This document shows positions 1-64,000 of a stretch of 64,000 nucleotides of DNA, one piece after another. The stretch comes from Actomonas aquatica (GTDB lineage Bacteria; Verrucomicrobiota; Verrucomicrobiia; Opitutales; Opitutaceae). Below the pieces are notes generated by a model. The model was not told the DNA's origin. It saw only the letters and a list, made by a program, of their open reading frames with translations, and made no database searches. Each line of letters starts with the position of its first letter. Position 1 is the stretch's first letter. A program made the position numbers and the translations under genes. The stretch lies in assembly GCF_019679435.2 (NCBI RefSeq), contig NZ_CP139781.1, positions 2,790,001 through 2,854,000 on the forward strand, written 5' to 3'.

Positions 1-572
1 AGCACCGGCGTCCCGTTGGAGGCCAGCCGTCCCGCCCAATTGTTGCGCAGGAAATACTGCCGCGCCCGCGGCCACAGCCCGAGGAAACGCACCGATTTGA
101 TGTCGCCAATCTCCCGGTTCACCAGCTGCTGCTTCAGCCACTGCGTGCCGGGCTCGTAGAAATCCTGGAAACCCACCGCCACAAAGCGGCCATGCTTACG
201 CTCCGCCGCCTGGATGGCCTCCGCCTCCTCCATCGAAGCGCACAACGGTTTTTCAACCATGACATTCGCCCCGGCCTCCAGCGCCGCGATCGTCATGCAA
301 GCGTGCCAGTGAATGCCCGTCGGCACCAGACAGAGGTCGATCGCGCCCGCTTCCTCTTGTAACATCACTTGATAGTCGGCGTAGATGCGACAGCCCTGCT
401 CTCGCAGCCAGGCCATCGTTTCCACTTCATCATCAGGATTGATGACGACGGCCGCCACCAGCTGCAAACGCTGCTGCGCGAGGCTCTCTTTCACCAATTG
501 GACGTAAACTTGACCGTAGCCGGAAACCCCGATCAAAGCGACGCGCGGGCGGGTGGAGGACGAAGAGGACAT
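1..572 (-). CDS. Gfo/Idh/MocA family NAD(P)-dependent oxidoreductase, partial
   Basis: The 190 codons present form the N-terminal Rossmann half of a Gfo/Idh/MocA oxidoreductase; the C-terminal part lies beyond the left edge. The dinucleotide-binding turn GVSGYG is at residues 15-20 and the family EKP motif is at 107-109, where the lysine normally takes part in catalysis. Members oxidise or reduce sugars, inositols or their acids in the cytoplasm. The start is the first ATG of the open frame, seven residues before the first beta strand. The gene is divergent from the adjacent rhamnosidase gene, which suggests a role in sugar catabolism, but the substrate cannot be read from the sequence. Confidence 0.9.
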   Translation of the reverse strand, partial: MSSSSSTRPRVALIGVSGYGQVYVQLVKESLAQQRLQLVAAVVINPDDEVETMAWLREQGCRIYADYQVMLQEEAGAIDLCLVPTGIHWHACMTIAALEAGANVMVEKPLCASMEEAEAIQAAERKHGRFVAVGFQDFYEPGTQWLKQQLVNREIGDIKSVRFLGLWPRARQYFLRNNWAGRLASNGTPV

Positions 573-840
573 GGTGGGGGAGACAACCGCCGCAGCACCT
601 GCCTCAACCATCAGGTGAGGACAAAACCGCGGGAGTATGGTGCCGAAAAGGGGTTAGGGAAACGGCAGGAAAGGATTGGGGAGTGTGAAAGGCAACACGC
701 TGGAACGAGTGCCACCGGAACAGGTTGCGGACGCTAGAATCCCGCTTGGATTAAGCCACGCGATGCATTTTTTGACAGTCAGAGCGAGCTCACTTCGCTT
801 CGCGTTCGCTCCACTCCCCCACATCCCCCACCGTCGCCCC

Positions 841-3465
841 ATGCCCCGCCCCCCTGTTCCCCTGCGTGTTGTCCTGACCCTGTGTCTTTGCTGTGCCGGT
901 ATCTTGAATACAGTCCGTGCCGCCCCCCCCACGGCCTCCTCCCATGAGGCGCCAGACAGCACCAAACCCTGGACCCGCTGGTGGTGGCCCGGCAGCGCAG
1001 TGGATCCCGCCGGTCTCACCGCCCAACTCGAGGCTTTCGCCGACGCCGGGATCGGCGGCGTCGAAATCACGCCGATCTACGGCGCCCAGGGAGCCGAGGA
1101 CCGCTACCGCGACTTCCTCTCCCCTGCGTGGACGGCCGCCTTGCAACACACGCTCAACGAAGCCCAGCGCCTCGGCCTCGGCGTCGACATGGCCACCGGC
1201 ACCGGCTGGCCCTTCGGCGGCCCCTGGGTCACTCCGACCGACGGTTCCCACCGCCCCGTGCTCGGCGCCGACGGACAACTCATCGGCGCCCCCACTGGCA
1301 TGCAGGTAAAACGCGCCGCTCCCGGCGGTGCCGGTCTCGTGCTCGATCCCTTTTCCGCCGCCGCACTCCAGCGTTACCTGGAACCGATCAGCGACGCCCT
1401 CGCCCCCTTCCCCGGCAATCCCACCCTACGCGCCCAGTTTCACGACTCGTTCGAATACTACGGGGCCGGCTGGACCGCCGGCATCGACCAGGCCTTCGTC
1501 GCCCGCCATGGCTATGAGCTCGCCCCCTACGCCGCCGCGCTCCTTGGCGAAGCGCCACTACCGACCGACGACCTGACCCGCCTGCGCGCCGACTACCGCA
1601 CCTTGCTCGGCGAGTTGCACCTCGAATACCTCCAGGCCTGGACCGCTTGGTCCCACGACCACGGCTGGATCACCCGCAACCAATCTCACGGCGCGCCCGC
1701 CAACCTGCTCGACCTCTACGGCGCCGTCGACATTCCCGAGACCGAAACCTTCGGCTCCACGCCTTTCCCATTTCACGGTATCCGCCGCATTGATACCGAA
1801 ATCCGCGGCAACGACGACCTGCCCGAACCGCTCATGATGAAGATGGCCTCCTCGGCCGCTCACGTCATGGGTCGCCCGCTGGTCTCCAGCGAAACCTGCA
1901 CCTGGCTTCGCGAACATTGGAAGGTGTCCCTCGCCATGGCCAAGCCCGAGATCGATCGCCTCTTCGCCAACGGCATCAACCACATCTTCTACCACGGCAC
2001 CGTCTATTCGCCGCCCGACGCCGCCTGGCCCGGCTGGCTGTTCTACGCTTCCACCCAGTTTAATCCCAACAACTCATGGTGGCAGGATTTCGCCGCCCTC
2101 AATGCCTACGTCGGCCGCATTCAAACCGTCCTGCAAAGCGGCGAGCCCGACAACGAAGTGCTGCTCTACTGGCCCTACGCCGACGTCACCCATCGCTCGG
2201 ACGTCGATCTCGTGCCGCTGCTCACCGTGCACCACGTCGACTGGCTCACCGGCTCCCCCTTTGGCCGCACCGCCCGCGAACTCGCCACCGCCGGCATCGC
2301 CACCGACTACGTATCCGACGCTCAACTACTGACTACCACCGTCGATGCCCGCGGCCAACTCGCCACTCCGGGCCATACCTACCGCGCCCTCGTGGTGCCC
2401 GCCGCCCAGCACCTGCCCCTCGCCACCCTGCGCCAACTCCGCGACCTCGCCGCCGCCGGTGCCCGCATTCACTTCACCGCCCTGCCTGCCGACGTGCCGG
2501 GGCTCGGCCACCTCGAGACCCGACGCGCCGAGTTCGCCACCTTACTCGACGAACTCCGCGCCCTCGCCGCGCAACCGGACACCTCCCTCACCCTCGGCGG
2601 CCACCCGGCCCCGGCCCTCGCCAACGTCGCCCTCACCCGCGAGCCGCTGGCATCCTCCGGCCTGGAATATATCCGCCGCCGCACCGACCAGGGCTGGGCC
2701 TATTTCGTCACCAACCTCACGGCCGATGATTTTGACGGTTGGCTTCCCCTTGGCGTATCCGCTCCTTACCTACAAGCGACCGACCCGCTCACCGGCCGCT
2801 TCGGCGAACCGATCCATCGCACCGCGGCCAACGGCCCCGGGGTCGAGCTGCGCCTCCAACTCGCCCCCGGCCAATCCGTGTTGCTCACCGCATCCCACCA
2901 GACTCTCCCCGGCTCGACGATGACATGGCCCCCGGTGCAACCCGCCGCCGCCCCCACTTCCCTCACCGGCGACTGGACCCTCACCTTCCTGCGCGGCGGC
3001 CCCGTGCTGCCCGCCTCGACCCGACTCGACGCGCCGATCGACTGGACCCAACTCGACGACCCCGACGCCCAACGTTTCGCCGGCACGGCGCGCTACGAAC
3101 TCACCTTCGAGCTGCCCGACGCGCCCGCCGGCACCACCGACTGGTTGCTCGATCTCGGCGACGTGCGCGAGAGCGCCCGCGTGATCCTCAACGGCGAGCT
3201 CGTCGCCACCCCCTGGAGCGTGCCCCACCGCATCCGTCTCGGCGCCCACCTCCGCCCCGGCAAGAACGTGCTTCAACTCGATGTCACCAACCTCTCCGCC
3301 AACCGCATCCGCGACCTCGATCGCCGCGGCGTGGAGTGGCGCATCATGCACGAGATTAACTTCGTCAATATCCACTACCGCCCCTTCGATGCGTCCGAGT
3401 GGGACCTGCAACCCTCCGGCCTGCTCGAAGTCCCCACCCTCACTCCGCTCACCCCCGCACCATGA
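841..3465 (+). CDS. GH106-type glycoside hydrolase, probable alpha-L-rhamnosidase
   Basis: This 874-residue protein has a signal peptide ending near residue 27 (after VRA). The mature N-terminus WTRWWWPGSAVD (44-55) is typical of GH106-like enzymes. Candidate acidic catalytic or metal-binding residues are E205 in FHDSFEYY and E351 in SSETCTW. Residues about 700-860 form a galactose-binding-like beta sandwich, as in GH106. Such enzymes remove terminal rhamnose from rhamnogalacturonan fragments in the periplasm or outside the cell. The ATG at 841 was preferred because it begins the signal peptide, although the frame is open further upstream. The stop codon overlaps the next start (ATGA), so the two genes are translationally coupled. 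Confidence 0.9.
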   Translation: MPRPPVPLRVVLTLCLCCAGILNTVRAAPPTASSHEAPDSTKPWTRWWWPGSAVDPAGLTAQLEAFADAGIGGVEITPIYGAQGAEDRYRDFLSPAWTAALQHTLNEAQRLGLGVDMATGTGWPFGGPWVTPTDGSHRPVLGADGQLIGAPTGMQVKRAAPGGAGLVLDPFSAAALQRYLEPISDALAPFPGNPTLRAQFHDSFEYYGAGWTAGIDQAFVARHGYELAPYAAALLGEAPLPTDDLTRLRADYRTLLGELHLEYLQAWTAWSHDHGWITRNQSHGAPANLLDLYGAVDIPETETFGSTPFPFHGIRRIDTEIRGNDDLPEPLMMKMASSAAHVMGRPLVSSETCTWLREHWKVSLAMAKPEIDRLFANGINHIFYHGTVYSPPDAAWPGWLFYASTQFNPNNSWWQDFAALNAYVGRIQTVLQSGEPDNEVLLYWPYADVTHRSDVDLVPLLTVHHVDWLTGSPFGRTARELATAGIATDYVSDAQLLTTTVDARGQLATPGHTYRALVVPAAQHLPLATLRQLRDLAAAGARIHFTALPADVPGLGHLETRRAEFATLLDELRALAAQPDTSLTLGGHPAPALANVALTREPLASSGLEYIRRRTDQGWAYFVTNLTADDFDGWLPLGVSAPYLQATDPLTGRFGEPIHRTAANGPGVELRLQLAPGQSVLLTASHQTLPGSTMTWPPVQPAAAPTSLTGDWTLTFLRGGPVLPASTRLDAPIDWTQLDDPDAQRFAGTARYELTFELPDAPAGTTDWLLDLGDVRESARVILNGELVATPWSVPHRIRLGAHLRPGKNVLQLDVTNLSANRIRDLDRRGVEWRIMHEINFVNIHYRPFDASEWDLQPSGLLEVPTLTPLTPAP

Positions 3466-4385
3466 AACTTCGCCTCCGTCGCCTCAGCCGCTTCTTGCTG
3501 CCCTCGCTCATCGCCGTGACCGCCGCTCTTGCCAACCCGCCCGCCGACGGCACCGTCATTCCGCTTTGGCCCGAGGGTGTGCCCGGTCAGCTCGGCATCT
3601 TGGCCGATGAGCAATGGGAGGATGGCCGCGTGCGCAACGTGCAGGAACCCACCCTCACCTACTGCACCCCCGCCGTCGACCGTCCCACCCGCACCGCCGT
3701 CATCGTGTGCCCAGGCGGTGGATACACCGTGCTCTCCTTCGAACGCGAGGGCTGGCAATACGCCCGCTGGCTCTCCCAACAAGGCATCACTACCTTCATC
3801 CTGAAAAATCGCCTCAAGGAATACGGCCACCCTCACCCCCTGCGCGACGTGCTGCGCGCCATTCGCCACGTGCGCGACAACGCCGCCGCCTACGGCATCG
3901 ATCCCGATCGCATCGGCGTCATGGGCAGCTCCGCCGGCGGCCACCTCGCCGCCTCCGCCTCCACCCTCTTCGATCATCCCGACGGCAAGACCGGCGCCGC
4001 CATCGATGCGGTGAGCGCTCGCCCCGACTTCGCCATCCTCATGTATCCGGTCATCTCCATGGCCGATGGCGTCACCCACGAGGGCTCCCGCCGCAACATC
4101 ACCCACGAGGATCCCGCTCTACGCCCCCTCCTCTCGCTTGAAGACCAGGTCACCGCCGCGACCCCGCCCACCCTCATCATCCACACGCAGGACGATCAAT
4201 CGGTGCCCGTCGCCAACGCCCTCCGCTACTACACCGCCCTTAGCGAAGCCGGCGTGCCCGCCGAACTCTACATTTTTCAACACGGCCCCCACGGCATGGG
4301 CCTGAAACCGGGCCTCGGCACCGCCTCCTCCTGGCCCGACCGCGCCCGCGAATGGCTCCAAGATCGCGGCCTCACGCTGCGCTGA
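3462..4385 (+). CDS. secreted alpha/beta-hydrolase esterase (BD-FAE / acetylxylan esterase-like)
   Basis: The 307-residue alpha/beta hydrolase begins with a signal peptide (about 1-25, ending near ALA). The oxyanion-hole motif PGGGY is at 84-88 and the nucleophile elbow GSSAGG at 155-160, with S157 as nucleophile. D244 or D245 and H277 in HGPHGMG are likely to complete the triad. This pattern fits the carbohydrate esterases that remove acetyl or feruloyl groups from plant polysaccharides. The ATG overlaps the stop of the GH106 gene, so the two are likely made together: the esterase would clear acyl groups that block the rhamnosidase. The natural ester is not determined by sequence. Confidence 0.88.
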   Translation: MKLRLRRLSRFLLPSLIAVTAALANPPADGTVIPLWPEGVPGQLGILADEQWEDGRVRNVQEPTLTYCTPAVDRPTRTAVIVCPGGGYTVLSFEREGWQYARWLSQQGITTFILKNRLKEYGHPHPLRDVLRAIRHVRDNAAAYGIDPDRIGVMGSSAGGHLAASASTLFDHPDGKTGAAIDAVSARPDFAILMYPVISMADGVTHEGSRRNITHEDPALRPLLSLEDQVTAATPPTLIIHTQDDQSVPVANALRYYTALSEAGVPAELYIFQHGPHGMGLKPGLGTASSWPDRAREWLQDRGLTLR

Positions 4386-4475
4386 TTCCGCTGAACGGTC
4401 ACCCGCGCGACGGACGGTCAGATTCCGCCGTCCCCTGCACGCGGCGGTGAGTTGGACATGGTGCCTTTTCACCCC

Positions 4476-6515
4476 ATGAAACCTCACTGCTTCCTTCTGT
4501 CCGCTCTCGCGGCCTGCCTCCTCGCGGGCAGTCTCGCCGCCCAACCCATGGTCGAACGCCTCTCCCGCGGCGTCACTGCCATTCATCAGCCCGACGGCTC
4601 CGTGTTCGTCACCTGGCGCCTCCTCGCCGACGATCCGGCCAACATCGCCTTCAACCTCTACCGCGAGACCGGGCCCAATCCCGACATCCCGCCCGACAGT
4701 CCTTTCGCCTCGCGCCGCGATCCGCGCGCCGGCCTCGCTCGCGTCAACGCTGAGCCACTCACCGCCGGCACCTGGTTCATCGATCGCGACGCCTCGCTGT
4801 ATCGGGAAACCCGTTACACGGTCCGTCCGATCGTCAACGGCGAGGAATGTGCCCCCAGCGCCGCCTTCACCTTCGCCTCCGGCGCCGCACCAATGCCCTA
4901 CCACGCCGTGCCCATCGATACGCCGGAGGGTTACACGCCCAACGACGCCTCCCTCGGCGACCTCGATGGCGACGGCGACTACGAGATCATTCTCAAACAG
5001 GAACAACGTCCGCGCGACAACTCCCACTCCGGTTACACCGGCGAAACCTTGCTCCAGGCCTACACCCTCGCCGGCCAACATCTCTGGACCATCAACCTCG
5101 GCAAAAACATCCGCGAGGGCGCCCACTACACCATGTTTATGGTCGCCGATCTCGACGGCGACGGTCGCGCCGAAGTCGCCTGCAAAACCGCCGACGGCAC
5201 CATCGATGGCCTCGGCCAGGTGATCGGCGACCCCGCTGCCGATTGGCGTGAGGGCGGCACCACCACTGTGCCGTCGCCCGATCGCTCCGGCGCCGAAGTC
5301 ACGCCCGATGGCTACCGCGCCCGCATGGAAGGCCGCATCATTCGGGGCCCCGAATACCTCACCGTTTTCGACGGCCTCACCGGTGCCGCCCTCGCCACCG
5401 TCGATTACATTCCCGGCCGCCATCCCGACACCGACACGCCCACCACCGAACAGATGGCCGCCATCTGGGGCGACGGTTACGCCAACCGCTCCGACCGTTT
5501 CCTCGCCGGCGTAGCCTACCTCGACGGTCACTTGCCGTCCCTGCTCTTCTGTCGCGGTTACTACACTCGCTCGGTCATCGCCGCGTGGGATTTCCGCGAC
5601 GGTCAACTGACTTCCCGCTGGGTCTTCGACAGCGACGACCACGGCCCACGCAACGGCAGCAACCCTTGGCGCGGTCAGGGCAACCACCAGCTCTCCACCG
5701 CCGACGTCGACGACGACGGTCGCCAGGAGATCATCTACGGTGCCATGGTCGTCGATGACGACGGTTCCCCGCTCTATACCACCGGCTGGGGTCACGGCGA
5801 CGCGCTGCACGTGTCGGACTTCGATTGGACCCATCCCGGCCTAGAGGTGCACGACATCCAGGAGCGTTTCGACAAAGAGGGCATGAGCCTGCGCGACGCT
5901 CGCACCGGCGAGCCGCTCTTCCTTCTGCCTTCGGTCAAAGCGGCCGAGGACGGTGGCGACAAAGGTGAAGGCCCCGGCCGCGGCAACGCCTTCAACATCG
6001 ATCCGCGCTTCCCCGGTGCCGAGATGTGGGCCGCCGGTGCCGAGGTCGACGGCCTCTACGCCGCCGACGGCACCGTCATCCTCGCCAAACGCCCGCGCGG
6101 TTTCCCGGTCAACTTCGGTGTCTGGTGGGACGGCGACCTCCTGCGCGAACTTCTCGATGGCAACCGCATCCTGAAATGGAACTGGGAAACCGAGTCGATC
6201 GATCCGCTCCTCGTCGCCCACGCCTCCACCTCCAACAACGGCACCAAAGCCACGCCCGCCGTCTCCGCCGACCTCTGGGGCGACTGGCGCGAAGAGGTCA
6301 TTTGGCGCGCCCGCGACAACTCCGAGCTGCGCATCTACACCAGCACCATTCCGACCCCGCATCGCCTCGTCACCCTCATGCAGGACCCGCAATACCGCAC
6401 CGCGATCGCCTGGCAAAACACCGCCTACAACCAACCCCCTCACCCCAGCTTCGCCCTCGACGAATCCCTCCCCCTGCCCCCGCCACCCGCGGTCACCTTC
6501 CCGGAAACCAAATAG
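4476..6515 (+). CDS. rhamnogalacturonan lyase, PL11 family
   Basis: A 679-residue exported protein that matches the PL11 beta-propeller lyases (YesW/YesX type) along its length. After the signal peptide (about 1-22) comes a fibronectin-like N-terminal domain starting VERLSRGVTAIHQPDGSVFV, then propeller blades with repeated calcium-binding loops such as DLDGDGDYE, DLDGDGRAE and DVDDDGRQE. PL11 enzymes cleave the rhamnose-galacturonate bond of the rhamnogalacturonan I backbone by beta-elimination. I chose the ATG at 4476 because it gives the cleanest signal peptide; an in-frame ATG at 4458 and a TTG at 4452 are alternatives. A terminator follows at 6545. Confidence 0.93.
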   Translation: MKPHCFLLSALAACLLAGSLAAQPMVERLSRGVTAIHQPDGSVFVTWRLLADDPANIAFNLYRETGPNPDIPPDSPFASRRDPRAGLARVNAEPLTAGTWFIDRDASLYRETRYTVRPIVNGEECAPSAAFTFASGAAPMPYHAVPIDTPEGYTPNDASLGDLDGDGDYEIILKQEQRPRDNSHSGYTGETLLQAYTLAGQHLWTINLGKNIREGAHYTMFMVADLDGDGRAEVACKTADGTIDGLGQVIGDPAADWREGGTTTVPSPDRSGAEVTPDGYRARMEGRIIRGPEYLTVFDGLTGAALATVDYIPGRHPDTDTPTTEQMAAIWGDGYANRSDRFLAGVAYLDGHLPSLLFCRGYYTRSVIAAWDFRDGQLTSRWVFDSDDHGPRNGSNPWRGQGNHQLSTADVDDDGRQEIIYGAMVVDDDGSPLYTTGWGHGDALHVSDFDWTHPGLEVHDIQERFDKEGMSLRDARTGEPLFLLPSVKAAEDGGDKGEGPGRGNAFNIDPRFPGAEMWAAGAEVDGLYAADGTVILAKRPRGFPVNFGVWWDGDLLRELLDGNRILKWNWETESIDPLLVAHASTSNNGTKATPAVSADLWGDWREEVIWRARDNSELRIYTSTIPTPHRLVTLMQDPQYRTAIAWQNTAYNQPPHPSFALDESLPLPPPPAVTFPETK

Positions 6516-6544
6516 GCGTCAGCCCAATCCTCCGCCCCCCTCCA

Positions 6545-6569
6545 CGCCGCCCCACCCGGGCGGCGTTTT
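6545..6569 (+). terminator. rho-independent terminator after PL11 gene
   Basis: The stem is CGCCGCCC (6545-6552) paired with GGGCGGCG (6558-6565), with a five-base loop, followed by TTTT. It sits 30 bp after the lyase stop codon and separates the first three genes from the GH27 gene. Confidence 0.75.
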
Positions 6570-6680
6570 CATTTCCCCCGCCCCAAACCACGCCTAACGG
6601 TTCGCCCCCGAAAACGCTGTTCCCTCTCCGCGCCCCCACCTAGCCTGCCCCGCTCCCCAAACCCCGACCTCTCCGCCTCC

Positions 6681-8498
6681 ATGTTCCGTCCACTCCGTCT
6701 CGCCACTCTCTCGCTCGCCGTGCTCACCACCGCTTCCGTCTCTTCCGCCAACGCTTCCGCCACCGAATCGTCCCCCCACGATTCCACCTTCCTCTCCTGG
6801 GCCGCCACGCCGCCCATGGGCTGGAACAGCTGGGACTGCTTCGGCACCACCGTGACCGAGCCCCAGACCAAGGCCCAGGCCGACTTCATGTCGGAACACC
6901 TCAAGGACCACGGCTGGACCTACATCGTCGTCGACATCCAGTGGTATGAACCCGACGCCAAAAACCACGCCTACCGCGCCGGCGCCCCGCTCACCATGGA
7001 CGCCTACGGTCGCCTCCAACCCGCGCCCAACCGCTTTCCCTCCGCCGCCGACGGCGCCGGCTTCAAGGCCCTCGCCGACTACGTGCACGCCCGCGGCCTC
7101 AAGTTTGGCCTCCACCTCATGCGCGGCATCCCCCGCCAGGCCGTCCACCAAAACGTGCCCATCCTCGGCACCGACGGCATCCACGCCCAGGACATCGCCA
7201 ACACCGATTCCATCTGCCCGTGGAACCCCGACATGTATGGCGTCGATATGTCCAAACCCGGCGCCCAGACCTACTACAACAGCGTCTTCAACATGTTCGC
7301 CGAGTGGGGCGTCGACTACGTGAAGGTCGACGACATCTCCCGCCCCTACCACGACCACGAGTCCGAGATCGAAGCCATCCGCCACGCCATCGATCAAACC
7401 GGCCGCCCCATGGTCCTCAGCCTCTCCCCCGGCGCCACCGCCCTCTCCGCCGCCGACCACGTTGCCCAAAACGCCAACCTCTGGCGCATCAGCGACGACT
7501 TCTGGGACCGTTGGCTCGCCCTCCACGAGCAGTTCGAGCGCCTCGCCAACTGGAACCCCCACCGCGTCACCGGCGCCTGGCCCGACGCCGACATGCTGCC
7601 CGTCGGCGTGCTCGACCTCGGCCGCCGCTCCACCCGCTTCACCGCCGATGAGCAACGCACCATGATGACCCTCTGGAGCATCGCCCGCTCGCCCCTCATG
7701 CACGGCGGCGACATGACCAAAACCGACGACTTCACCCTCGCTCTCCTCACCAACGACGAGGTCCTCGCCGTCAACCAACACAGCACCAACAACCGCCCGC
7801 TCTTCGACCACGACGAGCTCATCGCCTGGGTCGCCGACGTCCCCAACGATCCTGCCGGCGCCAAATACCTCGCCGTCTTCAACGCCCGCGACCGCGTGCG
7901 TCTCCTGCCGGAATACGCCGACTTCATCAGCGAGCCCATCACCGCCGGCCAAACCGAGCCGCTCCAGCTCGACCTCGACGTCACCGGCGGCACCCAGGTC
8001 ATCCTCACCAACCTGCCTGGATGGGACGGCCCCGGCCAAAACCCGCTCGTGTTCTCCGCCCTCACCGCGCACTTCGCCGACGGTCGCACCGTCGACCTCA
8101 CCGCGCAGGGCTGGTCCGCCGTCGACTCCCCGTGGGACGCCGCCGGCCAACACGACGCCACCGCCGACGCCCCGGCCCGCATCACCATGCTCGCCCCCAG
8201 CAAGGTCGCCTTCGACCTGCCCACCGACGCCACCCGCTTCACCGCCACCGTTCACTTTGAGCACCCCAAGGGCGCCCAAGAGGAAACTTTGCGCCTCGTC
8301 GCCGTCGTCGCCCGCGCGACCAACACCGACACCCGCGCCAGCGTGCCGATCCCGGTCGACCTGAACGAACTCGGCCTCAACGGCCCGGTCGCCATCCGCG
8401 ACCTCTGGACCCACCAGGACCTCGGCGAGCAAACCGGCACCTTCGCCCCCGAAGTCCCCTTCCACGGCGCCGGCCTCTACCGCCTCACGCCGCAGTAA
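6681..8498 (+). CDS. GH27 alpha-galactosidase, secreted
   Basis: A 605-residue exported GH27 enzyme. The signal peptide covers about 1-25. The GH27 signature MGWNSWDCFG lies at 46-55. The catalytic nucleophile is D217 in YVKVDD (213-218) and the acid/base is D304 in WPDADM (300-305). A beta-rich C-terminal region of about 200 residues follows the barrel, partly resembling an NPCBM-like module. The enzyme releases terminal alpha-galactose from plant oligosaccharides. It lies between two terminators, so it is probably its own transcription unit within the cluster. Confidence 0.94.
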   Translation: MFRPLRLATLSLAVLTTASVSSANASATESSPHDSTFLSWAATPPMGWNSWDCFGTTVTEPQTKAQADFMSEHLKDHGWTYIVVDIQWYEPDAKNHAYRAGAPLTMDAYGRLQPAPNRFPSAADGAGFKALADYVHARGLKFGLHLMRGIPRQAVHQNVPILGTDGIHAQDIANTDSICPWNPDMYGVDMSKPGAQTYYNSVFNMFAEWGVDYVKVDDISRPYHDHESEIEAIRHAIDQTGRPMVLSLSPGATALSAADHVAQNANLWRISDDFWDRWLALHEQFERLANWNPHRVTGAWPDADMLPVGVLDLGRRSTRFTADEQRTMMTLWSIARSPLMHGGDMTKTDDFTLALLTNDEVLAVNQHSTNNRPLFDHDELIAWVADVPNDPAGAKYLAVFNARDRVRLLPEYADFISEPITAGQTEPLQLDLDVTGGTQVILTNLPGWDGPGQNPLVFSALTAHFADGRTVDLTAQGWSAVDSPWDAAGQHDATADAPARITMLAPSKVAFDLPTDATRFTATVHFEHPKGAQEETLRLVAVVARATNTDTRASVPIPVDLNELGLNGPVAIRDLWTHQDLGEQTGTFAPEVPFHGAGLYRLTPQ

Positions 8499-8560
8499 AT
8501 CGCCGGCGCGCCCCGCCCGCCGCCCCCATCCTCCCGTCCGGTCCTTCCCCTCCTTCCAGT

Positions 8561-8592
8561 GCGCCGGGTCACCTCGTATGACCCGGCGCTTT
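8561..8592 (+). terminator. rho-independent terminator after GH27 gene
   Basis: A perfect 11-bp stem, GCGCCGGGTCA (8561-8571) with TGACCCGGCGC (8579-8589), a seven-base loop and TTT. It lies about 60 bp after the alpha-galactosidase stop codon. Confidence 0.75.
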
Positions 8593-8703
8593 GCGTTGTG
8601 GGCGGAGCCCGTCCGCCCCAATATCTCCCGCACCCCAAAAACGCCCACCCCGACCGCATCGCATTGACGCCCCTCGGGGTTTATCGCTAAATCTTACGGT
8701 TCC

Positions 8704-11544
8704 ATGTTCTCGCTCCGCCGACTCCTCCCCTTGGCCGGCCTGCTGGCCTTTGCCCTCTCCGCCTCCCTTTCCCTCCAAGCCGCCGACTCGCCCCGCGAGC
8801 GCACCCGGCTCGACGCCGATTGGCGCTTCGCCTTCGGCCACCCGTCCGACACCACCCAGGATTTCGGCCACGCCACGGGCTACTTCTCCTACCTCGCCAA
8901 GACCGGCTTCGGCGACGGTCCCGCCGCCGCCCAATTCGACGACCGCGCCTGGCGCGTCCTCGACCTGCCTCACGACTGGGCGGTCGAAGCGCCGTTCTCT
9001 CCGCAGGCCAGCCACAGCCACGGTTACAAGGCCGCCGGCAAGGGCTTCCCCGAGCGCTCCGTCGGCTGGTATCGCAAGACCTTCACCGTCCCCGAATCCG
9101 ACCTCGGTCGCCGCATTTCCGTCGAGTTCGACGGTGCCTTCCGCGCCGCCCGCGTCTGGGTCAACGGCTTCTACCTCGGCGAGCACCCGAGCGGCTACAC
9201 CGGCGTGCAATACAACCTCACCGACTACCTCAACTACGGCGGCGAAAACACCATCAGCGTGCGCGTCGACGCCTCCATGGAAGAGGGTTGGTTTTACGAG
9301 GGCGCCGGCATCTACCGCCACGTCTACCTGCTCAAAACCGACCCGGTTCACGTGAAGCCTTGGGGCACCGCCGTCACCACCGACGTCTCCAACGACAACA
9401 CCGCCGCCACCGTCCACATCGCCACCGAGCTCGTGCACTCCGGCCGCGAGCCGACCACCGTCACCGTCGAGCAAACCCTGCTCGGCCCCGACGGCCAGAC
9501 CGTCGCGTCCACCACCCTCGCCCCCGTCACCCTCGCCCCCGGCGACGAGCCCACGCTCAAGGCCGACGTCGACGTCGTGTCCCCCGCCCTCTGGTCCAAC
9601 GTCACCCCGCAGCTCCACACCGCCGTCACCACCGTCAAAGCCGCCGACGGCTCCGTGCTCGATCGCTACGAGACGACCTTCGGCATTCGCTCCATCCGTT
9701 GGGATCCCGACCAAGGTTTCTTCATCAACGGCCAGCACCTGAAGCTCAAGGGCATCAACCTCCACCAGGACCACGCCGGCATCGGCGCCGCCCTGCCCGA
9801 CGCCATGCATGAGTTCCGCCTCCGCAAGCTCATGGCCTTCGGCGTCAACGCCATTCGCGTCGCCCACCGCCTGCCCCCGCCCGAGCTCCTCGACGCCTGC
9901 GACCGTCTTGGCCTCATGGTCATCGACGAGAACCGCCTCCAGGGCATCAACCGCGCCCAACTCGACGAGTTGCGCGACATGATCCGCCGCGACCGCAACC
10001 ATCCCAGCGTGGTCATCTGGTCGGTCGGCAACGAGGAGTGGGCCATCGAGGGCAACATCCTCGGCGCCCGCATCACGCAGACCATGCAGGACTTCGCCCA
10101 GCGCCTCGATCCGTCCCGCCGCAACACCGTCGCCATCTCCGGCGGTTGGGGCGGTTCCTCCACCACCGCCGATGTCGTGGGTTACAACTACATCAACCAG
10201 TCCAACCCCGACCAGCAACACGCCGACTTCCCCCATCAGCCCGGCGTCGGCACAGAGGAAACCTCCACCCAAAGCACCCGCGGCATTTTCTACACCGACG
10301 CCGCCAAAGCTCACCTCGCCCCCCTCTCCCGCGGTGACTCCGGCGGCAACAACGAGGTGGGATGGAAGTTCTACGCCGCCCGCCCCTTCCTCGCCGGCCT
10401 CTTCTACTGGACCGGCCTCGACTACCGCGGTGAACCCACGCCCTTCGCCTACCCGGCCGCCCTCTCCCAATACGGTCTGCTCGATATCTGCGGCTTCCCC
10501 AAGGACAGCACCTACTACTTCAAATCCTGGTGGACCGATGAGCCCACCCTCCACATCGCCCAACACTGGAACTGGCCGGAACGCCTCGGCGAGGAAACCC
10601 AGGTCACCGTCTACTCCAACCACGAGGCCGTGGAACTCTTCCTCAACGGCACCTCGCTCGGCCGCCAGGACATGCCGGTGAACAGCAAGCTGCACTGGAT
10701 GGTCCCCTACACCCCCGGCAAACTCGAAGCCCGCGGCTACCGCGGCGGTGAGCTCGTCCAGACCACGATCGTCGAGACCACCGGCCCCGCCGCTCACCTC
10801 ACGGTCTCCGCCGAGGAGCCCACCGTCGGCGCCGACGGCCCCCGCCTCGTCATCTACACCCTCTCCGCCACCGACGCCGCCGACCGCACCGTCCCGCGCG
10901 CCGACAACCTCGTTTCGCTCGAGGTCTCCGGCGGCACCATCATCGGCGTCGGCAACGGCAACCCCGGCTCCCACGAACCCGACCGCTTCATTCCCACCAG
11001 CGAGTTTAAACTCATCAACGGCTGGGTGGGTCGCATCGCTCCCGCCGACATCACCACCCCGGCCGATCCCACCACCCTCAAGCCCATGCTCGAGCTCGGC
11101 GCCTACCGCGCCACCCTGCCGACTGCCGACGAGATCTACGACCTCACTGGCACCTTCGAGCTCAGCGAGATTCCGGCCGACGCCACCTTCGACCTCTACC
11201 TGCCGAGCGTCGGCGACGCGGTCACGATCTGGCTCAACGGCCACGTCCTCGCCACCGACCTCGACACCACCACGACCGGCCCGAGCTTCACCCTCGACCG
11301 CGAGCTGCTGCAGGTCGGCGCCAACCGTATCCAAATGTTCGTGACACCCACCGCCGGCCCCAACCGCATCCCCGAGCGTCACGACCTCGGCCTCGTCCGC
11401 ATGTTGACCGCCGCCCCGCCCGCCCAGCGCGCGCTCTTCAACGGCCTCGCCCAGGTCATCGTCGAAGCCGACTCCGCCGACACCCCGGTCACCCTCCAAG
11501 CCACCAGCGAAGGCCTCACCTCCGCCTCGGCCACTTCGCGGTAA
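8704..11544 (+). CDS. GH2 beta-galactosidase, secreted
   Basis: A 946-residue GH2 enzyme with a signal peptide (about 1-26, ending LQA). The order is: sugar-binding jelly roll (about 35-220), immunoglobulin-like domain (about 225-330), TIM barrel (about 335-640), then C-terminal beta domains. The acid/base glutamate is in SVGNEEW (E444 or E445); the nucleophile is probably in GTEETSTQSTRG (E518 or E519). The late region (about 760-930) holds another beta-sandwich pair. GH2 enzymes of this type remove beta-galactose, consistent with trimming galactan side chains of rhamnogalacturonan I. The next gene starts within 40 bp, so they are likely cotranscribed. Confidence 0.93.
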   Translation: MFSLRRLLPLAGLLAFALSASLSLQAADSPRERTRLDADWRFAFGHPSDTTQDFGHATGYFSYLAKTGFGDGPAAAQFDDRAWRVLDLPHDWAVEAPFSPQASHSHGYKAAGKGFPERSVGWYRKTFTVPESDLGRRISVEFDGAFRAARVWVNGFYLGEHPSGYTGVQYNLTDYLNYGGENTISVRVDASMEEGWFYEGAGIYRHVYLLKTDPVHVKPWGTAVTTDVSNDNTAATVHIATELVHSGREPTTVTVEQTLLGPDGQTVASTTLAPVTLAPGDEPTLKADVDVVSPALWSNVTPQLHTAVTTVKAADGSVLDRYETTFGIRSIRWDPDQGFFINGQHLKLKGINLHQDHAGIGAALPDAMHEFRLRKLMAFGVNAIRVAHRLPPPELLDACDRLGLMVIDENRLQGINRAQLDELRDMIRRDRNHPSVVIWSVGNEEWAIEGNILGARITQTMQDFAQRLDPSRRNTVAISGGWGGSSTTADVVGYNYINQSNPDQQHADFPHQPGVGTEETSTQSTRGIFYTDAAKAHLAPLSRGDSGGNNEVGWKFYAARPFLAGLFYWTGLDYRGEPTPFAYPAALSQYGLLDICGFPKDSTYYFKSWWTDEPTLHIAQHWNWPERLGEETQVTVYSNHEAVELFLNGTSLGRQDMPVNSKLHWMVPYTPGKLEARGYRGGELVQTTIVETTGPAAHLTVSAEEPTVGADGPRLVIYTLSATDAADRTVPRADNLVSLEVSGGTIIGVGNGNPGSHEPDRFIPTSEFKLINGWVGRIAPADITTPADPTTLKPMLELGAYRATLPTADEIYDLTGTFELSEIPADATFDLYLPSVGDAVTIWLNGHVLATDLDTTTTGPSFTLDRELLQVGANRIQMFVTPTAGPNRIPERHDLGLVRMLTAAPPAQRALFNGLAQVIVEADSADTPVTLQATSEGLTSASATSR

Positions 11545-11578
11545 CCTTCGTCCCGGGATGAGGTCACACCACTCCGGC

Positions 11579-12946
11579 ATGCCCCACCCCACGCACCTCC
11601 TCCCCATCCTTCTCGCCTCGGCGGTCGCTCTCACCGCCGAGGTTTCTCCTCACCCCACCCAACCCGGCCGCCTCGTCGACACCCGCGGCGATCTCGCCGT
11701 CGAATACTCCCCCGGCCAGGAGGCGTGGGTGGAGATGGGATTCGTTCGTCTCCAAGCGCTCATCGACGCACGCGCCAACGCGCCCGCCCTGCCGACGCCG
11801 GCCCCCGACCCAACACTCCTCGGCTCGGTCGCCAACGTCCACGCACAGCGCGACTCCTTGTTGGCCGCCACCGCCTCCTCCATCGGCCTGGCCGCGCCGT
11901 CCGATCTGCAGGCGCGCACCTTCGACACCTTCCTCGGTTACTACGACCTGCTGACCGAACTCACCCTCGCCTCCGCCACCCGCCTGCCCGCCATGCTCGA
12001 GCCCCGCCGCGTTGGCATCTGGCAATTCGACGATCTCAAACAACGCCTCATCGATGGGGCCAAAATCCCCGGCATGTATTACGATCCGGCCACCGATCGC
12101 GGCGGCTATGATTTCGCCGGCAACCTTAATGACCCGGAACTCAACGCTCGCATCGCGACCATCAAAGCGGCCATTCGGCAACAGGAGGTAAAGCACGCCT
12201 TCCACCAGGACGCCGACGGCGTCTCCGCCGCTTTCTCCCTCACGCCCCCCGCCGACCTCGATACCGCGCCCACACCTTCCGAGGCAGACACCGCCGCGAA
12301 GCCCGCGCCCGAACCCCTTATCGTCCCGGTCGTCTACCGCGGCGCCTTCGATCTGCCACCGGATCCCGCCGCCTTCAAATCTCTCGGATTCCTGTCCCCC
12401 GATGCCGTCGCCACCGTCCTGGAACGAGCTTCCGCCTACCGCGATCCGCGCACTGTCTTTGTGATTCTCCACGAGACCATCGAACTCGGTCTCTTCGAAA
12501 ACATCATCCGCAGCCCCGACCGCCGCTGGCTGTGTGATGGCACTGCCAACGTCATCGCCTGGCGCATCATGCGCGATGCCTTCGGCGTCGACTTCGCCAA
12601 TCAAGGTTACGACCTCGACGCCCAACTCCGGCGCTACGCTCCCCTGCAACAGCAGATCGATTTGGTGAAGTGGTCCGCCACCGAAAACCAAACCACCGGC
12701 GATCAGGACACCGCGCTCAACAAGGCCCACTACGCCTTCGCCACCCGCGCCATCTTCCTCCTCACCGCGGCCCACGGTGAAGACGCCCTCGCCACGCTCT
12801 GGGGCGACGTTGCCGCCGTCGGACTCGAAAAGGCCTCCGCCAAATCCTTCGCCACCGCCCTGCGCAAACGCTACCGCGCCAATCTCAAAAAACTCATTCG
12901 CGCCGCCGAGACCGACCCCATCCCGCCCGCGCCTCCATCCGCCTGA
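11579..12946 (+). CDS. exported protein of unknown function with a degenerate gluzincin-like motif
   Basis: I do not recognise this 455-residue protein. It has a signal peptide (about 1-19). Residues 298-302 read HETIE and are followed by WLCDGTAN at 317-324. The spacing recalls HExxH plus (E/D)G of gluzincin metallopeptidases, but the second histidine is a glutamate, so activity is doubtful. The middle (about 225-255) is alanine- and proline-rich and may be a linker. The gene sits between the GH2 and acetylesterase genes with gaps of 34 and 6 bp, so it is part of the carbohydrate operon. An in-frame ATG at 11558 would add seven residues; the ATG at 11579 gives a better signal peptide. Confidence 0.8.
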   Translation: MPHPTHLLPILLASAVALTAEVSPHPTQPGRLVDTRGDLAVEYSPGQEAWVEMGFVRLQALIDARANAPALPTPAPDPTLLGSVANVHAQRDSLLAATASSIGLAAPSDLQARTFDTFLGYYDLLTELTLASATRLPAMLEPRRVGIWQFDDLKQRLIDGAKIPGMYYDPATDRGGYDFAGNLNDPELNARIATIKAAIRQQEVKHAFHQDADGVSAAFSLTPPADLDTAPTPSEADTAAKPAPEPLIVPVVYRGAFDLPPDPAAFKSLGFLSPDAVATVLERASAYRDPRTVFVILHETIELGLFENIIRSPDRRWLCDGTANVIAWRIMRDAFGVDFANQGYDLDAQLRRYAPLQQQIDLVKWSATENQTTGDQDTALNKAHYAFATRAIFLLTAAHGEDALATLWGDVAAVGLEKASAKSFATALRKRYRANLKKLIRAAETDPIPPAPPSA

Positions 12947-12952
12947 TTTCCC

Positions 12953-14902
12953 ATGCTCCGTCGACTCCTGACCCTCACGCTGCTCAGCGGCTTCGCCTTC
13001 TCGCTGGCGCACGCCGAACTCAAACTCGCCGCCCCCTTCGGCGACCACATGGTCCTGCAACGCGGCCACCCCATCCCTGTCTGGGGTTGGGCCGATCCCG
13101 GCGCCGAGGTCACCGTCGATTTCGCCGCCCAATCCGTGAGCACCACCGTCGACCCCACCGGCGCCTGGCACCTCACCCTCCCCCCGCTCGGCACCAGCGC
13201 CACGCCTCGCGACTTCCAAGTCACCGCCAATCAAAAATCAAAAATCGAAAATCAAAAATTCACCGACGTCCTCGTCGGCGAAGTCTGGCTCGTTGGCGGT
13301 CAGTCCAACATGGAACGCCAGCTCGGTCCCCGTCCCGGCCAGAAACCCATCATCGGTTGGGAAGCCGAAGTCGCTGCCGCCGATCGCCCGCTCTTCCGCC
13401 AGCTCTACGTGACCCAAACCCGCGCGCTCACCGCGCAAGCCAGCGTCGAAGCGTCGTGGTCCGTCTGCACGCCCGACACCGCCGATGATTTCACCGCCGT
13501 CGGATATTTCTTCGGCCGCGATCTGCGCGCCGCCCTCGGCGCCAATGTTCCCGTCGGCATCATCCACAGCTCCTGGGGCGGCACGCCCGCCGAGGCCTGG
13601 ACCAGTGAAGCCGGTCTCGCCGCCTTCCCCGAATTCACCGACGCCATCAGCACCTTGAAGTCCACCGGCGAAGACGAAGCCGAAGCCTTGCAACGTTACC
13701 TCGACAGCCTCGACGCCTGGTTCGCCCAATACGATCCAGGCACGACCGCCGGCGCCGATTGGACCGCCCCCACCCTCGACGCCTCCGACTGGGACACCAT
13801 GACCCTGCCGGTCGCCTGGGAAAACGCCGGCCACGATGGTTACGACGGCCTCGGTTGGTTCACCCGCCGCTTCGAGCTCCCCGCTGCCTGGCAAGGCCAG
13901 GATCTCACCCTGCGCCTCGGCCGTATCGACGACATCGATACGACGTGGTTCAACGGCCAGCTCCTCGGCACCACTACCGGCTGGCAGACCGAGCGCGTTT
14001 ACACCGTGCCCGCCAGCGCCCTGCACGCCGGCACCAACGTCATCACCGTGCGCGTGCTCGACACCGGCGGCGGCGGCGGCATCTGGGACGCCGATTCCCC
14101 GCTCGATCTCGCCCCCGCCGATGCCACCCCGCTCAACCTCGCCGGCGACTGGCACTACCGCCTCGCCGCCAATCTCAAGGAGACGCCCTACCCGCCGCAG
14201 GACCTGCGCAACAGCTCCGGTGCCCCCACCGGCCTCTACAACGGCATGATCGCGCCGCTCGTCCCTTACGCCCTGCGCGGCTTTGCCTTCTACCAAGGTG
14301 AATCCAACGCCGATCGCCCGACCCAATACCGCACCCTGCTCCCGGCCCTCATCGCCGATTGGCGCGCCCAGTGGCAGGACGACACCCTGCCCTTCCTCTT
14401 CGTCCAAATCGCTCCGCACGAAAGCCAGCCGCCGGAGATCCGCGAAGCCCAACTCCTCGCGTGGCAGGAAACTGAATACACCAGCATGGTCGTCACCCTC
14501 GATGTCGGCGACGCCACCGACATTCACCCCGCGCAAAAGGAACCCGTCGGCCAACGCCTCGCCCTCGCCGCCCGCGCCCTCGCTTACGATGAGGACCTCA
14601 CCTACTCCGGCCCGGTCTTCGAGTCGGTGAGCTTCGACGGCGACACCGCCATCCTCCACTTCACCCACGTGGCCGACGGCCTCGTCGCCCCCGGTGGCAC
14701 CCTGCGCGGCTTCACCCTCGCGGGCGCTGACGGCGAACACCACGCCGCCACCGCCACCATCAAAGGCGACACCGTGCGCGTGAGCTCCCTCGACGTCCCC
14801 GCGCCCACCACCGTCCACTACGCCTGGGCCCACGTGGCCAACGGCAACCTCTTCAACACCGCCGGCCTCCCCGCCTCCCCCTTCCGCACCGACCACCCGT
14901 AA
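12953..14902 (+). CDS. sialate O-acetylesterase-type (SASA/DUF303) carbohydrate esterase
   Basis: A 649-residue exported esterase (signal peptide about 1-22). The SGNH nucleophile motif GGQSNM is at 115-120 with S118 as nucleophile. The second conserved block YQGESN lies at 447-452, and D523/H525 in DATDIHP supply the acid and base. A GH2-like beta-sandwich (about 255-400) is inserted between the catalytic blocks, as is common in this family. Such enzymes remove acetyl groups from sugars; in this cluster the substrate is more likely acetylated pectin than sialic acid. Residues about 93-103 are encoded by an AT-rich repeat just before the catalytic motif, described separately. Confidence 0.92.
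   Translation: MLRRLLTLTLLSGFAFSLAHAELKLAAPFGDHMVLQRGHPIPVWGWADPGAEVTVDFAAQSVSTTVDPTGAWHLTLPPLGTSATPRDFQVTANQKSKIENQKFTDVLVGEVWLVGGQSNMERQLGPRPGQKPIIGWEAEVAAADRPLFRQLYVTQTRALTAQASVEASWSVCTPDTADDFTAVGYFFGRDLRAALGANVPVGIIHSSWGGTPAEAWTSEAGLAAFPEFTDAISTLKSTGEDEAEALQRYLDSLDAWFAQYDPGTTAGADWTAPTLDASDWDTMTLPVAWENAGHDGYDGLGWFTRRFELPAAWQGQDLTLRLGRIDDIDTTWFNGQLLGTTTGWQTERVYTVPASALHAGTNVITVRVLDTGGGGGIWDADSPLDLAPADATPLNLAGDWHYRLAANLKETPYPPQDLRNSSGAPTGLYNGMIAPLVPYALRGFAFYQGESNADRPTQYRTLLPALIADWRAQWQDDTLPFLFVQIAPHESQPPEIREAQLLAWQETEYTSMVVTLDVGDATDIHPAQKEPVGQRLALAARALAYDEDLTYSGPVFESVSFDGDTAILHFTHVADGLVAPGGTLRGFTLAGADGEHHAATATIKGDTVRVSSLDVPAPTTVHYAWAHVANGNLFNTAGLPASPFRTDHP
13229..13260 (+). repeat. AT-rich short repeat inside the acetylesterase coding region
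   Basis: Four tandem copies of a unit near TCAAAAA or TCGAAAA, strikingly AT-rich inside a GC-rich gene. It is translated in frame as NQKSKIENQKF, in the linker just before the catalytic GQSNM block. The base composition differs sharply from both flanks, which suggests insertion of a dispersed repeat that kept the frame. Confidence 0.8.
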
Positions 14903-14915
14903 AACCGCGGGTCTT

Positions 14916-15066
14916 CACACCAAGGCAGCAAAGAAAGCAAAGGTCCTCCCCCCTTAGCTACCTTTGCTACCTTGGTGTTTAAAAAACTCAGCCGGAAGGC
15001 TCCATGTCCCCACCACGCCTGCCTCCCGGCCACCACCTTCCTTCCCTTCGTTTCCATCTGTAAAAA
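14916..15066 (+). repeat. dispersed inverted-repeat element, copy 1 (CACCAAGG family)
   Basis: The copy starts CACACCAAGGCAGCAAAG and holds the inverted arm CTTTGCTACCTTGGTGT at 14962-14978. A run TTTAAAAAAC follows, then a CT-rich tail that ends TCTGTAAAAAA. The same layout recurs at 16122, 19341 and, reversed, at 63086. It occupies most of the gap between the acetylesterase and the ketopantoate-reductase-like gene. Confidence 0.85.
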
Positions 15067-15175
15067 AGTCCGTGCCTCTCGGCCAGGCCCGGTCCAGCCG
15101 CAGCTGCGTAACGTTTGCGCATCCTCCGCTAAATGAGGATTGGGCCGGCCTCCGTCCGCCCGTAGCACTGCCACC

Positions 15176-16063
15176 ATGTCCACTCGCATCGCCATCATCG
15201 GTCCCGGCGCCATCGGCGGCACCCTCGCCGCCCTTCTGCAAACCCGCGCCGACCTCTCCGTCTCGCTCATCGCCCGCACGCCGTTCGCTGCGCTCTCCGT
15301 CGAGCAGCCCGATGGCTCTGTCCTGAGCAGCAGCCCGCCCGTGCTCACCACGCCGAGCACGCCCGCCGAGGCCTTCGACTGGGTCTTCGTCGCCACCAAA
15401 GCCTACGACGCGTCCTCCGTCGCGCCGTGGCTCAACGCCCTGCTCTCCCCCATCACCAAGATCGCCATCCTGCAAAACGGCGTGGAGCACCGCCAACGCT
15501 TCGCCGAGCTCGTGCCCGCCGCCCAACTCCTGCCGGTCATGGTCGACCTGCCCGCCGAACGCACCGCCCCCGGCGTGCTCCGCCAACGCGGCCCCGCCCT
15601 CCTCCGCGTCCCGGCCGACCCCCTCGGTGAGGCCTTCGTCGCGCTCTTTGCCGACACCGCCGTCGACGTCAAAACCTCCGACGACTTCCTCTCTGTGCTC
15701 TGGCGCAAGCTCACCATTAACGCTCCCGGTGCGGTCAACGCCCTGCTCGATCAGCCCAATCACATCGTCCAGCAACCGGCCATCGCCGAGCTCATGCGGG
15801 GCATCATGCTCGAAGTCATCACCGTCGCCAACGCCGAGGGCGCACAGCTCGACCCGACCCTCGCCGACAAAATCCTCGCGTCCATGCGTCGCGCCGCGCC
15901 CGACGGCATCAACTCCCTCCACGCCGACCGCCGCGCCGGCCGCACCATGGAGGTCGACGCCCGCAACGGCGCCGTCGTCCGCGCCGGCCAACGCCACGGC
16001 ATTCCCACGCCGCTCAACACCATGGCCGTCACCCTCCTCACCGCCCTCCAACCCAAAACCTGA
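15176..16063 (+). CDS. 2-dehydropantoate 2-reductase-like (ketopantoate reductase family)
   Basis: A 295-residue cytoplasmic enzyme with the NADP-binding motif GPGAIGG at 9-15, the conserved lysine of the family in WRKLTINAPGAVN (K178) and the substrate-binding glutamate in TMEVDARNG (E259). The family reduces ketopantoate to pantoate for coenzyme A synthesis, but many paralogues work on other 2-keto acids. Its place inside a pectin cluster makes a sugar-acid role possible. The ATG at 15176 begins directly at the Rossmann fold, so the open frame upstream is ignored. The gene is flanked on both sides by copies of the same dispersed repeat. Confidence 0.88.
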   Translation: MSTRIAIIGPGAIGGTLAALLQTRADLSVSLIARTPFAALSVEQPDGSVLSSSPPVLTTPSTPAEAFDWVFVATKAYDASSVAPWLNALLSPITKIAILQNGVEHRQRFAELVPAAQLLPVMVDLPAERTAPGVLRQRGPALLRVPADPLGEAFVALFADTAVDVKTSDDFLSVLWRKLTINAPGAVNALLDQPNHIVQQPAIAELMRGIMLEVITVANAEGAQLDPTLADKILASMRRAAPDGINSLHADRRAGRTMEVDARNGAVVRAGQRHGIPTPLNTMAVTLLTALQPKT

Positions 16064-16121
16064 CGCCGGAGAAATTTACAGGCGGCAACGGAGGAAAGCA
16101 GAGCCACTCCGACGCAACGTC

Positions 16122-16280
16122 TCACACCAAGGCAGCAAAGAAAGCAAAGGCCCTCCTCTTTGCTCCCTTTGCTACCTTGGTGTTTAAAAAGCTCTGTGAT
16201 CTCTGTGCTCCCTCTGTGTCCCCTCCCCGCCTGCCTCTCCGCCCACCTTCCTTCGCTCCCTTCCTTTCCTTCTGTAAAAA
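16122..16280 (+). repeat. dispersed inverted-repeat element, copy 2 (CACCAAGG family)
   Basis: It starts TCACACCAAGGCAGCAAAG, has the inverted arm CTTTGCTACCTTGGTGT at 16167-16183, then TTTAAAAAGCTC, a CTCTGTG-rich stretch and a CT-rich tail ending TTCTGTAAAAA. The tail ends 8 bp before the GTG start of the transporter gene. The segment just upstream (from about 16095) also resembles the sequence beside copy 4. Confidence 0.88.
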
Positions 16281-16288
16281 CCAACTCC

Positions 16289-17506
16289 GTGCCTCCCGTT
16301 CCCACCACCGTTCCAGCACCTTCAGCCGCCACCCGAGGCGATTCCTACCTCGGCTTGCTCGGCACCACTGTGCTGCTCGGCCTCGGTTACTCGTTTGTTT
16401 ATCCGTTCCTCTCACTCTGGGGCACGCAACACATCGGTCTCAGCCCGGTGCAGTTCAGCGTCTTCATGACCGTGGTCATGGGCGCCGCCATGATCTGGAA
16501 CCTCACCGTCGGTCACCTTTCCGACCTTCGCGGCACCCGACGCGGCTGGCTGCTTCTCGGTGCGGCCTCCGGCATGCTGGGTTACCTCGGTTACGCCTTC
16601 ATCGAACACCCGCTCGCCCTCACCGCCATCGGCTCACTCGTCATCGGCGCGGCCGCCATCAGTTTCCCCCAACTCTTCGCCTACGTGCGCGAGTGGAGCC
16701 TCGCCCGCGTCGCCGCCGGCACCAGCAGCCGCCCGGCGCACATCACCATGAGCCAGGTTCGGGTCTGCTTCTCGCTCGCCTGGACCGTCGGCCCCGCCAC
16801 CGCCGCCGCCGTGGTGGCGCGCTTTGACTATCGTGGACTCTTCCTCGCCGCCGCCGCGCTCTACGCCCTCTTCCTCCTCGGCATCGCCCGCTACGTCGCC
16901 GTCGCCCCTCACTCCTCCACCGACGCCGCCTCCACCCCGCGCGCCTCCCTCCGCGAAGCCCTCCTCCAGCGCGACCTCCTCCTCGGCTTCGTCGCCCTCG
17001 CCTTCAACTTCGCCGCCCACGCCCTCAACCTCCTCAATCTGCCGCTGCTCATCAACGGCGAGCTCGGCGGCAGCACCCGTGACCTCGGTATCGCCCTCGC
17101 CATCGGTCCCATCGTCGAGTTGCCCCTCATGCTCTGGTTTGGCCGCTGCGCCTCCCGCCGCGGTCGTCACTGGCTCATGATCCTCGGCCTGCTCGGCACC
17201 GTGCTCTACTTCGCCGGACTCTCCCTCGCCACCACCCCGTGGCACGTCTTCCTCGTCCAACCTTTCAGCGGCCTGTCCTTCGCCATCCTCACCAACGTCG
17301 CCATTGTCTACTTCCAGGACCTGCGCCCCGGTCAGGCCGGCCTCACCACCAGCGTGTTCTCCAACTCCGCCAACGCCGGCAACCTCCTCGGTTACCTCAG
17401 CTTCGGTTTCGCCGTCGATGCTTTCGGCCACCAAGGCGTGCCCCTCATCACCACCGGCCTCGGCCTCATCGGCCTCATCGTCTTCCTCTTCATGCGCCGA
17501 GAGTAG
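16289..17506 (+). CDS. MFS sugar transporter (SET-like)
   Basis: A 405-residue integral membrane protein with about 12 hydrophobic segments, beginning with one at about residues 18-40. The loop GHLSDLRGTRRG after the second helix matches the major facilitator motif G-x3-D-R-x-G-R-R. It resembles MFS permeases and sugar efflux transporters; in this cluster it most likely moves rhamnose-, galacturonate- or galactose-containing products across the inner membrane. The start is taken as GTG at 16289, just after the repeat tail. The frame is open through the repeat, but translating it would give a nonsense leader. Confidence 0.85.
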   Translation: MPPVPTTVPAPSAATRGDSYLGLLGTTVLLGLGYSFVYPFLSLWGTQHIGLSPVQFSVFMTVVMGAAMIWNLTVGHLSDLRGTRRGWLLLGAASGMLGYLGYAFIEHPLALTAIGSLVIGAAAISFPQLFAYVREWSLARVAAGTSSRPAHITMSQVRVCFSLAWTVGPATAAAVVARFDYRGLFLAAAALYALFLLGIARYVAVAPHSSTDAASTPRASLREALLQRDLLLGFVALAFNFAAHALNLLNLPLLINGELGGSTRDLGIALAIGPIVELPLMLWFGRCASRRGRHWLMILGLLGTVLYFAGLSLATTPWHVFLVQPFSGLSFAILTNVAIVYFQDLRPGQAGLTTSVFSNSANAGNLLGYLSFGFAVDAFGHQGVPLITTGLGLIGLIVFLFMRRE

Positions 17507-17605
17507 CCCCGACTATTCAAACTGTCCTTCTCCACGCCCCTCCCGCGCGCTCACTTCCTCAGTTCAACTACAGATTCCCCTCGGTGCGTAGGCGGTAGCC
17601 GAAGC

Positions 17606-17632
17606 CATCTGTGTCCATCTGTGGTTAAAAAA
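17606..17632 (+). repeat. short CATCTGTG repeat ending in oligo-A at the GH28 start codon
   Basis: Two tandem units, CATCTGTGTC and CATCTGTGGT, are followed by TAAAAAA that runs straight into the ATG of the GH28 gene. The wording resembles the CTCTGTG stretches inside the CACCAAGG elements and the ATCCGTG element at 20824. Confidence 0.75.
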
Positions 17633-19177
17633 ATGCCCCTTCCCACGTTCAACGTCCGCGATCACGGCGCCGTCGGTGACGGCACCACCCTCGATTCCCC
17701 CGCCCTGCAACGCGCCCTCGACGCCGCATCCGCCGCCGGCGGTGGCACCGTGCTGCTGCCCGCCGGCACCTACCTGAGCTTCACCCTCCACCTGCGCAGC
17801 CACGTCACCCTGCACCTCGACGCCGGCGCCACCCTGCTCGCCGCCACGCCCTCCGTCGAACTCGGCGGTTACGACCAGCCGGAACCCAACCCCTGGGGCG
17901 ACGAGCTGCAGTATCAGGATTTTGGACACAGCCACTGGACCAACAGCCTGCTCTACGGCAATAACCTCACCGACGTCGCCATCACCGGTCCCGGCCTCAT
18001 CGACGGCCGCGGTCTCCTCCGCCACGCCACCTACACCACCGCCACCGGCGACCCTGGCCCCAACGGCACCGCCGCGCCCGGCACCAAGGTCACTCTTTCC
18101 TCCGGCCACGGGGACTCCGTTGCCGATCCCCTCGGCCACGGCAACAAGGCCATCGCCCTGCGCGCCTGCACCGGCGTCACCCTGCGCGACTTCCGCCTCT
18201 TCCGCGGCGGTCACTTCGCCCTGCTCGCCACCGGCGTCGACGATCTCACCATCACCGGCCTGCTCATCGACACCAACCGCGACGGCCTCGACATCGATTG
18301 CTGCCGCCGCGTGCACATCGCCCACTGCACCGTCAACTCCCTCCAGGACGACGCCATCGTGCTCAAAACCAGCTACGCCCTCGGCGAGCTGCGCCACTGC
18401 GAACACGTCACCGTCGAACACTGCACCGTCTCCGGCTACGACCTCGGCACCGTGCTCGACGGCACCTACGGCACCAGCACCTATTACGCCCCCGACCGCG
18501 ACGGTCCCACCGGCCGCATCAAGATCGGCACCGAGTCCAACGGCGACTTCCGCCACATCACCGTCCGCGACTGCACCTTCCGCCGCTCCCGCGGCCTCGC
18601 TCTCGAAACCGTCGATGGCGCCACCATCGAACACGTCATCGCCGAACGTCTCGACCTCGAGGACGTCACCAACGCCGCCATCTTCCTGCGCATCGGCAAC
18701 CGCGCCCGCGGCCCCGAAGGCACGCCCGTCGGCGCGCTGCGCGACGTTGTGATCCGCGACTTCAACGCCCGCAACGTCGACGGCCGTTTCCCCCTTCTCC
18801 TCGCCGGCCTACCGGGTCATCCGCTCGAAGGTATCCAACTGGAAAACGTCACGGTCGAATCCACTGGCGGCATCACCCTGGCCGACGTCGCCGCTCAGTC
18901 CGACGAACACGTGAACGCCTTCTTCCTGCGCAGCGACGAACCCGGCGTCACCGGCCCGCGCGGCACCAGCATCGCCGACGTCCCCGAACGCGAACGCGGT
19001 TACCCGGAGCCCTCCATGTTCGGCCTCCTCCCCGCCTCGTTGCTCTTCGCCCGCCACGTCCACGGCCTCCGCCTGACCAACGTCACCGTCACCCACACGA
19101 GCCCCGACGAACGCCCCCCCGTCCTCCTCGAAGACGTCACCGGCCTAACCCTCGAAGGCGGCAACCTCACCGCGTGA
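17633..19177 (+). CDS. GH28 family glycoside hydrolase (polygalacturonase-like)
   Basis: A 514-residue right-handed beta-helix enzyme starting with the pectin-lyase-fold signature NVRDHGAVGDG. GH28 catalytic residues are visible: N215-R-D217, D239-D240 in QDDAIVLK, and RIK at 295-297. The usual GHG histidine block is replaced by GTVLDGTYG (271-279), a variation that may signal an exo-acting or unsaturated-product specificity. No signal peptide is seen, unlike the other hydrolases here, so it probably acts on imported oligogalacturonides in the cytoplasm. A repeat ends in oligo-A directly before the ATG; an upstream in-frame GTG at 17621 lies inside that repeat and was rejected. Confidence 0.9.
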   Translation: MPLPTFNVRDHGAVGDGTTLDSPALQRALDAASAAGGGTVLLPAGTYLSFTLHLRSHVTLHLDAGATLLAATPSVELGGYDQPEPNPWGDELQYQDFGHSHWTNSLLYGNNLTDVAITGPGLIDGRGLLRHATYTTATGDPGPNGTAAPGTKVTLSSGHGDSVADPLGHGNKAIALRACTGVTLRDFRLFRGGHFALLATGVDDLTITGLLIDTNRDGLDIDCCRRVHIAHCTVNSLQDDAIVLKTSYALGELRHCEHVTVEHCTVSGYDLGTVLDGTYGTSTYYAPDRDGPTGRIKIGTESNGDFRHITVRDCTFRRSRGLALETVDGATIEHVIAERLDLEDVTNAAIFLRIGNRARGPEGTPVGALRDVVIRDFNARNVDGRFPLLLAGLPGHPLEGIQLENVTVESTGGITLADVAAQSDEHVNAFFLRSDEPGVTGPRGTSIADVPERERGYPEPSMFGLLPASLLFARHVHGLRLTNVTVTHTSPDERPPVLLEDVTGLTLEGGNLTA

Positions 19178-19180
19178 TCC

Positions 19181-19300
19181 CTCTTTCTCTTTCCTCTTTA
19201 TCTTTATCTTTCTCCCCACCGACCGAACCCACGTCCTCCATCACTAAACAGGCGGCGCTCCGCGCCGTCAGATAAAGATAAAGAATAAAGAGAAAGAACC
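19181..19300. repeat. imperfect inverted repeat of CTTTATCTTTATC units
   Basis: A left arm of TTTCTCTTT and TTTATCTTTATC units (19181-19214) is mirrored by a right arm of GATAAAGATAAAG and AATAAAGAGAAAG units (19270-19300). Between the arms lies about 55 bp that includes GGCGGCGC and GCGCCGTC. It looks like a small non-autonomous element or a large hairpin after the GH28 gene. Confidence 0.75.
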
Positions 19301-19340
19301 CGAGGTCCCCACCACGCCTGCCACTCCACCGCCGCTTCAT

Positions 19341-19503
19341 CACACCAAGACAGCAAAGAAAGCAAAGGCCCTCCTCTTTGCTCCCTTTGCTACCTTGGTG
19401 TTTAAAAAAACTCGGTGCCCCTCTGTGCTCCCTCCGTGACCTCTGTGTCCCCACCACGCCTGCCTCTCCGCCCACCTTCCCTCCTTCGTTCCCTTCTGTA
19501 AAA
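19341..19503 (+). repeat. dispersed inverted-repeat element, copy 3 (CACCAAGG family)
   Basis: It starts CACACCAAGACAGCAAAG, has the inverted arm ending TACCTTGGTGT and TTTAAAAAAACTC, a CTCTGTG/CTCCGTG stretch, then a CT-rich tail ending TTCTGTAAAA. The tail stops three bases before the ATG of the acetylesterase gene at 19507. Confidence 0.88.
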
Positions 19504-19506
19504 CCC

Positions 19507-20646
19507 ATGCGCCGCTTTGCCCTCGCCTGCCTCACGGCCGCCACCGCCGCCACGTCCCTTCTGTTCGCCGCTCCGACCGTCGACCTCCCCGTCTCCGAGG
19601 GCAACCACGCCGTTACGCTCACCTTCGGCGCAGCCGATCACGCGACCTCCACGACCGTCTGGGGCGAATCCCGTCAGCTACTCCTCGAGAACGTCACCAC
19701 CGCCCCGGGCGAATTCATCACGCGTAACATCATCGTGAATACGCGCACGCCCGCGCTCACCCCGCCCGAGCCCCACGCCCCCGGCGCCACTGCCGTGGAA
19801 CTCAACCCCCGCGAGCAGGGCCTCGCCCGCTGGGACGATCGCCTCACCCTCACCTTCGCCGGCGACGCTCCCGCCGCCCTCGTCGATCTGGTCGAGGACG
19901 CCCCCGCCACCACGCCCGCCCTCTACCTCCTCGGCGACTCCACCGTCACCGATCAGCAGGGCGGCGATTACGCCAGTTGGGGGCAGATGATGCCGCGCAT
20001 GTTCGACGGCACCATCGCCGTCGCCAACCACGCCGAGTCCGGCGAGACGATGAAGTCCTTCCTCTTCACCAACCGTCTCAACAAAGTCCTCTCCACTCTT
20101 CGCGCCGGCGACACCGTGCTCATCCAATTTGGCCACAACGACTCCAAGTCCCAATGGCCGCAGACCTACGCCGAGCCCCACACCACCTACCCGGCCTACC
20201 TGCGCACCTTCATCGCCGAGATCCGCCTGCGCGGCGCCACCCCCGTCCTCGTCACCTCGCCCGAGCGCCGCAACTTCACCGCCGACGGTCACATCAAACT
20301 CACCCACGGCGACTACCCTCAGGCAGTCCGTGAAGTCGCCTCCGCCGAAGAGGTGGCGCTCATCGACCTCAACCGCACCAGCATCACCCTCTACGAAGCG
20401 CTCGGCCCCCAACTCGCGCCCCTCGCCTTCGCCAACAGCGGCAAGGACGGCACCCACCACAACGCCTACGGCGCCTACCAACTCGCCCTCGCCATCGCCC
20501 ACGGCCTGCAGGCCGCCGGCCTGCCCATCGCCGATCACCTCGCCGCCGATCTCCCCGCCTTCGATCCCGCGCACCCCACGCTCCCGGCCGACTTCCCGCT
20601 CACCCTCCCCGACATCACCCCCGTCGAGGCCCCCCGCGGCAACTGA
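19507..20646 (+). CDS. rhamnogalacturonan acetylesterase (CE12, SGNH hydrolase)
   Basis: A 379-residue exported enzyme (signal peptide about 1-22). An N-terminal beta domain of about 115 residues comes before the SGNH core. Block I is GDSTVTDQ (143-150, S145 nucleophile), block III is GHND (209-212), and block V is DGTHHN (D314 and H317). These are the hallmarks of CE12 rhamnogalacturonan acetylesterases, which remove acetyl groups from galacturonic acid in rhamnogalacturonan I and make it accessible to PL11. The ATG follows the end of a dispersed repeat, which therefore forms its leader. The pectin cluster ends here. Confidence 0.92.
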   Translation: MRRFALACLTAATAATSLLFAAPTVDLPVSEGNHAVTLTFGAADHATSTTVWGESRQLLLENVTTAPGEFITRNIIVNTRTPALTPPEPHAPGATAVELNPREQGLARWDDRLTLTFAGDAPAALVDLVEDAPATTPALYLLGDSTVTDQQGGDYASWGQMMPRMFDGTIAVANHAESGETMKSFLFTNRLNKVLSTLRAGDTVLIQFGHNDSKSQWPQTYAEPHTTYPAYLRTFIAEIRLRGATPVLVTSPERRNFTADGHIKLTHGDYPQAVREVASAEEVALIDLNRTSITLYEALGPQLAPLAFANSGKDGTHHNAYGAYQLALAIAHGLQAAGLPIADHLAADLPAFDPAHPTLPADFPLTLPDITPVEAPRGN

Positions 20647-20682
20647 GCGCCCTTGGTGCTACCTCGAAAATTGGTTTTCTAG

Positions 20683-20850
20683 CCACGAATCCCACGGATA
20701 CGAACGGATAGATATGCGCTGGCACCCATGAGTAGCTGCGCTTGAGCCGGAGGTGAAAGCGTGGCCCGCGGCCGACCACCGCGCCGGGCCCTTTTCTGGC
20801 ATACTCCGGTTTCGGAGGCACCAATCCGTGTCTATCCGTGTGATCCGTGG
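20683..20850. repeat. MITE-like element with ATCCGTG terminal inverted repeats
   Basis: The left arm (20683-20710) begins CCACGAATCCCACGGATA and the right arm (20824-20850) ends TATCCGTGTGATCCGTGG; each is close to the reverse complement of the other. The 113 bp between them contain no convincing gene. It resembles a small non-autonomous element. Confidence 0.75.
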
Positions 20851-20888
20851 TCCCCGTTACGATCTAACGAAGTAGACCCAGGATGTGT

Positions 20889-21218
20889 CTAGACGGCCGC
20901 GGTCGGCGTCGGCGGCGGGTTGCCGTTGCCGCGCTTCGGTCGGCACAGCGCCACCAGCCCCACGATCGCCAGGACCGGCAGCCAGAGCGGGGTCAGCGCC
21001 GCCATCACGGCGAAGGCCACACCAAGCAGGGCAACGATCACGGTGAGCCCAACGCCTAGTCCCACGACGGCCGCGAGGGCTCCGATGCCGGTCAGCACGA
21101 CCGCCAGGACGAAGGCGCCGATCACCGGCATGATCAGCGCGGGCGCGTTATGCAGTAGCCACCAGAACACCAGAGCCACGACTGCGATTTTGAGGAGCGT
21201 AATCAGGAAAGTCTTCAT
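20889..21218 (-). CDS. small hydrophobic membrane protein, unknown function
   Basis: A 109-residue protein with about four transmembrane segments covering residues 3-95 and a short polar C-terminus ending in a proline-rich tail. It begins MKTFLITLLKIAVVALVFWW. I do not recognise a family with certainty. The composition suggests a small inner-membrane protein. The ATG at 21218 was chosen over an upstream in-frame start because it opens the hydrophobic region. It is convergent with the pectin cluster and divergent from the Nudix gene. Confidence 0.7.
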   Translation of the reverse strand: MKTFLITLLKIAVVALVFWWLLHNAPALIMPVIGAFVLAVVLTGIGALAAVVGLGVGLTVIVALLGVAFAVMAALTPLWLPVLAIVGLVALCRPKRGNGNPPPTPTAAV

Positions 21219-21255
21219 GCCTTCAAAACCCCCGCCCGCCCCCAAAGTTGCAGAA

Positions 21256-21410
21256 AATGAATGAGGAATGGTGAAGAGTGACGGAGAATGGTGAATACGG
21301 AATAGTGAATGGTGAAAAAGGAGAGCGCTGGCGTGGTCCGCCTACCCGCCGGATTGCCATGGGATCCCAACTCCTCCTTCACTCTTCACTATTCCCCATT
21401 CCTCCTCTCT
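21256..21410. repeat. GAATGGTGAA-type inverted repeat element before the Nudix gene
   Basis: The left arm (about 21256-21326) is a string of variants of GAATGGTGAA and AGAGTGA. The right arm (about 21370-21410) has the mirror words CTTCACTCTTCACTATTC and CCCATTCCTCC. Some 43 bp lie between. The right arm runs to within about 14 bp of the GTG taken as the Nudix start. Confidence 0.75.
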
Positions 21411-21423
21411 TCCCGTTTGCTGT

Positions 21424-21816
21424 GTGCTGCTTGAGCACAACGACCGCGTGCTGATTGCCCAGCGCCCGGCCGGTAAACACTTGGCCGGCTGGTGGGAATT
21501 TCCCGGTGGCAAACTCGAAGCCGGCGAAGACGCCGCCACCGCGCTCCACCGCGAACTCGACGAGGAACTCGGCTGCTGCATCGAGGTGATCGCCGCCCTG
21601 CCCGCTTGCCCGCACCGCTACGAGACGGTGTCCATCGTGCTGCACCCCCTCGTCGCCCGCCTCACTCCCGACTCTCCCGCGCCCTCCCCGCACGAACACG
21701 CCGCCCTCGATTGGCTCCCGGTCGAGCAACTCGACACCGTCCCCCTCGCCGCCGCCGACCTCCCCGTGCTCGCCGCCTACCGCACCTGGCTCCGCCAAGG
21801 TCGCCCGTCCACCTAG
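21424..21816 (+). CDS. Nudix hydrolase, MutT-like
   Basis: A 130-residue Nudix protein. The Nudix box spans 28-50, with G28, E35, R43, E44, E47 and E48 all in place. The text around it (AQRPAGKHLAGWWEFPGGK) is typical of MutT enzymes that hydrolyse 8-oxo-dGTP and other damaged nucleotides. The start is uncertain. The GTG at 21424 removes half of the first beta strand, while the frame reads on upstream as LPVCCVLLEH, which looks like genuine MutT sequence, but it contains only non-standard starts such as ATT at 21391. The inverted repeat seems to have replaced the original 5' end. Confidence 0.82.
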   Translation: MLLEHNDRVLIAQRPAGKHLAGWWEFPGGKLEAGEDAATALHRELDEELGCCIEVIAALPACPHRYETVSIVLHPLVARLTPDSPAPSPHEHAALDWLPVEQLDTVPLAAADLPVLAAYRTWLRQGRPST

Positions 21817-21915
21817 CAAGGTAGGGTCGGACCGCCGGGCCGACCGCTGCGGATGCCCCGCGCGGCACCCCTCGGCCACACCGTGCATCATGCCCGATTA
21901 CGAATCTCCGCGCGT

Positions 21916-21952
21916 GTGCAAATTGCACCCTTCGCTCTCGTGCAACCCGCAC
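21916..21952. promoter_or_regulatory. two TGCA-N3-YGCA operator-like sites upstream of lpxR-like gene
   Basis: The first site, GTGCAAATTGCAC (21916-21928), is a perfect palindrome; the second, GTGCAACCCGCAC, covers 21940-21952. Their centres are 24 bp apart, shorter than the 32-33 bp of the other pairs. They end 83 bp before the LpxR-like start codon. Confidence 0.5.
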
Positions 21953-22035
21953 GCCCGATACCCTATCCCATTACCATTAGGATACTAACAACTCTCTCAC
22001 CACAGATGGCATAACTCCGGCAGACCAGGCCGGGC

Positions 22036-23232
22036 ATGTCCATTTGTCCTCAGTTCCTTTCTTCAACCTCGATTCGCGTGCGTCGTGTCCTGACGACGAG
22101 CGCCCTCGTGCTCGGCGCCGCCACCGCCACCTCTTCGGCCTCCGCCCAAGTCACCGACGCGGACCTCGATCGTCCGCCCACGACGCAGCTGCGCACCGCG
22201 GACGGGGTGCCCACTCGCCTCGCCCGCCAGTCTCCGGTGCTCATCGCCTACATCGAGAACGACTACTTCGGCGGCACCGACCAAAACTACACCAACGGCT
22301 TCAAACTCTCCTGGCTGTCGGCCGATCTCTCCGAGTGGGACCGCTCCGGCTGGCAGCAGACCTTCATCGAAGCCCTGCCCTTCATCAACAAAGCGGGCAC
22401 CCAAAAGAACATCGGCGTCGGTTTCGGTCAGCACATCTACACGCCGGAGGACATCTCCCGCCCCAACCCCGACCCGCTCGATCGCCCCTATGCCGGTTGG
22501 GCCTATTTCGAGTTCTCCTTCCTGGCGAAGACCGATCGCGTCGCCGATAACATCACCGTCCAGCTCGGCATGGTGGGCCCCCACAGCTACGCCGACGACA
22601 TCCAGACCTTTTACCACGAGCTCATCGACGACGAGCTGCCCATGGGCTGGGACTACCAAATCGGCGACGAGCTGGGCGTGAACCTCGCCTGGGAACGCAA
22701 GTGGCGCTTCTACGCTCGCACCGTCACCGCCGCCGACCGCTGGGGCTTCCGCTCCAATCCCTTCTCCACCAAAGCCGATCAAGACCGTGCCCGCTGGGGC
22801 TTCGACGCCATCCCGCACATCGGCGCCGTCGTCGGCAACGTGAAGACCTACGCCAACGCCGGCCTCACCGTGCGCGCCGGCTATAACCTTCCGAGCGACT
22901 TCGGCGTCGCCCTCATGCGTCCTGCCGGTCTCGCCGCTTCACCCGTCGATGACCTCGACCCGCGAGTGCGCGGCGCCGGCTGGAGCTTCTTCGCCTTTGG
23001 CGGCGTCGATGGCCGCGCCGTCGCCCGCGACATCTTCCTCGACGGCAACACCTTCAAGGACAGCCGCAGCGTCGACAAAAAGAACTTCGTCGCCGACTTC
23101 ACCTACGGTTTCGGCATCGTGCGCAACTCCTTCCAGCTCACCTTCACCCGCGTGGTGCGCACCAAGGAATACGAGACGCAGGTCGGCTCCAACTCCGACT
23201 TCGGTTCGGTGACCACCTCATGGACCTTCTGA
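22036..23232 (+). CDS. LpxR-like lipid A deacylase (DUF2219 outer membrane protein)
   Basis: A 398-residue outer membrane beta-barrel protein with a signal peptide (about 1-38, ending SASAQ). The family signature ENDYFGGTDQNYTNG lies at 74-88; N75 and D76 match catalytic-site positions known in LpxR, and H133 in GQHIYTP is the likely catalytic histidine. LpxR removes the 3'-acyloxyacyl group of lipid A, which changes outer membrane properties. The C-terminus ends in phenylalanine, as expected for a barrel protein. It overlaps the next gene by 13 bp, so the two are coupled. Paired palindromes lie upstream. Confidence 0.88.
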   Translation: MSICPQFLSSTSIRVRRVLTTSALVLGAATATSSASAQVTDADLDRPPTTQLRTADGVPTRLARQSPVLIAYIENDYFGGTDQNYTNGFKLSWLSADLSEWDRSGWQQTFIEALPFINKAGTQKNIGVGFGQHIYTPEDISRPNPDPLDRPYAGWAYFEFSFLAKTDRVADNITVQLGMVGPHSYADDIQTFYHELIDDELPMGWDYQIGDELGVNLAWERKWRFYARTVTAADRWGFRSNPFSTKADQDRARWGFDAIPHIGAVVGNVKTYANAGLTVRAGYNLPSDFGVALMRPAGLAASPVDDLDPRVRGAGWSFFAFGGVDGRAVARDIFLDGNTFKDSRSVDKKNFVADFTYGFGIVRNSFQLTFTRVVRTKEYETQVGSNSDFGSVTTSWTF

Positions 23233-24053
23233 TCCCGAGTCTCGCCGGGCCTCACGCCCTCGTGCGCCAGCGCATGCTGCGTCGCCGTATCCTACGTGCG
23301 GATACACCGGCCTCCCGCGCGGCCGGAACCCACCCGCCACACGCGGCCGAATCCGCTTCGCCTCCCCCGGAGGAACCGCCACCCGAGAACTGGCGCGAAC
23401 GGGCCCGACGCTTCTGGCGCGATCATCGCAACTCGACCCTCGTGGTCGCGCTGCTGTTCATCGTCGTGCCACTGGCCTGGGGCCGCGTCGACTTCGAACG
23501 CATGCATGACTGGGCCGAGCATGTGAACCCCGCGCTCCTTTTCGCGGCCCTCGTGCTCCTGCCGCTGGTCACCGTGCCGGTCACTCCGCTCAACATCCTG
23601 GCCGGCATCCGCTTTGGCCTTGTCGGCGGCCTCACCTTCGTCGCGGCCGCCATCATTGTGCAGCACGTCCTCGCCTACTTTGTTGCCCGCGTGCTGCCGG
23701 GCTTGGTCCGCCGCAAACTCGACCCGCTGCGCCAACGCCTGCCGCGCAACGCCCACGCCGACGCCACCGTATTCACCTCCCTGATACCGGGCGCCCCCTA
23801 CTGGGCACAGCTTTACGTGCTGCCGCTCATCGGTGTCCCGCTGTTCACCTACGTGCTGCTTTCGTCCGGCTTACACACCATCCGTTCCCTCACCGCCATC
23901 ATCGCCGGCGAGATCAGCGACGATCCCTCCATCGGTTGGGGCATCGCCCTGCTGGTTTATGGCACCACCCTCGCCATCACCTGCGTCTACGCGGGCCGTC
24001 GTATGGCCCGCAAATACCGCGACCACCCGCCCGCCACGATGGCCGAAACCTGA
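23220..24053 (+). CDS. VTT/DedA-like (TVP38/TMEM64 family) membrane protein
   Basis: A 277-residue membrane protein. A polar N-terminal 75 residues precede about five transmembrane segments (from about residue 75). The core contains VPVTPLNILAGIRFG, a large glycine-rich loop, then AAIIVQHVLAYFVARVLPG, the pattern of VTT (SNARE-associated) proteins. Members are linked to membrane lipid scrambling or flippase functions. It overlaps the lipid A deacylase gene by 13 bp, so a joint role in envelope lipid remodelling is reasonable, though inferred. An in-frame ATG at 23274 is an alternative start. Confidence 0.8.
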   Translation: MDLLIPSLAGPHALVRQRMLRRRILRADTPASRAAGTHPPHAAESASPPPEEPPPENWRERARRFWRDHRNSTLVVALLFIVVPLAWGRVDFERMHDWAEHVNPALLFAALVLLPLVTVPVTPLNILAGIRFGLVGGLTFVAAAIIVQHVLAYFVARVLPGLVRRKLDPLRQRLPRNAHADATVFTSLIPGAPYWAQLYVLPLIGVPLFTYVLLSSGLHTIRSLTAIIAGEISDDPSIGWGIALLVYGTTLAITCVYAGRRMARKYRDHPPATMAET

Positions 24054-24065
24054 GCGCAGACCGCA

Positions 24066-24111
24066 TTGCAAAACGCAACTCTCCACCAAAACCGACCACT
24101 GCATTTTGCAC
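24066..24111 (+). promoter_or_regulatory. TGCA-N3-YGCA site pair upstream of sigma-54 response regulator
   Basis: TTGCAAAACGCAA at 24066-24078 and CTGCATTTTGCAC at 24099-24111, centres 33 bp apart. The gene-distal site has the C form and the gene-proximal site the T form. The pair ends about 175 bp before the start codon. Confidence 0.55.
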
Positions 24112-24256
24112 TATTCACGATCTCCGCTAAGCTAGCGAACGGACTAAGCCAAGAAACCGCAGCCCGTCTAACGCCTCGGAATTATTCCGTAAGTCACTGC
24201 TCATCATTCCTTTTCAACATCTTCCTTTTTCACCCCCACTTTTGACCCGCCCTTTT

Positions 24257-24272
24257 CGGCACACCCCCTGCA
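24257..24272 (+). promoter_or_regulatory. possible sigma-54 (-24/-12) promoter
   Basis: CGGCAC-N6-TGCA has GG at 24258-24259 and GC at 24270-24271, the correct -24/-12 spacing. Transcription would start only about 6 bp before the ATG at 24289, so a very short leader would result. The match may be by chance. Confidence 0.25.
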
Positions 24273-24288
24273 ATTTGCCCGCTCAACC

Positions 24289-25623
<1,335 letters not shown>

Positions 25624-25673
25624 GCCTCCCTCGCCTCCGCTGACCTGCGCCCCGCCCTCAACGTATCCGCGGT

Positions 25674-26945
25674 ATGAATACCCTCGCCATCGCCCTGGGG
25701 TTCATCGCCGCCGCCGGCCTCGGTTGGGCGGTCGCCCGCGCCCGCGATCACAAGCATCTTGAACACCAGGCCAAGGATCTGCCGGCCGTCGATGACCCGC
25801 AGTTTCACCGCGCCATGGCCGCGGTCATGCGGGTGCCCTTCTGCACCGGCAATCACATCCAACGTCTGCGCAACGGCGTGGAGATTTTCCCCGCCATGCT
25901 GCGCGCCATCGAACAGGCGCAGCACACCATCTGTTTCGAGACCTACATCTATTGGTCCGGCGACATCGGCCGCCGTTTCGCCGACACCCTCGTCGCCCGC
26001 GCCCGTGCCGGCGTGAAGGTCACCATCCTGCTCGACTGGGTGGGCTCCATTCCCATGGACGACGAACTCGTCGACCACCTGCGCAACGGTGGCTGCGAGG
26101 TGCGCCGGTTCCACAAACCCAACTGGCGCCATCCCTCCCGTCTCAATCACCGCACCCATCGCAAACTGCTCATCATCGACGGCCGCATCGGTTTTACCGG
26201 CGGCGTGGGCATCTCCGACGATTGGGCCGGCGACGCGCAGGACGCCGATCATTGGCGCGACTCCCACTTCCAAGTCGAAGGCCCCGTCGTCGCTCAGCTC
26301 CAGTCCGCCTTCATGGTCAACTGGATCCGCACCACCGGCCAGGTAGAGACCGGCCCCGACTACTTTCCCGCGCTCAAGCCTCGGACCGACAACGACGCGC
26401 CCACCCATTGCTTCGTCAGTTCCCCCGACGAGGGCAGCGAAAACGCTCGCCTCGCCTTCCTGCTCGCCGTCGGCGCCGCCCGCCGCCGCATCCGCCTCGT
26501 CACGCCCTATTTCACGCCCGATCGACTCGCGCGCCAATCCCTCGCCGCTGCCGCCCGCCGCGGCGTCGAGGTCACCGTGCTCGTCACCGGCAAAAAGACC
26601 GACAGCCGCCTCTCCCGCCTCGCCAGTCGAGCCCTCTGGCGCGGCATCCTCGAAGCCGGCGTCGAGATCCATGAATTCCAGCCCACCATGCTCCACGCCA
26701 AGACCCTCATCATCGATGACGCGTGGATCTCCGTCGGTTCCGCCAACGTCGACGAACGTTCCTTCCGCCTCAACGACGAAGCCAACGTCCAAGCCTGCGA
26801 CCCCACCCTCGCCGCCACCCTCGAGGCCGATTTCCAAACCGACCTCTCCCGCTCCCAGCGCATCGATCTGGCGCGCTGGCGCCGCCGACCCGCCTCCGAA
26901 AAACTACTCGGCCGCCTCGCCACCCTGCTGCGTTCCCAGATTTAA
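25674..26945 (+). CDS. cardiolipin synthase-like phospholipase D family protein
   Basis: A 423-residue inner membrane protein with one N-terminal hydrophobic helix (about 2-20). Two HKD motifs are intact: HRKLLIID (162-169) and HAKTLIID (341-348), the latter followed by VGSANVDERSFRLNDE, typical of bacterial cardiolipin synthases. These enzymes join two phosphatidylglycerol molecules, or phosphatidylglycerol and phosphatidylethanolamine, into cardiolipin. It lies 50 bp after the response regulator gene, so it may be cotranscribed with it. Confidence 0.92.
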   Translation: MNTLAIALGFIAAAGLGWAVARARDHKHLEHQAKDLPAVDDPQFHRAMAAVMRVPFCTGNHIQRLRNGVEIFPAMLRAIEQAQHTICFETYIYWSGDIGRRFADTLVARARAGVKVTILLDWVGSIPMDDELVDHLRNGGCEVRRFHKPNWRHPSRLNHRTHRKLLIIDGRIGFTGGVGISDDWAGDAQDADHWRDSHFQVEGPVVAQLQSAFMVNWIRTTGQVETGPDYFPALKPRTDNDAPTHCFVSSPDEGSENARLAFLLAVGAARRRIRLVTPYFTPDRLARQSLAAAARRGVEVTVLVTGKKTDSRLSRLASRALWRGILEAGVEIHEFQPTMLHAKTLIIDDAWISVGSANVDERSFRLNDEANVQACDPTLAATLEADFQTDLSRSQRIDLARWRRRPASEKLLGRLATLLRSQI

Positions 26946-26974
26946 CGCCCCCTCGCATGCCCCCTGGCCCTGCC

Positions 26975-26987
26975 GTGCATTTTGCAT
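26975..26987. promoter_or_regulatory. single TGCA-N3-YGCA site upstream of heme oxygenase-phytochrome operon
   Basis: GTGCATTTTGCAT sits within a longer near-palindrome (TGCC-R-TGCA-TTT-TGCA-Y-GGCA, 26971-26991). It lies about 130 bp before the operon start. No clear second site at 32-33 bp was found. Confidence 0.45.
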
Positions 26988-27115
26988 GGCATATGATTTT
27001 GAGCACGAATAGTTTAGGATGGTGTTGCCTAGCGCTGCCAACCGCCCTCTGTTGTGGCCGTCACGCCCAAACGGGCCGGTAAATTTGGGCCTCAAGCGTT
27101 TCGCGCCTCCCTTCT

Positions 27116-27730
27116 TTGATCGCTACCCTTCGAGAGTCCACCGCCCAGATCCACCGCGATTTGGAAACCCAATTCGGTAGCTTCACCGCCATCCGCACGC
27201 CAGCGGCGTATGCGCGCCTCCTGACCAGCTACCGCGATCTCTACGCCGAACTTTATTCTCTGTTTCCAAACGACCCGGCGACCGAAGCATCCGCCCTTTC
27301 CTGGCAACACGATCTCTCCGAGCGCCTCACCGCGCTCGAACTCGATCTGTGCCACCTGCCATCCGTCCGCACGCCGACAAATCCGCCGACCCCGGTCGCT
27401 GACTCACCTGCTCCGCTCCTCGATTCTCCCGCCCACCAAGCCGGCTGCCTTTACGTCGTCGAGGGTTCCGCCCTCGGCGGCCTGATGCTCGCCCGCAACT
27501 TCGCGGCCCAGATTCCCGGCCTCAGCCCCGACGCCCTCCGCTTCTTCAGCGGCTCCGGTCCCGCCGCCGCCTCCGCCCGCTGGCGCGCCTTCATGGCTTG
27601 GCTCGAACATCAACCCTGGACCACCGCTGAAACCACCGCCGCCGCCGCCAGCGCCGTCGCGACCTTCGCCTTTTTCTCCTCCCGATTGCACTCTGCCGCT
27701 TGGCCGGAACGCGATCCCCCCACCGCATGA
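27116..27730 (+). CDS. biliverdin-producing heme oxygenase
   Basis: A 204-residue all-helical heme oxygenase. H13 in STAQIHRDLE is the proximal haem ligand, and the distal helix reads YVVEGSALGGLMLAR (113-127), with the glycines that line the haem pocket. The enzyme opens haem to biliverdin, iron and carbon monoxide. Its stop overlaps the phytochrome start (ATGA), so it supplies the chromophore for the next gene product. The start is a TTG at 27116, the only usual initiation codon near the expected N-terminus. Confidence 0.93.
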   Translation: MIATLRESTAQIHRDLETQFGSFTAIRTPAAYARLLTSYRDLYAELYSLFPNDPATEASALSWQHDLSERLTALELDLCHLPSVRTPTNPPTPVADSPAPLLDSPAHQAGCLYVVEGSALGGLMLARNFAAQIPGLSPDALRFFSGSGPAAASARWRAFMAWLEHQPWTTAETTAAAASAVATFAFFSSRLHSAAWPERDPPTA

Positions 27731-29997
27731 CGCTCCCTCCCTCCAACACTACGGTCGACCTCACCAACTGCGACCGCGAACCCATCCACATCCCGGGTTC
27801 GGTCCAAGCGCATGCCGTCCTCCTTTGCCTCAGCGAACCCGACTGGGTCGTCGAACAGGTCTCGGTCAACATCGCCACCGTCCTGCCCGACGCCACCCCG
27901 GCCACCGTGCTCGGCCAAGCGCTCTCCACTCTCCTCTCGTCCGCCCAAATTGAGACCTGGCAACAAGAGCTGGCCCACGAGCCCCTCGATCAATCTCCCC
28001 TCTACCTCTCCCCCTTGCCGGCCCGCGATGGGGGCCCGGAGTTTGAGGCCCTGATGCATCGCCACGATGGTGTGCTCATTCTCGAGCTCGAGCGCTGGCT
28101 TTCGGCCGACGCCCTCGAATCCGCGCCTTCCCTGCATCGCTTTCAACGCACCCTCAACAGTCTGGCCGAGGCCGAAACCCTCACCGCCTTTTCCCAACGC
28201 GCCGCCGATGCCGTGCGCAGCTTCATCGGCTTCGACCGCGTGATGGTCTATCGCTTCGCCGACGACGACTCCGGTCACGTCATCGCCGAATCCCGTCGCC
28301 AAGATTTGGATACCTACCTCGGGCTGCACTACCCGGCGTCCGACATTCCCAAACAGGCCCGCGACCTCTTTCGCCGCTCGCCGGTGCGGCTCAATCCCGA
28401 CATCTACTACCAGCCCGTCCCGCTCGAGCCGACCCAACACCCGCGCACCGGCCGCCCGCTCGACATGAGCCATTGTGTGACCCGCTCGATGTCGCCCATC
28501 CACGTCGAGTATCTCAGCAACATGGGCGTCGCCGCCTCCATGTCGCTATCGATCGTGGTCGACGGCCGTCTCTGGGGCCTCTTCGCCTGCCACCACTACC
28601 AGCCGCGCTACGTCAGCCAAGGCGCCCGCATCGCCTGCGAATTCCTCGCCCGAACTCTCTCCCTCCAAACCGCCAACAAGGAGCGCGCCGATTACGCCCA
28701 CTACGAACGCCGGCTCATCGAGGCGCGCGAGCACTTGGTCACCGCGCTGGACGAAGACCACGACTTGCCCGACACTTTGCAGAGCGCGGCCCCGCGCTTT
28801 GGCCAAGTCGAGTGCGCCGGCTCCGCCCTCCTGCTCGCCGGCGAGGTCCACCCGCTCGGCGACTGCCCGTCCGACGACGCCGTGCTCGCCCTCGGCCGTT
28901 GGCTCGCCGAGCACCACAACACCAGCGTGAGCGCCACCGTCAGTGCCGCCGATTGGGACGCCGACCTCGCCGCGCAACTCGCGCCCCTCAGCGGCGTGCT
29001 CGCCACCCGCTTGTGCCGCGATCCCGTCGCCTACCTGTTCTGGTTCCGCCTGCCCGAAGTCCAGAAAGTCAACTGGGCCGGTAACCCCACCAAACCCGTC
29101 GAACCCGGTCCGCACGGCGACCGCCTCACCCCGCGCAAATCCTTCGATCTCTGGCAGGAGGAAGTGCGCGACCGCTCCCTCCCGTGGCTCCTCGTCGAAC
29201 GCGACGCCGCCCGCAGTCTGCGCCACGTGGTGCTCGAAGGCATGGCCCGCCAGACCGAACGCCTCGTGCGCCTTCAAGTCGAACTCGAGCAACGCAACCA
29301 GGACCTCGAGTCCTTCTCCTACATCGCGTCGCACGACCTCAAGGAACCCCTCCGCGGCCTGCGCAACTACGCCCGTTACCTCGCCGAGGATCACGCTACC
29401 GAGTTCACCGCCGACGCCAACCAGAAGGTCGACACCATCCGCCGTCTCGGCGACCGCATGGAGCTGCTCATCGACGCCCTCCTGCACTACTCCCGCGTCG
29501 GTCGCGCCGAACCGTGCGCGGAATCCATCGACCTCAATATCACCCTCGAACACGTCCGCGAACAACTCTCCGCGCGCCTCGAGGAGAGCCCGATCGAACT
29601 GCGCGTCCCCCGCCCCCTGCCCACCGTCTCCGGCGACCCGGTCCTGCTCGCCGAGATCTACGCCAACCTCATCAGCAACGCCATCAAGTATAACGACAAG
29701 GACGCGCCGTGGGTGGAGCTCGGTTGGCGCGAACCCGCCACGCCCGGCCAACCGCTGCAGTTCTACGTGCGCGACAACGGCGTCGGCATCGCCACCGAGG
29801 ACCAACCCGCCGTCTTCCGCATTTTTAAACGCCTTTACGCCCGCGACGAGTTCGGCGGCGGCGCCGGCGCCGGCCTCACCATCGTGCGCGCCATCCTCAC
29901 GCGCCTGGGCGGTCACATCTGGCTCGATTCCACGCCCGGTGAAGGCTCCACCTTCACCTTCACCCTTTCCGCTCCCTCCACCTCCGTCCCGTCGTGA
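27727..29997 (+). CDS. bphP: bacteriophytochrome sensor histidine kinase
   Basis: A 756-residue photoreceptor kinase with the order PAS-GAF-PHY-HisKA-HATPase. C15 in NCDREPIHIPGS is the conserved biliverdin-binding cysteine of bacteriophytochromes. The GAF domain carries PASDIP (203-208), whose aspartate contacts the pyrrole water. The phosphoacceptor is H536 in SHDLKEPLRG, and the ATP-binding domain has the N box LISNAIKYN and glycine box DNGVGI. It senses red/far-red light. It has no receiver domain of its own, but the next gene starts with one and overlaps its stop, so that product is the likely partner. Confidence 0.96.
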   Translation: MTLPPSNTTVDLTNCDREPIHIPGSVQAHAVLLCLSEPDWVVEQVSVNIATVLPDATPATVLGQALSTLLSSAQIETWQQELAHEPLDQSPLYLSPLPARDGGPEFEALMHRHDGVLILELERWLSADALESAPSLHRFQRTLNSLAEAETLTAFSQRAADAVRSFIGFDRVMVYRFADDDSGHVIAESRRQDLDTYLGLHYPASDIPKQARDLFRRSPVRLNPDIYYQPVPLEPTQHPRTGRPLDMSHCVTRSMSPIHVEYLSNMGVAASMSLSIVVDGRLWGLFACHHYQPRYVSQGARIACEFLARTLSLQTANKERADYAHYERRLIEAREHLVTALDEDHDLPDTLQSAAPRFGQVECAGSALLLAGEVHPLGDCPSDDAVLALGRWLAEHHNTSVSATVSAADWDADLAAQLAPLSGVLATRLCRDPVAYLFWFRLPEVQKVNWAGNPTKPVEPGPHGDRLTPRKSFDLWQEEVRDRSLPWLLVERDAARSLRHVVLEGMARQTERLVRLQVELEQRNQDLESFSYIASHDLKEPLRGLRNYARYLAEDHATEFTADANQKVDTIRRLGDRMELLIDALLHYSRVGRAEPCAESIDLNITLEHVREQLSARLEESPIELRVPRPLPTVSGDPVLLAEIYANLISNAIKYNDKDAPWVELGWREPATPGQPLQFYVRDNGVGIATEDQPAVFRIFKRLYARDEFGGGAGAGLTIVRAILTRLGGHIWLDSTPGEGSTFTFTLSAPSTSVPS

Positions 29998-32129
29998 ACT
30001 CGCCGTCCGCCACCGCCCCCCCCTCTCCGCTCCGCGTCCTCATCGTCGACGACGCCCCGGAGGATCGCGTCGAGTTTCGGCGTTTGCTCTGCCGTGGACA
30101 GGAGAGCCAATGGGCCGTCGAAGAGGTGCCCGACGCCGAACGTGCCCTCGAACGCCTCGAAGACGGCCTGCCGGACTGCGTGCTCATGGACATCGACCTC
30201 ATCCGCATGGATGGGCGCGAACTGCTCAATCGCATCATCGAGCGCCATGGTCATCACGCCTGCGGCCTGGTCATGCTCACCGCCTCGACCAATACCAGCG
30301 TCGCCGTCGACCTCCTCAAAAGCGGCGCTCACGACTTCCTCCTCAAATCGCGCATCACCGCCCCGCAACTGCGCCGCGCCGTGCGCCACGCCGTCGAAAA
30401 AGCCTCCATCCGCCGCGAGATCTCGCGCAGCCGTCAGGAGCTGCAACGCAAGCACGACGACCTCGAGGAAGCCGTCGGCAACTACGAGCGCGAAACCGCC
30501 CAACGTGAACGCGCCGAGGAAGCCCTTCGCCGCAGCGAGTCCCGCTTCCGCAACCTCGCCGACAACATCTCCCAGCTCGCCTGGATGACCGACGAGACCG
30601 GCTACATTTTCTGGTATAACAAACGGTGGTTCGATTACACCGGCACCACCCTCGACGGGATGCGCGGCTGGGGTTGGCGCAGCGTCCACCACCCCGATCA
30701 CATCGAGCGTGTCGTCTCGAAATTCAAAGAATGCCTGGCCCGCGGCTCCGAGTGGGAGGACACCTTCCCCCTGCGCGGCAAGGATGGCTCCTACCGTTGG
30801 TTCCTCTCCCGCGCCATCCCCATTCACGACCCCCACGGCAAAGTGCTCGGTTGGTTCGGCACCAACACCGACATCACGCGCCAGCTCGAGACCGAGGACG
30901 CCCTCAAATCCGCCCGCGACCAGGCCCTCGCCGCCTCGCGCGCCAAGGACGATTTTCTCGCCGCCCTTTCCCACGAACTGCGCACCCCGCTCAACCCGGC
31001 CCTGCTCACCGCCAGTGCCCGCGCCAGCGACGAATCCCTCCCCGCCGAGGTGCGCGCCGACTTCGAATCCATTCGCGACAGTGTCGCCCTCGAAGCTCGC
31101 CTCATCGACGACCTGCTCGACCTCACCCGCATCACCCGCGGTAAACTCAAGATCGATCGCCAGGACATCGACCTGCACACCGTGCTGCAGGACGCCCTCC
31201 GCATCGTGCGTTCTGAGTTCGCCGACAAGGGCGTCACGTGGCAGCTCGACCTGACCGACGCCTCGCTGCCCCTCCGCGGCGACGCCGTGCGCCTGCGTCA
31301 GGTGATTTGGAACGTGCTCAAAAACGCCGCCAAGTTCAGCCCGGATCAGGGCACCATTCACGTCTCCCTCCAGATCGTTGAGCCCGCCGCCCCCGAAACC
31401 GGACCGCAGGTCCAACTGATCATCACCGACGAAGGCATCGGTCTCACGCCCACCGAAGTAACATCGGTCTTCGACGCCTTCGCCCAAGGCGAGCACGTGA
31501 GCTCCTCCTCCCATCGTTTCGGCGGTCTGGGCCTCGGCCTCGCCATCTCCCGCACCTTGGTGGAAATGCACGACGGCTCGATCAGCGCCAGCAGCGAGGG
31601 TCGCGACCGCGGCGCCTCCTTCACCATCCGCCTGCCGCTCGTTCCAGCCACCGAACCTCCCATGCCGGTCAGCCCGACCGCGTCCCCCGCGCCATCTGCG
31701 ACGCCCGCCGCCCCTACCGAAGCCGCGCCGTCCCCCACCCGGCCCTGCCGCATGCTGCTGGTCGAGGACCACGCCCCCACCCGCGCCACGATGGGTCGCT
31801 TACTCCGCCAACGCGGTCTAGAAATCATCGCCGTCGGCACCTACGCCGAGGCCCTCCAAGTCGAACAACACGGGCACATCGACGCCCTGCTCAGCGACAT
31901 CGGCCTGCCCGATGGCGATGGCTCCTCCCTCCTCCCCGAACTGCGCCAACACTGGCCCGACCTTGTCGGCATCGCCCTCAGCGGCTACGGCATGGAGGAG
32001 GATATCAAACGATCCGAGCGCAACGGCTTCCTCCTCCACCTGACCAAGCCGATTGAAATCGATCAGCTCGACCGCGCCCTCCGCCGCCTGAAGGAACACC
32101 TCGGCTGCGATTCCGCCCCTTCTGCCTGA
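29994..32129 (+). CDS. hybrid kinase: receiver-PAS-HisKA-HATPase-receiver
   Basis: A 711-residue signalling protein. An N-terminal receiver domain (about 13-135, D66 phosphoacceptor) is followed by a coiled linker, a PAS/PAC domain (about 180-305), HisKA with H327 in SHELRTPLNP, a HATPase domain (about 430-560), a proline/alanine-rich linker (about 562-590) and a C-terminal receiver (about 592-705, D635). The GTG start overlaps the phytochrome stop. The N-terminal receiver resembles the small response regulators that follow cyanobacterial-type phytochromes, so phosphate probably flows from the phytochrome to this protein. Confidence 0.93.
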   Translation: MNSPSATAPPSPLRVLIVDDAPEDRVEFRRLLCRGQESQWAVEEVPDAERALERLEDGLPDCVLMDIDLIRMDGRELLNRIIERHGHHACGLVMLTASTNTSVAVDLLKSGAHDFLLKSRITAPQLRRAVRHAVEKASIRREISRSRQELQRKHDDLEEAVGNYERETAQRERAEEALRRSESRFRNLADNISQLAWMTDETGYIFWYNKRWFDYTGTTLDGMRGWGWRSVHHPDHIERVVSKFKECLARGSEWEDTFPLRGKDGSYRWFLSRAIPIHDPHGKVLGWFGTNTDITRQLETEDALKSARDQALAASRAKDDFLAALSHELRTPLNPALLTASARASDESLPAEVRADFESIRDSVALEARLIDDLLDLTRITRGKLKIDRQDIDLHTVLQDALRIVRSEFADKGVTWQLDLTDASLPLRGDAVRLRQVIWNVLKNAAKFSPDQGTIHVSLQIVEPAAPETGPQVQLIITDEGIGLTPTEVTSVFDAFAQGEHVSSSSHRFGGLGLGLAISRTLVEMHDGSISASSEGRDRGASFTIRLPLVPATEPPMPVSPTASPAPSATPAAPTEAAPSPTRPCRMLLVEDHAPTRATMGRLLRQRGLEIIAVGTYAEALQVEQHGHIDALLSDIGLPDGDGSSLLPELRQHWPDLVGIALSGYGMEEDIKRSERNGFLLHLTKPIEIDQLDRALRRLKEHLGCDSAPSA

Positions 32130-33127
32130 TGTCCGCCCCCGCCCGCCTCGCCGATTTCACCTTCCTCCTCGTCGGCCCCCCCGACGCCACCACCCCGATT
32201 GCGGAGCAACTCACGCGCTGGGGCGCCGCCACCGCACGTATTCACTGTGCCAATACCGCCGCCGACCTCGCCGGAGTGCCGGTCGATCCCGATGCCTTTG
32301 TGCTCACCTCCGAGCCCGCCGCCTGCCTCGCGTTGAACGACCCGCCGTTGACGATCGGAGGCTGGGAGCTCGACCCGGAATCCATCGAGCTGCCCGCGCC
32401 TCATTTCCATCTCTCGGCCGCGCTACCCGCCGCGGCCGTGCTCGAGATCCTGCGCCTCGCCCGCCTCAACGCCGAACAACGCGGCCAGATGCAGTCGATC
32501 GCACGCCGACTCACGCACGATTTTATGACGCCCCTCGGCGCGGTCATCACCACCGCGGCCACCTTGCAGGACGAGTCCGTGCCCCTGCAGCCCGAGGACC
32601 GCGAGCTGGTCGACGCCATCGCCGTCTCGGGCGAGGAACTCAAACAACTGCTGGTGCGTATCGGCTTCCTGCTCAAAGCCGGTCTGCAACCGCTGGACCT
32701 CACCTCCGTCGACACGACCGACGCCATCTGGGAGCTCCGCGATCTCATCCAATCGCGCCTCGTCCGTGGCCAGGCTCACGCCCATTGGCCGATCGATGAA
32801 AAACTACCCGCCGTGCGCGGGGCCCAGCCCTGGATCGTGCGCATGCTGGAGGAACTCGTCGCCAACGCCGTGCAGCACAACCCGACGGGGGTGGAACTCA
32901 CTCTCCGGGTGCAGGCCGACGACGATCACGTGCGCTTCAGCGTCTCCGACAATGGCACCGGTAATCGCATCGATCGAGAGCGCCTCTTCGTGCCGCTGCA
33001 TCACCGCTCCTTCGTCAACGCCCGGGGCTGGGGCCTCACCATCGTGCAACGCCTCGCGACCCTGCAAAACGGCGAGGTCTTCCACGAAGCCCCCACCACC
33101 TTCGGCTTCCGCCTCCCCCGCGCCTAA
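32129..33127 (+). CDS. sensor histidine kinase with an unrecognised N-terminal domain
   Basis: A 332-residue kinase. Residues about 8-110 form a domain I cannot assign, resembling a degenerate receiver. HisKA begins near 120, with H130 in THDFMTPLGA as the likely phosphoacceptor. The HATPase domain (about 225-330) has VANAVQHNP and DNGTG. No transmembrane segment is seen. It overlaps the previous stop (TGATG), completing a four-gene coupled unit with heme oxygenase, phytochrome and hybrid kinase. It may act as a phosphate shuttle or as a second output. Confidence 0.86.
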   Translation: MSAPARLADFTFLLVGPPDATTPIAEQLTRWGAATARIHCANTAADLAGVPVDPDAFVLTSEPAACLALNDPPLTIGGWELDPESIELPAPHFHLSAALPAAAVLEILRLARLNAEQRGQMQSIARRLTHDFMTPLGAVITTAATLQDESVPLQPEDRELVDAIAVSGEELKQLLVRIGFLLKAGLQPLDLTSVDTTDAIWELRDLIQSRLVRGQAHAHWPIDEKLPAVRGAQPWIVRMLEELVANAVQHNPTGVELTLRVQADDDHVRFSVSDNGTGNRIDRERLFVPLHHRSFVNARGWGLTIVQRLATLQNGEVFHEAPTTFGFRLPRA

Positions 33128-33131
33128 ACCA

Positions 33132-33185
33132 AAAGCGCGAAACGCCCCGCCGGGCGGTTTCGCCCCACGGTTCGTTTCGCGCTTT
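33132..33185. terminator. nested hairpins between convergent genes
   Basis: A perfect 13-bp arm pair, AAAGCGCGAAACG (33132-33144) with CGTTTCGCGCTTT (33173-33185), encloses a second possible hairpin in which CGAAAC-GCCC pairs with GGGC-GGTTTCG (up to 33162). The two structures share the left arm. The position between the kinase stop and the convergent DUF2383 gene fits a bidirectional terminator. Confidence 0.6.
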
Positions 33186-33207
33186 CGGCGATAATTGCCC
33201 GTTCGCG

Positions 33208-33669
33208 TCAGACCTTCTGGTAGGTCGGCGAATCACGCAGGTCGCGCACGATGTCGTGGCTCTTCTGCACCTCGACATACTGACGCTGCACCAGGTCGGC
33301 CGCGATGGGATCGATGAAGGTTTCGACCGCGTCGCGATACGCCGCCAACGCGTGGTCTTCACCGCGCTCGCACTCCGCGAGAATCGTGTGGTTGTCCTTG
33401 GTGGTAATCGCCTCACGCAGCTTCATCCAGCCACGGTGAGCCTTGGCCGCCATGGAGCCGGAGTCTTCGGCTTCCTCGCCGAGCTGGTGCACGCAGGTGC
33501 GCAGAGCCTGGGCAAAACCCTGACGCTGCTCGCTCAAGCGGCGGAAGATTTCCTGCAGCTCCGGACGGTCGACGGCCGAGGCCGCTTCGCCGAAGCCGTC
33601 GGCGCCATCGCAGCAGATTTCGATGAGGTTGTTGAGGGTGGAGACGGTTTCTTCACTGATGGTTTTCAT
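33208..33669 (-). CDS. DUF2383 (PA2169-type) ferritin-like helical protein
   Basis: A 153-residue helical protein beginning MKTISEETVSTLNNLIEICCDGADGF, with repeated acidic and histidine positions typical of the DUF2383/PA2169 four-helix bundle. The function is not established; family members are often found among stress genes. The next gene upstream on the same strand encodes a paralogue of identical length. I took the ATG at 33669 because the alignment with the paralogue begins there; the open frame continues upstream in antisense to that paralogue but is not meaningful. Confidence 0.88.
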   Translation of the reverse strand: MKTISEETVSTLNNLIEICCDGADGFGEAASAVDRPELQEIFRRLSEQRQGFAQALRTCVHQLGEEAEDSGSMAAKAHRGWMKLREAITTKDNHTILAECERGEDHALAAYRDAVETFIDPIAADLVQRQYVEVQKSHDIVRDLRDSPTYQKV

Positions 33670-33778
33670 ATGGATCGTTGGGTTGAGGGGTTCGCGTTTC
33701 GTGAGAACAGGCGGCGCGATCGGGACTCGATCACTGGGTCCGCCCAAAGTGGAAAAATGGGGTTCGGCGCAGCAGGCT

Positions 33779-34240
33779 TCAGCTGGCGCGACACATGCGC
33801 TCGTAACGCCACGTGCGCAGCTGCTCGTGGGAGACTTGAACCTCGATCGCCTGCGCCCGCACCACCTGCACCACGTCCGGTTCGACGAGCGTGGCCAAGC
33901 CGTCGCGATAGGCCGATAGTGCGAGCTCCTCGCCCCGCTCGCAGTCCTCCAGGATCGTGATGGCGTTGCGGGTCGAGATCGCATCGCGCAGCGACATCCA
34001 CACCCGATGCACCGCGCCGCCCAAGGAGCCGCTGCCAAAAGGCTCACCGTTTTGTCGCAGCACACACTGGCGCAGTTCGCCCACAAAACGGGTCCGCTGG
34101 CCGCTCAGATCATACAACATGCGCTCGAGCTTGGAGTCACCGACCGCTTCCGCTGCCGCATGAAATCCTTGGGCGCCATCGCGGCAGACCTGGATCAGCT
34201 CATTGAGGGTATCGATCGTGGTGAGGGTGGTTGTAGTCAT
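33779..34240 (-). CDS. DUF2383 (PA2169-type) ferritin-like helical protein, paralogue
   Basis: A 153-residue protein of the same family as its downstream neighbour. Both start with a run of threonines/serines then TLNxLIxxCxDGAxGFxxAA, and keep the pattern CERGE(E/D)xALxAYRD near residues 105-120. The two were probably produced by tandem duplication. There are no membrane or export signals. The upstream region (34241-34723) is long and may hold a regulated promoter. Confidence 0.88.
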   Translation of the reverse strand: MTTTTLTTIDTLNELIQVCRDGAQGFHAAAEAVGDSKLERMLYDLSGQRTRFVGELRQCVLRQNGEPFGSGSLGGAVHRVWMSLRDAISTRNAITILEDCERGEELALSAYRDGLATLVEPDVVQVVRAQAIEVQVSHEQLRTWRYERMCRAS

Positions 34241-34723
34241 TTTTTGGATATGGGTTAAACATCACGTCAGGGGTTACGCCGACGCAGCTACCCACCCTGT
34301 CGCGATCCCCGTGCCAGGAATTCCACCAAACATTTTTCCTGCTCATCATGAGAACCTTACCAATTTTTCCGGGGAAATGGCGGCGCCCTCTCCCCGTCAT
34401 TTTGCGCGACGAATTCTGGGCAAAATCGACAATGTGCAATCCGCGCCATTTCACGACGCATGCGCCTCTGAATCGCCGTTCCACAAAAATTTTTTCGCGC
34501 CACCGGTGTCCGGATCTCAGCCCCACGGCAGCAATACCCCAAGCTCCGTCCGGCAAAGGAGTTACTTTGCTTCCTGCGCAGTTTCCCTGACGCGTGCGCC
34601 CTCATTTTTCGGGCAGATTGCAAAGCCGGCCCGCGCAGATGATCGCATTCTGCAAGCCGCGACTCAATCCGGTGCCAGCCGCAGCAGAACCAGATTCAAT
34701 CCGTCGCGGTCGAACGGGTCGTC
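34241..34723. other. long divergent intergenic region
   Basis: No gene is supported here. It is the shared upstream region of the DUF2383 pair (leftward) and the lipoprotein gene (rightward). Two weak pairs resembling the TGCA-N3-YGCA sites are present. One is at 34395-34407 and 34427-34439 (CGTCATTTTGCGC and CGACAATGTGCAA, 32 bp apart). The other is at 34618-34630 and 34650-34662 (TTGCAAAGCCGGC and CTGCAAGCCGCGA, 32 bp apart). Each has mismatches in the half sites. Confidence 0.5.
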
Positions 34724-35176
34724 ATGAATACCACTCGCACCCTCCTTCCCGTGCTGGCCGCGGCCGGCCTCCTGCTCTCCACCGGTTGCGCGTCCTTTGA
34801 GTCACGCACCGAGGAAAAGGCTTACGTCTTCAACTCCCTTCCCGTCGAAACCAAACAGCGACTGGAAGAAGGTGAGATCCATATCGGAGACACCCCCGAC
34901 ATGGTCTACATCGATCTGGGCGAGCCGTCTGACAAACGCTCGACCGTCACCGCCGACGGCCAGACGTCCACCTGGATTTATGCGTCCTACTCCCGTGAAT
35001 ACGAGGGCGAGAACTTCGTCGGTTATCGCCGCGTGGTGACCCGCGATAGCCTCATCGGCGGTTACCGCGTGGCCTACGTGCCGGTCTCCGAATCGATCTA
35101 TTCCGAGAACGTCGACGAACGATTCCGGGTCACCTTCCGCGACGGCAGCGTCACCGCCATCGAGACCAACGCCTGA
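34724..35176 (+). CDS. small outer-membrane lipoprotein, SmpA/BamE-like
   Basis: A 150-residue lipoprotein. The lipobox LSTGC places the lipidated cysteine at residue 22. The mature part contains HIGDTPDMVYIDLGEPSDKR (52-71), which matches the SmpA/OmlA fold pattern (G-x-T-x-x-x-V-x-x-x-L-G-x-P), then a mostly beta region. BamE-like proteins help assemble outer membrane proteins or stabilise the envelope; a true BamE role is not proven. The SYLF gene follows 45 bp later, in the same direction, and is likely cotranscribed. Confidence 0.82.
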   Translation: MNTTRTLLPVLAAAGLLLSTGCASFESRTEEKAYVFNSLPVETKQRLEEGEIHIGDTPDMVYIDLGEPSDKRSTVTADGQTSTWIYASYSREYEGENFVGYRRVVTRDSLIGGYRVAYVPVSESIYSENVDERFRVTFRDGSVTAIETNA

Positions 35177-35221
35177 GGCCCGCTCTTCGTATTCTTTATT
35201 AAACTACAACCCACCCACATC

Positions 35222-35791
35222 ATGAACCTGTCCACCAAACTGCTCCGCGGCCTTGGCGCCGCGCTCCTCGTCGGCCTCCTCAGTCTGGAAGTGCGCGCCG
35301 CCGATATCGAAGATGAACGCAACGAGATCCGCGCCATGCGCGACGAGGTCCTCGCCGACCTCTACGAACTCGCCCCGCAAGCCGAAGGCCGCATCAAGAA
35401 GGCCGAAGGTTACGCCGTGTTCTCCAACGTCGGCATCAACGTCATCTTTGCCTCCTTCGCCGGTGGTCACGGCCTCGTGGTCGATGACAGCGGCGAGGAA
35501 ACCTACATGAAGATGGGCTCCGCCGGTCTCGGCCTGGGCCTCGGCGTGAAGGATTTCCGCGGCGTGTTCGTCTTCTACGACGAGAAGGCACTCAACGACT
35601 TCATCGAATACGGCTGGGACTTCACTGCCCAAGCCGACGCCGCCGCCAAGTCGGAAGACAAGGGCGGCCAATTCGGCCTCGCCGGCAACCCCAAGGGCGC
35701 CGTGGAGGTGTTCCAGTTCACCAAGAACGGCCTCGCCCTCCAAGCCACCCTCCAAGGCACCAAATACTGGCGGGACGCCGCCCTGAACTGA
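35222..35791 (+). CDS. SYLF/YSC84 domain protein, exported
   Basis: A 189-residue protein with a signal peptide (about 1-26, ending VRAAD). The rest has the SYLF (YSC84) pattern: AEGYAVFSNVGINV, then GGHGLVVDD, GSAGLGLGLGVKDFRGVFVF and the C-terminal KNGLALQATLQGTKYW. SYLF domains bind phosphoinositides in eukaryotes; in bacteria the family is envelope-associated with unknown detail. A strong terminator follows. The pairing with a lipoprotein gene suggests an outer membrane role. Confidence 0.88.
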   Translation: MNLSTKLLRGLGAALLVGLLSLEVRAADIEDERNEIRAMRDEVLADLYELAPQAEGRIKKAEGYAVFSNVGINVIFASFAGGHGLVVDDSGEETYMKMGSAGLGLGLGVKDFRGVFVFYDEKALNDFIEYGWDFTAQADAAAKSEDKGGQFGLAGNPKGAVEVFQFTKNGLALQATLQGTKYWRDAALN

Positions 35792-35825
35792 GCCGCCGCG
35801 CCTAACCCTTTCCCCCCTTAGTCCC

Positions 35826-35859
35826 AGCCCCGTCGCGACCAAAGCGACGGGGCTTTTTT
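35826..35859 (+). terminator. rho-independent terminator after SYLF gene
   Basis: A perfect 11-bp stem AGCCCCGTCGC (35826-35836) and GCGACGGGGCT (35844-35854), a seven-base loop, then a run of six T. Confidence 0.9.
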
Positions 35860-35877
35860 AGGCCCGGTTGGGCCTAA

Positions 35878-35922
35878 TTGCATTTCGCACGACCACGATC
35901 CCCGCCCCCATGCAAACTGCAC
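35878..35922 (+). promoter_or_regulatory. TGCA-N3-YGCA site pair upstream of ECF sigma factor
   Basis: TTGCATTTCGCAC (35878-35890, C form) and ATGCAAACTGCAC (35910-35922, T form), centres 32 bp apart. The pair ends 126 bp before the sigma factor start. The order C form then T form in the direction of the gene matches the pairs at 24066 and 45193. Confidence 0.6.
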
Positions 35923-36048
35923 TTTTCGGCCCCCCCTCGAGATTCGAGCAGTTTTTTATTACCCTATATTTCAGTTACTTACAAAACACCATACGAAGCG
36001 GCACGGCCCCTGATGATAGAGACATAACTTCCATCCCTTTCTAACATC

Positions 36049-36717
36049 ATGAACATCGCCACTTCCCCCTTCTCCCTCACCAACGCCAACGACGATCGCA
36101 GCCTGGTGGCTCGCTTCCAAGGCGGCGACGAATCCGCTTTCGCCCAGATCGTCCGGACTCACCGTGACCGCATCTACGGTTACGTGCGCAACATGCTCCG
36201 CGACGAGACCGATGCCGAAGAGGTCACGCAGGACACCTTCGTCCGCGCCTACCGCGCCCTCGGTCGTTTCCGCGGCGATGCCTCCCTCACCACCTGGCTG
36301 CACCGCATCGCCACCAACCTCGCCCGCAACCGCTACTGGTATTTCTTCCGCCGCCGTCGTCAGGACACCATCTCCCTCGATTGGACGGCCCCGGATTCCG
36401 ACCAGAGCCCGATCGGCGAAAGTTTCGTCTGCGACGAGCCCGACCCCTGCCAACAGTCCACCAAGGAGGAATTCCTCGGCGCCGTCCGCGAGAGTCTCGC
36501 CGAGATCGATCCCATCCTCCGCGAGCCGCTCGAGATGCGCGCCGGCAAGGGCATGAGCTACGCCGAAATCGCCAAGCTCACCGGCGTGCCCACCGGCACC
36601 GTGAAGAGCCGCATCTCCCGCGCTCGCCGCGACCTCCGCACCCACCTCGCCGAGCGCATGCCCGATGTCGAGGACACCGACTCCTTCCGCGAGGTCTTCG
36701 TCGCCGATCGTCGCTGA
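36049..36717 (+). CDS. ECF-type RNA polymerase sigma factor
   Basis: A 222-residue sigma-70 family protein. Region 2 (about 25-95) contains DAEEVTQDTFVRAYRALGRF and the -10-recognition part DASLTTWLHRIATNLARNRY. Region 4 (about 155-210) holds MSYAEIAKLTGVPTGTVKSR, a typical helix-turn-helix. No regions 1.1 or 3 are present, so it is of the extracytoplasmic function type. No anti-sigma gene is adjacent. It is preceded by a paired palindrome and followed within 45 bp by a glycosyltransferase gene, so it may control or be cotranscribed with the next two genes. Confidence 0.94.
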   Translation: MNIATSPFSLTNANDDRSLVARFQGGDESAFAQIVRTHRDRIYGYVRNMLRDETDAEEVTQDTFVRAYRALGRFRGDASLTTWLHRIATNLARNRYWYFFRRRRQDTISLDWTAPDSDQSPIGESFVCDEPDPCQQSTKEEFLGAVRESLAEIDPILREPLEMRAGKGMSYAEIAKLTGVPTGTVKSRISRARRDLRTHLAERMPDVEDTDSFREVFVADRR

Positions 36718-36761
36718 TTCGCCGGCCCCTCCGCCTCCCCTCCCTCCCCTCTTCCCACACC

Positions 36762-38078
36762 ATGAACATCGGACTCTTCACCAACACCTTTTTGCCGCAT
36801 GTCGGAGGCGTCGCTCGCTCGACGCAGACCTTGCTCGAGGATCTGCGCCGTCTCCGTCACCGCGTGCTGGTGGTGGCACCGGAGTTCGCCGAGGGCACTG
36901 CCCCGCGTCGCATCGAGCGTTCCGTCGAGCGCGTGCCGGCCGTCAGTAATTTCAACGGCAGTGATTTCTCCGTGCGCCTGCCCCTCGGAGCCGCGCTCAA
37001 CAAACGCCTCAACCACTTCGAGCTGGATCTCATCCACGCGCACCACCCTTTCCTGCTCGGCGATACTGCCCTGCGCGTGGCCGCCGAACGGGGCGTGCCC
37101 GTCGTCTTCACTCACCACACGCTCTACGAGCAATACACCCACTACGTGCCCTTCGACTCACCCGCGCTGCGCGACTACGTGATCGAACTCTCCACCCGCT
37201 TCGCCAACTGCTGTGAAGGCGTGATCGCGCCCAGCGAAAGCGTCGCCGACCTCATTCGCTCCCGCGGTGTCACGACGCCCATTCGCGTCATCCCCACCGG
37301 CATCGACACCGCCAAACTTTCCTCCGGCCGCCGCGACCGCTGGCGCAAGAAACTCAAACTGCAGGACGACGATATCCTCTTCGGCCACGTCGGTCGCCTC
37401 GCCCCCGAAAAGAATCTCGAATTTATGGCCGAGGGCCTCGCCCGTTGCCTCAGCCGCAACGACAACGCCTACGCCATCATCGTCGGCGACGGCCCGTCCC
37501 GTCCTGACATGGAACGCATCTTCGGCGAACGCCGTGTGCTGCATCGCGTCCACTTCGCCGGCCAGCAAACCGGCCGCGCCCTCCACGACGCCTACGCCGC
37601 CATGGATGCGTTTGCCTTCGCCTCTCACAGCGAAACTCAGGGCATGGTCGTCGCCGAAGCCATGGCCGCCGCCAACCCCGTGATCGCGCTCGACGCCTCC
37701 GGCGTGCGTGAAGTCGTCACCAACAACCGCAACGGTCGCCTGCTCAAAGCCGATGCCTCCACCGAGGCCTACGCCCGCGCCCTCACCCAGCTCGTGCGCA
37801 ACCACGAGGCCCGCCAGCGCTGGACCGCCGAAGCCACCGTCACCGCCGCCCGCTTCGACCGCCAGCATACCGCCGCCGAAGTCGTCGACTACTATCAACA
37901 GCTGATCGAGCAACGCCGCGGTTCGCCCTCCTCCGAGCACCCCGACATCTGGGACCGCCTCCTCGACCGTATCGCCGTCGAGACGCGGCTCCTCGGCGAC
38001 AAGTTGGGCGCCGCCATCAACACCGTCACCTCTCGCCTGAGCCACCATCCGTCCGAGCCGATGGCCGAGGCCTCCTGA
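36762..38078 (+). CDS. glycosyltransferase family 4 (diacylglycerol glucosyltransferase-like)
   Basis: A 438-residue GT-B enzyme. The N-terminal domain starts MNIGLFTNTFLPHVGGVARS and includes HAHHPFLLG and FTHHTLYEQYTHY, similar to enzymes that make glucosyl- or mannosyl-lipids. The C-terminal nucleotide-sugar domain carries the EX7E motif, E291 and E299, in SETQGMVVAEAM. Family members transfer a sugar from a nucleotide donor to a lipid or glycan at the inner membrane face. The ATG at 36762 starts exactly at the first strand. The next gene starts 32 bp after the stop, so an operon is likely. Confidence 0.92.
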   Translation: MNIGLFTNTFLPHVGGVARSTQTLLEDLRRLRHRVLVVAPEFAEGTAPRRIERSVERVPAVSNFNGSDFSVRLPLGAALNKRLNHFELDLIHAHHPFLLGDTALRVAAERGVPVVFTHHTLYEQYTHYVPFDSPALRDYVIELSTRFANCCEGVIAPSESVADLIRSRGVTTPIRVIPTGIDTAKLSSGRRDRWRKKLKLQDDDILFGHVGRLAPEKNLEFMAEGLARCLSRNDNAYAIIVGDGPSRPDMERIFGERRVLHRVHFAGQQTGRALHDAYAAMDAFAFASHSETQGMVVAEAMAAANPVIALDASGVREVVTNNRNGRLLKADASTEAYARALTQLVRNHEARQRWTAEATVTAARFDRQHTAAEVVDYYQQLIEQRRGSPSSEHPDIWDRLLDRIAVETRLLGDKLGAAINTVTSRLSHHPSEPMAEAS

Positions 38079-38110
38079 TCCGAATCCATCGGTTCGTCCC
38101 GCCTGCCACC

Positions 38111-40627
38111 ATGCTCGCCCGCCTCAACACCTACCTCCGCTACCTCCGCCGCAAGTTCAGTCGCGCCGACTGGTTTGCACGTCGCACCGGTCTCAAGTCC
38201 ACCACCGGCAGCGATCAACCCGGTCTGTTGCTCATCCAGATCGACGGTCTCTCCCGCCACGAACTCGAACGCGGCCTCGCCCAGAAAAAACTCCCCGGCC
38301 TGGCCCGTTTGCTCAAACGCCGTGGCTACAAGCTGCACGACTTTTATCCAGGCCTCCCCTCCAGCACGCCCGCCGTGCAGGGTGAGTTGCACTACGGCCA
38401 ACCCGCCGCCGTGCCGACCTTCAGCTTCCTCGACGACCGCGTCGATGCCATCGAGAAGATGATGCAACCCGGCCCGGCCAAACGCATCGAGGCCGACCTC
38501 GCCGCCCAGGCCGAGGGTCTGCTCAAAGGCGGCAGCTCTTGGTCCAACATCTACACCGGCGGCGCGAGCCAGGAAGAGAGCCACTTTTGTGGCGCCAGCA
38601 TCGGACTCGGCGACCTCTGGCGCACCGGCAAGCTGCGCAACATTCTCCTCTTCGCCTTTCTTCACTTTGGCTCCTTTCTGCGCCTCGTCGCCCTGTTGCC
38701 GGTGGAGATCGTGCTCGCCGTCGTGGACGCGATCCGCGGCGTCATCGCCGGCCGCCAACCGCTCGCCCGCGAGCTCGTTTTTGTCTTCGCCCGCGTCCTC
38801 GTCTGCGTCGGCCTGCGCGAACTCATCACCCTCGGTGCCAAGGTCGATATCGCCCGCGGCCTGCCCATCATCCACGTCAATTTCCTCGGCTACGATGAGC
38901 AGTCCCATCGTCGCGGACCGTCCTCCGCTTTCGCGCACTGGACCCTCAAGGGCATCGACCGCGCCATCACCCAACTGCACCGCGCCGCCCGCCGCGCCGA
39001 TCAACGCGACTACGAAGTCTGGATCTTTTCCGATCACGGCCAGACCCGCGCCACCCCCTTCCGCAAAAAGGTCGACGGCGGTCTCGATGCCCTCGTGCGC
39101 AAACACCTTCGCCGTCACGGCATCGAGCCCGACGCGGACGCCAACGCCTCCGTTCCCCGCGCCGACGCCAATCAGGGCCACACCAGTGCCGCCTTCCTCT
39201 TCCGCGGCCCTCGGGCCGAACGCCGCCTCGCTCGCGACACCGAACGATCCCGACTCTCGGTCTTCGAAAAGAAGGTCTTCGCCTTGGCCGCCATGGGACC
39301 GGTCGGCCACCTATACCTCGCGCAAACCCTGCCACCCGACCACCTGCGCCGCTTCGCCGCCGATCTCGTCGCCGATGGGCTGCCCGGCATTCTCGTGCCC
39401 CATGACGACGGCGAATCCGTCACCTGGCTCACGGCCCGGGGGGAATATCAGCTTCCGCGCGACGCCGATGTGCTGCCGCACGCCAAAGCCCTGCGTCCGG
39501 TCGTCGCCCGCGACCTTGCCGCGCTCGCCCACCATCGTTTCGGCGGCCAACTCGTCGCGCTCGGTTGGACACCCCACGGCGAGTCCTACACCTTTGCCGA
39601 CGAAAACGGCTCCCATGCCGGCGCGTCGCTCGATGAAACCGGCGCCTTCCTCCTGCTGCCGCACCACGTGCGGCCGACGGTCAAAGATCGTCCCATGCGT
39701 CCGCGCGAATTGCGCGCCATGGCCCTCACGCACCTCGGTCGCCTCTCCCCCGACGACGGCGGATCCCGCCCACCGTTCGCGCGCCGGACGCACGACGCGG
39801 CCGAGCCTGCCGCGCCTGCCGAGCCAGTCGAGGAGAAACCCGCCCTGCGTATCGCCACCCTGAATACGCACTCCTGCATCGGCATGGACGGACGCTGTTC
39901 GCCCAACCGCATCGCCCGGCTGATCGAAACCCTCGATGCCGATGTGATTGCGCTGCAGGAACTCGACGTCGGCCAATCCCGCTCTCGCGGCGAGGACCAG
40001 TTGCGCGAACTGTCCATTCGCACCGGCCTGCAATCGGCCTGGTGTCGCTGCCTCGATCTGGGGGACGGCGCCGCCTATGGCCACGGGTTGCTGAGCCGCT
40101 ATCCGATCCTTTCCGCCCACACCATTCGTCTGCCTCATCGAGGCAGCCTCGAGCAGCGGGCTGCGCTGCACTCCATCATCGATTTCCACGGCTCCCCGGT
40201 GCACGTGCTCAGCACCCATTTCGGCCTCACTCGCTGGGAACGCATCACCCAGGCGCATGCGCTGCTCGGCGACGAGGGACTCGGTCAGGTGCCCGCCACC
40301 GAACCCGTGGTGCTTTGTGGCGACCTCAATACCGCCGGCGGCTCCCCCTCCTACCGCGCCTTGGCTCGACGTCTACGCAACGTGCAGGCTCATTGCCCGC
40401 GCCACGTCGGTCGGCCGACCTTCCCGTCCGTGCTGCCGGTGCGCCAACTGGACCACATCTTTGTCTCACGCCATTTCGCCATCGCCAGCGTCTCCATCCC
40501 CCGCAACGAGCTCGCCGCCACCGCCACCGATCACCTGCCGCTCGTGGCCGAGCTGAAACTCAAAACGCCGCCACCTTCGTCGCCGGATTCGCCAACCGTC
40601 GCGGCATTCGCGACCGCCGCCGTTTGA
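38111..40627 (+). CDS. fusion of alkaline phosphatase-superfamily domain and endonuclease/exonuclease/phosphatase (EEP) domain
   Basis: An 838-residue two-domain hydrolase. The N-terminal alkaline-phosphatase-like domain (about 35-560) has metal and catalytic residues in place: D45 in QIDGLS, likely nucleophile T86 in SSTPAVQ, D262 and H266 in YDEQSH, D308-H309 in SDHG, and H357. A hydrophobic stretch (about 178-235) would anchor it to the membrane. The C-terminal EEP domain (about 578-815) keeps N585, E617, D738 and N740 in GDLN, and the final D807-H808. EEP domains cleave phosphodiester or phosphomonoester bonds in nucleic acids, sphingomyelin or inositides. With a lipid-type GT4 next to it, phospholipid breakdown is the most attractive substrate hypothesis. 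Confidence 0.9.
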   Translation: MLARLNTYLRYLRRKFSRADWFARRTGLKSTTGSDQPGLLLIQIDGLSRHELERGLAQKKLPGLARLLKRRGYKLHDFYPGLPSSTPAVQGELHYGQPAAVPTFSFLDDRVDAIEKMMQPGPAKRIEADLAAQAEGLLKGGSSWSNIYTGGASQEESHFCGASIGLGDLWRTGKLRNILLFAFLHFGSFLRLVALLPVEIVLAVVDAIRGVIAGRQPLARELVFVFARVLVCVGLRELITLGAKVDIARGLPIIHVNFLGYDEQSHRRGPSSAFAHWTLKGIDRAITQLHRAARRADQRDYEVWIFSDHGQTRATPFRKKVDGGLDALVRKHLRRHGIEPDADANASVPRADANQGHTSAAFLFRGPRAERRLARDTERSRLSVFEKKVFALAAMGPVGHLYLAQTLPPDHLRRFAADLVADGLPGILVPHDDGESVTWLTARGEYQLPRDADVLPHAKALRPVVARDLAALAHHRFGGQLVALGWTPHGESYTFADENGSHAGASLDETGAFLLLPHHVRPTVKDRPMRPRELRAMALTHLGRLSPDDGGSRPPFARRTHDAAEPAAPAEPVEEKPALRIATLNTHSCIGMDGRCSPNRIARLIETLDADVIALQELDVGQSRSRGEDQLRELSIRTGLQSAWCRCLDLGDGAAYGHGLLSRYPILSAHTIRLPHRGSLEQRAALHSIIDFHGSPVHVLSTHFGLTRWERITQAHALLGDEGLGQVPATEPVVLCGDLNTAGGSPSYRALARRLRNVQAHCPRHVGRPTFPSVLPVRQLDHIFVSRHFAIASVSIPRNELAATATDHLPLVAELKLKTPPPSSPDSPTVAAFATAAV

Positions 40628-40741
40628 AACCGTCCCTCCGTGCTCCTCTCGCCCCGCGGGTAATGCAAACGTCGGCCATCTAGCCAACTTCCCCCCATTT
40701 GGTTGGACCCGATCGTGTCTCGCTCTTTCCGTCTACCGCGC

Positions 40742-42916
40742 ATGACAGCGTTACAGAAGCTCACCACCAATCTCGCGACATGGCACCGGGGCTTTCTCTA
40801 CGCCGCCAGCGGGCTGCTCATCGTCGCCCTCACCGTCGGCCTCTACACCGGCTATTCCACCAAAATCCGCATGGCGGCGGTCGCGCATACCCACGACGTC
40901 ATTTCGCACATCCATGAAACCGTCGCGTTGCTGCGCAACGCTGAGAGTGAACAACGCGGTTTCCTCATCACGGGCAGCACGGGCTACGAAGATGCGGCCG
41001 AAGAATACGCCAGCGAACTGACCGAAACGCTCGACGAATTGGAGGCGCTCATCGTCGACAATGAAAGCCAGCGCGAACGCGCCGCCGAACTGCGCGAAAA
41101 CATCTACGCCCGCCTGACCGAGCTGCGTAATACCGCCATGGTAAACCGCAACGCCACCTTGGCACGGCTGCGCCAGGAAATCGGCGACGAATCCGAACTG
41201 CGCCTCATGGCCGAAGTCCGCCGCTTGCACGGGGAAATGATTGCCGAGGAAGAAACCCTGCTCGAACAGCGCGAGGCCGCCATGGACAGTGAAGTCCGCT
41301 TTGCCGCCTGGACCATCGCCATCTCCGGCGGTCTCGCCCTCCTGCTTGGGCTCCAGGCTTTCTTCATCATGGGCCGCGCTCTCACCTCCCTCAACCGCGA
41401 GGCCCACCTGCTGCGCGCCAAGGAAAAGGCCGAGAACGCCGACCGCGAAAAGAGCGAGTTCCTCGCCAACATGAGCCACGAGATCCGCACCCCGATGAAC
41501 TCCGTGCTCGGCTTCGCCGAACTGCTCTCCGGCATCGCCTCCACCCCCAAGCAGCGCCAATACATTGACGCCATCAATTCCAGCGGGCGCGCCATGCTGT
41601 CGCTCATCAACGACATCCTCGACCTGTCCAAAATCGAGGCCGGCAAACTCGAGCTGCACTACCAGCCTGTATCCATTATCCGATTACTGCGCGAAATTCG
41701 CGAGGTCTTCGCCCCCCAGGCCGAGGCCCGCGGCCTGGAGCTCAAAATCGAAGCCGATCCCTCGCTCCCGCCCGCCCTCATTTTTGACCAGACGCGCCTG
41801 CGCCAGATCCTGTTCAACGTGGTGGGCAACGCCCTCAAGTTCACCCCCCAGGGTTCCATAACCCTCTCTGCCGGCACCCGCCTGAGCGGCACCGACGAGA
41901 CCCGTGTCACCCTGCTCATCACCGTGACCGATACCGGCATCGGCATCGCCCCGGAACATCAGACCCGCGTTTTTGAACCCTTCCGCCAGGTGGAGGACGG
42001 CCCCGCCAAAGGCCACGGCGGCACCGGCCTGGGCCTCAGCATCACCAAACGCCTCACCGACCTGCTCAACGGCCAGGTGGAACTGGAAAGTGTGCCCGGC
42101 GAAGGCACCACTTTCCGCTTCGGCTTCCCCCACGTGGAAATCTCCTCCGCCACCGTCGACCCCAACCCGACGGAAGACGCGCAGACTAATTTTAACCACC
42201 TGCGCCCCAGCGTCATTCTGGTGGCCGACGATGTGCCGCTCAACCTCGAGCTGATCGAGGGCATCTTCGAAGACACCCACCACCGTCTGGTCTTTGCCCG
42301 CAACGGCCACGAAGTCCTCGCCCAGGCGCAAAAGCACCATCCCGACCTCATCCTCCTCGACATTCGTATGCCCGATATGGATGGCCGCGAAGCTTTCGAA
42401 AAACTCCGCGGCATGCCCGATTTCGCCGCCGTCCCGATCGTCAGCGTCACGGCTTCCTCCATGATGGCCGAGGAGCTCAAACTGCGGGAACAGTTCAACG
42501 GTTACATCCGCAAACCCTTCTCCCGCGCCACCCTGTTTCGCGAGGTTGCCCGTTTGCTGCCGCGCCACGAGCAGTCCGCCATCGACGAAGCGGCCGACGA
42601 CGATGCCAGCGATGCCCCGCCCGCCCCGCCGCCGGAGATCGGCCCGGAATGGCCGGCTTTGCTCACCGAACTGCGCCGTCTTGAAGCCGAGGAATGGCCG
42701 GCGCTGAGCCAGACAGCGACCACTCGCGAGACCGCCGCCTTTGCGCAGGACCTGATCGAGCGTGGCGAAGCCGCCAAGTGTGCGACCGTGGTCGACTACG
42801 GCAAAAAACTCTCCGAACAGGTTGAACGCTTCCAGATCTCTGCGGTCGAAAACACCCTGCGTAGTTTTCCACAGCTCGTCAGTGGCGTCGCCAGTTTGAT
42901 GGGCGAGTCCCACTGA
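40742..42916 (+). CDS. CHASE3 membrane sensor histidine kinase with C-terminal receiver
   Basis: A 724-residue hybrid kinase. Two transmembrane helices (about 17-38 and 195-217) flank a CHASE3-type sensor domain (about 40-190). HisKA has H246 in SHEIRTPMNS, followed by the HATPase domain (about 355-475) and a receiver (about 500-620, D540 in LLDIRMPDMDG). The last 80 residues are helical and resemble the tail region of BarA-type proteins but show no clear phosphotransfer histidine. The ligand is unknown. I used the ATG at 40742; a GTG at 40715 and a TTG at 40703 are in frame. The next gene, a receiver-kinase, lies 50 bp downstream. Confidence 0.92.
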   Translation: MTALQKLTTNLATWHRGFLYAASGLLIVALTVGLYTGYSTKIRMAAVAHTHDVISHIHETVALLRNAESEQRGFLITGSTGYEDAAEEYASELTETLDELEALIVDNESQRERAAELRENIYARLTELRNTAMVNRNATLARLRQEIGDESELRLMAEVRRLHGEMIAEEETLLEQREAAMDSEVRFAAWTIAISGGLALLLGLQAFFIMGRALTSLNREAHLLRAKEKAENADREKSEFLANMSHEIRTPMNSVLGFAELLSGIASTPKQRQYIDAINSSGRAMLSLINDILDLSKIEAGKLELHYQPVSIIRLLREIREVFAPQAEARGLELKIEADPSLPPALIFDQTRLRQILFNVVGNALKFTPQGSITLSAGTRLSGTDETRVTLLITVTDTGIGIAPEHQTRVFEPFRQVEDGPAKGHGGTGLGLSITKRLTDLLNGQVELESVPGEGTTFRFGFPHVEISSATVDPNPTEDAQTNFNHLRPSVILVADDVPLNLELIEGIFEDTHHRLVFARNGHEVLAQAQKHHPDLILLDIRMPDMDGREAFEKLRGMPDFAAVPIVSVTASSMMAEELKLREQFNGYIRKPFSRATLFREVARLLPRHEQSAIDEAADDDASDAPPAPPPEIGPEWPALLTELRRLEAEEWPALSQTATTRETAAFAQDLIERGEAAKCATVVDYGKKLSEQVERFQISAVENTLRSFPQLVSGVASLMGESH

Positions 42917-42965
42917 GTTTCCGCTCCTCTCCTTTCCCCGCATATCCATTCGTATTCAGAATACC

Positions 42966-44081
42966 ATGACTCGTGCTCCCTTCCTCAACGCCAGTGGCCG
43001 TGATGGCATCGTGTTGGTGGTCGACGACGTCGAACGCAACCTGCAGATCGTCGGCGAACTGCTCACCCAACAACGCTACGAGGTCATGTTCGCCACCTCC
43101 GGCGAAGCCGCCCTCGAACGCGTGCAGGCCCGCAAACCCGATCTCATCCTGCTGGATGTGATGATGCCCGGCATCGACGGCATCGAGGTGTGCCGGCGCC
43201 TGCAGGCCGACCCGGCCACCCAGGATATCCCCATCATTTTTGTCACCGCCGCCCACGACTCCGAGCTGGCCGTGAAGGGTCTCAACGAAGGTGGCGTCGA
43301 CTACGTCACCAAACCCTTTCACGCCCCCGAGCTGCTCGCGCGCGTCGCCACCCACGTCGACCTCAAACAGGCCCGCGACCTCCGTCGCCAAATCATCGCG
43401 GAAAAGAACGACCTCATGGCCGCGGTCGCGCACGACTTGAAGAACCCCCTGTCCTCCGTGCGCATTGCTGGCCGCACCCTGCTGAAGGGTCTCGAGGGCG
43501 ATCCGCGCAAGGAGTTGGCCGACATCATCGTGGAGTCCTGTGAGGAGTTACTCTCCCTCATCGAGGAGCGCCTCTCCCGCAACGCCCGCGAAGCGGCGAT
43601 CTCGAAACTGAACCTCAGCCCTCTCGACCTGCGCGACACGATCAACACGGTGGTGAAGCAGAACCGCCCGAGTGCCCACGCCAAGGACATCGACCTCGAC
43701 ATGAACTGGCCCGGCGAAACGGAGGTCCGCGTCATGGCCGACTTCCATGCCCTGGCTCAGGTCCTCGACAACCTCGTTTCCAACGCGATCAAGTTTTCCC
43801 CCCCGGGTAAAAAGGTGCGCGTGGAACTCGGCGGCGCCACGCACCCCGGCATGGTGCGCGTCAAAGTGATCGACCAGGGCCCCGGCTGTTCGCAGGAGGA
43901 CCGGGAGAATCTCTTCAAACCTTACCAGCGCCTCAGCGCCGTGCCCACGGCCGGCGAATCCAGCACCGGTCTCGGCCTCAGCATCGCCAAGGACATGGTC
44001 ACCAAAATGGCCGGCCGCATCGACTGTGAAGACACCCCCAACGGCGGCGCCACCTTCTGGTTCGACCTCCCCCAAGCCTAA
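42966..44081 (+). CDS. response regulator-histidine kinase fusion (REC-HisKA-HATPase)
   Basis: A 371-residue cytoplasmic protein. The receiver (about 14-130) has D64 in LLDVMMPGIDG. The kinase part follows, with H156 in AHDLKNPLSS and an ATP-binding domain (about 255-370) with LVSNAIKFSPPG and GLGLSIA. Such reverse hybrids usually receive phosphate from an upstream sensor, here probably the CHASE3 kinase encoded just before. The stop codon lies exactly at the left end of the transposase element, so the insertion may have landed at or just after the end of the gene. Confidence 0.93.
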   Translation: MTRAPFLNASGRDGIVLVVDDVERNLQIVGELLTQQRYEVMFATSGEAALERVQARKPDLILLDVMMPGIDGIEVCRRLQADPATQDIPIIFVTAAHDSELAVKGLNEGGVDYVTKPFHAPELLARVATHVDLKQARDLRRQIIAEKNDLMAAVAHDLKNPLSSVRIAGRTLLKGLEGDPRKELADIIVESCEELLSLIEERLSRNAREAAISKLNLSPLDLRDTINTVVKQNRPSAHAKDIDLDMNWPGETEVRVMADFHALAQVLDNLVSNAIKFSPPGKKVRVELGGATHPGMVRVKVIDQGPGCSQEDRENLFKPYQRLSAVPTAGESSTGLGLSIAKDMVTKMAGRIDCEDTPNGGATFWFDLPQA

Positions 44082-45179
44082 GGGGTCAATCTTATATTCT
44101 TGAATCGCGTCCCCTCGCACGCGATCCCGCCTCGTCGGCTCAGTCCTTCACCTTGGCATCGAGGCGTTGGTAGGTCGCCAGCGCCTCTTCGCGATCGCCC
44201 CGCAGCGCCTCCACCACGTAGCGACTTACGCCACTCTCGTGGCCCATGCCCAGCCGTCGCGCCAGCCATCCGTTGGGCGCCATCTTGCGTTGCTTGAGCA
44301 GGGCCGCGATGCCAACTTTCCAATCGGCGGCCTTGGGTGTGGTCGCGATCTGCGTCTCCTTCTTTCGCAACACGCGCATGCACTTCACCAGCGTGGCTTC
44401 CCACACCTCGGCCCGCGCTTCCTTGGCCTCCTGATAGCTGAGCTCGGCGATCGCTCGCCGGGACTCCGCCTGCCCCGCCACCTGCTGCCGAAACTCCGCC
44501 CCGCCGATTACCCAGCCTTTGCTCATCTTCTCAAAGAGCATGTCTTTGCGCGCCGGTTCGTCGGTCTGCAACCAACGCAGGTAGTCGAGATAGGAGCGAC
44601 GGTCCGCCGGCCGATCCCGCAGGTTACCCGCCCCGCGCAACGCGACATCCACACGCAGCGCGGCAGGTCGATTGCGCGGCTGATCGAGATACCACAGACT
44701 GGACCACCGGTATTCCGCCAGCCGTGCCGCAGTGCACAATCCCGCCCGGAGCGGATTCAGATGAATGTAGTGACACAGCCAACTCAGGTGGTCCTCGTCT
44801 TCCACCGCCAAGCTCTTGAAGCGCCCCTGAAACAGGTGACCCGACTCTTTCCGAAAGCGGTTGAACCGAGCCGCAAACACACTCTGCAGCCACCGCATGC
44901 CTTCGCTCAGATTTCCATCCGGCGTTTCCAGCGCCAGGTGGTAGTGGTTGCTCATGATGCAGTAGGCGTGCAACACCCAGCCGGCTCGTTCGCAGGCCTC
45001 GAAGAGCGTGCGCTCGAAGGCTTCCTTGGCGCCTTCGGTCTCGAAGATCCATTCCTTGTAGTTGCCGCGGTTGAGGACGTGGTAAAGGCCGCCGGCCTGA
45101 TCGATACGCAAGGGTCTGGGCATGGCGATGAGTGAGGCGAAAGCACGATCTGACCGCAAGGATATAGGATTGACCCCTT
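44080..45179. mobile_element. REP-associated transposase element with 23-bp terminal inverted repeats
   Basis: The left end (44080-44102, starts AAGGGGTCAATC) and right end (45157-45179, ends GATTGACCCCTT) are inverted copies that differ at two of 23 positions. They enclose one HUH transposase gene. The layout fits a RAYT-type single-gene element. The left end coincides with the TAA stop of the preceding kinase gene. Confidence 0.82.
44140..45123 (-). CDS. REP-associated tyrosine transposase (Y1_Tnp, HUH)
   Basis: A 327-residue transposase. It begins MPRPLRIDQAGGLYHVLNRG, the canonical RAYT N-terminus. The HUH metal motif is H60-Y-H62 in IMSNHYHLAL and the nucleophilic tyrosine is Y119 in LCHYIHLNPLRAG. 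After the catalytic domain (about 1-150) comes a C-terminal helical part (about 190-327) that may bind DNA. Y1 enzymes nick and join single-stranded DNA at hairpins. The gene is complete and probably active or recently so. An upstream in-frame start at 45159 would lie inside the right terminal repeat and was rejected. Confidence 0.94.
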   Translation of the reverse strand: MPRPLRIDQAGGLYHVLNRGNYKEWIFETEGAKEAFERTLFEACERAGWVLHAYCIMSNHYHLALETPDGNLSEGMRWLQSVFAARFNRFRKESGHLFQGRFKSLAVEDEDHLSWLCHYIHLNPLRAGLCTAARLAEYRWSSLWYLDQPRNRPAALRVDVALRGAGNLRDRPADRRSYLDYLRWLQTDEPARKDMLFEKMSKGWVIGGAEFRQQVAGQAESRRAIAELSYQEAKEARAEVWEATLVKCMRVLRKKETQIATTPKAADWKVGIAALLKQRKMAPNGWLARRLGMGHESGVSRYVVEALRGDREEALATYQRLDAKVKD

Positions 45180-45192
45180 TGGCTTGGGGACG

Positions 45193-45238
45193 CTGCAGAT
45201 CGCAAGATCGGGCGGTTTGGCTCCATTGCAGTGTGCAT
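45193..45238 (+). promoter_or_regulatory. TGCA-N3-YGCA site pair upstream of DUF1328 gene
   Basis: CTGCAGATCGCAA (45193-45205, C form) and TTGCAGTGTGCAT (45226-45238, T form), centres 33 bp apart. The pair lies just outside the right end of the transposase element and ends about 145 bp before the DUF1328 start. Confidence 0.6.
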
Positions 45239-45383
45239 CATTGGCCTGGAGGAGAAAATTCTCATAATTCCGCTTGGCACTGATTTTAAGCATCTTACGA
45301 GACACACCGGAGGGGTTGGCATGGGCTAAGTTACTGGAGGTGGCATCACTTCAGTCACCAACCATCAAACGGAGTAAATTAAC

Positions 45384-45560
45384 ATGCTATCCTGGTCTCT
45401 TACCTTCCTCGTCATCGCCCTCATCGCCGGCTTGCTCGGCTTCACGGGTGTCGCCGGCGCCGCCGCCGGCATCGCGAAGATCCTCTTCTTCGTCTTCCTC
45501 GTCCTCCTCATCGTTTCCGCCATCGCCGGTGCGGTGCGAGGCAAGCCGCCGGTCTCGTAA
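45384..45560 (+). CDS. DUF1328 (UPF0391/YtjA) small membrane protein
   Basis: A 58-residue protein with two hydrophobic segments, reading [19 protein letters not shown] then [19 protein letters not shown] and a short basic tail. This closely follows the DUF1328 consensus. Its function is unknown, but members are often induced by envelope or osmotic stress. It lies 88 bp before the acidic lipoprotein gene, in the same direction. Confidence 0.92.
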
Positions 45561-45648
45561 ACCCGATCACCGCTCTCTTCCCGGGGCTGGCTGACCAGCC
45601 CCACTCCCATTTCCCACCTTTTCCGTAAACTCATCCCCCTACATCACC

Positions 45649-46152
45649 ATGAATAAAGCCAAACGCATCACCACTCTGCTCACCCTGAGTTCCGCCGCCC
45701 TGCTCTTCACCGCCTGCTCCGAAAAGCAGGAAGCCAACATGGAAGACGCCGTCGCAGACGCCAAGGCCGCCACCTCAGAAGCGTGGGAAGACACCAAGGA
45801 CGTCTCCGCCGAAGCTTGGTCCGAAACCAAGGAAGCGTGGAATGACCTCGCCGACGCCACCTTCGACGAACGCAACGCCTTCGAGGAAGGCATGCACAAC
45901 ATGGCCGAGTCCATCGACGAGAAGACCGATGCTCTCGCCGCCAAGTCCGAGGACATCTCCGACGAGATGGCCGACGAATGGGACGACGGTATGGATAACC
46001 TCCGCGAGGCCCGTTCCGAACTCGCCGATTCGCTCGACGACTTGGGCGACGCCACCGCCGACACCTGGGACGAAGCCAAGGACCGCGTGGCTTCCGCGTG
46101 GGAGAACGTGTCCGAGGCCTATGAGGACCTCGTCGACGACCTCCAGAGCTAA
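45649..46152 (+). CDS. acidic coiled lipoprotein, LEA/apolipoprotein-like
   Basis: A 167-residue protein with lipobox LFTAC (lipid cysteine at residue 23). The mature chain is a long amphipathic helix rich in alanine, aspartate and glutamate with tryptophans recurring about every 10-15 residues (AWEDTKD, AWSETKEAW, TWDEAKD, AWENVSEAYED). This resembles late-embryogenesis-abundant and apolipoprotein-type surface-coating proteins. I infer a role in outer membrane or desiccation stability; there is no exact family assignment. A terminator follows. Confidence 0.85.
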   Translation: MNKAKRITTLLTLSSAALLFTACSEKQEANMEDAVADAKAATSEAWEDTKDVSAEAWSETKEAWNDLADATFDERNAFEEGMHNMAESIDEKTDALAAKSEDISDEMADEWDDGMDNLREARSELADSLDDLGDATADTWDEAKDRVASAWENVSEAYEDLVDDLQS

Positions 46153-46178
46153 TCGATTTACGCCCGCTCCACCACGAT

Positions 46179-46222
46179 CACAGAGCCCGTCCCCTAGCCG
46201 GTCGGGCTCTGTGCTCCTTTTT
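46179..46222 (+). terminator. rho-independent terminator after lipoprotein gene
   Basis: Stem CACAGAGCCCG (46179-46189) and CGGGCTCTGTG (46203-46213), 13-base loop, followed by CTCC and TTTTT (46218-46222). Confidence 0.8.
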
Positions 46223-46381
46223 CCCGCAGCCGGGCGACTCCATCGAGTCGACCCGGCTCCGTTTTGCCCGCTTTCGCCCCCGCACCGCCCCGATCTTAAA
46301 CACCACCGCACGGTGGGCTAACCGGCAGACCAATCCGTGCATTAGCCCGCAATCGACTCACTCAACCCACTTTTCGCTCAC

Positions 46382-48661
46382 ATGACTTCCTGGCTCCCTT
46401 GGCGCTTCCTGATCAGCCGCATTGCCCGCCGTCGCGGCTTCCTCGACCCGGTCACGGTGCTGGCCCGCCTGCGCCAGTTCTCCCAACCATCGGAGGTCCA
46501 GGAACCCATTGAGCTGATCCGCGCCGGCGTTGCCTTTCACGCCCGCGGCCTCGTCAACACCAAGGTCCTCCAAAACAACCTCGACTGGGTTTGGCCCTAC
46601 TGGGCCAGCCGGCAGTTCGACCCCACCGACCCCGCTTTTCTGCCCCGGGCTTTTTCCTTCACCCACGTCAATCTGACTCACCGCAACTGGACCGCGCTCG
46701 GGCTCCCGGGCATGGACGCCTACCCGATCGTCGATCCCCGCGGCCTCGTCACCCCCTTGCTCGATGGCTGGTCCATTGACTGGTGGTTCCTCCCCCGCGC
46801 CCACGATGAAGACGTCCCCGCGCTCTTCCCCTCACGCTGTCGCGAAGCCGACCAACAGTTGCACCTTGAGCCGGAACTCGAGGTGCGCACCACCACCGCC
46901 GACGCCACCGGCACCCAACTCGTGACCCGCGCCCGCGTGCGCCCGTCCGCGCTCAATTCCCGCGTGCCCGAGCTCGTGCTCGACGCCGCCCTCACCGCCG
47001 CGCACGACGGTTACCTCGCTTGCGCCATTCGCCCGGCCAATCCGGAGGGCGTGAGCTTTATCGACGAACTTAAACTGGTTGAAGACACGCTGCACGTGAA
47101 CGGCACCGAAGCCCTCCAATGGTCGCAACCGCCCCGTTGGGTCACCTCCAACTACGAACGCGGCGACATCGCCGGCATCGCCCATCACGAGGGCATCCCC
47201 GAGCGCACGCCCCCGACCGTCTCCTGCCCTGCCGGCCTCGCCACCGGGGCCGCCCTCTTCCCGGTGCAAGCCGGCACACCGATTTCCATCGAGGCGCGCA
47301 TGCCGCTGCCGGAGACCGAACTCAAACGCCAGCCCACCACGCCCGAGCTGACCTGGAGCGAAGCCCTCGCCGCCGCCCCCCGTATCAAATCTCCCGATAC
47401 GCACTGGAACTTTCTGCACGACGCCGCGCTGCACACCCTGCACCTGCTGTCGCCGCACGACATCTACCCGGGTCCCTACACCTATCGCCGATTCTGGTTC
47501 CGCGATGCCTGCCTCATCCTCAACGCCCTGCTCGCGGCCAACGAAATCGACCGCGCCCGTGCCTTGCTCGAAACCTTCCCCGAGCGCCAAAAGAGCGACG
47601 GCTACTTTCACTCCCAGGAAGGTGAATGGGACGCCAACGGTCAGGTGCTCTGGATTGCCGACCGCGTCGAACAAGCCGGCGGCCACCTGCTCCCGCAAAA
47701 ACTCTGGCGCGACCTCGCCCGCGGCGCCGACTGGTTCCGCCTCAAGCGACTCCATGCCGACGGCAAACCCCACGACGGCCTGCTGCCGCCGGGCTTCAGT
47801 GCCGAGCACCTCGGCCCCAACGATTATTATTACTGGGACGACCTTTGGGCCCTTGCCGGCCTCCGCGCCGCTGCCCAGATGGCGACCCGCCGCGGCGAGA
47901 CTCAAGCTGCCCAGACCTGGACCAACGAAGCTGACAATCTCGCTCACGCGCTCCAACGCAGCTTTGCCAAAATCCCCGCCGATGTTACCCGCCACGGTGT
48001 GCCCGCCTCCCCCTATCGCCGCATGGATTCCGGCGCCATCGGCACCATGGTGGGCGATTACCCGCTGCAGCTCGACGAGCTCGGGCCGGAACACTTTACC
48101 CGCACGGCCGATTGGCTCAGCGAGCATTGCCTTCACCGCGACGGCTTTTTTCAGGACATGATCCACTCCGGCGTGAACGCCTACCTCACGCTCGACCTTG
48201 CCCAGACCCTACTCCGGCACGATGACCCGCGTTACCTGCGCTTGGTGCAGGCCGTGGCCGACGCCGCCTCGCCCACCGGCCAATGGCCGGAAGCGATTCA
48301 CCCGCACACCGGCGGGGGCTGCATGGGCGATGGACAACACGCCTGGGCCGCCGCGGAGTGGATGCTCATGATGCGCGCACTCTTCGTGCGCGAGGAACGC
48401 GACCACCTCGTCATCGGCGCCGGCCTGCCGGCAGCTTGGTTCGACCAACGCGAAACCAACGAACTGCACTACGGTCCGACCGCCACCAAATGGGGACCGG
48501 TCACGGTGAGTCTGCAGCGCAGCGAATCGGGCAGCACCTGGCGCGTGAAGGTGACCGGCGATTGGCACGGTGAAGCGCCGCGCATGGAGGTCACGATCCC
48601 CTGCTTCCAAACCTTCGCGCTCGCCAAGGAACAAAACCCCGTCGCGCTGGAGCGCGCCTGA
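46382..48661 (+). CDS. six-hairpin glycosidase-like protein (GH15/GH63-type fold)
   Basis: A 759-residue protein with a beta-rich N-terminal region (about 1-320) and an (alpha/alpha)6 barrel (about 335-690). Recognisable barrel motifs are RRFWFRDACLILNALL (D375), QEGEWDANGQVLW (E413/E415, D417), YYYWDDLWALAGL and WPEAIHPHTGGG (E637), with acidic residues where this fold has its catalytic pair. It resembles amylo-alpha-1,6-glucosidase- and GH63-like enzymes, but I cannot name its substrate. No signal peptide is seen, so it is probably cytoplasmic and could act on storage glucan or trehalose-like compounds. Confidence 0.82.
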   Translation: MTSWLPWRFLISRIARRRGFLDPVTVLARLRQFSQPSEVQEPIELIRAGVAFHARGLVNTKVLQNNLDWVWPYWASRQFDPTDPAFLPRAFSFTHVNLTHRNWTALGLPGMDAYPIVDPRGLVTPLLDGWSIDWWFLPRAHDEDVPALFPSRCREADQQLHLEPELEVRTTTADATGTQLVTRARVRPSALNSRVPELVLDAALTAAHDGYLACAIRPANPEGVSFIDELKLVEDTLHVNGTEALQWSQPPRWVTSNYERGDIAGIAHHEGIPERTPPTVSCPAGLATGAALFPVQAGTPISIEARMPLPETELKRQPTTPELTWSEALAAAPRIKSPDTHWNFLHDAALHTLHLLSPHDIYPGPYTYRRFWFRDACLILNALLAANEIDRARALLETFPERQKSDGYFHSQEGEWDANGQVLWIADRVEQAGGHLLPQKLWRDLARGADWFRLKRLHADGKPHDGLLPPGFSAEHLGPNDYYYWDDLWALAGLRAAAQMATRRGETQAAQTWTNEADNLAHALQRSFAKIPADVTRHGVPASPYRRMDSGAIGTMVGDYPLQLDELGPEHFTRTADWLSEHCLHRDGFFQDMIHSGVNAYLTLDLAQTLLRHDDPRYLRLVQAVADAASPTGQWPEAIHPHTGGGCMGDGQHAWAAAEWMLMMRALFVREERDHLVIGAGLPAAWFDQRETNELHYGPTATKWGPVTVSLQRSESGSTWRVKVTGDWHGEAPRMEVTIPCFQTFALAKEQNPVALERA

Positions 48662-48730
48662 ACAAGTCTGGGCGCATTGCGCAACGCGCACGAGCTGACG
48701 CACGCCACCGCTCGGCAGCTGAAGCCGCCA

Positions 48731-48766
48731 CTACAACCGAGAGGCGACCTCTCCCGCAAGTTGTAG
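48731..48766. repeat. nested perfect hairpin
   Basis: CTACAAC (48731-48737) pairs with GTTGTAG (48760-48766) around an inner perfect hairpin GAGAGG-CGA-CCTCTC (48739-48753). There is no T-run. It lies 70 bp after the glycosidase stop and may be a terminator-like or REP-like structure. Confidence 0.5.
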
Positions 48767-48819
48767 CCACCGGCGTGTCGCCCGTGCCGCGCCTGCCCCC
48801 CTGCCTCACCGCGCCGTTT

Positions 48820-49053
48820 TCAGCGCATCACCGAGCGGAAGGCGCTGAAACCGACGCGCCACCAGCGCGGCAGGAACGGCCCCACCCAGTGGTCGATCTG
48901 ATGCACCCAATGCAACAGGTTGGAGGAGCGGGTGCGACGCCGCGCCCGCATGCGCTTCACCTTCCAATGCATGCGATCGCAGGTGCATTCTAGCACGAGC
49001 CAACGCTTCTTTTCGGCTAAAGTCATCGGGGCGGATTCAGGGAGCGCTTTCAT
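48820..49053 (-). CDS. small basic hypothetical protein
   Basis: A 77-residue frame rich in tryptophan, arginine and histidine, for example HWVHQIDHWVGPFLPRWW near the C-terminus. Third codon positions are nearly all G or C, as in neighbouring genes, which favours a real gene. I recognise no family. An internal ATG at 49026 would give 68 residues starting MTLAEKKRW. An overlapping frame in another register could be the coding one instead, so confidence is modest. Confidence 0.42.
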   Translation of the reverse strand: MKALPESAPMTLAEKKRWLVLECTCDRMHWKVKRMRARRRTRSSNLLHWVHQIDHWVGPFLPRWWRVGFSAFRSVMR

Positions 49054-49110
49054 CGAGGTAGTCTTTCGTTTGGTAAAGTGAATGGCGTAGCGGGACGACG
49101 TCCGGCAGCG

Positions 49111-49563
49111 CTAGAGATCGGCGCTTTCCATCGAGGCCTGAGTCGCATCGGATGCAGGGGACGGCCCCGCGCTCCGCGAGCCACGAAACTGGCTCATCTC
49201 ATCCTTCAACGCGTCCAGATCCTGCAGGATCTGCCGCCGCGTTTCGGCAAACGGTTCCCAATTCGCCAGAGTATTCCACACACGCCAGCCGAGTCCGATT
49301 GCGAAAAGGATGACCACCCCACCGGCAATGGCCGGCGCGATCACGCGCCATTCGGTGTCCCAAGTCGACGCCACCAGAACCAGGAGCAAGGCCCCCATCG
49401 CGGTTTGCACCATAGCGCCAAACAGCAGCGCCGCAAACACCGCCGTGCGGGCTTCTTGCCGGGCTTCGGTCGCTTCCACCGCCGCCAAATCCCAACGGTT
49501 GCGCAACGCCCGGCCCATCGTGCGTTCGTTTTCTTCCGGGATCGAGGTGTGGTTGGTTTCCAT
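49111..49563 (-). CDS. DUF1469/YqjE-like holin-superfamily membrane protein
   Basis: A 150-residue protein with two hydrophobic helices (about 43-65 and 73-97), flanked by charged helices, the layout of YqjE (phage holin 3-6 superfamily). The N-terminus is acidic and the C-terminus ends in a polar serine/alanine tail. It is encoded 138 bp after the DUF883 gene, the same arrangement as yqjD-yqjE in enterobacteria. The family is stress-linked with no known catalytic role. Confidence 0.8.
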   Translation of the reverse strand: METNHTSIPEENERTMGRALRNRWDLAAVEATEARQEARTAVFAALLFGAMVQTAMGALLLVLVASTWDTEWRVIAPAIAGGVVILFAIGLGWRVWNTLANWEPFAETRRQILQDLDALKDEMSQFRGSRSAGPSPASDATQASMESADL

Positions 49564-49701
49564 GACGTTTGTTGGCTGGGGTTTCCCTCACCCGCCTGAC
49601 GCACGCGAAACCGCACCCGTGCGGGGTGCGGCTCGCGCAACATCAACTACTACTAACTAGTTCGTGAAGCTGGACGAAGTTCACGATCGTGAGCGCCGCG
49701 C

Positions 49702-50043
49702 TCAGGCGGCTTTGCGGGAAGAGCTGGCGAGCACACCGATCAGCGCGCCGATGCCGGCTGCGATACCGACGGCATGATAAGGATGGGTGCGCACGTAGTC
49801 GTCGCACTGCGTGAGCTGTTCCTGCGCGCTTTCCTTGGCCTTGAGCGTGGCCTCACGCGCCTTCTGGGTGACCTTCTCGGCGCGGTCGCGGCCGACGGAA
49901 ATCAATTCGTTGAGACGGTCGGTGAGGTGGCTGGCCTTTTCGTCGGCCTCGCCGCCCTTTTCGGCGAGCAGCACTTCGGCTTCACGCATGAGGGAACGCA
50001 GTTCGTTGGTGGCGGATTCGATATCAGGTTTCTTAGCTTTCAT
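49702..50043 (-). CDS. DUF883 (ElaB/YqjD-type) ribosome/membrane-associated protein
   Basis: A 113-residue protein: a long charged coiled-coil (about 1-85) with a single C-terminal hydrophobic anchor (AVGIAAGIGALIGVLAS) near 92-108, as in ElaB/YqjD/YgaM. These tail-anchored proteins bind ribosomes and the inner membrane in stationary phase and under stress. The motif DDYVRTHPYHAVGIAAG matches the conserved anchor region. It is likely cotranscribed with the DUF3185 gene upstream. Confidence 0.92.
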   Translation of the reverse strand: MKAKKPDIESATNELRSLMREAEVLLAEKGGEADEKASHLTDRLNELISVGRDRAEKVTQKAREATLKAKESAQEQLTQCDDYVRTHPYHAVGIAAGIGALIGVLASSSRKAA

Positions 50044-50136
50044 GGTATTTGTGGTTTGGATACTTGGGTTGAGCTTAACCCCTGTCCCGTAGCGGGGAAC
50101 GCCCGGGGCAAGGGCGGTAAAGCGGTGTCTGAATGG

Positions 50137-50349
50137 TCAGGCGTTGGTGCGACCGCCGGATCGCAGGAGGCCGATGCCTCCGCCCACCGCGGCGATGGCG
50201 CCAAGCGTGGTGAGGGCGATGCTCTTGTTGGAGGGCGCGTCATTGACGACCTCCGAGACCGCGGAGCCGATTGAGTCGGAGGCCTCCAAGCCGAAGTAGA
50301 CCAGGATCAGGCCGACAATGAGAATGAGGAGCGGGAAGAGTTTGTTCAT
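50137..50349 (-). CDS. DUF3185-like small membrane protein
   Basis: A 70-residue protein with two transmembrane helices (about 4-22 and 45-63) separated by a polar loop ASDSIGSAVSEVVNDAPSNKS, which matches the DUF3185 pattern. It is the first gene of the leftward stress set DUF3185-DUF883-DUF1469. A TGCA-N3-YGCA site lies about 155 bp upstream, with a weaker one 33 bp nearer. Confidence 0.85.
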   Translation of the reverse strand: MNKLFPLLILIVGLILVYFGLEASDSIGSAVSEVVNDAPSNKSIALTTLGAIAAVGGGIGLLRSGGRTNA

Positions 50350-50471
50350 GACGAGATTTGGTTAACGCCCTTCCTAGTGCTTCGCCCATGCCAGCCTATA
50401 CCCCCAATCCCGTTTCCCACTCGCTTCCTGTGCTTTATGTAATTTACAACTAATTCCCCAAAAACAGATTC

Positions 50472-50517
50472 GGGTATTTTGCATGACCCTCCAGCCGTGC
50501 GATCGTGCATTACGCAC
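50472..50517 (-). promoter_or_regulatory. TGCA-N3-YGCA site pair upstream of the DUF3185 stress operon
   Basis: GTGCATTACGCAC at 50505-50517 is a full match. GGGTATTTTGCAT at 50472-50484 keeps only its right half but lies at the characteristic 33 bp. Read toward the leftward gene at 50349, the C-type site is distal and the T-type site proximal, as in the rightward pairs. Confidence 0.5.
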
Positions 50518-50537
50518 GCACCATTTCCGCCAGCAGC

Positions 50538-51509
50538 TCAGTCCTCGTCGTCGACAAGGCGCCGACGCGTGAGCGCGAAATCAAAACTGCGTTGCAGGAG
50601 CATGGTCACCGCCAACAGCAGCGCTCCCCAACGCATCTCGGTCTTCATCAGGTGATCGCCCTCCAGTGCGAAAACTGCGAGGGCCAAGCCAAACACTTCC
50701 AACATGCTCCAACGCCGGAGCCCGGCCGCCCACACGTTGAGCTCGTCGTTGTCGTCACCTCCGCGCAACCGCCACCACGACGCAAAACTCAACATCCAGG
50801 CCGCCACCGGAGTGCCGACCAAAAACAGTCCGGCGAGCACCGCCGCCAGCCAGGCCCCTTCGGTCCACAATACCGGCACAAGACCAACGATGCTGTAATC
50901 CCGATCCACCAGTCGCCAGTCCGCCACCCCCAGAAACGGCAGGCTCAGCGTGGCGCCCAAGGCGAAGCCGGAGCACAACAGCCACGACCCGCGCGGCGGA
51001 ATCGGCGGACGATCATTCTCGCCTCGGCTGGGTCGCAACGCGGCCGACAAAACCTCCCCCGCCGCCATGCTCAAAAGTATCGCCGTAATGAAGAGCGGAA
51101 TACCCATGAGCGGCGTCGCCCCCACAAACACTTGGTCGGAAGTCAGCACCAGAATCAGGCACACCAAAAATACATCCAGCATCGACCACTTGGCCAGACG
51201 CTCCGCCCAGTGCAGCCACTCCCGCAGACGCGCATCCGGCTTACCCGCCAGCGTTACCGCCGCCAGCACGGCCAGTTTGGCAAAGGGAAACACGACCGAG
51301 AACGCGACCACCAGAATCGCGAGCACGTAGAGCCCGCTGCTCCAAAACATCTGCACCGAACGGAAAAGCGAATACGGCTCCGTCATCACGCCCCGGCGCA
51401 GGTCCATGAACGGCACGAAGAGCACCGCCAGGTTGCACAGAAACGACACCAGCAACACCACCGCGACGCTCCAACGCAGACCGCGGTCGAGTTCCTCCCC
51501 CTTAGCCAT
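50538..51509 (-). CDS. paraquat-inducible protein A (PqiA) family membrane protein
   Basis: A 323-residue membrane protein with eight or so hydrophobic segments arranged in two halves. Each half includes the family pattern, WSMLDVFLVCLILVL in the first and WSMLEVFGLALAVFAL in the second. PqiA proteins work with PqiB/MCE proteins in lipid transport across the envelope, but no MCE gene is present here. Its ATG overlaps the stop of the mechanosensitive channel gene by 8 bp, so the two are coupled. This suggests a joint envelope-stress function. Confidence 0.9.
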   Translation of the reverse strand: MAKGEELDRGLRWSVAVVLLVSFLCNLAVLFVPFMDLRRGVMTEPYSLFRSVQMFWSSGLYVLAILVVAFSVVFPFAKLAVLAAVTLAGKPDARLREWLHWAERLAKWSMLDVFLVCLILVLTSDQVFVGATPLMGIPLFITAILLSMAAGEVLSAALRPSRGENDRPPIPPRGSWLLCSGFALGATLSLPFLGVADWRLVDRDYSIVGLVPVLWTEGAWLAAVLAGLFLVGTPVAAWMLSFASWWRLRGGDDNDELNVWAAGLRRWSMLEVFGLALAVFALEGDHLMKTEMRWGALLLAVTMLLQRSFDFALTRRRLVDDED

Positions 51510-53943
51510 CGCCGCCCTCCTCATTCTTGCGCGGCGCCTGCATGGCCGACTTCGCCTCCTCCGGTTCCGCCGCCTCGTCATCATCGCGGTCGCCATCGCC
51601 CTCCTTCGACGCCTGCGGGTCCACCGCCTGCCGCGAGCGGCGGGTCAGCTCGATCTGCAACGGCGCATCGGAGTCGAAATGCAGGTCACGCTGCGGGAAG
51701 GCGATCACGATGCCTTCCGCGGCAAACGCCTCGGCGATCGTGTGGCGCACTTCGTTGAGCGCCTTCAGTCGGTCGTCCAAGCGCGTGTGCAGGATCGCCA
51801 GAAAGTTGAGCGAGTTGTCGCCGAACGCATCAAACAGCACGATCGGCTCCGGGTCATCCAGCACCACATCGAGGTCGTCCAATACCTTGTGCAGGAGCTT
51901 CTCCACCTTGCGTGTGTCGGTCCCGTAGGCCACGCCCACCGCCACCTTCTGGCGCACCACATCATCGGACAGCGTCCAATTGGTGACCGACTGTTCAATC
52001 AATCGTGAGTTCGGCACCACGATGTGCGTGTTGTCGAAAGAGCGCACCACCGTGCTGCGCATGCCGATGCGCTCCACCCAATACTGCTCGTCGTCGAACT
52101 CGATCAACGCTCCCTCCGTGATCGGGCGTTCGACCAGCAGGATGATACCGCTGATGAAGTTATTGAGCAGGTTCTGGGAGCCAAAACCCAGCCCCACCGC
52201 CAGCGCACCGCTCACCACCGAAAACTGGGTGAGCGAAAGGTGAAAGAGGCTGAAAATGCTCAGCACGATGAAACACAGGAAACCGTAGTAGAGCAGCGTG
52301 CGCCACGCCGCCGCGCGCCCCCGACTCCACTTAAAACGACTCACCGCCACGTCACTGGCCAACGAACTGATCCGTCGCGCCGTCAGCGCGCCCAGCATGA
52401 CGAGCAGGCCGACCGCCAGCAGGGTGCGCACGCGGAACGGCTGATCATCGACTGTGAACAGCTCCCACATCCAGATTGTGGATACAGTGCGTTTGATCGA
52501 CGGCCAGGCATCCTCCCAGGTCGGCCACACCGTCACGCCCAGACGACCCAATTCCTCCTGCAGACGCTCGCGCACCGCGATGAGGTCCTGCAGCTCGGAG
52601 TGCTCGATCTCGCCTACTTCGACCCAAGCTTTCGCGGCCGCCAAGCTACGTTGACGCGCCTCACTCTCCGCCCCAGCTCCCCGCTCCACCACGCGGCGGG
52701 TGCGGATGAGTTCAAACAAATGCTGACGACGCGCGTTGCGCAGCCTCTCCAGCTCAGCGTCGTTTCGCTCCGCCAGCTGTTCCGCAGTGTCCTCGTCCAT
52801 CTCGCCAAAAAGAACGTCGAGTCGCTGCGCTTCGACCGCCGCCATGGTTTCCAGTCGCGCCAACTGCCGACCGAGCAAAGCCAGGCGACCACTCTCCAAA
52901 CGACGCGTTTGCCGCCACGCCTCCAACTCGCCATTCTCCTCCACCGCGGCATCACCGCTGTCCACCTCCGACTCCAGACGCGCCAAGGTGCTCGACGCTC
53001 GAGCAGCCGTCTCACGCGCATCCGTGTGGGCCTCGCGCAAGCGCTCTTCGCGCGCGGCCCGGTCGCGTTGACGCGCCGCCTGCCCGGCACTGTCTCGCAC
53101 CAGGTGCGATACAACCCACTCGATTCGCGGTTGAACCAATTCGAGCCGCGGACCAATCAAATCCTCCTGCAACTGCAGCGTCGCCAATTCAAAATCGCGC
53201 AAGCGCAAGGTCTGCTCCGCGACCGTGCTTTGCAGACGAGCGAGATGCTGCCCGGCCAGATGCTCGCCCGGATTGTCCTCCGCCTCCTCCTCTTTAAGGC
53301 GGCGTTGTTTTTCCGCTTCATCAAACGCATCCTGCGCCGCCTCCCGGCCATCTTCGGCGTTTTCGAAATCACGTTCCAACCAGCGCCGCGTGCGCTCCAA
53401 CTCGTCGCGTTGGTCATAGAGGGACTCGAGGGCTGCAAAGGTCGGACGCACCGCGATGCCGTCGCCCAATTCCCCCTCGTCTTCCCGCTGTCGCTGGAGC
53501 TCCGCTTGCTCCGCCTGCAGGTCTTCCCGCTCGCCCACTGCGCGCAATTGATCCCCGTAGATCCGCTCCAGCTCCTCCAGCAGGCGAATTTCCTCCGCCA
53601 GCGTCTTCGCCTCCCCACTGCCCGCCTCGATGTCAGCAGACTCGAGCGCATCTCGCCGCTCCTGCAGATTCGCCCGTGCCGCCGCCCGCTTCCGCTCAAT
53701 GGTCTCCGCCTGCAGCGTGGGTTGCTCCTCTTCTCCGTCCGCATTTTTACCGTCGGCTTGGCCTGAGCCATCCGCGGACGATTCATCGGCCGCGGCGCTG
53801 GCCGCGGGCCCCATCACCTCTTCGACCAAGGCGTTGGACTGCGCCCACACGCCAACCACTCCCCACCCCAAGCAGAGGGGAAGCAGGGACCGGAAGATCA
53901 ACCGAAGGCGTGAGCTGGAAGGCGGACAGGCCATCGCCGACAC
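51502..53943 (-). CDS. MscS-family mechanosensitive channel with long coiled-coil N-terminus
   Basis: An 813-residue protein. The signal peptide (about 1-35, ending VWAQ) is followed by a very long charged coiled-coil (about 75-500), then transmembrane segments (about 535-635) and an MscS channel domain with the pore helix SVVSGALAVGLGFGSQNLL and the beta domain RSFDNTHIVVPNSRLIEQSV. The C-terminal tail is acidic. It resembles the large MscK/MscM-type channels with periplasmic domains, which release solutes under osmotic downshock and may sense the cell wall. It is coupled to the PqiA gene. Confidence 0.92.
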   Translation of the reverse strand: MSAMACPPSSSRLRLIFRSLLPLCLGWGVVGVWAQSNALVEEVMGPAASAAADESSADGSGQADGKNADGEEEQPTLQAETIERKRAAARANLQERRDALESADIEAGSGEAKTLAEEIRLLEELERIYGDQLRAVGEREDLQAEQAELQRQREDEGELGDGIAVRPTFAALESLYDQRDELERTRRWLERDFENAEDGREAAQDAFDEAEKQRRLKEEEAEDNPGEHLAGQHLARLQSTVAEQTLRLRDFELATLQLQEDLIGPRLELVQPRIEWVVSHLVRDSAGQAARQRDRAAREERLREAHTDARETAARASSTLARLESEVDSGDAAVEENGELEAWRQTRRLESGRLALLGRQLARLETMAAVEAQRLDVLFGEMDEDTAEQLAERNDAELERLRNARRQHLFELIRTRRVVERGAGAESEARQRSLAAAKAWVEVGEIEHSELQDLIAVRERLQEELGRLGVTVWPTWEDAWPSIKRTVSTIWMWELFTVDDQPFRVRTLLAVGLLVMLGALTARRISSLASDVAVSRFKWSRGRAAAWRTLLYYGFLCFIVLSIFSLFHLSLTQFSVVSGALAVGLGFGSQNLLNNFISGIILLVERPITEGALIEFDDEQYWVERIGMRSTVVRSFDNTHIVVPNSRLIEQSVTNWTLSDDVVRQKVAVGVAYGTDTRKVEKLLHKVLDDLDVVLDDPEPIVLFDAFGDNSLNFLAILHTRLDDRLKALNEVRHTIAEAFAAEGIVIAFPQRDLHFDSDAPLQIELTRRSRQAVDPQASKEGDGDRDDDEAAEPEEAKSAMQAPRKNEEGGDG

Positions 53944-54000
53944 GGACCGTCAATCCGACGAACGGTTCTCGCCGGTCGCCCTCTGGCGAGTTGCAGGCAC

Positions 54001-54030
54001 AAAAAAACCGCCCGGCGAAACGGGCGGTTT
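54001..54030 (-). terminator. rho-independent terminator of the DinB-like gene
   Basis: Read on the - strand: AAACCGCCC (54022-54030 complement) pairs with GGGCGGTTT (54005-54013 complement), followed by a run of T (54001-54007 complement). It lies just after the DinB-like stop codon and before the channel gene. Confidence 0.85.
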
Positions 54031-54056
54031 GGGCAAAGCGATTGGGTTCGTCGACC

Positions 54057-54608
54057 TTAGCGACTCCAGGGCGGCACCACCGCGTTGGAGCGCGCGTAGG
54101 CAATCATCTGACCCAAATGCTCGTGGCCATGGTCGGCGATGATCAGCGCCAGCTGCGCCCGCGGCGCTTTCATCCCGAAGAACTCGATCTCCTCGGCCAT
54201 CGCCTCCGCCGAAGCCCCGGCGATGGCGTGTTTGGCAAATTCCACCGACGCTGCGTAAGCCGCAATGAGTTCGGCTTTGCTCGCGCCCTCGCCGATCTTA
54301 CGCGGGTCGACGCCTTCCGGGATCTTCGCGCCGAGCATGCTGCCGATGAAGTAGTTGGCCCCGGAAACATGGGTGAGCACGCCGCGGACGGATGCCACGC
54401 CCTCCGCCGGCGACCAGTCGTATTTGTCCTCCGGGATGGCGTTGGCCAACTGGTTCATCTTATCGGCCGCGGCCGACAGGCTGCCGACGATAATCTGATT
54501 GGTAAGCGGCAAAGCGGGATTCGCGCTTTCATGGTGATCCGCGAAAGCGGCGAACGGCGCACTCAGAGCTACGGCGGCCGCGACGAGTTGTTTGGTAAAG
54601 GTTTTCAC
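54057..54608 (-). CDS. exported DinB-family protein
   Basis: A 183-residue protein with a GTG start and a clear signal peptide (about 1-24, ending AAFAD). The mature part is a DinB-type four-helix bundle. Candidate metal-binding histidines are in LTHVSGANYF and in ADHGHEHLGQMIAYAR near the C-terminus. Most DinB proteins are cytoplasmic thiol-dependent or metal-dependent enzymes, so a secreted version is uncommon. Function cannot be named. An upstream in-frame start at 54695 would add an unlikely leader. Confidence 0.85.
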   Translation of the reverse strand: MKTFTKQLVAAAVALSAPFAAFADHHESANPALPLTNQIIVGSLSAAADKMNQLANAIPEDKYDWSPAEGVASVRGVLTHVSGANYFIGSMLGAKIPEGVDPRKIGEGASKAELIAAYAASVEFAKHAIAGASAEAMAEEIEFFGMKAPRAQLALIIADHGHEHLGQMIAYARSNAVVPPWSR

Positions 54609-54744
54609 AGCAATCTTAGGTTGGGAGTGTAAGGGTAACCAGCGTTGGGGTGTGGGGAAGGAAACCTCCATGGCAGCAAGCGTCAACGCCCCCATCGCAA
54701 AACCATGGCGAGAACCGGTTTCACATCACCTCCACAACGGACAC

Positions 54745-54772
54745 AAAAAAGCCACCGCGCGGGGCGGTGGCT
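54745..54772 (-). terminator. rho-independent terminator of the SPFH gene
   Basis: Read on the - strand: AGCCACCGC (54764-54772 complement) and GCGGTGGCT (54750-54758 complement) form a 9-bp stem with a five-base loop, followed by six T (54745-54750). It sits 34 bp after the SPFH stop codon. Confidence 0.85.
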
Positions 54773-54805
54773 CGACTCAAATGGTCGCGTCCGCGCCCGC
54801 GGCGT

Positions 54806-55975
54806 TTAGCGATTCGGGAGAGCGCGCATGGGCACTTGATCGGCGGCGGCAGCCTCGCCCCCCACGACCGACTTCACGGCGCGCAGGAAGGAATCGCTGA
54901 GCAGGTTCACCGTCATGTCCTGCGGCAGGTAACCATCGATGTTCTTGAACGCGTCACTCATCGACTTCGCCACCTCGATGCGCACGAAGGCTTCCGAACC
55001 CTCGGCCGAGTAAGCGCTCAGCTTCAGACGAGTAGCTTCGGCTTCGGCCTCACCGAGGGCCTTGATGGCCTGGGCGCGGAGTAGCGCGGCTTCCTGTTCA
55101 CCTTGGGCAGCGAGCACGTTGCGGTTCTTGTCGGCCTCGGCGGCGAGTTCCACGCGCTTGGCGGCGGCTTCGGCGTCGAGCACCTGCTGCTCGGCCATCT
55201 TCTGCGCAGACAACACGCCAACTTCCTTGTCGCGGCGGGCATCCACCACCGCCCGTTCGTAAGCGGCCTGCGCTTCGGCCTTGGCCTGTTCGGCTTTGGC
55301 TTCGGCGGCCTTGGTCTCTTCGATGGCGCGCAGGCGGGACTGCACGGCGACCTGGCGGGCTTTGATCTGTTCAACGTAGGACGGATCGAGACCGATGTGC
55401 TCGATGACAAAGTTCTCCACGATCACACCGCGCTTGCGCAGCTCGGCGTCGGGCGCCATGAGCGCGGCGGAGATGTCGCTCTGCAGCGAGACGAGGCCCT
55501 CACCGGAATAGGCGTCGAGCGCCGACCGGGTGGTCGCCTGGTCCTTCACCACGCGCATGAGCTCGGGGCGCAGGATCTTCTCCTCCACGTTTTCACGCAC
55601 GGTTTTGTGCAGCTCGACCACAAAGGACGGATCACGGCGCCAGCGGATGTTGAGCGAGATGCGCATGTCCTGACCTTCCGAGGACTGCACGAGGTAGCTA
55701 TCGCGGCGACGGCCAGCACCGTAGGTGTCGTTGGACTGGTCGTTCATGACGAAGACCTGCGAGGACATGTCATATTTGAAGACCTTTTGGGTGAAGCCGG
55801 GGAACAGCACGTAGGTTTTCGGCTGTAGGGGATCGGGCAATACACCGCCCGACCATGTCTCTTTCACGCCAAGTTGATTACCCTCCACCGTCTCGATATC
55901 GACGATGAAGATGCTGGCGAGGATGAGGACCACGACGATGACGCCGGTGGCGATGAGTGACAGGGTTTGTTTCAT
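54806..55975 (-). CDS. SPFH/prohibitin-like (HflC/HflK-type) membrane protein
   Basis: A 389-residue protein with one N-terminal transmembrane helix (about 7-27), an SPFH domain (about 30-235), and a long alanine/glutamate-rich coiled-coil (about 215-330). The order and the run EAAAKRVELAAEADKNRNVLAA resemble HflK/HflC and other prohibitin-like proteins that form membrane microdomains and modulate FtsH-type proteases. It follows a small membrane protein gene on the same strand and ends at a terminator. Its position just after the export operon may be coincidental or functional. Confidence 0.88.
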   Translation of the reverse strand: MKQTLSLIATGVIVVVLILASIFIVDIETVEGNQLGVKETWSGGVLPDPLQPKTYVLFPGFTQKVFKYDMSSQVFVMNDQSNDTYGAGRRRDSYLVQSSEGQDMRISLNIRWRRDPSFVVELHKTVRENVEEKILRPELMRVVKDQATTRSALDAYSGEGLVSLQSDISAALMAPDAELRKRGVIVENFVIEHIGLDPSYVEQIKARQVAVQSRLRAIEETKAAEAKAEQAKAEAQAAYERAVVDARRDKEVGVLSAQKMAEQQVLDAEAAAKRVELAAEADKNRNVLAAQGEQEAALLRAQAIKALGEAEAEATRLKLSAYSAEGSEAFVRIEVAKSMSDAFKNIDGYLPQDMTVNLLSDSFLRAVKSVVGGEAAAADQVPMRALPNR

Positions 55976-55991
55976 AGCAGGAAGCGGGAGC

Positions 55992-56207
55992 TTAGCGTTT
56001 GCGGTTCTTCAGAAAGATGAGCGTGCAGACGCCGATATAGATTACGAAGAGGGTCGCGATGAGCGGCAGGAGCAGGCGCACCATGGCGCTTTTCATCAAC
56101 ACGGCGGCACCGAGCACGACCAACCAGCCAACCACAAACGCCATCACCACCCGCCAGGAGAACGGCGTGCGGGGTTCGAGTTCGATCACGGGTTCGGGTC
56201 GCGACAT
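55992..56207 (-). CDS. small two-helix membrane protein of unknown function
   Basis: A 71-residue protein with two hydrophobic segments (about 18-38 and 43-65) and a basic C-terminus ending FLKNRKR. I recognise no family. It precedes the SPFH gene by only 16 bp and is likely translated from the same message, so it may be an accessory subunit. Confidence 0.75.
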   Translation of the reverse strand: MSRPEPVIELEPRTPFSWRVVMAFVVGWLVVLGAAVLMKSAMVRLLLPLIATLFVIYIGVCTLIFLKNRKR

Positions 56208-56289
56208 GGCACCGACCCTAAGCAGGCGGACCTACGCACGGCCAGAGGAATGCACCCGCATTCGAAACATCAACCGGATCTGTAACGCC

Positions 56290-58272
56290 CTACACCATGC
56301 TGGCTTGCCGGACTCGCTGCGGTCGCGGATCCGCCGCGCCCAGACTTAAATTCTCATCCAACCACTGATCGTGCCGCAGCACTGCCAAACGACGCCGCGC
56401 ATCGCGCCGTCCTGCCCGCCATTGCGCGATGGCCAGGCTCCCCCGCAACAACCAGCCGGTCCCGCCATAAAGCGCGCCCCATCGCCGCCACCACCCCGGC
56501 ATAAAGTGGCGCAGGATCTCATCCGCCCAACTCGCCAACGGCTCCACTTCCCCTGGCTGCCCTTGTCGCGCGCAACGGCCAAATAACTGCCGGTCGACTC
56601 GACTCGAGCCGTGTCGCTCCGTGGCGATCACGCGCAAGCCCCCCGCCTCCAGCACCTCGTCCCGCGGCACAATGTCCGTGCCCCGCCCCGCCATGTTAGT
56701 CGCGATGGTGATCTGTCCGCGTTGTCCCGCCGCCGCGATGATCTCCGCTTCATGCGCACTGCGCACCGCATTGAGCAGCGTGAAGGTCACGCCGGCCGAC
56801 CGCAGCTCCGCTGCCAACGCCTCACTCGCCGCCACCGTGCGCGTGCCGATCAACACCGCCTGGCCCGTGGCCCGACAGGCCTGCACCCGCGCCAACACAT
56901 GCGCCCACTTGCCCGCTTCGTCGCGAAAGCCGCGCAACCGCAACACGCGCCGTTGCACCGCCCGGTGCGGTGGAATCGCCACCACCGGCAGTCGGTAAAG
57001 ATGCCAAAACTCCGCCGCCGCATCTGTCGCCGTGCCCGTCACTCCCGCCAAGCGCGGCACCTGCCGAAAGAAACGCTGAAAACTTAAACTCGCCATCGTT
57101 TCAGTCGGCGCACTCACCGGGACGCCCTCCTTGGCTTCCAAAAGCGCGTGCATGCCTTCACCCAAGCTGCGGTCCGGCATGGTGCGTCCGGTGGATTCGT
57201 CGACCAATACGATCTTGTTTTCCGCCACCACGTAATGCTTGCCGGCTTCGTAAGCGTGCAACGCGACCAGAGCCTTGCCCAGCCACTCCTCCCGCCAGCG
57301 CGGCACCCGCAACAGCGCGTGCGTGCCCCCGGCGGCCGCCGTCACCGTTACGCGGCGATCCACCTTGGCTTCGCGCCGCCCCACATCCACGACGAAGTCC
57401 CGCCCTGACTCCAGCCCCCGAGCTTCCCGCAGAGCTTCTGCACACAAGTCCGCCAAATAATCATTCTCGCGCTGCGCGCTGATGATAAGCGGTGTCACCG
57501 CCTCGTCCACCAGCACTTGGTCCGCTTCATCCACCAACACCGTCTGTATCCGCGGCAGCACGACAACAGGATTCGCCCCGCCCCGCCGCCGCACCCACGG
57601 TCGCCACGCTTCCGCCGTCACCCGCCGCCCCAGGCGCAAACGGTCACGCAGGAAATCGCCCACCAGTTCCCGGCTGGTCGTGTAAACCACCTGCGCGCGG
57701 TAGCGCTCCCGCCGGGTCGCCGGACGATCCTCCCCGGTCACTGCCGCCACCGTCACCCCGCAACGCGCATAAAACCGCGCCAGCGCCCGCGCATCCCGCG
57801 CCGCCAGATAATCATTGGCGGTGAGCACCTGCACGGCCTGCCCGGTCCACGCCGCCAACACCGCCGCCATGGCCAGTGTGAGCGTCTTGCCCTCGCCCGT
57901 GGCCATTTCGACCAGCCAACCGCGCTGCAGCCCCAGCACCCCCATCAGCTGTTCGCGATGCGGCACCAGTCCGAGCTCCCGCACCGCCACCGCGCCGATG
58001 GCCGCCAAGGCGTCTCCGCGCACCTTCGCCGTGCGTTGGCGGCGATGCGCCCAGTTTGCCCGAACCTGCCGCAGCCCGTTGTCGAGCGCGGCGTTGCGCT
58101 CGCCCTCCCATTGCAAAGTCGCCTCCCGCACCCGCGTCGCTTCCCCAGCCAGATCAACCCGCCGCGCGCGCCATCGTATCCATTTTCCGGCGACGTCCTC
58201 CAGGCCGGCCTCCAGTCCCCGCGGCACGGGCCGCGGGCGCCGCAGTCGCGGGAGTTCGATTTCAGCGGCCAT
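56290..58272 (-). CDS. SecA-like ATPase, shortened
   Basis: A 660-residue protein clearly related to the preprotein translocase motor SecA. Walker A is ATGEGKT (124-130), the DEAD region reads VDEADQVLVDEA (247-258), the preprotein cross-linking domain includes VLVDESTGRTMPDRS (355-369), and the second nucleotide fold has TNMAGRGTD (525-533) and QLFGRCARQG (562-571). Canonical SecA is about 840-900 residues; the C-terminal helical scaffold is much shortened and no zinc-binding tail is present. It starts inside the M50-type gene with an 11-bp overlap, so it is translationally coupled to it. It is unlikely to be the housekeeping SecA and probably serves this operon. Confidence 0.93.
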   Translation of the reverse strand: MAAEIELPRLRRPRPVPRGLEAGLEDVAGKWIRWRARRVDLAGEATRVREATLQWEGERNAALDNGLRQVRANWAHRRQRTAKVRGDALAAIGAVAVRELGLVPHREQLMGVLGLQRGWLVEMATGEGKTLTLAMAAVLAAWTGQAVQVLTANDYLAARDARALARFYARCGVTVAAVTGEDRPATRRERYRAQVVYTTSRELVGDFLRDRLRLGRRVTAEAWRPWVRRRGGANPVVVLPRIQTVLVDEADQVLVDEAVTPLIISAQRENDYLADLCAEALREARGLESGRDFVVDVGRREAKVDRRVTVTAAAGGTHALLRVPRWREEWLGKALVALHAYEAGKHYVVAENKIVLVDESTGRTMPDRSLGEGMHALLEAKEGVPVSAPTETMASLSFQRFFRQVPRLAGVTGTATDAAAEFWHLYRLPVVAIPPHRAVQRRVLRLRGFRDEAGKWAHVLARVQACRATGQAVLIGTRTVAASEALAAELRSAGVTFTLLNAVRSAHEAEIIAAAGQRGQITIATNMAGRGTDIVPRDEVLEAGGLRVIATERHGSSRVDRQLFGRCARQGQPGEVEPLASWADEILRHFMPGWWRRWGALYGGTGWLLRGSLAIAQWRAGRRDARRRLAVLRHDQWLDENLSLGAADPRPQRVRQASMV

Positions 58273-60418
58273 AACGCTCCTGCACAAACTGGCGCAACCG
58301 TCGCCACCCTTGCACGCCCCAGGGTTGCCAATCCAGGCCCACGCGCACGACCCCGGTGCGCATGAAAAGCGCCGGCGCCGTGTCATCGGGCAACGCCACG
58401 CGCAGCCGGAAAAAGGGTTCGGCCGCCCGCAGGCCTTCCGCGTCTTCGGGGTCCGTTGGCACCACGCCACCGGCCCGCCAGCCCAGCGCCGCCGACGGCA
58501 GACGTCGACTCTCTGCCGGCCGCAGCGTTCCCGGTGCGGTGGGCAGCGCCTCCGCAGCGTTCCCCCAAAGCCGCACCTCAGTGGACTGGGTCGTGCTCCG
58601 GGTCAGGCGATCCACATCCCGCTGCGCCACCACCGCATCAAAAACCAATGTATCCGCCGACCGGATGCGCCCCAGCATCGTGCCCCGCGGCACCCGTGCT
58701 CCCACCCGCCACACCAGTTGCGGGGCCGACCACAGGCCGTCCTGCGGCGCCCGCACGGTCAAGGCCTCCAGTTGCGCGGCGATCTCCACCTCCTGTTTCC
58801 GAATCGCCTGCAGTCGCTCGTCGAGTGGCGCCAGCACCGCCGGAGCCTGCGACCACGCCAGCGCGCGCCGTGCCTCCACTTCCTGCCGCACCGCGGCGAG
58901 TTCGCGTTGCAGATCGAGCAGCTCTGGGTTCGCCAGTTGCAGCAATACCTGCCCCGTCATCACCCGTTCGCCGCTGGCCACGACCACAGATTTAATTTCT
59001 CCCTCCACCCCGGCAAACACGTCACTGACCTGCTCGGCGCTCACCACGCCGGGAGCCCGCACCGCGTGCGGCATCGGCACGGCCGCGAGGAACCCGACCA
59101 CCACCACCGGCAGCGCAACCGCCCAACCGGTGGCTCGCTTGCGTTGCCGCTCCGTCGATGGGGAGGTAACGAGGTATTGGAAAAACTTCCACAGCGGGCC
59201 GCCCAACCAGACCACCAACCCGGCGATCGCGATGACAAAGCCCACTCCAAACAACTGCCCCGCGATGAAGCCACAGATCACCAGGAGCACAAACACACGG
59301 TAGCCCGCGCACGCGGCTCCGAACGTGCCCAAGGCCGCCGCTCCGCCGCGCGATCGCGCCACCGGGGCGGGTCCATCGAGGCCGAGCCCTTTGCGCTCAA
59401 ACCACCGCCGCCACTGCAACAGCGCCTGCCGCTGCAGGTTCGGCACGCCGACCGCGTCGGCCAACATGTAATAACCGTCGAAGCGCAGCAGCGGATTGGC
59501 GTTGAAGAGGATCGTCGAGACCGACGCCAGGAAGACAATGTTGTAGGCCAAGTGGCCCAAGGTGCCTTCGCCGCCCGCCCGGGCCCAAACCAGCGCCGCG
59601 ATGGCCGCAATGAAGAGCTCAAACAACATGCCGCCGCCGCCCACCAACAAGCGTTGCCACCGCTGCCGAAACGCCCACGCCGCACTCGTGTCGACAAAGG
59701 GCACCGGCGTGAAGACGAGCAACATGATGCCGCAGGAACGCACCTCGCCGCCGTAGCGTTTGGTCACCATGCCGTGGCCAAACTCGTGGATGATCTTCAC
59801 CAGCGCCCACACCACGTAGAGCCAGGCGAGGTTACCCGGCGCCAACACGCCCTGCGTGTGCTCCCGAAACAGCGCCCAGTTGTCCACCACCGCCTTGGTG
59901 CCCAAGCCCACCACCACCAGCCACAGGATCGCGCCCACCGGACTGATCAGAACACGCCCCACCGACCGTAGCTTCTCCAACAACGCATCGGGATCGAAGA
60001 GCGGGATGCGCAGAAACAGAAAGTTCATCCACTGCTGCCGCGCCATGCGCCGCCGTTCGCGCTGCCGCCGTTCGACCATCGACCACGTCTCGGGTGCGAC
60101 ATCGGCGACCAACAGATTCGCGCCGTGCAACTGCGTGAGCACATCGATCACTTCGCGTTGCCCCGGCGCCGCCTCGGGATCGTGGGCCAGGACCTCCTGC
60201 CACACGGCATCGACCGACCGCGCCCGCTCCAACCGTGCGAGAAAGCGCCACGCCGCCGGGCGCACACGGTAGTGGCGATTGGAAAACGGATCCGACACCA
60301 CCATCCAGGCCTGCCCGCGAAAGGTCTGCCGCCGCACCACACAGTCCGGCCGCAGCGCCACCCGCAACCCCGCCACGAGGTGCCACCGATCACTCAACAA
60401 CCCAGCCGCGCTAGCCAT
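58262..60418 (-). CDS. PqqD-M50 (site-2-protease-like)-HlyD membrane fusion protein
   Basis: A 718-residue membrane protein. Residues about 15-110 resemble a PqqD/RRE-like peptide-binding domain. The membrane part (about 155-450) has the zinc-protease motif HEFGH (211-215) and the second conserved block NANPLLRFDG (306-315), as in M50 site-2 proteases, so proteolytic activity is plausible. The C-terminal third (about 455-718) is a HlyD-like barrel-sandwich and beta-barrel adaptor with a coiled-coil. It is coupled to the SecA-like gene. The domain set suggests recognition, possibly cleavage, and export of a peptide or protein. Confidence 0.9.
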   Translation of the reverse strand: MASAAGLLSDRWHLVAGLRVALRPDCVVRRQTFRGQAWMVVSDPFSNRHYRVRPAAWRFLARLERARSVDAVWQEVLAHDPEAAPGQREVIDVLTQLHGANLLVADVAPETWSMVERRQRERRRMARQQWMNFLFLRIPLFDPDALLEKLRSVGRVLISPVGAILWLVVVGLGTKAVVDNWALFREHTQGVLAPGNLAWLYVVWALVKIIHEFGHGMVTKRYGGEVRSCGIMLLVFTPVPFVDTSAAWAFRQRWQRLLVGGGGMLFELFIAAIAALVWARAGGEGTLGHLAYNIVFLASVSTILFNANPLLRFDGYYMLADAVGVPNLQRQALLQWRRWFERKGLGLDGPAPVARSRGGAAALGTFGAACAGYRVFVLLVICGFIAGQLFGVGFVIAIAGLVVWLGGPLWKFFQYLVTSPSTERQRKRATGWAVALPVVVVGFLAAVPMPHAVRAPGVVSAEQVSDVFAGVEGEIKSVVVASGERVMTGQVLLQLANPELLDLQRELAAVRQEVEARRALAWSQAPAVLAPLDERLQAIRKQEVEIAAQLEALTVRAPQDGLWSAPQLVWRVGARVPRGTMLGRIRSADTLVFDAVVAQRDVDRLTRSTTQSTEVRLWGNAAEALPTAPGTLRPAESRRLPSAALGWRAGGVVPTDPEDAEGLRAAEPFFRLRVALPDDTAPALFMRTGVVRVGLDWQPWGVQGWRRLRQFVQERYGR

Positions 60419-60446
60419 TACAAGACCTCCTAGGCCAAGGATTCTG

Positions 60447-60519
60447 GGCCACAAAAAGGCACGAAAAAGCACAATAACCCAGATGCATTCTTTGTGATTT
60501 TTTGTGCCTTTTTGTGGCC
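60447..60519. repeat. inverted repeat with GGCCACAAAAAGGCAC arms
   Basis: The left arm (60447-60474) begins GGCCACAAAAAGGCACGAAA; the right arm (60491-60519) ends TTGTGCCTTTTTGTGGCC, a near-perfect mirror. A 16-bp spacer separates them. It lies in the only sizeable gap within the export operon, between GAF-HlyD and M50-type genes. Confidence 0.85.
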
Positions 60520-60540
60520 ATTACATTCTTGAGGATAACC

Positions 60541-62373
60541 TCACCACCAGAGTTGGAGGCGGAGCCAGTCGCGGAGGCGGCGGGTGAAGATGTCAGCCAG
60601 GCTGCGCTTTTCCGTAATGAGTTTTCCGATACCGGTCATGCCTGGGCGCCACCAATCGGGCAGTGCGCCATCCGGGGCGGCACGCACGATGAAGACCGCG
60701 CCTTCCGCCTGCACCACCGCCTCCGGTTCGATGCGCGTCACCGTCGCCGTGATGGTTTCATCGGGTCGACTGCGAAAGGCGATCTCGACCGGTGTGCCGT
60801 CCGCGATCAACGGCGCATCCGCCTCCGGCACCGCCAACTCAAAATAGAGCCCATCCAGCTGCGCAAAACGCAGCAGGGAATCGCCCTGCCGCACCGGCGC
60901 GCCCAAACGCTCGCGCAGGTTGCCATCGTCCAACACAAAACCGGCAAAGGGTGCCTGCGCCGCCGTCTGCGCGATGCGTCGCCGCAGTCGCGCCAAACGC
61001 GCCTGCACCTGATCCCGCTGCGCTTCGGCCACCCGCATGGCGGCCAGATCACGTTTGGCCTCCGCCTGCTCCCGCTCGCGCACATAGCGACTCAGGTCGG
61101 CCAACATCTCGGCCTCCTCCAGCCGCAGCGCCGTGCCGTCGAGCGCATAGAGCGGTTGCCCGGCCGCCACAAAGTCGCCCGGCTCCACCGCCACGCTCTC
61201 GACAAACCCATCGAACGGCGCGCTGAACACCATCTGGCGCTCCGGCCGCAGTGTGAACTCCGCCTCCACGCGCAGGGGCACGTGCACCAACAACAGGACC
61301 GCGAGAGTGATCGCCGCCGCCACCGCGCCGAGCTTGGGCCACGGGTGCTGCAGGTTCCAATGGCGACGCAGTGACTCCTCCGCCGCTCGTTTGAGCCGCC
61401 GCCCCCACCAGCCTTCGGCGCGCTCCTTTTCGACCAGTAACGGGGTCAGCCCATCGAGCACCAACGCAAATGCCGCCGCATCGTCGGCCGTGAACGCGCC
61501 CTCCTGCCGGTGCCAGGTGACGGCCCCCACCACCCGCTCGCCATCTCGCAGCGGCAGCGTGCAAAGGTGCGCAAATCCTTGGTCGCGCCCGAGCGCGGCG
61601 TGTTGTGCCACAATCTCCGTCGCCACCGACTCCCCTTCCGCGGCCGGCGGCACCGGCCAGAGCAATGCGGCGTCCTGTTCGATCGTCTCCTCCATGGCGG
61701 CCTCCACCGCCCCCACCGCCGCCATGCGGTCCTCCACCTGATTCATCTGGCTGACCGCCGCGACCTTCACGTAGGGCTCGTGCCACCAACCGAGCACCAC
61801 CCGGTCGGCGGCGTGGCGGTCGGCGAGCTGATTGCAGACCTCCAAAGCGGCCGCCTTGAAGCCACGTTGCGCCCGCACCAACACCGCCAGCTCCAGCGCA
61901 TGCGCCAGTTCATCGGCCCGACGGCGGGTTGTGCCCACTTCACGGATACGGCGACGCCGTCCCACCGCGGCGCCCCACAACAACACCCGGTCCTGCCAAG
62001 CCGCATCCGGGCCATCGGTGCCCCACGTGGCCGGTCGCACTTCGCCCACCGCCACCAGCGGATCGTCACTCAGCTCGTCCCAGGGCAAACGCAGCGCGAA
62101 GGTGCCGCCGCCCAGCTCAGCCGAGGCCAATTGCAGCGGTCCATGCGCCATAGCTTTGGCGATCAAGCGCGTGGGGATGTCGCGAGTCTGCTCGCCGGCC
62201 CGCAGCAAGGTTCGCGGGCCCTGGCCGTCGGCCTGCGCCGGGCGCAGCAGCATGACACAACTCGCGTCCAGCGCGGGGGCGGCCTGCCGCAGCCACTCAC
62301 GCCAAAACTGCGGTTCGTCGCGCTGCGAGCTGGGTTGCAGCCAGTCGGAGACCTGCAGCGGTTTCAGGGCCAC
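60541..62373 (-). CDS. GAF-domain HlyD-family adaptor
   Basis: A 610-residue protein. The first 330 residues are soluble and include a GAF-like domain (about 150-315), then one transmembrane helix (about 347-365), then a HlyD-type adaptor domain with the lipoyl half-motif (FSAPFDGFVESVAVEPGDFV), coiled coil and beta barrel. A cytoplasmic GAF sensor joined to a periplasmic adaptor is an uncommon combination and could gate export in response to a small molecule. The GTG start at 62373 overlaps the upstream HlyD stop by 10 bp; an in-frame GTG at 62406 is an alternative. Confidence 0.88.
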   Translation of the reverse strand: MALKPLQVSDWLQPSSQRDEPQFWREWLRQAAPALDASCVMLLRPAQADGQGPRTLLRAGEQTRDIPTRLIAKAMAHGPLQLASAELGGGTFALRLPWDELSDDPLVAVGEVRPATWGTDGPDAAWQDRVLLWGAAVGRRRRIREVGTTRRRADELAHALELAVLVRAQRGFKAAALEVCNQLADRHAADRVVLGWWHEPYVKVAAVSQMNQVEDRMAAVGAVEAAMEETIEQDAALLWPVPPAAEGESVATEIVAQHAALGRDQGFAHLCTLPLRDGERVVGAVTWHRQEGAFTADDAAAFALVLDGLTPLLVEKERAEGWWGRRLKRAAEESLRRHWNLQHPWPKLGAVAAAITLAVLLLVHVPLRVEAEFTLRPERQMVFSAPFDGFVESVAVEPGDFVAAGQPLYALDGTALRLEEAEMLADLSRYVREREQAEAKRDLAAMRVAEAQRDQVQARLARLRRRIAQTAAQAPFAGFVLDDGNLRERLGAPVRQGDSLLRFAQLDGLYFELAVPEADAPLIADGTPVEIAFRSRPDETITATVTRIEPEAVVQAEGAVFIVRAAPDGALPDWWRPGMTGIGKLITEKRSLADIFTRRLRDWLRLQLWW

Positions 62374-63077
62374 TGGGCGGGCTCCTCCTCGGCCAGACTC
62401 ACCCACCCGCGCAGTCCGGGCTTAAAACGTCCGGCGGTATTGTCGACCCGGGCTCGTGCGCGCATGAGCCCGCTGGAGGGATCCACCAAGGGATCCACAA
62501 ACACGATGCGACAGGGCAACACCACATCGACCAGCGGCACCCGCACCCAAACGGTGTCCCCCACCTGTAGGGTGAGACCCTCTTCCGGATGAACATAAAA
62601 ACGAGCGTCGAGCTGCGACTGATCCACCAACGCCAGCAAAGGTTCACCGCGTTCGACGTATTCGCCGGCCTCGTGATGGCGCACCGTGACGACACCGTCA
62701 TGCACCGCACGCACCAGCCGGCGACTGAGTTGATCGAGGGCTTCGGCGAGTTCGATCTCGGCCACGCGTTGTTCGATCTCCTTTTCCAGCTTCTCCGTCT
62801 CACTGGTCATGTCGTCGGCAAAGAGTTGGGCGGTGCCCTTGGCATCAAACTCACGCTTGCGCAGAACCTCCTGCGCACGTTCCACCCGCAAATCTTCCTG
62901 CGCATGGACAAAGGTCACCAAGAGCGCGTCGGCTTTCACCGTATCGCCCTCGTCGACCGCGATGGATTCGATCACGCCGTCGACCGGTGCGCTCACCACC
63001 ATCGAACGCACGGGCTCGAGCACGATCTCGATCGGCGGCGCCGCGACGGCGCCAGCCGCGATTCCTATCCCGGCCAA
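62364..63077 (-). CDS. HlyD-family periplasmic adaptor subunit
   Basis: A 237-residue adaptor: an N-terminal hydrophobic segment, the lipoyl-like half-motif VSAPVDGVIESIAVDEGDTV, a coiled-coil hairpin (about 60-125), and a beta-barrel C-terminus. It bridges inner-membrane and outer-membrane export parts. The start is uncertain. No ATG lies near the expected N-terminus, and the TTG at 63077 follows a dispersed repeat that ends TTCTGTAAAAAA; an in-frame CTG is one codon upstream. The repeat may have replaced the original leader. The gene is coupled to the GAF-HlyD gene. Confidence 0.83.
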   Translation of the reverse strand: MAGIGIAAGAVAAPPIEIVLEPVRSMVVSAPVDGVIESIAVDEGDTVKADALLVTFVHAQEDLRVERAQEVLRKREFDAKGTAQLFADDMTSETEKLEKEIEQRVAEIELAEALDQLSRRLVRAVHDGVVTVRHHEAGEYVERGEPLLALVDQSQLDARFYVHPEEGLTLQVGDTVWVRVPLVDVVLPCRIVFVDPLVDPSSGLMRARARVDNTAGRFKPGLRGWVSLAEEEPAQWP

Positions 63078-63085
63078 CAGGAGGG

Positions 63086-63190
63086 ATTTTTTACAGAAGG
63101 AAACGAAGGTAAGGAAGGAAGACTCTGGTAGCCCTCTTTGCTTTCTTTGCGGCCTTGGTGTGAAGACCAGCGTCGGTGTGGCTCTACTGG
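63086..63190 (-). repeat. dispersed inverted-repeat element, copy 4 (CACCAAGG family), reversed
   Basis: On the - strand it reads CACACCAAGGCCGCAAAGAAAGC, then a pyrimidine-rich tail ending TTCTGTAAAAAA. It lacks the complete right inverted arm found in copies 1-3 but keeps the same leading and trailing words. The flank (CCGACGCTGG region) resembles that of copy 2. It separates the TolC-like gene from the HlyD gene. Confidence 0.82.
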
Positions 63191-63232
63191 CCTTCGTTTC
63201 CTTTGGTGAAAAAAAATCCATCGGTTGGCCTC

Positions 63233-64000
63233 TCACTGCATCAGGGCGTCGAAGGGCGCCATGATGTTGAGTCCGCGGTGGGTCGCGGCCGAGTCATCGC
63301 GGGTCACCTCGATGCCATGGTGGGCGAGCAGGCGGCCGCTCACGGAGTGCAGCTCGGTCACGGCCTTGGTGAGGTCGACGCGGGCGGCGAGTTCGCGGGT
63401 GCGGGAGTCGGCCAGGCGTCGTTGCAATTCGGATACCGCAAAACCGGAAGTCTGTCCGTTCTCAAGACGGGCGCGCTCGAGGTTGAGGCCCTCCTCGGCA
63501 AAACGCACCGACTCGCGGGCCGTGGCGAGGCGTTGCCCGAGGACTTCGAGACGACTCACCGCGTTTTCGATCTCGATCGAAATACGTTCTTCCAACTGAT
63601 CCACGCGCAGCTCGGCCTGGCGCAGGCGCAGGGCGGCGGCTTGGGACTTGGCGCGGCCGTCGCGACGGCTGAGAGGAACCGTCACGCTGAGTCCGCCGCT
63701 CCACTGCGGTTCATCGGCCGAGTAGGCGCGGTCGATGGCATCACCGTAATCGCCCGCAAGACCGTAAAGGCCGTAGGAAAAATGTAGGTCGAGCTGCGGC
63801 AGCGCCTCGTTGCGGGCGGCCGCCTGGCGAATCGACTCCTGCCCTACCCGCTCGCGAGCGAGCTGAAAGTCCGGCCGCGCTTCGAGCGCAGCGGGGAAAA
63901 ACTCGGCCTTGCTGAAGACCGGCGCGGATTCGAGCAGCACGGCGTCGACCGTGGGCAACGAGGTCACACCGCTGGCCGAGGTCGGCAACGCGAGCAGGCG
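63233..64000 (-). CDS. TolC-family outer membrane efflux protein, partial
   Basis: The C-terminal 256 residues of an outer membrane factor; the N-terminus lies past the right edge. The long heptad-like helices (AEEGLNLERARLENGQTSGF and the similar repeat earlier) and the beta-strand piece YSADEPQWSGGLSVTVPL are typical of TolC. It forms the outer membrane channel of an export system. The HlyD gene follows 156 bp downstream and is preceded by the repeat copy, so they may share a promoter or have separate ones. Confidence 0.9.
   Translation of the reverse strand, partial: RLLALPTSASGVTSLPTVDAVLLESAPVFSKAEFFPAALEARPDFQLARERVGQESIRQAAARNEALPQLDLHFSYGLYGLAGDYGDAIDRAYSADEPQWSGGLSVTVPLSRRDGRAKSQAAALRLRQAELRVDQLEERISIEIENAVSRLEVLGQRLATARESVRFAEEGLNLERARLENGQTSGFAVSELQRRLADSRTRELAARVDLTKAVTELHSVSGRLLAHHGIEVTRDDSAATHRGLNIMAPFDALMQ

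Follow-up and report, generated by a model that had tools for sequence, protein, structure and literature searches.

The window, the whole 64,000-nucleotide stretch of DNA analysed here, carries one copy of a small, apparently undescribed gene set that spans at least ten bacterial phyla and joins a GT4 glycosyltransferase to a fusion of two phosphoesterase domains. Full-text literature searches did not find the gene set, and wider searches returned related systems only. We lean towards reading this widespread unit as a module for membrane-glycolipid synthesis and turnover, for which we infer the lipid substrate and the order of reactions. Coordinates and Pfam matches confirmed the ECF sigma factor, the GT4 and the 838-residue fusion that an earlier note had reported, with intergenic gaps of 44 bp (sigma factor to GT4) and 32 bp (GT4 to fusion). 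The features are as follows.

36049..36717, + strand: ECF sigma factor, 222 aa (PF04542/PF08281)
36762..38078, + strand: GT4 glycosyltransferase, 438 aa, diacylglycerol-glucosyltransferase-like (PF13439/PF00534)
38111..40627, + strand: fusion of an AP/NPP-type phosphodiesterase and an EEP-type phosphoesterase, 838 aa (PF01663 + PF03372)
38111..39745, + strand: AP/NPP domain of the fusion, with seven invariant active-site residues (listed below)
38666..38857, + strand: hydrophobic helix pair inserted in the AP domain, residues 186-249, a likely membrane anchor (hydropathy)
39839..40564, + strand: EEP (DNase I-fold) domain of the fusion, residues 577-818 (PF03372 and PF23226 above cut-off)
46382..48661, + strand: GH15-like protein, ~750 aa, the third conserved partner (own-genome match of 1008 bits to alignment A2)

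Conservation of the gene set and its variable neighbours

The loci examined were the 80 most similar of 345 relatives. Upstream sequence exceeds 1.5 kb at 75 of these loci; the GT4 gene adjoins the fusion in 72 of them and is missing from the other three. In a phylum sample of 388 genomes, 14 of 15 fusions likewise have the GT4 beside them. In Omnitrophota, GT4, AP and EEP form one protein of ~1,200 aa. These counts and the Omnitrophota fusions bear out the expectation that the two genes are conserved together.

The GH15-like gene lies in the same window, ~5.8 kb downstream of the fusion, and was absent from the earlier note. In most other genomes it directly adjoins the GT4–fusion pair, and the protein is present in 55 of the 69 loci with more than 4.2 kb of upstream DNA. 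Moreover, the fusion, the GT4 and the GH15-like protein co-diverge over 55 loci (r = 0.91, 0.96 and 0.91; label permutations ≤0.19).

A DedA/VTT gene, which the first reading had likewise not noticed, is a recurrent neighbour. Of 58 full-context loci, 37 have PF09335 or its homologous family PF06695 (PMC7818093) no more than 5 kb away, and neither was detected in the other 21. In the same-genus relative L118, the DedA/VTT gene lies between the sigma factor and the GT4; the window has none at this position, and its genome contains no close homologue.

The ECF sigma factor, which had been taken as a member of the unit, does not hold that place. Elsewhere it stands beside the unit only in L118 (genome G001), and no ECF sigma match was found near 79 of the 80 other loci. 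Since it is a neighbour in the same genus only, an integral role was rejected outside the genus; the sigma factor is a local addition there, outside the conserved unit. In the window's genus, its gene has probably drawn the unit into a neighbourhood of envelope-stress genes.

Active sites and membrane segment of the fusion protein

Both domains of the fusion score well above their Pfam cut-offs (PF01663, 46.0 bits against 23; PF03372, 81.3 against 24.5). The AP/NPP nucleophile and two-metal ligands (D45, T86, D262, H266, D308, H309 and H502) are invariant in 85 homologues, and membership in PF01663 is thus given by both the score and the ligand set. The EEP catalytic set (N585, E617, H703, D738, N740, D781, D807 and H808) is equally invariant, and membership in the PF03372 superfamily likewise follows from profile score and catalytic residues. 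Both phosphoesterase active sites are therefore complete, as had been proposed from the window alone.

AlphaFold prediction with the family alignment A3 gave a model of the fusion with pLDDT 88.4 and pTM 0.90; a single-sequence run (pLDDT 36) was useless. In the model, helices at residues ~186-212 and ~218-249 are inserted inside the AP domain, with hydropathy peaks of 2.17 and 1.95 and conserved charged residues (E199, E221, R228, R236 and E237). At least one hydrophobic segment occurs at this position in 82 of the 85 homologues, and the membrane segment noted earlier is this hydrophobic helix pair. No N-terminal hydrophobic segment or signal peptide was found in the 85 fusion homologues. Most characterised PF01663 members are secreted or have an extracytoplasmic domain, which is not a strict criterion of the family; with no signal peptide, and with GT4 fused upstream in Omnitrophota, an extracytoplasmic location is not indicated for this AP domain.

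Foldseek searches with the whole fusion model returned only EEP structures among the top 50 PDB matches, and essentially only EEP structures against viral proteins. The AP domain was therefore compared by profile instead, which reached the NPP structures 2gsn and 7mw8 (E ~2e-4) and, weakly, NPP6 (5ege). The fusion shares PF01663, the metal ligands and the threonine nucleophile with the NPP family, which includes the choline-phosphoester enzyme NPP6, but differs from it in having no signal peptide, an intradomain hydrophobic helix pair and a C-terminal EEP domain.

The structural neighbours of the EEP domain (4ruw, 3g6s, nocturnin, TDP2 and mannosyl-6-phosphatase) are chemically mixed, comprising NADPH phosphatase, DNA repair and sugar phosphatase activities. 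Among the three E. coli EEP proteins tested, YbhP scored 106 bits, XthA 27 and YafD 17. The nearest stand-alone EEP relatives (~330-340 bits) are encoded beside ClsB-like phospholipase D genes, whose product is 32% identical to E. coli ClsB, and seven loci have phospholipase D genes of the same family at a distance of 0.6-6 kb from the fusion. Because YbhP is closer than exonuclease III and the stand-alone relatives neighbour ClsB-like genes, the closest EEP relatives, among the proteins tested, are not nucleases; nuclease relatives were what the earlier note had named as damaging to its proposal. The E. coli ybhP-clsB-ybhN operon similarly places an EEP protein beside a membrane-lipid enzyme, but contains no AP domain, GT4 or GH15-like protein. 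In addition, the EEP domain exceeds the cut-off of 27 for PF23226, the PGAP2IP C-terminal domain, in the window (33.7) and at loci L107 (39.1) and L154 (39.6). PGAP2IP/CWH43 is a GPI-lipid remodelling protein, whose role in yeast is cited in PMC6686924. The two thus share this domain and a membrane-lipid remodelling context, but the fusion is bacterial, has no PGAP2IP membrane part and is joined to an AP domain.

The glycosyltransferase and the GH15-like protein

The best NCBIfam model for the GT4 (family alignment A4) is MGlcDAGSynMgs, the alpha-monoglucosyldiacylglycerol synthase NF049988, which covers it over nearly its full length; the second-ranked model is GlcN-PG synthase. The window GT4 is the top scorer for MGlcDAGSynMgs within its own genome, and this model gives matches in all 14 control genomes. 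At 146 bits against a cut-off of 400, the GT4 belongs to a different subfamily from the NF049988 enzyme, and it falls far under the cut-off of every characterised equivalog. The description of the GT4 as glycolipid-type thus stands insofar as a diacylglycerol glucosyltransferase model scores best, but not as an assignment to that enzyme. Structurally solved GT4 relatives include soluble-acceptor enzymes.

The resemblance of the third partner to glycoside hydrolase family 15 is weak. To the eye, its segments WFRDA, GEWD-NGE and WPEAIHP look like parts of the GH15 active site, but PF00723 scores 19.9 bits with the window copy, under the gathering cut-off of 22, and was weaker or undetected in two other members scanned. 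E466 and E627 (L060 numbering) are invariant in alignment A2, and their equivalence to the GH15 catalytic glutamates is by eye only. A search of the PDB with the family profile gave no match. Comparison with three GH15-type sequences gave a local match of only 29 residues, because the reference alignment of three sequences was too thin.

Proposed function and alternative explanations

Based on these findings, we propose a plausible course for the reactions. The AP–EEP protein would be held by its hydrophobic helix pair at the inner membrane, presumably at the cytosolic face, where it may hydrolyse phosphoester bonds of a glycerophospholipid-type substrate, removing the head group and possibly yielding diacylglycerol. 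The GT4, judging by its family, would transfer a sugar from a nucleotide sugar onto the resulting lipid. The GH15-like protein may remove or trim an alpha-linked sugar, as its faint family resemblance suggests, and the DedA/VTT protein, where present, could carry product or substrate across the bilayer, as expected from its family. These two partners shift the picture from head-group removal and glycosylation to a fuller unit of synthesis, turnover and translocation.

The unit could instead act on polyprenyl phosphates, with the GT4 extending an undecaprenyl-linked sugar, AP–EEP cleaving a polyprenyl-phospho-sugar or pyrophosphate, the GH15-like protein trimming the glycan and DedA recycling undecaprenyl phosphate. 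Some DedA proteins, such as UptA, do transport undecaprenyl phosphate, the VTT partner matches the UptA NCBIfam model weakly (E 0.002), and GT4 and GH-like partners would suit glycan work. However, the conserved neighbours include no further genes for glycan assembly, flippases or polymerases, and the EEP relatives sit with ClsB-like phospholipase D genes instead, which makes this pathway unlikely.

PlcP is a calcineurin-like enzyme. In the plcP-agt loci of Phaeobacter and SAR11, a phosphoesterase gene beside a glycosyltransferase gene provides diacylglycerol for glycolipids (PMC4796936). On this analogy, the earlier note had suggested lipid remodelling under phosphate starvation, in which AP–EEP takes off first the head group and then the phosphate, leaving diacylglycerol for the GT4 to glycosylate. 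The gene arrangement and the two complete phosphoesterase sites fit such a role, but the phosphoesterase is a PF01663 + PF03372 fusion rather than PlcP, the GT4 is fused to it in some phyla, and the unit has GH15-like and, where present, DedA partners, the former left unexplained. Moreover, Pho box matches did not rise above chance in the window or in the sequence preceding 69 units (best matches averaging 9.03/14, with 8.92 expected; none ≥12), and no pho or pst gene recurs among the conserved neighbours. A phosphate-starvation role is thus not supported, and we regard this explanation as rather improbable.

A glycosyltransferase, a phosphatase and a glycosidase form a usual layout of soluble glycoside pathways. 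The GT4 might accordingly make the phosphorylated form of an osmolyte such as a glucosyl-glycerol, which AP/EEP dephosphorylates and the GH15-like protein hydrolyses; the mannosyl-6-phosphatase among the EEP relatives and the stress-type neighbour genes in the window's genus agree with this. Such a pathway would not need two separate phosphoesterase domains, and the helix pair in nearly all fusions and the recurrent DedA/VTT partner argue further against it, leaving it distinctly improbable. A nucleic-acid or defence function is highly improbable: the EEP fold includes nucleases, and a GT4-conflict Pfam match lies above cut-off in two tri-fusions (below it in the window), but XthA scores far under YbhP and the conserved neighbours are of metabolic type. 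As a defence system the unit was rejected, PADLOC matching no part of it.

Within the glycolipid reading, a more specific version can be put forward tentatively: an undescribed, horizontally spread, phylum-crossing bacterial pathway in which the GT4, AP/NPP and EEP steps might be channelled through a single complex, cytosolic and membrane-bound. A GH15-like enzyme dedicated to the pathway and a DedA protein transporting lipid would complete it, and the pathway would serve to make a lipid or to recycle one. If the unit does make glycolipids, it would allow Verrucomicrobiota, Rheinheimera/Arsukibacterium, methanotrophs, Nitrospirota and Omnitrophota to form non-standard membrane lipids independently of PlcP. 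For DedA-type transporters, which often have no known cargo, the unit also supplies candidate partners. Moreover, it places in context the EEP proteins that show a YbhP-like affinity, as well as a protein family that passes no Pfam cut-off and is highly conserved, at 47-77% identity across phyla.

Linkage of the GT4 and fusion genes

The ECF sigma, GT4 and AP-EEP fusion genes are present in the order and on the strand previously described, with gaps of 44 bp (ECF sigma to GT4) and 32 bp (GT4 to fusion).

36049-36717, + strand: ECF sigma gene
36762-38078, + strand: GT4 gene, starting with ATG
38111-40627, + strand: AP-EEP fusion gene

The genome carries one copy of the fusion gene, the only other match being an EEP-only gene (34% identity). 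Full-length fusions were found in 16 of 115 related genomes, the window genome counted. A scan of genome contigs yielded 345 relatives, the best 80 of which were kept; by record title, these derive from Verrucomicrobiota, Gammaproteobacteria, Desulfuromonadales/Desulfobacterales, Nitrospirota, Nitrospinota and Omnitrophota, as well as Planctomycetota, Fibrobacterota, Riflebacteria, BRC1 and Chloroflexi. Among these best 80 of 345 loci, the GT4 adjoins the fusion in 74; if only the 75 loci with 1.5 kb or more of DNA upstream are counted, it does so in 72. In an evenly drawn sample of 388 Verrucomicrobiota genomes, 15 encode the fusion, and the GT4 is found near it in 14 of the 15, all but G110. 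Moreover, a single reading frame of 1,210-1,250 aa spans GT4, AP and EEP at four Omnitrophota loci (L097, L105, L107 and L108; Pfam domains are shown for two of the four), including:

L105:8693-12325: GT4-AP-EEP tri-fusion
L107:6792-10541: GT4-AP-EEP tri-fusion

Thus, in the loci and genomes covered, the GT4 and the fusion are conserved together, and the fusion does not occur mostly away from glycosyltransferases. At locus L125 (genome G058), the fusion-adjacent GT4 matches as two pieces in different frames (11317-12593), possibly owing to a frameshift or an assembly error.

The sigma gene, which the earlier note counted as part of the unit, is best read as a local addition, because it accompanies the unit, as do SYLF, lipoprotein and DUF2383 genes, only in G001, a genome of the same genus, and a strong sigma match was seen near only 1 of 80 other loci (best 80 of 345), on the opposite strand and 4.8 kb off. 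Its neighbors in the window (SYLF, two DUF2383, DUF883, holin-like, DUF3185, PqiA, MscS-type channel and Band 7) resemble a gene set for envelope stress, and the following genes possibly constitute the ECF regulon.

33208-35791 and 48820-55975: envelope-stress-like genes around the unit

Active sites and helix pair of the fusion

In Pfam, the fusion matched PF01663 and PF03372; its EEP part also exceeded the PF23226 cut-off (PGAP2IP C-terminal domain). Across 85 aligned full-length homologues, D45, T86, D262, H266, D308, H309 and H502, which make up the ligand and nucleophile set of the AP/NPP site, and the EEP residues N585, E617, H703, D738, N740, D781, D807 and H808 are invariant, bearing out the presence of two complete phosphoesterase active sites. 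AlphaFold modeling with this alignment gave a mean pLDDT of 88.4 and a pTM of 0.90. The proposed membrane segment was seen as a hydrophobic helix pair inside the AP domain (residues 186-212 and 218-249) that bears conserved charged residues; at least one hydrophobic segment occupies this site in 82 of the 85 homologues, and an N-terminal hydrophobic segment was found in 0 of 85. Because a signal peptide is lacking and a nucleotide-sugar-dependent GT4 is fused upstream in Omnitrophota, the simplest reading places both phosphoesterase domains in the cytosol.

GH15-like and DedA/VTT partners

Two partners were absent from the earlier note: a ~750-aa GH15-like protein and a DedA/VTT protein. The former precedes the GT4 in 55 of the 69 loci with enough upstream DNA (among the best 80 of 345), and its family members are 47-77% identical to a reference member. 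No Pfam family scored above cut-off; the sole family signal was GH15 (19.9 bits, cut-off 22), and by eye the WFRDA, GEWD-NGE and WPEAIHP segments look like GH15 active-site regions. In the window, two histidine kinases, a transposase and a small lipoprotein intervene between the fusion and this partner.

44140-45159, - strand: gene for the IS200-type transposase, located between the kinase genes and the GH15-like gene
45649-46152, + strand: small lipoprotein gene, directly 5' of the GH15-like gene
46382-48661: GH15-like partner, window copy

The transposase may have caused the separation of the partner from the unit. The order fusion, kinase, lipoprotein, GH15-like partner is common to three relatives. 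The lipoprotein has apolipoprotein-like helical repeats and is kept in three relatives (L118, L119 and L121).

Across 55 loci, the pairwise distances of the fusion, GT4 and GH15-like protein show correlations of 0.91-0.96, whereas 500 label permutations gave values no higher than 0.19; this fits inheritance or transfer of the three as one unit.

A DedA/VTT or PF06695-type protein, the latter type being homologous to DedA/VTT (PMC7818093), lies within 5 kb of the unit in 37 of 58 full-context loci. G001 has a DedA gene in the interval separating the sigma gene from the GT4, and this gene overlaps the GT4 start (L118:12440-13075). The window is without it, and a search of the window's genome found no close homologue.

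Candidate lipid chemistry

Among the proteins tested, the EEP domain is not nearest to nucleases: its profile scored 106 bits against E. coli YbhP, versus 27 for XthA (exonuclease III) and 17 for YafD, and the nearest stand-alone EEPs (329-339 bits; L152, L153 and L154, from three genomes within a single Verrucomicrobiota genus) directly adjoin a phospholipase D-type gene ~32% identical to E. coli ClsB. Seven loci have genes of the same ClsB-like family at a distance of 0.6-6 kb from the fusion, and E. coli ybhP shares an operon with clsB. Fold alone leaves the EEP substrate unsettled because solved EEP relatives have mixed chemistry; the context points to a lipid. At the threshold used, the AP domain was not found without EEP in the 388 Verrucomicrobiota genomes, while EEP alone does occur. 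The AP profile matches bacterial NPP structures (E ~2e-4) and, weakly, NPP6. For the GT4, the best model was alpha-monoglucosyldiacylglycerol synthase, followed by N-acetylglucosaminyl-PG synthase, both far under cut-off; with the former, the GT4 scores highest in the window's genome (146 bits; others, 111 and 101). Solved GT4 relatives include BshA, PimA and TarM.

These parts fit membrane-glycolipid synthesis and turnover. Gene linkage, intact active sites, the helix pair and the fusions were observed directly, and from them we infer the lipid substrate and the order and direction of the reactions: the AP-EEP protein would remove a phosphoester from a lipid, the GT4 would glycosylate the lipid, the GH15-like protein would trim an alpha-glycoside, and DedA would move the lipid between bilayer leaflets. 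The suggested role in phosphate starvation is not indicated, since no Pho box match above chance was detected in the window and no enrichment was detected upstream of 69 units.

Neither the fusion nor the GH15-like partner is named by any NCBIfam model (over cut-off) or PADLOC model. Full-text searches of non-subscription papers found no account of the gene set, which does not prove that it is undescribed elsewhere. Among working systems, plcP-agt (PMC4796936) is the closest analogue, although the window unit does not belong to it; the component families are known, and their arrangement appears to be new.
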